From: J061 sp003695725 [NCBI: Candidatus Schekmanbacteria bacterium]
GTDB taxonomy: Bacteria > Schekmanbacteria > GWA2-38-11
Length of the DNA stretch: 15,192 nucleotides
Assembly: GCA_003695725.1 (NCBI GenBank)
Contig: RFHX01000168.1
Location: 1-15,192 of the forward strand
Direction of reading: 5' to 3'
Positions 1-15,192 of this stretch are shown here, one piece after another. The position numbers and the translations under genes are program-made. The first letter of the stretch is position 1, and each line of letters opens with the position of its first letter. The notes beneath the pieces were generated by a model. The model did not search any database. It was given only the letters and a program-made list of their open reading frames with translations, and was not told where the DNA came from.

Positions 1-221
1 AAATTTTTCCTGAATTTAGTTCTAAATTGTTTATCTTATTAGCTTCAGAATAATTTACTAATTTTTTGAAACTCTATATGACTGTCATAACACCTCTATA
101 ATGGATATCTTGCTTTTTTTTAAAATCATAAGCTATTTAATGAAAAAAATTTGAAGATGATTTAAAAAATATATCTAAAATTTTTTAGAAAAAAAGTTAT
201 CGATTCCATTTAATTTTGGTA

Positions 222-231
222 AATCGCGATT
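222..231. promoter_or_regulatory. Perfect 10-bp palindrome AATCGCGATT, possible operator
   Basis: AATCGCGATT is its own reverse complement. It is the only CG-rich island in an otherwise AT-dominated leader, and it lies about 40 bp upstream of the predicted -35 element. Its position fits an activator or repressor site for the sugar transporter operon, but no regulator gene is adjacent. Ten-base palindromes also arise by chance, so this is a weak inference. Confidence 0.25.
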
Positions 232-272
232 ATAGAAGATGTCCGGCAAAACTATTCTACAAAGACAATTAT

Positions 273-302
273 TTGAAATCTTGACTTGCGCTTTTTTATC
301 AT
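273..302 (+). promoter_or_regulatory. Sigma70-like promoter for the sugar ABC transporter operon
   Basis: TTGAAA at 273-278 (5 of 6 to the -35 consensus) and TATCAT at 297-302 (5 of 6 to the -10 consensus) are separated by 18 bp. An overlapping alternative is TTGACT at 281-286 with TATAAC at 302-307, but its spacer of 15 bp is short. Either would start the transcript about 4-10 nt before the ATG at 318, giving an almost leaderless message. That agrees with the absence of a Shine-Dalgarno sequence there. Confidence 0.4.
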
Positions 303-317
303 ATAACCAAAACAGTT

Positions 318-1637
318 ATGTTTATCTTGAGAAACAAAGAAAATCCAAAAAAGCATTTTTTCTTTTTTATTCTCTTTTCCGGAATAATATTTTTTTCACT
401 CATCTCCTGTAAAAAAAATGAAAATAAAAAATCAGAAATAACTGAAATCCATTTTGTTACTTTCATGCCCGACCAACCAAAAGTTTGGGACGAAGCCATA
501 AAACTTTTTGAAAAAGAACATCCCCAAATAAAAATAAAACGAGAATTTGCTCCTCATTCAACGACTGCATTCCATGACCTTCTAACACAAAAGCTCAAAA
601 ACAAGAGTGCAGATGTTGATGTTTTCTTTATGGATGTCATCTGGCCTGCTGAATTTGCAGCAGCAGGTTGGGCGGAACCATTGGACAATTATATAAACAA
701 TAAGGAAAAAGATAAGTTTATTGAAAGCACTATTGATGCAAATACCTACAATGGAAAACTTTACGGAATTCCCCTATTTACTGATGCCGGATTACTCTAT
801 TATAGAAAAGATCTTCTTGAAAAATATAATACTCAACCTCCTCAGACATGGGAAGAACTATATATGATAGCGCAAAAAATAGTAAAAGCTGAAAAAAAAC
901 AGAAGAAAAACATCTATGGATTTTCAGGTCAGTTCAAACAATATGAAGGGCTTGTCTGTAATATGATGGAATTCATTCTCTCAAATGGGAGCAAAATCAT
1001 CGATGAAACAACATTAACTCCTAAAATCACAGAAGAGCCGGCATTGAATGCTATTCGCTTTGTAAGAGATAAAATTATAAAGGAGCTTTCACCTCCGGGT
1101 GCTTTGGCATATCAAGAGCAGGAATCACTTGATATTTTTCTTCAGGGTAAAGCCATATTTCATAGAAACTGGCCCTATGCCTGGGAAATTGTTAATAATC
1201 CAGCGCGCTCTCGCATCGTTGGTAAAGTGGGAATAACTAAAATTCCTCATTTCAATGGTAATAAAAGTTATTCCACTTTAGGCGGATGGCAACTTGGATT
1301 GAGCGCATTTTCAAAAAAGAAAAGTGAAGGATGGAAGTTTGTAGAATTTATGACAAGTGAAAAAATACAGAAATTTCTTGCAATAAAAGCAGGAATACCA
1401 CCGACACGAAAATCACTCTATAATGATGAAGACATTATCAAAAAAAATCCTCATTTTGAACAGATGAGAGAAGTATTTTTTTCTTCATACCCAAGGCCCG
1501 CCACTCCTTTTTATCCAGCCATTTCAAACATTCTTCAACGATTTTTTAGCAAGGCAATATCGAGCAGCAATATTAATATAAGAAAAGAAGCAATCTTCAC
1601 TTCAGAGGAAATGAAAAAAATACTCAAGAGAAAATAG
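318..1637 (+). CDS. Carbohydrate ABC transporter substrate-binding lipoprotein (trehalose/maltose type)
   Basis: This is the extracytoplasmic sugar-binding component of an ABC importer. The 439-aa protein begins with a basic N-terminus, a Phe/Ile-rich hydrophobic stretch (about residues 14-30) and a lipobox LISC ending at Cys31, so it should be a membrane-anchored lipoprotein. The mature part has the cluster-B solute-binding-protein layout. The segment around residues 90-120, with DVIWPAEFAAAGW, resembles archaeal and bacterial trehalose/maltose-binding proteins. A C-terminal GGWQLG and FVEFMTS region is also typical. It heads an operon with two permeases and an ATPase. The ATG has no Shine-Dalgarno sequence; the next in-frame TTG (codon 4) has none either, so the ATG is kept. 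Substrate is inferred as an alpha-glucoside disaccharide; other oligosaccharides are possible. Confidence 0.9.
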   Translation: MFILRNKENPKKHFFFFILFSGIIFFSLISCKKNENKKSEITEIHFVTFMPDQPKVWDEAIKLFEKEHPQIKIKREFAPHSTTAFHDLLTQKLKNKSADVDVFFMDVIWPAEFAAAGWAEPLDNYINNKEKDKFIESTIDANTYNGKLYGIPLFTDAGLLYYRKDLLEKYNTQPPQTWEELYMIAQKIVKAEKKQKKNIYGFSGQFKQYEGLVCNMMEFILSNGSKIIDETTLTPKITEEPALNAIRFVRDKIIKELSPPGALAYQEQESLDIFLQGKAIFHRNWPYAWEIVNNPARSRIVGKVGITKIPHFNGNKSYSTLGGWQLGLSAFSKKKSEGWKFVEFMTSEKIQKFLAIKAGIPPTRKSLYNDEDIIKKNPHFEQMREVFFSSYPRPATPFYPAISNILQRFFSKAISSSNINIRKEAIFTSEEMKKILKRK

Positions 1638-1720
1638 CTTTTAATATTGAAAAAAAACTCTACTGATTGAATAATTTAAAAATAGATGTAATTTTCCTTT
1701 CCTCGACTCAAAGGTGTAAA

Positions 1721-2623
1721 GTGAAGGGAAGCGTTCTTATTAAGAAGGAAAAGACATTTGCCTTTTTTTTGCTTCTTCCCGCTTTTCTCTTTCTGGCTAT
1801 TTTTTCAATATATCCAATCTTATATTCATTTTTTCTGAGCTTTTTCAAACTATCACTATGGAAAAATATATCAGTCGGCGCATTTGTAGGGTTTGCCAAT
1901 TATACAGCTCTATTAAGAGACAAAATAGCGCTACATTCATTTTTAATAACATTTGCCTTTGTCATTATTACAACTTTTTTCGAAATACTCTTTGGCATAG
2001 TTATAGCGTTAGTTATGCATAACACCTTTAAATGGCGAGGCTTCATCAGAGCTGCAATTTTAATACCATGGGCAATTCCTACAGTCGTCTCCTCTCAAAT
2101 GTGGCGATTTATTTTCAACGACCAGTACGGATTTGCAAACTTTCTTCTTTTTGGTGCTCATACTGATTCATACAAAGCTTGGCTTGCAAATCCTACTCTT
2201 GCTTTTTTTTCAATTGCTGCAGCAGATATATGGAAATCCTCTTCATTTGCGGCTTTGATTATTCTTGCGGGACTTCAGATAATACCTGAAGATTTATATG
2301 AAGCTGCAAAAATCGACGGTGCCAGCAGATGGTATCAATTTATAAAAATCACCCTTCCTCTTCTAAAGCCCACAATACTGGTAGCTTTGCTTTTCAGGAC
2401 TATTGATGCTTTTAGAGTTTTCGACCTCGTTTTTGTAATGACACAGGGAGGGCCCGGTGACGCTACAAATGTATTGCAATTTTACGGTTATAAAAAAATC
2501 TTTGCAGAAGGATTTGTGGGTTATGGTTCCACGATTTCAGTAATAATTTTTTTAATAATTTTTTGTTTGTCCCTTCTTTACATTAGGATGCTTGGAAAAA
2601 CTTTAATGGAAAAAAGACTATGA
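1721..2623 (+). CDS. Carbohydrate ABC transporter permease, MalF/UgpA-like
   Basis: This is an inner-membrane permease subunit of the sugar importer. I chose the GTG at 1721 because AAGGTG lies 4 nt upstream. An upstream TTG at 1667 (318 aa) has no ribosome binding site and would add a non-membrane-like leader. From the GTG the protein is 300 aa with about six hydrophobic segments. The first follows a short KKEK stretch and contains FFLLLPAFLFL, as in MalF/UgpA/ThuF permeases. The ATPase-contacting EAA loop is present near the C-terminal third (EAAKIDGASRWYQFIKITLP). It overlaps the next permease gene by 4 bp (ATGA), which suggests translational coupling and a 1:1 heterodimer. Family assignment is secure; exact sugar is not. 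Confidence 0.9.
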   Translation: MKGSVLIKKEKTFAFFLLLPAFLFLAIFSIYPILYSFFLSFFKLSLWKNISVGAFVGFANYTALLRDKIALHSFLITFAFVIITTFFEILFGIVIALVMHNTFKWRGFIRAAILIPWAIPTVVSSQMWRFIFNDQYGFANFLLFGAHTDSYKAWLANPTLAFFSIAAADIWKSSSFAALIILAGLQIIPEDLYEAAKIDGASRWYQFIKITLPLLKPTILVALLFRTIDAFRVFDLVFVMTQGGPGDATNVLQFYGYKKIFAEGFVGYGSTISVIIFLIIFCLSLLYIRMLGKTLMEKRL

Positions 2624-3444
2624 AAAACATAAGTTACAAGTTGACATTTCTTTTAACTACAGCCGTTGTAGTTTTAGTTAGCATATTCCCTTTTCTCTGG
2701 TTTGTCAGCACATCATTTAAGAGGGAAATAGAAATATCATCTATTCCCCCTATATTCATTCCTTCTTTCAATATGCAATTTTATCAATCAACTATAAGTA
2801 ATTATGATATCTTTCTATACATAAAAAACAGTTTGCTCGTTGCTGGATGCACAACCATCATAACGATATTCATTTCAAGCCTTGCCGGCTATGCTCTTGC
2901 CTGCCTTAAACTCAAGGGGAAAAGATTAATTATGGGCATTATTTTGGCATCATCGATGTTTCCTCAAATCTCAATAGCAGGACCTATCTGGCGCATTCTT
3001 GATTTCTTCGGATGGCTTAACTGCTATCAAGGATTGATTCTGCCATATGTAACTTTAACTCTTCCGTTGGGCATCTGGATACTTGCGTCCTTTTTTGACA
3101 AACTTCCAAAAGAAATCGAAGAAGCGGCAATGATAGATGGATGCAGTCATATTCAGGTGCTTTTAAAAATAATTGCTCCCTTGTCTTTGCCGGGTATATT
3201 CACGGCCTCTATACTTGTTTTCATATATGCATGGAATGAATTCTTCTTTGCTCTTTTAGTTATGACTGAAGAAAAGTATCGCACTCTTCCTGTAGGGATT
3301 GCCCTTTTTCAGGGACAATATACAATGCCTTGGGGAGAAATAGCCGCAGCTTCGACAATAGCTACAATCCCACTGGTAATTTTAGTAATGTTTTTTCAAA
3401 AACAAATAGTATCTGGACTTTCAGCAGGCGCTGTAAAGGAATGA
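2620..3444 (+). CDS. Carbohydrate ABC transporter permease, MalG/UgpE-like
   Basis: This is the second inner-membrane permease subunit of the sugar importer, 274 aa and close to the usual MalG-type length. It has an N-terminal membrane segment (about residues 10-30) followed by the FPFLWFVSTSFK pattern characteristic of MalG-like permeases. Further hydrophobic segments and an EAA loop follow (EEAAMIDGCSHIQVLLKIIAPLSLPG). Its ATG lies inside the stop codon of the upstream permease gene. The MalK-like ATPase begins 6 nt after its stop, so the subunits are made from one message. Only a weak GGAAAA ribosome binding site is visible, consistent with coupled translation. Confidence 0.92.
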   Translation: MKNISYKLTFLLTTAVVVLVSIFPFLWFVSTSFKREIEISSIPPIFIPSFNMQFYQSTISNYDIFLYIKNSLLVAGCTTIITIFISSLAGYALACLKLKGKRLIMGIILASSMFPQISIAGPIWRILDFFGWLNCYQGLILPYVTLTLPLGIWILASFFDKLPKEIEEAAMIDGCSHIQVLLKIIAPLSLPGIFTASILVFIYAWNEFFFALLVMTEEKYRTLPVGIALFQGQYTMPWGEIAAASTIATIPLVILVMFFQKQIVSGLSAGAVKE

Positions 3445-3450
3445 TGATCT

Positions 3451-4533
3451 ATGAATTACTTATTGATCGAAAATATATCGAAATCATTTTCAGATTCATC
3501 AATACTGAAAAAAATAAGTTTCGAAGTCGAAAAAGGAGAGTTTTGTGTAATACTCGGTCCCTCGGGATGTGGTAAAACTACTCTTTTAAAGATTATAGCA
3601 GGCATCGAGCGTCAAGACAGCGGTAAGATCTTCTTGGAAAATGATATTTCAAATATTCCTCCGCAAAGAAGAAATATTGCAATGGTATTTCAAAGCTATG
3701 CCCTTTATCCCCATATGTCAATATTTGAAAATATGGCTTTCCCCTTAAAAATGCAGAAAATGGGAAAAAAAGAAATAGAAGAACGAGTAATTTCCACGGC
3801 AAAACTATTAAAAATAGAGAATCATCTAAAGAAAAAACCCCGACAATTATCAGGAGGAGAGAGACAGCGAGTAGCGCTCGGCAGGGCTATTGTGAGAAAT
3901 CCCAAACTATTTCTTTTTGATGAACCACTTTCGAATCTCGATGCCCGCCTTCGCTCAAAAATGAGAAGAGAAATAATTGACCTCCATAACAAATTACAAA
4001 CCACAATAATCTATGTAACTCATGATCAATTTGAAGCTATGACAATGGCAGACAAGATTATCTTACTCAACAAAGGAGAAATACAACAGATAGGCACTCC
4101 AGATGAACTCTATAATTCACCTAAAAATCTTTTTACAGCACAATTCATAGGCACTCCTGAAATAAATCTTATCGAAGGATATTTAGTGAATGAAGAAGGA
4201 AGATTTTTCTTCAAGAGCGGAAATTTTTCACTGGAAATTGGAACCTCAACGAAACTTAAAGAAATTGAAGGGGAAAAAATAATTATGGGAATACGATCTG
4301 AATCATTTTATATAGACAAAGGAAATATTAGGGGAAAAATAAGAAACTTGGAAAATTTAGGTTCAGAGATCCTTGCATACATCGATATTGAAGGACTCGA
4401 AAAAAAGTTGGTTATTAAATGTCCCAAGCAATTTCAGGGAAAAACGGGAAGCGATATAGCTTTAGACATAAAAATGAAGGAAATCCATTTCTTTAAAGAT
4501 GAAGAAAATGTGTGGTCAGGGTGTAATTCATAG
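3451..4533 (+). CDS. Sugar ABC transporter ATP-binding protein, MalK/UgpC/MsmK-like
   Basis: This is the cytoplasmic ATPase that powers the sugar importer. The 360-aa protein has all nucleotide-binding motifs: Walker A GPSGCGKTT at residues 36-44, Q-loop Gln81, signature LSGGE at 133-137, Walker B LFLFDE at 153-158 and the switch His191. After about residue 235 comes a C-terminal extension of the MalK/TOBE type (OB-fold regulatory domain). Its length matches the MalK subfamily and not short single-domain ATPases. AAAGGA lies about 10 nt before the ATG. Because all four importer genes are present, the system looks complete. Some MalK-like ATPases serve several importers, and that cannot be excluded here. 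Confidence 0.93.
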   Translation: MNYLLIENISKSFSDSSILKKISFEVEKGEFCVILGPSGCGKTTLLKIIAGIERQDSGKIFLENDISNIPPQRRNIAMVFQSYALYPHMSIFENMAFPLKMQKMGKKEIEERVISTAKLLKIENHLKKKPRQLSGGERQRVALGRAIVRNPKLFLFDEPLSNLDARLRSKMRREIIDLHNKLQTTIIYVTHDQFEAMTMADKIILLNKGEIQQIGTPDELYNSPKNLFTAQFIGTPEINLIEGYLVNEEGRFFFKSGNFSLEIGTSTKLKEIEGEKIIMGIRSESFYIDKGNIRGKIRNLENLGSEILAYIDIEGLEKKLVIKCPKQFQGKTGSDIALDIKMKEIHFFKDEENVWSGCNS

Positions 4534-4559
4534 TTTTTTGTTCTTACATAAAAGATGCT

Positions 4560-5516
4560 TTACAAATCATCAGAACCCTTTTTTCCCAAATCATTTTTGT
4601 AATAATCAGGATATAGTTTCTTCGCGCAATCAGGACAGAGCCCATGCGAAAATTTCACATCACTACTTCTTCTCATATATGATTCAAGCATCTGCCATTC
4701 ACCTTTCTCATCCTTGATTTTCTTACACGATGAACATATGGGCAAAATTCCTTCAAGTTGATTGATATGCGCAATACTTTCTTCAAGGGCCGCTATATTT
4801 CTCACAATAAAGCGTCCGAGATAATAAATTATCAGAGCAAAAATAATAAAAAAAAGTATATGAATAATATAGATTCTTTTTAATGCTTCCGATGTGGCAT
4901 TTTGATATGATGTATATGGGAAACTAACACTGAGTCCTCCTCTAACATCGCCTATTTTATAACCTTGTTTCTCATGGCATTTTAGGCAGGATTCTTCAAC
5001 AAGAAGTGGAGCCATATAGCGAAAAATTTCAACCCCCTTTTGATTTGTTACATCAGAAACTTCACTCATACCCTCTTCAAATTTTTTCAGCATCTTAGCT
5101 TCCCATTGATCAGGTTTATTTGAGGGATTCAAAGGTTTTAGGCTGGTCAAGTGAATATGAACTTCGGAATCGTTTTTAAGATATTCCGATATCATTCTTG
5201 TCATATATGCAGGATTTACCTTTGTAAGCTTCATTCCTTCTTTAGTTTCAATATCTCTCAAAGGGTCTTCAAGATACACATTCGGCTGGGAATTTTCCGT
5301 AACAAATATATAAACTCCTCCATGCATAGCATTCCACCGCCGTGCTACGACAAAAGCCTTGAAAAATGCTTGGCCTCTATTTTGTGCAAATGTATGAAAC
5401 TGTTGGCGTGTTTTTTTAACATTGATATAAAGTGAAATTGCATCGACTGTAAAAAACAAGCACAATAGGAAAACAAGATAAATCTTAATGCGGTATTGAG
5501 CTGTACTTTGATTCAT
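4560..5516 (-). CDS. Membrane-bound heme sensor: Tll0287-like (DUF3365) domain plus C-terminal four-cysteine domain
   Basis: The product is 318 aa. A membrane helix (about residues 11-30) is followed by an extracytoplasmic domain that ends in the c-type heme motif CLKCH at 177-181 and then RGGLSVSFPY. This pattern matches the Tll0287-like/DUF3365 family, which binds heme and is often the input domain of sensor proteins. A second helix (about 214-234) leads to a cytoplasmic segment with ILPICSSCKKI and GLCPDC; Cys261, 264, 294 and 297 form a likely metal-binding pair of CxxC motifs. This C-terminal module is commonly found at the ends of PAS and response-regulator proteins, where its role is unclear. 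No kinase, GGDEF or methyl-accepting domain is present, so the output is unknown. The gene is convergent with the ATPase gene and stands alone. No Shine-Dalgarno sequence is seen before the ATG. Confidence 0.82.
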   Translation of the reverse strand: MNQSTAQYRIKIYLVFLLCLFFTVDAISLYINVKKTRQQFHTFAQNRGQAFFKAFVVARRWNAMHGGVYIFVTENSQPNVYLEDPLRDIETKEGMKLTKVNPAYMTRMISEYLKNDSEVHIHLTSLKPLNPSNKPDQWEAKMLKKFEEGMSEVSDVTNQKGVEIFRYMAPLLVEESCLKCHEKQGYKIGDVRGGLSVSFPYTSYQNATSEALKRIYIIHILFFIIFALIIYYLGRFIVRNIAALEESIAHINQLEGILPICSSCKKIKDEKGEWQMLESYMRRSSDVKFSHGLCPDCAKKLYPDYYKNDLGKKGSDDL

Positions 5517-5612
5517 ATTTATTAAAATTCATTTTTTTAAGTTTATTTCTCATTTTAAGACAATAATCAAACATAATAAAGGCATCAGTGGAAGAAAAAA
5601 AAGAGAGGAATA

Positions 5613-5666
5613 ATGGATTTAAGTTTCTGGGAAACAATCAAAATAAATTATAGTATCATTTTATAA
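5613..5666 (+). CDS. Possible 17-codon small ORF with a ribosome binding site
   Basis: In the 207-bp gap between two leftward genes, AGAGAGG sits a few bases before an ATG that opens a 17-codon frame (starting MDLSFWETIK) closed by TAA. The ribosome binding site is better than those of several real genes in the window, but nothing else supports translation and the peptide is unrecognised. It could be the surviving start of a decayed gene, a true small protein, or chance in AT-rich DNA. The rest of the 5517-5723 gap shows no clear terminator or conserved structure. Confidence 0.15.
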   Translation: MDLSFWETIKINYSIIL

Positions 5667-5723
5667 GAAAAACAATAGCACCTATCAATTCAAATAGATG
5701 TCTTGAAGCCCTAAATACTAAAT

Positions 5724-6032
5724 CTAATTCCCCCCACCGATAAGTGAGCCAAAGGAAAGGATGTCTCCTTCTTTCAACTTCGTATTTAGCTTCTCTGGAT
5801 ACTCATATTCATAATCTACAGGCCTGTTGTTTAGATATACATTTGCCCTTTGAACTTTTCCTTCCATTGAATCCATTGTAAGAGTAACCCTTTGTTCAAA
5901 TGCATATCCATATTTCTGGCAGACTATTTTGATTGCATCATTTACCGTAGAGTTTTCAGGAATATCGATTTCTTCTTCGACTTTCTTTGTAATATCGAGT
6001 GTCAAGTTATAGTATCTTACTTTAATCTTCAT
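5724..6032 (-). CDS. MoaD/ThiS-family sulfur carrier protein associated with the AOR
   Basis: This is a 102-aa ubiquitin-fold protein of the MoaD/ThiS type, with a beta-strand start (MKIKVRYYN), the helix-forming NSTVNDAIKIV segment and the hallmark C-terminal glycine tail. MoaD proteins carry a C-terminal thiocarboxylate that supplies the dithiolene sulfurs of molybdopterin/tungstopterin. MoaD-like genes are frequently found beside tungsten AOR genes, as here, so a dedicated role in the pterin cofactor of the neighbouring oxidoreductase is the likely reading. The tail is SLIGGGN, with one residue after the glycines, whereas classic MoaD/ThiS end exactly in GG. Processing or use of a variant activating enzyme would be needed. 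GGGAAG lies about 8 nt before the ATG. No MoaE or MoeB/ThiF partner is in the window. Confidence 0.82.
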   Translation of the reverse strand: MKIKVRYYNLTLDITKKVEEEIDIPENSTVNDAIKIVCQKYGYAFEQRVTLTMDSMEGKVQRANVYLNNRPVDYEYEYPEKLNTKLKEGDILSFGSLIGGGN

Positions 6033-6078
6033 ATGCGACTTCCCACTACTAATTGTTTAATATTTACCTATTGATTCA

Positions 6079-6119
6079 TTAAATAAGAAAGAAAAGGGGA
6101 GAATATTTTTCTCCCCTTT
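6079..6119 (-). terminator. Intrinsic terminator downstream of the AOR gene
   Basis: A perfect 11-bp inverted repeat (AAAGGGGAGAA at 6093-6103 pairing with TTCTCCCCTTT at 6109-6119) encloses a 5-nt loop. On the - strand it is followed by a U-rich run (TTTTCTTTCTTATTT). It begins about 20 nt after the AOR stop codon and lies before the MoaD-like gene. It should therefore end or attenuate the main operon transcript, leaving the MoaD-like gene expressed by read-through or its own promoter. Confidence 0.8.
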
Positions 6120-6138
6120 GTCATCTTCTTTTTTCAAA

Positions 6139-8091
6139 CTACTTTTTCTTCTTTCCGCCTTTTTTGCCTTTATGAAGCTCGATATATTTTTTCCTATACG
6201 GCTTCAATTCTTCGGCAACATCTTCAAGTCCAAGTTCTTTCAGTTTCTTCTCTCCCGGAAATCCTGTCTCAGGGTCATATTCACGCAGTTTGTAGTATTC
6301 AGGGAGCATTTCATCGAGAGGCAGAACCTTACCTGAGCTTGCCGCAGGGTTTTCAGGCATCGGCTCGTGAGTAAATCTTCTTGGCACTGTATCCTCATAT
6401 TTACCACTGAGCATCTTTGCCCAATATGCCCTTTCAAGGTTGTATATTCTCTCACCAATCGTCATCAGCTCATCTTCAGTGAAGTCAAGACCTGTTACTG
6501 CATTTAACATTGGAACAAGGTGTTCGTTTCTGCAGCCATATGACCAGTGGGTGTTGAAACAGCAAACCTGCAAGCTGTCAACAAACGCTTTCTGATTTTC
6601 TTCCCAATAAACCATCTTTGGTTTTCCTGCTGTGACAAGCGGTTTCGAACACTCTTCTGTCCCAACTATCTTCTTGTTGAGTCCAGGATAGAGGTAGCCT
6701 GAAAGTTCAAGACAGCAGAGAGAACGCAAGTGGTCACATCCGCCTCTTGTACCAACTGCAAAGCTAAGCCCGTAGCCGAAACCCAGACCTCTTGGGTCGT
6801 CTCCCGGCAGACTCATACCTCTTGTAACAACGAGACAGTCTTCACCAATACCAAGTTTCTGTGATGCTCTCCATGGACCTTCTGCAAGAATGTCACCAAA
6901 ACCTTCTCTATAGGTCATCATACGGAGAAGTTTATCGACGACTTCTGCATTTCCCCATGTAAGCTCGAGGCCGCCAGTATCTTTAGCTGTCAAGTATCCT
7001 TTCTCCCAGCATTCCATTGCCCAGCTAATTGCGGCTCCAGCTTCAATGGCATCCATTCCAAAATTGTTGGTCAGCACAGCATTGTGCAGAGTCGTTTCTG
7101 AATCGATGATGCCAACTCTTGGTCCTGTCGGCACAGCGGCTTCATATTCAGGTCCGCCTGTATATTCTCCTTTATATTTGCCTTCTCTAATTTCAGAAAC
7201 TATACCACAGCAGATAGCGCAGGAGAAACATCCTTCTTTGTGTCTCAGATGTTTTTTAGACCAAACTTCACCAGAAATGTTTCTTGCATCTGGATGATAT
7301 CCATATTTGAGGTTCTTCCATGGGAACCAACCCATTTCATAGTTACATGGCATAATGAGAATCAAACTGCCGTAGTTGAGAAGGCCCTGTGCCATTGGGT
7401 CGGTGCGCATTGTTTCGCGCCATTCACTGCAAATCTTGAAATATTCTTCCGGATTTGCAATCTTGACGCCGCCTGTTCCCCTAACAGCGATTGCTTTGAT
7501 ATTTTTCGAGCCAATTACAGCACCATGTCCTGTTCTTCCTGCCGCCCTATAACAGTCATTGAATGTGCAGGCAAAACGGACGAGGTTTTCACCGGCAGGT
7601 CCAATTGTTACTATATGAATATCTTTGTCGCCTAATTCTTCCTTGATTATCGCATCAGCATCTCTTGGATACTTTCCCCAAATGTGGGAAGCATCTCTGA
7701 TTTCGATTTTGTCATCATCAATCCAAATATAAGACGGTTTCGGAGCTTTTCCTTCAAGAATAATCTGTTCATAGCCGGCAAACTTCAATTCAGCGCCCCA
7801 GTGTCCGCCCATATTAGAATCACCGAATCCGCCTGTTAAGGGCGATTTTGCGGTAACCGTAACTCTACCTGTTGAAGGTCCAAATGTGCCTGACATAGGA
7901 CCAACGCCAAGACAAACGACATTTTCAGGTGATAATGGGTCAACATCTGGTCCGACGCTGTTATACAAAACTTCGGAATTGTAACCTCTGCCGCCTAACC
8001 ATTTACGCCTATACTCATAAGGTGTTTCCTCAACATCCCAGGTGCCTTTGGTTAAATTGAAACGAATTCTTTTTCCTCTCCATCCATACAT
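6139..8091 (-). CDS. Tungsten/molybdopterin aldehyde:ferredoxin oxidoreductase family protein (AOR large subunit)
   Basis: The family oxidises aldehydes to carboxylic acids, or runs in reverse with low-potential electrons, at a tungsten bis-pterin centre. The 650-aa protein has the N-terminal pterin-binding domain (WLGGRGYNSEVLY, and GPSTGRVTVTAKSPLTGGFG at about 71-90). The [4Fe-4S] ligands are Cys288, Cys291 and Cys295, the same spacing and numbering as the Pyrococcus enzyme, with the fourth in DSLQVC (Cys510). GPEYE (313-317) and His454 in GGCDHLR match conserved active-site regions. The family also includes BamB of class II benzoyl-CoA reductases, which I cannot exclude. An unusual Lys/Gly-rich tail (KGKKGGKKKK) ends the protein. 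The gene follows the small Fe-S subunit by 4 nt, and GGGGAGGG precedes its ATG. Substrate is not predictable. Confidence 0.93.
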   Translation of the reverse strand: MYGWRGKRIRFNLTKGTWDVEETPYEYRRKWLGGRGYNSEVLYNSVGPDVDPLSPENVVCLGVGPMSGTFGPSTGRVTVTAKSPLTGGFGDSNMGGHWGAELKFAGYEQIILEGKAPKPSYIWIDDDKIEIRDASHIWGKYPRDADAIIKEELGDKDIHIVTIGPAGENLVRFACTFNDCYRAAGRTGHGAVIGSKNIKAIAVRGTGGVKIANPEEYFKICSEWRETMRTDPMAQGLLNYGSLILIMPCNYEMGWFPWKNLKYGYHPDARNISGEVWSKKHLRHKEGCFSCAICCGIVSEIREGKYKGEYTGGPEYEAAVPTGPRVGIIDSETTLHNAVLTNNFGMDAIEAGAAISWAMECWEKGYLTAKDTGGLELTWGNAEVVDKLLRMMTYREGFGDILAEGPWRASQKLGIGEDCLVVTRGMSLPGDDPRGLGFGYGLSFAVGTRGGCDHLRSLCCLELSGYLYPGLNKKIVGTEECSKPLVTAGKPKMVYWEENQKAFVDSLQVCCFNTHWSYGCRNEHLVPMLNAVTGLDFTEDELMTIGERIYNLERAYWAKMLSGKYEDTVPRRFTHEPMPENPAASSGKVLPLDEMLPEYYKLREYDPETGFPGEKKLKELGLEDVAEELKPYRKKYIELHKGKKGGKKKK

Positions 8092-8095
8092 ATTA

Positions 8096-8581
8096 TTAGC
8101 CCTCCCCTTTTAACTTAGCAATTACGTCATCAGCAAGTGCACGCCTGCGGTGCCTTACTGTTAGCTCAAGAGGTGCATATTCGAGACATTTGGTTGGGCA
8201 ATGTTTTACACACATCGGGTCGCCGCCGCAAAGATTGCACTTATATGCTTTTCCTGTTCTGTAGCTAATTCCTGCAGCGCCAAAAGGACATGCCCTTACA
8301 CATGCCTTGCAACCAACGCAAATTTCTTCATTGATTAATCCCGTTCCCAATTCCGGGTCAATGGAGTTTGCGCCAGTTGGACAAACTTCTACGCACACTG
8401 GTTTCGAACAGAGGGCACAGCCAACAGGGAAGCTATCTCCAATAGCTTCGTTCCTTACAACCCGGATTCTTGAAAGAGACGGACTGCACTCTTTCTCATT
8501 ATAAAGAGAACAAGCCATCTCACAAGTTCTGCAACCCGAACACTTTTCCGGATTGATCATAATAAACTTGGTTTGTTCCAT
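8096..8581 (-). CDS. Four-cluster ferredoxin-like electron-transfer subunit (HycB/AorA/BamC type)
   Basis: This is a 161-aa iron-sulfur protein with four CxxCx(2-4)CxxxC-type sets: Cys14/17/20/24, 55/58/63/67, 88/91/94/98 and 115/118/124/128. This arrangement is that of the HycB/DmsB-like electron-transfer family, whose members act as the small subunit of AORs (AorA) and of BamBC. It should wire the pterin enzyme encoded 4 nt downstream to the HdrA-MvhD protein or to ferredoxin. Two additional cysteines (32 and 132) are not part of the motifs. There is no signal peptide, so a cytoplasmic location is expected. GGGGGA precedes the ATG. The 116-bp gap upstream is the widest within the operon core. 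Confidence 0.92.
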   Translation of the reverse strand: MEQTKFIMINPEKCSGCRTCEMACSLYNEKECSPSLSRIRVVRNEAIGDSFPVGCALCSKPVCVEVCPTGANSIDPELGTGLINEEICVGCKACVRACPFGAAGISYRTGKAYKCNLCGGDPMCVKHCPTKCLEYAPLELTVRHRRRALADDVIAKLKGEG

Positions 8582-8697
8582 ATTATCGATCCCCCTTCAA
8601 ATTAGATTGGAAATTTCAATGTTGGAAAAACATTTAGGTGAAACTTATTATTCTATCTTCTACTGTCTCACCTCCCTTCTTTTTTGAATAAAAAATT

Positions 8698-11124
8698 TTA
8701 TGAAAGTGCTTTAACTTTTTCAGTCATTCTCTTTGCTATGTCAAGAAATTTTCTTTGGTCAGAAATAGCTGTTGTAAAATATTCCAATCTCTCTTTTTCG
8801 ATCCCAATAGAATCCAAAAGTTTCTTTCCAAATTCAACTTGTGAAACCATATAATCCTTACCGTTTTTAAAGTGACATGTAGCACAACCGCCAACAATTA
8901 CGCCATCTGCCCCACATTCGAAAGATTTGAAAATATCAAACAAGGAAACCTTCCCTGCACAGGGCACACCCAATGGAAGGATATTGGGTGGATATTTTAT
9001 CTTCTTCAACCCTACAAGGTCAACAGCCGCATATGCACATTCAAGGCAAAGGAATGTAAGTATTTTGGGTTTGATATCAGCAGAACGAATTATTTCTTCA
9101 ATCTGGGAGATAAAATTCTCTTCTCTGTAATTTCCTGCCCAAATAGCTCCTGTTGGACAAAATGCTGAACATTGTCCACAATTGACGCATTTCACCGGAT
9201 TCACTTCAGGTGTTTCCAAAATATCTATTGCTGTAAATTCTTCTTTAGTTTCGACTGCTCTCACAGGACAAACATTTACACATATTCCACATTTGATACA
9301 AAGCTCTTCATCTATCTTAGCGCACATAATTTCCTTTACAGCTTTCTGCTTCTTAATCTGCGATATTGCTTTTGCTGCCGCCGCACTTCCCTGTGCAATA
9401 GAAAGAGGAATATTCTTTGGTCCTGTTACGGAGCCTGCCGCATAAATTCCTTTCAACGATGTTTCAGTGGCGCGGTTTTTCCCGTAATATTCCCTGATAA
9501 AACCATATTCATTCAAATCAAGACAGGAAACCTCTGATAATTTATCAGTCCCTTTTGCAGGACGCAGAGCACTGGAAAGGACGACAAGGTCAGCTTCAAG
9601 AAGAAGGTCGCGATTCATTGTAATGTCCTCAACCTCAACGAGAAGATTCGCAGTTTCCGGGATTTCTTCAATTCTCGAAGGGCGACCCTTTACGAAATTG
9701 ACCCATTTATCACGAGCTTCGATATAATATTTTTCAAAATTTCCGGGAGTCCTTATATCGATATAACAAATCGTTACCTCGGCGTCTGTTTTTTCTTTTA
9801 TCAAAATGGCATGTTTGATAGCAAAAAGGCAGCATACTTCAGAGCAATATTCATTATAATTGCTGTCACGCGACCCAACGCACTGTATCATAACAATATT
9901 TTTTGCTTCTTTTCCATCCGATGGCCTTATAAGTTTACCTTCAGTATGCCCTTCCGGATTAAGCAGATGCCCTAATTCATGCTGAGTAATCACATTTTGA
10001 TATCTTCCAAAGCCATACTCAGTTACTGCATTTGGCTTAAACTCGCTTATACCGGTAGCAATAACTACAGCACCAGCATTAAACAACTCATTCCTTTTTG
10101 TATCATTAAGATTTATTGCCTTAGTTGGGCAGATATCTTCACATTCTCTGCATCCCTCTCTGCAATTTTCCCTATCAATCAAATATGCCCGTGGAATTGC
10201 TTGAGGCCATGGAAGATAAGCGGCTTTTCGCGAAACCGTTGAATAATGTTTCCGTTTGATACCATCAACAGGACATACTTCTTCGCATTTTCCACAAAGA
10301 ATGCATCTTTCAACATCCACATAACGCGGTTCAACTTCAGCAGAAATTTGAAAATTCCCGGGTTCTCCTTTTATTCCTGTAATATTCGTTCCAGTAAGTA
10401 TTTTAAGATTAGGCTGATTGTCGATTCTACTCCTGTAAAGGCATTTTCTGCAAACTTCAAGATTCTCAACATCAAGAAAAGCTGTGCACAAGCCGCAGTC
10501 ATTTGTAGGTGCAACAATCCCTAACTTCATCGCCATTCCGCCAAGAAAGTGCTTTTTTTCAAGAAGTATTGTTTTGATTCCGGCTTCAGCCAACTCAAAG
10601 GATGCAGCTATTCCGGCAGGTCCTGCACCAATTACTACGGCTTCATTTGAGATTTGGCGGCTTTCTTTTCTATTTTCTTCTGATGCCTCTATGCTTCTTG
10701 CAGCCGTCTTAATCATTGCGAGAGCTTTTCTCGTGGCATTTTTAGGATCATCCGAATGAGGCCAGGCACATCCCTCTCTCAAATTGACTATCTCGTAAAA
10801 GTTTCTACTAATACCTGCTCTTTCAAGCCCTTCTTTGAATATCTTTCCTATGCTCTGAGGGGAGCAGGCAGAAATTACAAATTTCTCTATAAACTCACTT
10901 TTAACCTTGTCAGCTATAAATTTTATACCCTCTTTCTGACAAAGAGCATTATGTATAACCACACTTTTGAATGTATTGTCAGTTTGTATGCTTTCAACAA
11001 TTTTTTCAATATCTATTGTCTTGGAAATTTCATCAGCACAGGTACATATGAATAAGGCAAGTTCTTTTTCTTCTGTGGTTGGTTCTTTTACAAAATCTTC
11101 TTTTCCTGCTTTTTTATTCACCAC
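8698..11124 (-). CDS. HdrA-MvhD fusion: FAD and polyferredoxin electron-transfer subunit
   Basis: This cytoplasmic flavin/iron-sulfur hub is 808 aa from a GTG at 11124. I prefer the GTG because AGGGAAG lies just upstream. A TTG at 11163 would add 13 residues, has no ribosome binding site and would overlap the previous gene by 50 bp. From the GTG, the order is: an HdrA N-terminal cysteine domain; the FAD dinucleotide fold (GAGPAG, about 166-171); inserted ferredoxin clusters at Cys274/277/280/284 and 321/325/328/332; and the HdrA flavin-proximal cysteine set CVGSR...CSEVCC with IKHA (about 415-438). Two more ferredoxin motifs follow (609-619 and 646-656), then an MvhD/FlpD-like domain with CLEC, PCAG and GGCATC. 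HdrA is the flavin-based bifurcating subunit of heterodisulfide reductases, and MvhD normally links it to a hydrogenase. Neither HdrB/C nor a hydrogenase is encoded here, so the AOR is the probable partner. Confidence 0.92.
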   Translation of the reverse strand: MVNKKAGKEDFVKEPTTEEKELALFICTCADEISKTIDIEKIVESIQTDNTFKSVVIHNALCQKEGIKFIADKVKSEFIEKFVISACSPQSIGKIFKEGLERAGISRNFYEIVNLREGCAWPHSDDPKNATRKALAMIKTAARSIEASEENRKESRQISNEAVVIGAGPAGIAASFELAEAGIKTILLEKKHFLGGMAMKLGIVAPTNDCGLCTAFLDVENLEVCRKCLYRSRIDNQPNLKILTGTNITGIKGEPGNFQISAEVEPRYVDVERCILCGKCEEVCPVDGIKRKHYSTVSRKAAYLPWPQAIPRAYLIDRENCREGCRECEDICPTKAINLNDTKRNELFNAGAVVIATGISEFKPNAVTEYGFGRYQNVITQHELGHLLNPEGHTEGKLIRPSDGKEAKNIVMIQCVGSRDSNYNEYCSEVCCLFAIKHAILIKEKTDAEVTICYIDIRTPGNFEKYYIEARDKWVNFVKGRPSRIEEIPETANLLVEVEDITMNRDLLLEADLVVLSSALRPAKGTDKLSEVSCLDLNEYGFIREYYGKNRATETSLKGIYAAGSVTGPKNIPLSIAQGSAAAAKAISQIKKQKAVKEIMCAKIDEELCIKCGICVNVCPVRAVETKEEFTAIDILETPEVNPVKCVNCGQCSAFCPTGAIWAGNYREENFISQIEEIIRSADIKPKILTFLCLECAYAAVDLVGLKKIKYPPNILPLGVPCAGKVSLFDIFKSFECGADGVIVGGCATCHFKNGKDYMVSQVEFGKKLLDSIGIEKERLEYFTTAISDQRKFLDIAKRMTEKVKALS

Positions 11125-11731
11125 TTTCTTTCTTCCCTGATATTTCGGAAGCTGTTCTGCCAATCAAGATTGAAAGTCTTGGCACAGCTTCATATGCTGT
11201 TCTCCATTTTCTACACTTCTGACAAAAATCAAGTTCACTATGGATATGTGATTCTTCTTCAAGAATTTTTTTAAGCTTTTCTATTGCCGCCTTAGGCCCA
11301 ACAGGTCTTTTGCACTGGACACAAAGGATAAGCTCTGCTTCCTTCTTTAATTCAAGAGAGCCTTCAAAGAAAGTTTTTAGATTTAGGCCCGGATTTGCTT
11401 TTATTGCATCATCATCACAACTCTTTTCGCACTTCCTGCAGCCTACGCATATCTGCATTTTATGGTAGATATACCTTACGCCGTCTTTGTCATCAACTTC
11501 TATTGCTCCTGTTGGACAAATTTCAGCACAGGCGCCACAAGCAATACATTTATCTTTGTCTATTTCAATCGAGCCGCCAAAATAGATATTTCTGTCAGCT
11601 TCAATAAAGGAATCTTGCCACTTTTTCCCTTTTCTTTTGCGAAGAGAAGTAAGCAGTTCTCCTAATTTTTCTCTATTTTCGAGGCGTTTCTCTTCAACAC
11701 GCCTAACCTTCAAATCAAATTTATATTTCAT
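11114..11731 (-). CDS. 2x[4Fe-4S] ferredoxin-domain protein with two extra CxxC pairs (HycF/NuoI-like)
   Basis: This is a 205-aa electron-transfer protein. A basic N-terminal segment is followed by two canonical [4Fe-4S] sets (Cys62/65/68/72 in CIACGACAEICP, and Cys95/98/101/105). A C-terminal part carries two further pairs, Cys137/140 and Cys170/173, 29 residues apart, which could hold a zinc or rubredoxin-like iron. The layout resembles HycF/HyfH subunits of formate hydrogenlyase complexes and NuoI relatives, but that is a pattern judgement. It lies 12 nt after the acyl-CoA synthetase gene and overlaps the start of the HdrA-MvhD gene by 11 bp, which points to coupled translation and membership of the same complex. 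The ribosome binding site is weak. Confidence 0.85.
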   Translation of the reverse strand: MKYKFDLKVRRVEEKRLENREKLGELLTSLRKRKGKKWQDSFIEADRNIYFGGSIEIDKDKCIACGACAEICPTGAIEVDDKDGVRYIYHKMQICVGCRKCEKSCDDDAIKANPGLNLKTFFEGSLELKKEAELILCVQCKRPVGPKAAIEKLKKILEEESHIHSELDFCQKCRKWRTAYEAVPRLSILIGRTASEISGKKESGE

Positions 11732-11743
11732 ACGCTTTTGAAA

Positions 11744-13330
11744 TTAGCTTTTCTTCTCATACTTTTCAAGTTCTCTTTTCTTCAAAATATTCTTCTGAAT
11801 CTTTCCAATTGATGTCTTTGGAAATTCCTTCACAACTTCTATGAATTCAGGCACTTTGAACTTTGCCAGCCGCTCAGCACAGAATGCTTTCACTTCATCA
11901 GCAGTTACCGACATCCCCTCTTTTAACAAAATGAATGCTTTTACAGCCCAATCCCGCATTTCATCAGGAACTCCTATCACAGCGGCTTCCACTATAGCAG
12001 GATGCTCTGTCAAAACTCTTTCAACTTCTTGTGCGGCAATGTTTTCCCCTGCTCTTTTAATTACATCCTTCTTTCTATCTATAAAGTACACATAGCCATC
12101 CTCATCCATCTTGCCATAATCGCCTGTATAGAACCAGTTATTCTCATCAAGCACTTCTGCTGTAGCTTCAGGGTTCTTATAATACCCCTTCATCAATTGA
12201 ATTCCGGGTGTGCCATGGACTGCTATTTCACCTACCTCACCAATGGGGACTTCATTCCTATTATCATCAACTATCTTTATCTCAACACCAAATGTTGGTA
12301 ATCCCACAGACCCCCTCTTTCTCTTTGCGTGCATACAGGTAAATGTGCAGGGTGCCAATGTTTCTGTAAGGCCATAAAGGTCGTGAAGTGTCGTGTTGAA
12401 GCGCGTTTCAAATTCATCCCATTGCTCGTCAGTAATAGCAATAGCAAAGCAGATTCTTCTCATTTTATGGTCCCTGTCAAAAGGAGTGCGCGGCTGTGCG
12501 AGAAGCTGTCTCACATTTGTAGCAACTAAACTTGTTATCGTTGCCCCATATTCCCTAACATATTTGAAGAAACGAGAAGCGCTGAATCTTTCACATATTA
12601 TAATGCTCGCTCCAGCAGTTATAGTAGGCATAAAGGAAATATACTGGGCATTTACATGGAAGAGAGGAAGGACGCAAATATGTCTGTCTTCTGTAGTCAA
12701 CTTCTGCTCGCAAGCCATCGTTTCTCCAATCCAAAGGGAATTTCCGTGAGTTAGAAGAACCCCTTTGGGCCTTGCCGTTGTTCCTGATGTATAAAGCATA
12801 TTAGAAACATCCATAGGTCCCACATCAACGATTTCTTTCAATTCATCAGGGTATTCCTTCAAAATATCATTTAAGAGCAAAACCCCTTCGGGCGCCTCTT
12901 CTGCCCTATATAAAATTATGTTTTTAAGATTAGGACATTTCCCTTTGATGCTATCTATCATCTCCATATATTCAGGATCCGTTATAATTGTGCCTGATTC
13001 TGAATGATTAAGCATATACTCCATCTCATCGGGGCGTGACATAATGTTAGTTGGAATCATTATTGCACCAATTTTGGAGGTGGCAAACCATGTCAGACAA
13101 AAGCCTGTAGAATTTGGAAGATGGCAGGTTACGAAATCTCCTTTCTTAATGCCCAAATCAAGAAGAGCATTAGCAAGCTTATTAACTTTTTTATTGAACT
13201 CTTTGTAAGTCAGTGTTTCTACATTATCATTTTTATCTATGAAAATTATAAAATCCTTGTCCGGTTTGTCTTCTGCCTGAAACTCTAAAAGTTTTCTTAA
13301 ATTTTTGTTTCTTCCTATAATAATGCTCAT
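11744..13330 (-). CDS. AMP-forming acyl-CoA synthetase (CaiC-like adenylate-forming ligase)
   Basis: This enzyme activates a carboxylic acid to its acyl-CoA through an acyl-adenylate, using ATP. The 528-aa length is usual for the ANL superfamily, and all core motifs are present: phosphate loop YTSGTTARPKG at 180-190, YGLTET at 319-324, TGD at 402-404, hinge DRK at 418-420 and catalytic Lys510 in SIGKIQ. The overall pattern, with the short N-terminus and NIMSRPDEMEYML region, resembles carnitine/crotonobetaine-CoA ligase (CaiC)-like enzymes, but substrate specificity cannot be read from this. GGAGGTCAGG precedes the ATG. Placed between the dehydrogenase and the redox module, it could consume the acid formed by the AOR, or supply a CoA-bound substrate if the AOR is BamB-like. 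Confidence 0.93.
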   Translation of the reverse strand: MSIIIGRNKNLRKLLEFQAEDKPDKDFIIFIDKNDNVETLTYKEFNKKVNKLANALLDLGIKKGDFVTCHLPNSTGFCLTWFATSKIGAIMIPTNIMSRPDEMEYMLNHSESGTIITDPEYMEMIDSIKGKCPNLKNIILYRAEEAPEGVLLLNDILKEYPDELKEIVDVGPMDVSNMLYTSGTTARPKGVLLTHGNSLWIGETMACEQKLTTEDRHICVLPLFHVNAQYISFMPTITAGASIIICERFSASRFFKYVREYGATITSLVATNVRQLLAQPRTPFDRDHKMRRICFAIAITDEQWDEFETRFNTTLHDLYGLTETLAPCTFTCMHAKRKRGSVGLPTFGVEIKIVDDNRNEVPIGEVGEIAVHGTPGIQLMKGYYKNPEATAEVLDENNWFYTGDYGKMDEDGYVYFIDRKKDVIKRAGENIAAQEVERVLTEHPAIVEAAVIGVPDEMRDWAVKAFILLKEGMSVTADEVKAFCAERLAKFKVPEFIEVVKEFPKTSIGKIQKNILKKRELEKYEKKS

Positions 13331-13359
13331 ATTTCCTGACCTCCGAACTATTTTTTTTG

Positions 13360-13396
13360 AACAATTTTTCTTATTGGCTTTAACAAATTTCTTATT
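13360..13396. repeat. Imperfect tandem repeat between the SDR and ligase genes
   Basis: AACAATTTTTCTTATT (13360-13375) and AACAAATTTCTTATT (13382-13396) are near-identical copies 22 bp apart in the 86-bp intergenic space. Two copies on the same helical face could be a regulator site. Replication slippage in AT-rich DNA is equally likely. Confidence 0.3.
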
Positions 13397-13416
13397 AGTG
13401 AGTCAACAAAATCCAT

Positions 13417-14181
13417 CTATTTACCTAAAATTTGCCCGCCATCAACTACAAGCACTGCGCCAGTAGTGAAATCCGATGCAGGTGATGCAAAATAGACAAC
13501 AGAACCGATTAGCTCTTCAGGTTCGCCAAGCCGCTTCATTGGCAGTGTTTTTTCAATGACTCTTTTGCCTGCTTCAGAAGCAAAAAATTCTTCATTCATC
13601 GGCGTCCTAATATAGCCGGGACATACGGCATTCACCTGAATATTGTATTTCACCCACTCAAGGGCTAAAACTTTTGTAAACTGCACTAACCCTGCTTTGC
13701 TAGCGCTGTAAGATGTCATATTTGGAATTGCCATCTGATAAGTAATTGACGAAATGTTTATAACCTTGCCGCGCCTCTGTTTTGCCATATGAGCACCAAT
13801 CGCCTTTGAGCAAAGAAAAGGACCACGCAGGTTGACTGACATTACCCATTCCCAATAGTCAAGGTCCATTTTCAGCACGGGTTTATCTCCGCTTACTCCT
13901 GAATTGTTGACAAGTATATCAACCTTACCAAAATGTTTTATTGTTTTCTCTGCCATTGCATTAACTTGCTCTTCCTTAGAAACATCCGTTGGCACAGGCA
14001 ATGCTTTTCTTCCTCTTTTCTCAATCTCATCAGCAACTTTTTCAAGGTCTGAAAGTGTGCGAGCAACTAATACTACATCACAACCAAACTCAGAAAGTCC
14101 AATCGCAAGTGCTTTACCTATACCTTTACCTGCTCCTGTCACTACTGCCACTTTTCCTTCAAGGTCAAATATATTTTTCAT
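13417..14181 (-). CDS. Short-chain dehydrogenase/reductase (classical SDR, FabG-like)
   Basis: This is an NAD(P)-dependent oxidoreductase of 254 aa, the standard length for classical SDRs. Motifs seen are the nucleotide-binding TGAGKGIG at 15-22, NNSG at 92-95 (a variant of NNAG), Asn117, Ser144/145, and the catalytic Tyr158 and Lys162 in YSASK. A C-terminal GAVLVVDGG closes the fold. Arg41 in the LVAR segment after beta-2 hints at NADPH preference, but weakly. Candidate substrates are an alcohol or 3-hydroxyacyl compound linked to the neighbouring ligase and AOR. AAGGG precedes the ATG. The 57-bp gap to the upstream acyltransferase gene shows no terminator, so it is probably in the same operon. 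Confidence 0.92.
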   Translation of the reverse strand: MKNIFDLEGKVAVVTGAGKGIGKALAIGLSEFGCDVVLVARTLSDLEKVADEIEKRGRKALPVPTDVSKEEQVNAMAEKTIKHFGKVDILVNNSGVSGDKPVLKMDLDYWEWVMSVNLRGPFLCSKAIGAHMAKQRRGKVINISSITYQMAIPNMTSYSASKAGLVQFTKVLALEWVKYNIQVNAVCPGYIRTPMNEEFFASEAGKRVIEKTLPMKRLGEPEELIGSVVYFASPASDFTTGAVLVVDGGQILGK

Positions 14182-14238
14182 AATTAAAACCCTTCACTTA
14201 AAAATCTCATTGACATTATGTAATAGAAAAGGAATTTT

Positions 14239-14922
14239 CTATCCTATAGCACTGGGATTTTCCAACAATTCCTTTATTCTTCCTAAACATTTTGCCGCCG
14301 GCAAACCGTCCACAATGCGGTGGTCAAAAACCAAAGAAGCATACATATTGAGCTGTGAAACAATATTTCCCTCTCCATCAACGACAGGACGCCTGATTGC
14401 TTTGCCTACTCCTAATATTGCGCACTGCGGGAAATTTATAATTGGTGTAAAAAGCTCAATCCCAGCACCACCAAGATTAGTAATCGTAAAAGTACCTCCT
14501 GTAAGTAGGTCGGGAGTTCTTTCTCCATTGCGGACTCTCTCAACTACCTCCGCCCTTTTTGCGGCAACATCTGGCAAACTTAGAGTATCAGCTTCAGGAA
14601 TCACAGGAGTAATCAATCCATCATCGAGGGCAACTGCAAAAGCAATATTTACATTATCAAAGACAAGAATTTCTTCTCCGATTACTGCTGAATTAAGAAT
14701 TGGAAATTCTTTCAGTGCCAATGCGCAGGAGCGAATAATAAGGTCGTTTATTGTCACACCTTCAGACTTTTTTGAATCTGCACATTTTTTAGCTTCTTCC
14801 ATATTGATTAGGACTATTTCTGCAACACGAGGTGCACTAGTCCAGCTTTGAGTCATTTTTTTAGCAATGCGGGCGCGCATACCTTTGAGGGGAATTTTCT
14901 CTTTAATTTTAGGTTCTATCAA
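14239..14922 (-). CDS. Stand-alone 2-oxoacid dehydrogenase acyltransferase (E2) catalytic domain
   Basis: This is a 227-aa protein corresponding to only the chloramphenicol-acetyltransferase-fold catalytic domain of E2 enzymes. It begins directly at the IPLKGMRARIAKKM element that usually follows the peripheral-subunit-binding domain. TFTITNLG (144-151) and the catalytic DHRIVDG with His201 and Asp205 are intact. No lipoyl or subunit-binding domain is present, and no E1 or E3 gene is adjacent, so it cannot be a normal 2-oxoacid dehydrogenase core by itself. It may transfer acyl groups between CoA and another carrier. The start is a TTG, well supported by AGGAGG at 14929-14934 with 6-nt spacing; a downstream ATG (codon 15) would cut into the domain. 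It is first in the operon. Confidence 0.87.
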   Translation of the reverse strand: MIEPKIKEKIPLKGMRARIAKKMTQSWTSAPRVAEIVLINMEEAKKCADSKKSEGVTINDLIIRSCALALKEFPILNSAVIGEEILVFDNVNIAFAVALDDGLITPVIPEADTLSLPDVAAKRAEVVERVRNGERTPDLLTGGTFTITNLGGAGIELFTPIINFPQCAILGVGKAIRRPVVDGEGNIVSQLNMYASLVFDHRIVDGLPAAKCLGRIKELLENPSAIG

Positions 14923-14962
14923 GACAGGCCTCCTGTTTTTAATTTTTACGAAATTGTTTTTT

Positions 14963-14991
14963 ATAAGAAATGATTTTTCAGCTTATGTCAA
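14963..14991 (-). promoter_or_regulatory. Sigma70-like promoter of the AOR/HdrA operon
   Basis: On the - strand, a perfect TTGACA (14991-14986) is followed after 17 bp by TCTTAT (14968-14963, 4 of 6 to the -10 consensus). Transcription would begin near 14956, giving a leader of about 34 nt that contains the strong AGGAGG before the TTG start at 14922. The remaining bases to the right edge (14992-15192) are AT-rich and hold nothing else I can support. Confidence 0.6.
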
Positions 14992-15192
14992 GAGGGAGGT
15001 TATTCTGAAAATTGATAGTGATACATGGATATATATTGATTATTTAAATGACATGAATCAATATACGATAATTTTAAAATGCCATCAATATAGCTAATAG
15101 GGAAAGATTTTCTCCAAGAGAAGTTTTTTAGAGATGCAATAATATATTCACAGCTCTAAACACAACAAATTAATTTAGCCCTTTTTGTTTTA

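What the first reader, a model, noticed from the sequence alone, without database searches (positions are those of the whole stretch)
6139..11731. AOR wired to an HdrA-MvhD fusion and two polyferredoxin subunits
Four tightly spaced genes encode an AOR-family catalytic subunit, a four-cluster small subunit, an HdrA-MvhD fusion and an extra 2x[4Fe-4S] protein. No HdrB/HdrC, hydrogenase, formate dehydrogenase or NAD-binding (NuoF/NfnB) subunit appears in the window. Known AOR complexes use ferredoxin or an NAD-reducing flavoprotein; Bam complexes add HdrA/MvhD-like parts to an AOR relative. This looks like a reduced Aor-Hdr complex that could couple aldehyde/acid chemistry to two acceptors. Because aldehyde oxidation already has a very low potential, the HdrA part may instead serve acid reduction.
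Basis: partly seen in the sequence, partly recalled or inferred. Interest (0 to 1): 0.65.

Follow-up and report, generated by a model that had tools for sequence, protein, structure and literature searches.

The report
Aldehyde enzyme wired to Hdr flavoprotein
In a little-known group of uncultured bacteria, a tungsten-type aldehyde-oxidising enzyme sits in a conserved gene cluster next to a flavin protein best known from methane-making microbes; the pair probably drains electrons from an aldehyde made while breaking down some still unidentified compound.

Summary
On the minus strand lie AOR (6139-8091), a HycB/WorS-type subunit (8096-8581), an HdrA-MvhD fusion (8698 to about 11121) and a 205-aa iron-sulfur protein (11114-11731). 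The order recurs in all 4 genomes of the order that the search returned (Candidatus Schekmanbacteria), within a larger, catabolic-looking unit. Elsewhere AOR-HycB relatives stand without HdrA (1 of 72 AOR loci has one), and 0 of 34 HdrA neighbourhoods hold an AOR. The 205-aa protein is HycF-like, with the tail cysteine quartet that in E. coli formate hydrogenlyase lies beside HycB. This gives a plausible wire: AOR, HycB, HycF-like, HdrA-MvhD. Coupling to two acceptors is only partly supported: of two residues tied to bifurcation, the lysine is kept, but the glutamate is Gly/Ala in 4 of 4 (Glu in 26 of 27 controls). The neighbours favour aldehyde oxidation over acid reduction. The published WOR classes I-V, as far as read, have no such composition: a new variant of a known kind. 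Complex formation, substrate and direction are inferred; both structure models were too poor to use.

The parts
14239..14922 (-). E2 catalytic domain only (2-oxoacid dehydrogenase acyltransferase, no lipoyl domain found); first gene of the conserved unit
   Evidence: conserved in 4 of 4 genomes
13417..14181 (-). Short-chain dehydrogenase/reductase (SDR)
   Evidence: conserved 4 of 4
11744..13330 (-). AMP-forming acyl-CoA ligase (closest NCBIfam model CaiC-type, below its cut-off)
   Evidence: conserved 4 of 4, 79-83% identity
11114..11731 (-). HycF-like iron-sulfur protein: 2x[4Fe-4S] plus C-terminal Cys quartet C137/C140/C170/C173
   Evidence: HycF quartet in PMC9474812
8698..11121 (-). HdrA-MvhD fusion (HdrA2 / type Ia): FAD and 4Fe-4S domains, MvhD cysteines C692/C695/C721/C746/C749; K436 kept, E356-equivalent is G384; extra C224/C227. 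Probable GTG start (11121 or 11124)
8096..8581 (-). HycB/WorS-type [4Fe-4S] small subunit (18 cysteines, 16 in a four-cluster pattern)
   Evidence: best PDB matches are chains of AOR complexes 9mqx and 8c0z; cysteines read from the sequence
6139..8091 (-). AOR / WorL catalytic subunit (tungsten-type aldehyde oxidoreductase)
6093..6119 (-). Terminator-like stem between AOR and the ThiS/MoaD-like gene
   Evidence: 11 pairs; 11 terminator-like sites found against 7.4 +/- 2.1 in shuffles, so weak
5724..6032 (-). ThiS/MoaD-like protein (WorX of the WOR literature)
   Evidence: WorX in PMC13328260; present after AOR in 3 of 3 genomes where the contig continues

Best explanation
The four genes encode a Hdr-linked tungsten-type aldehyde oxidoreductase. 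AOR (WorL) oxidises an aldehyde to its acid. Electrons leave through the four clusters of the HycB/WorS subunit, cross to the HycF-like 205-aa protein, whose cysteine-quartet tail would dock on HycB as in formate hydrogenlyase, and enter the HdrA-MvhD flavoprotein, which passes them to ferredoxin or another soluble partner. The layout copies formate hydrogenlyase, with AOR in place of formate dehydrogenase and HdrA-MvhD in place of the hydrogenase. It serves a conserved catabolic gene set in Schekmanbacteria; a fitting pathway is alcohol or ketol oxidation (SDR, Zn-ADH), E1/lipoyl/E2 cleavage, aldehyde oxidation by AOR and acid activation by the acyl-CoA ligase. HdrA probably works as a linear electron adaptor rather than a full bifurcating site. 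Shown: gene content, conserved order, cysteine motifs, the missing glutamate. Inferred: physical complex, electron path, direction, substrate.
For: Same order in 4 of 4 genomes, from 4 genera, window proteins at 50-91% identity. In the window the 205-aa gene overlaps HdrA, and HycB and AOR are 4 nt apart. HycF-like cysteine quartet aligned with E. coli HycF, whose tail touches HycB (PMC9474812, passages). AOR closest to P. furiosus AOR and to chains of WOR complexes. The small subunit's best matches are small subunits of AOR complexes. Catabolic-looking neighbours. K409-equivalent kept in 4 of 4; E356-equivalent Gly/Ala in 4 of 4 against Glu in 26 of 27 controls. No [NiFe] hydrogenase seen: the one PF00374 match in each of the 4 genomes covers 70-77 of 508 positions, and the one examined (G000) is a NuoD.
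Against: HdrA-HycB gap of 116, 153, 204 and 247 nt in the four genomes (ORF coordinates), and a 9-of-12 promoter-like site at 8723-8695 before HycB, so they could be two units. The 205-aa/HdrA genes are not tight everywhere either: about 139 nt apart in G003. HycB/AOR are slow (82-91% identity) and HdrA/205-aa fast (50-70%), as if two pairs. Nearest AOR-HycB pairs elsewhere do without HdrA. The HycF resemblance is modest (26% identity) and the same quartet occurs in an unrelated locus (L155). Loss of one glutamate does not prove loss of bifurcation; 87 of 401 archaeal HdrA in PMC12054007 lack it. The acceptor beyond HdrA is unknown.
Confidence: 0.47

Rival explanations
1. Two separate units in one operon. 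AOR-HycB is an ordinary class II WOR (WorLS) that reduces free ferredoxin, and HdrA-MvhD with the 205-aa protein serves another step of the pathway, such as the acyl-CoA dehydrogenase or the E1/lipoyl/E2 system.
For: Closest AOR relatives are HycB-AOR pairs without HdrA in the DNA held (tree). Gap of 116-247 nt before HycB and a promoter-like site at 8723-8695. Different conservation of the two pairs. The gene set holds an acyl-CoA dehydrogenase, and no EtfAB or E3 was recognised among the genes scanned.
Against: HdrA/205-aa sit immediately before HycB-AOR in 4 of 4 genomes, also in G001, where the E1 module lies elsewhere on the contig. The HycF-like protein has the tail expected to meet a HycB partner. 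E3 is encoded elsewhere in 4 of 4 genomes.
Confidence: 0.28
2. A true bifurcating or confurcating Aor-Hdr complex: the HdrA flavin splits or merges electrons between aldehyde (or acid) and two carriers, with MvhD as a third port.
For: HdrA2 (HdrA-MvhD) of Methanosarcina acetivorans bifurcates with HdrB2C2 (PMC5296606, passages). K409-equivalent kept in 4 of 4. Class IV WORs use a bifurcating partner, which makes aldehyde oxidation favourable at low aldehyde (PMC13328260, passages). MvhD cysteines complete in 4 of 4.
Against: The glutamate that positions the lysine is Gly/Ala in 4 of 4, Glu in 26 of 27 controls. No NAD, F420, H2 or heterodisulfide module recognised in the unit.
Confidence: 0.17
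3. The complex runs in reverse and reduces a carboxylic acid to an aldehyde with low-potential electrons supplied through HdrA.
For: AORs can reduce acids with low-potential donors (PMC9295118, abstract in the search listing). The Bam complex has an HdrA-type part proposed to supply low-potential electrons (PMC9304861, passages).
Against: Neighbours look catabolic: acyl-CoA ligase, acyl-CoA dehydrogenase, enoyl-CoA hydratase, E1/E2. No module recognised that would feed the HdrA.
Confidence: 0.06

Closest known systems
Class II WOR (WorLS), such as P. furiosus ASOR (PMC13328260, passages)
   Same: AOR large subunit and four-cluster small subunit; ThiS-like gene nearby
   Different: Here HdrA-MvhD and a HycF-like gene are adjacent in 4 of 4 genomes
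Class IV WOR (WorLSABC) of Acetomicrobium mobile and Eubacterium limosum
   Same: WorLS joined to a flavin module
   Different: That module is WorABC (NuoEFG-like, recalled); none was found here
[quoted passage not shown]
   Same: AOR relative plus [4Fe-4S] small subunit plus HdrA-like parts
   Different: AOR here is closer to P. furiosus AOR (474 bits) than to BamB (205 bits); no BamGHI-like and no HdrB/C-like gene found
HdrA2B2C2 of Methanosarcina acetivorans and type Ia HdrA
   Same: HdrA fused to MvhD; flavin lysine; MvhD cysteines
   Different: No HdrB/C in the unit; glutamate lost; two extra cysteines C224, C227
E. coli formate hydrogenlyase (FdhF-HycB-HycF-HycGE)
   Same: Catalytic pterin subunit, four-cluster HycB, HycF with cysteine quartet
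   Different: AOR replaces FdhF; HdrA-MvhD replaces the hydrogenase; no membrane subunits in the unit
Eubacteriaceae bacterium Nt197P3bin63 AOR locus (L115)
   Same: AOR, HycB-like and an HdrA-MvhD fusion in one neighbourhood
   Different: Also an NAD/FAD-type oxidoreductase; glutamate kept; AOR only 36% identical

Membership tests
Tungsten-containing oxidoreductase (WOR/AOR) family | AFOR_N and AFOR_C domains over the full length | tested here: met
   257 and 380 bits
Tungsten-containing oxidoreductase (WOR/AOR) family | Cluster cysteines of the large subunit | tested here: met
   C288, C291, C295, C510, C511 invariant in A1; their role as ligands is recalled from P. furiosus AOR
Tungsten-containing oxidoreductase (WOR/AOR) family | Bound tungsten and aldehyde oxidation | not testable with these tools
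   needs protein
Class II WOR (WorLS) | WorL plus four-cluster WorS | tested here: met
Class II WOR (WorLS) | No further subunits; ferredoxin as carrier | tested here: inconclusive
   HdrA-MvhD and HycF-like genes adjacent in 4 of 4; physical association not tested
Class IV WOR (WorLSABC) | WorA, WorB, WorC | tested here: not met
   no such domain in the 13 window genes scanned
Class II benzoyl-CoA reductase (Bam) | BamB-type large subunit | tested here: not met
   the other eight solved WOR sequences listed all score above BamB
Class II benzoyl-CoA reductase (Bam) | BamGHI (WorABC homologues) | tested here: not met
HdrA2 / type Ia HdrA (HdrA-MvhD fusion) | HdrA FAD/4Fe-4S core fused to MvhD | tested here: met
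   (below the NCBIfam HdrA2 cut-off, 658 of 1100 bits)
Bifurcating HdrA | K409-equivalent lysine | tested here: met
   4 of 4; 27 of 27 controls
Bifurcating HdrA | E356-equivalent glutamate | tested here: not met
   Gly/Ala in 4 of 4; Glu in 26 of 27 controls
Bifurcating HdrA | Flavin with crossed one-electron potentials | not testable with these tools
   needs protein
HycF-type ferredoxin | Two 4Fe-4S motifs plus C-terminal CxxC...CxxC quartet | tested here: met

The most novel reading that the evidence does not exclude
HdrA-MvhD is a redox hub for two inputs. It takes aldehyde electrons through AOR, HycB and the HycF-like protein, and also re-oxidises the stand-alone lipoyl protein of the cluster's own split E1/lipoyl/E2 system, doing the job of E3 with its unusual extra cysteines (C224, C227). 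That would be an Hdr-type replacement for dihydrolipoamide dehydrogenase merged with a sixth WOR class.
Probability: 0.07. Interest if true: 0.82.

Novelty: new variant of a known kind. Interest (0 to 1): 0.5.

Why it matters
WORs have been sorted into five classes by partner subunits (PMC13328260), and WorLS with HdrA-MvhD and no WorABC is not described in the passages read. If real, it shows that a HycB/HycF-type relay, as in formate hydrogenlyase, can plug an aldehyde enzyme into an HdrA flavoprotein, and it offers a natural test of which residues make an HdrA bifurcate. The 18-gene set around it, with a split lipoyl protein and unknown cysteine-containing proteins, points to an undescribed anaerobic pathway in uncultured bacteria.

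Tried and rejected
Bam membership: rejected on the large-subunit score and the missing BamGHI. The genome's second AOR-Hdr neighbourhood (contig C8, L036) first looked Bam-like to me (note); its AOR also scores higher to 1aor than to BamB, and similar Hdr sets without AOR are common among the loci, so the adjacency may be chance. Absence of E3 from the cluster as proof of an Hdr-type E3: rejected, because E3 is encoded elsewhere in 4 of 4 genomes, and no E3 was recognised beside the other E1/E2 locus (C271) either, where I tested one neighbour, an aspartase-like lyase. Identifying the 275-aa protein by PDB profile search: two hits, E 0.13 and 0.43, nothing credible. Structure prediction of the 205-aa protein (mean pLDDT 36.5, 2 sequences) and of HdrA-MvhD (46.7, 3 sequences): too poor; no fold search was run. 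Search of viral contigs with HdrA: no relative. Substrate of E1: E1alpha and E1beta match pyruvate-type models best (E1beta also), which does not tell acetoin from 2-oxoacids; the acetoin/butanediol idea stays a guess. The alignment contained wrong-strand rows and was replaced. Literature: I saw no AOR-HycB-HdrA-MvhD unit among the titles and abstract starts listed, which are only part of the hits (25 of 184, 20 of 79, 0 of 0, 6 of 6, 8 of 8, 12 of 68; one search was on Schekmanbacteria, 20 of 40). Most subscription papers are not held: the review of HdrA modules by Appel et al. 2021 could not be read and may already list such modules; supplementary tables of PMC13328260 were not seen.
Full report
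OBSERVATION. The window is a whole contig (C168, 15192 bases) of a 2.77-Mb genome in 374 contigs. Domain searches agree. The mechanical HdrA start (TTG 11163) is probably wrong: GTG at 11121 or 11124 follows a purine-rich stretch and overlaps the end of the 205-aa gene. The 13 window genes scanned show no HdrB/C, hydrogenase, formate dehydrogenase or NuoF/NfnB-like domain; the other ORFs overlap these genes and were not scanned.

THE UNIT IS LARGER. Upstream on the same strand lie an acyl-CoA ligase, an SDR and an E2 acyltransferase catalytic domain; downstream lies a ThiS/MoaD-like gene, called WorX in the WOR literature (PMC13328260, passages). The order E2-SDR-ligase-205aa-HdrA/MvhD-HycB-AOR occurs also in the three other genomes of the order that the relatives search returned (60 genomes, 386). 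The ThiS-like gene follows in 2 of those 3; in the third the contig stops after AOR. So the seven-gene order is seen in 4 of 4 genomes, from 4 genera. Identities to the window: AOR 87-91%, HycB 82-91%, ligase 79-83%, SDR 69-81%, E2 58-73%, HdrA 55-69%, 205-aa 50-70%.

WIDER GENE SET. In G002 and G003 the unit is continuous with E1alpha, E1beta, a stand-alone lipoyl protein (79 and 84 aa) and a 275-aa cysteine-containing protein without family match. In G001 the same E1-E1-lipoyl-275aa module lies about 18 kb away on the same contig in the other orientation; in the window's genome it is on contig C275. Beside it are a Zn-alcohol dehydrogenase, a nitrilase-type hydrolase, two 190-aa proteins (one with an ATC_hydrolase match below the cut-off), an acyl-CoA dehydrogenase and an enoyl-CoA hydratase, seen in 3 of 3 genomes whose contigs reach that far (G002's contig ends after E1alpha). 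E1alpha and E1beta match pyruvate-type models best (E1beta). E3 is encoded elsewhere in 4 of 4 genomes. The whole looks catabolic. My guess at the pathway is alcohol or ketol oxidation, E1/lipoyl/E2 cleavage that gives an acyl-CoA and an aldehyde (as acetoin dehydrogenase does; recalled), aldehyde oxidation by AOR, and activation of the acid by the ligase. The substrate is not identified.

THE AOR. Its best solved relatives are P. furiosus AOR (1aor, 474 bits; organism recalled), 9mqx (433), 9g7j (399) and 8c0z (380); BamB scores 205. A scan of one genome for each of 84,980 species with the AOR alignment gave 73 loci, one of them G003 itself. The scan only reaches AORs that carry one of two short peptides (NMGGHWG, YIWIDDD), so it is not a census. 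In a FastTree of 81 AORs of 560 aa or more, midpoint-rooted, the Schekmanbacteria sequences form one clade of 4 (support 1.0) inside a clade of 14 (support 1.0) with ten AORs from records labelled Deltaproteobacteria, Proteobacteria or Thermodesulfobacteriota; deeper nodes fall to 0.58 and 0.02. Those relatives (L078-L087, also L088-L091) have HycB and AOR but no HdrA and no 205-aa protein in the DNA held, although several contigs are short. Over the 72 other loci, 44 have a HycB-like gene somewhere in the stretch and 1 has a comparable HdrA (L115, Eubacteriaceae: AOR, HycB, an NAD/FAD-type oxidoreductase and HdrA-MvhD). From the other side, HdrA matches (E up to 1e-100) were found in 80 of 386 genomes. 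I fetched 34 neighbourhoods, not all of them fused to MvhD, from 30 of the 76 positive genomes outside the order; 0 of 34 held an AOR. The 205-aa protein gave matches over its length only in the 4 Schekmanbacteria among 386 genomes, with 2 partial matches elsewhere (73 and 77 bits).

THE WIRE. The 205-aa protein aligns with E. coli HycF over 140 residues (26% identity, E 5e-12). All 8 ferredoxin cysteines and the tail quartet C137, C140, C170, C173 are matched; the quartet also occurs in the partial match L155 from another genome, so it is a feature of a wider HycF-like group. In the formate hydrogenlyase structure the HycF tail carries such a quartet (Cys117, 120, 155, 158) with one metal ion and interacts with HycB; the ion itself is not thought to lie on the electron path (PMC9474812, passages). 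The parts list therefore reads catalytic pterin subunit, four-cluster HycB, HycF, then a second redox enzyme; here that is HdrA-MvhD in place of the hydrogenase. This is an inference from sequence, not a structure.

THE HDRA. The lysine that holds flavin N5 (K409 in Methanothermococcus thermolithotrophicus) and the glutamate that positions it (E356) were proposed to tell bifurcating from non-bifurcating HdrA; in that survey 61 and 87 of 401 archaeal sequences lacked them (PMC12054007, passages). I placed them by the alignment to 5odc chain A and by a multiple alignment with 27 other HdrA sequences with MvhD fused or next to them. The lysine is kept in 31 of 31. The glutamate is Gly, Gly, Ala, Ala in the four Schekmanbacteria and Glu in 26 of 27 controls; the exception, L178, is the best HdrA match outside the order. 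The four also carry two extra cysteines (C224, C227) after the usual CxxC of this region; L178 has one of the two. All five MvhD cysteines are kept in the four, and aligned in 26 of 27 controls. So full bifurcation is doubtful, but not excluded.

AGAINST MY READING. The gap between HdrA and HycB is 116, 153, 204 and 247 nt in the four genomes (ORFs), and in G003 the 205-aa gene and HdrA are about 139 nt apart. A promoter-like site (9 of 12) lies at 8723-8695 before HycB; the region has 32 such sites against 23.0 +/- 5.4 in shuffles, so this is weak; no minus-strand terminator-like site lies in the gap. HycB/AOR and HdrA/205-aa differ in conservation as two pairs would. AOR-HycB clearly can exist without HdrA. 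Hence the 0.28 given to the two-unit rival (raised by 0.01, and my own reading lowered by 0.01, after the spacing and promoter facts were added in checking).

KNOWN OR NEW. The published WOR classification has five classes: WorL; WorLS; WorLSN; WorLSABC (with Bam); membrane types (PMC13328260, abstract and passages). None is described as WorLS plus HdrA-MvhD and a HycF-like protein, although its table notes that some members of the complex classes have additional subunits, and its supplement was not seen. HdrA modules with varied partners are known (PMC5296606, PMC9304861, PMC6895022, passages), so the principle is not new. Verdict: a new variant of a known kind, conserved in the four genomes seen of one uncultured order, with function inferred.

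Noticed in passing
L036 (contig C8 of the window's genome), 274-10432: A second AOR-family gene lies directly before HdrC, HdrB, two HdrA, MvhD and a large HdrA/NAD-type protein; in G001 the matching Hdr cluster (L058, L171) has no AOR recognised beside it.
   Followed up: partly
L054 5662-6546, L053 4557-5390, L034 15568-16398, L035 9540-10271: A 275-aa protein with CGSGG, CSHC and WFGHP motifs and no credible Pfam, NCBIfam or PDB match; matched in 5 of 386 genomes, three places in G035.
   Followed up: partly
L034 16650-16889, L035 8974-9228, L053 5391-5654, L054 6504-6743: Stand-alone lipoyl domain protein of about 80 aa next to E1beta in 4 of 4 genomes, with an E2 that lacks a lipoyl domain.
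   Followed up: partly
L115 9986-17882: Eubacteriaceae locus with AOR, HycB, an NAD/FAD-type oxidoreductase and HdrA-MvhD: an apparently independent AOR-Hdr association, with the bifurcation glutamate kept.
   Followed up: partly
L204 (G286:C210) 5721-8081: HdrA-MvhD relative that also lacks the E356-equivalent (Gly) and has an altered cysteine region, in a cluster with two more HdrA, HdrB and HdrC: may define an HdrA subtype together with the Schekmanbacteria ones.
   Followed up: no
L180-L203 (several): Many HdrA genes of other genomes carry an in-frame stop, listed mostly as one TGA, at the second Cys of the CSIC motif, as expected for selenocysteine.
   Followed up: no
G000, nine places incl. 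C71, C312, C351, C8, C268, C6, C373, C130: The window's genome has nine AFOR_N matches over the cut-off, so many AOR-family genes in 2.8 Mb.
   Followed up: partly
window 318-4533 (+) and 4560-5516 (-): An ABC transporter (binding protein, two permeases, ATPase with MalK-type OB fold) and a Tll0287-domain protein of unknown role; a relative of the latter also lies near the operon in G001.
   Followed up: no
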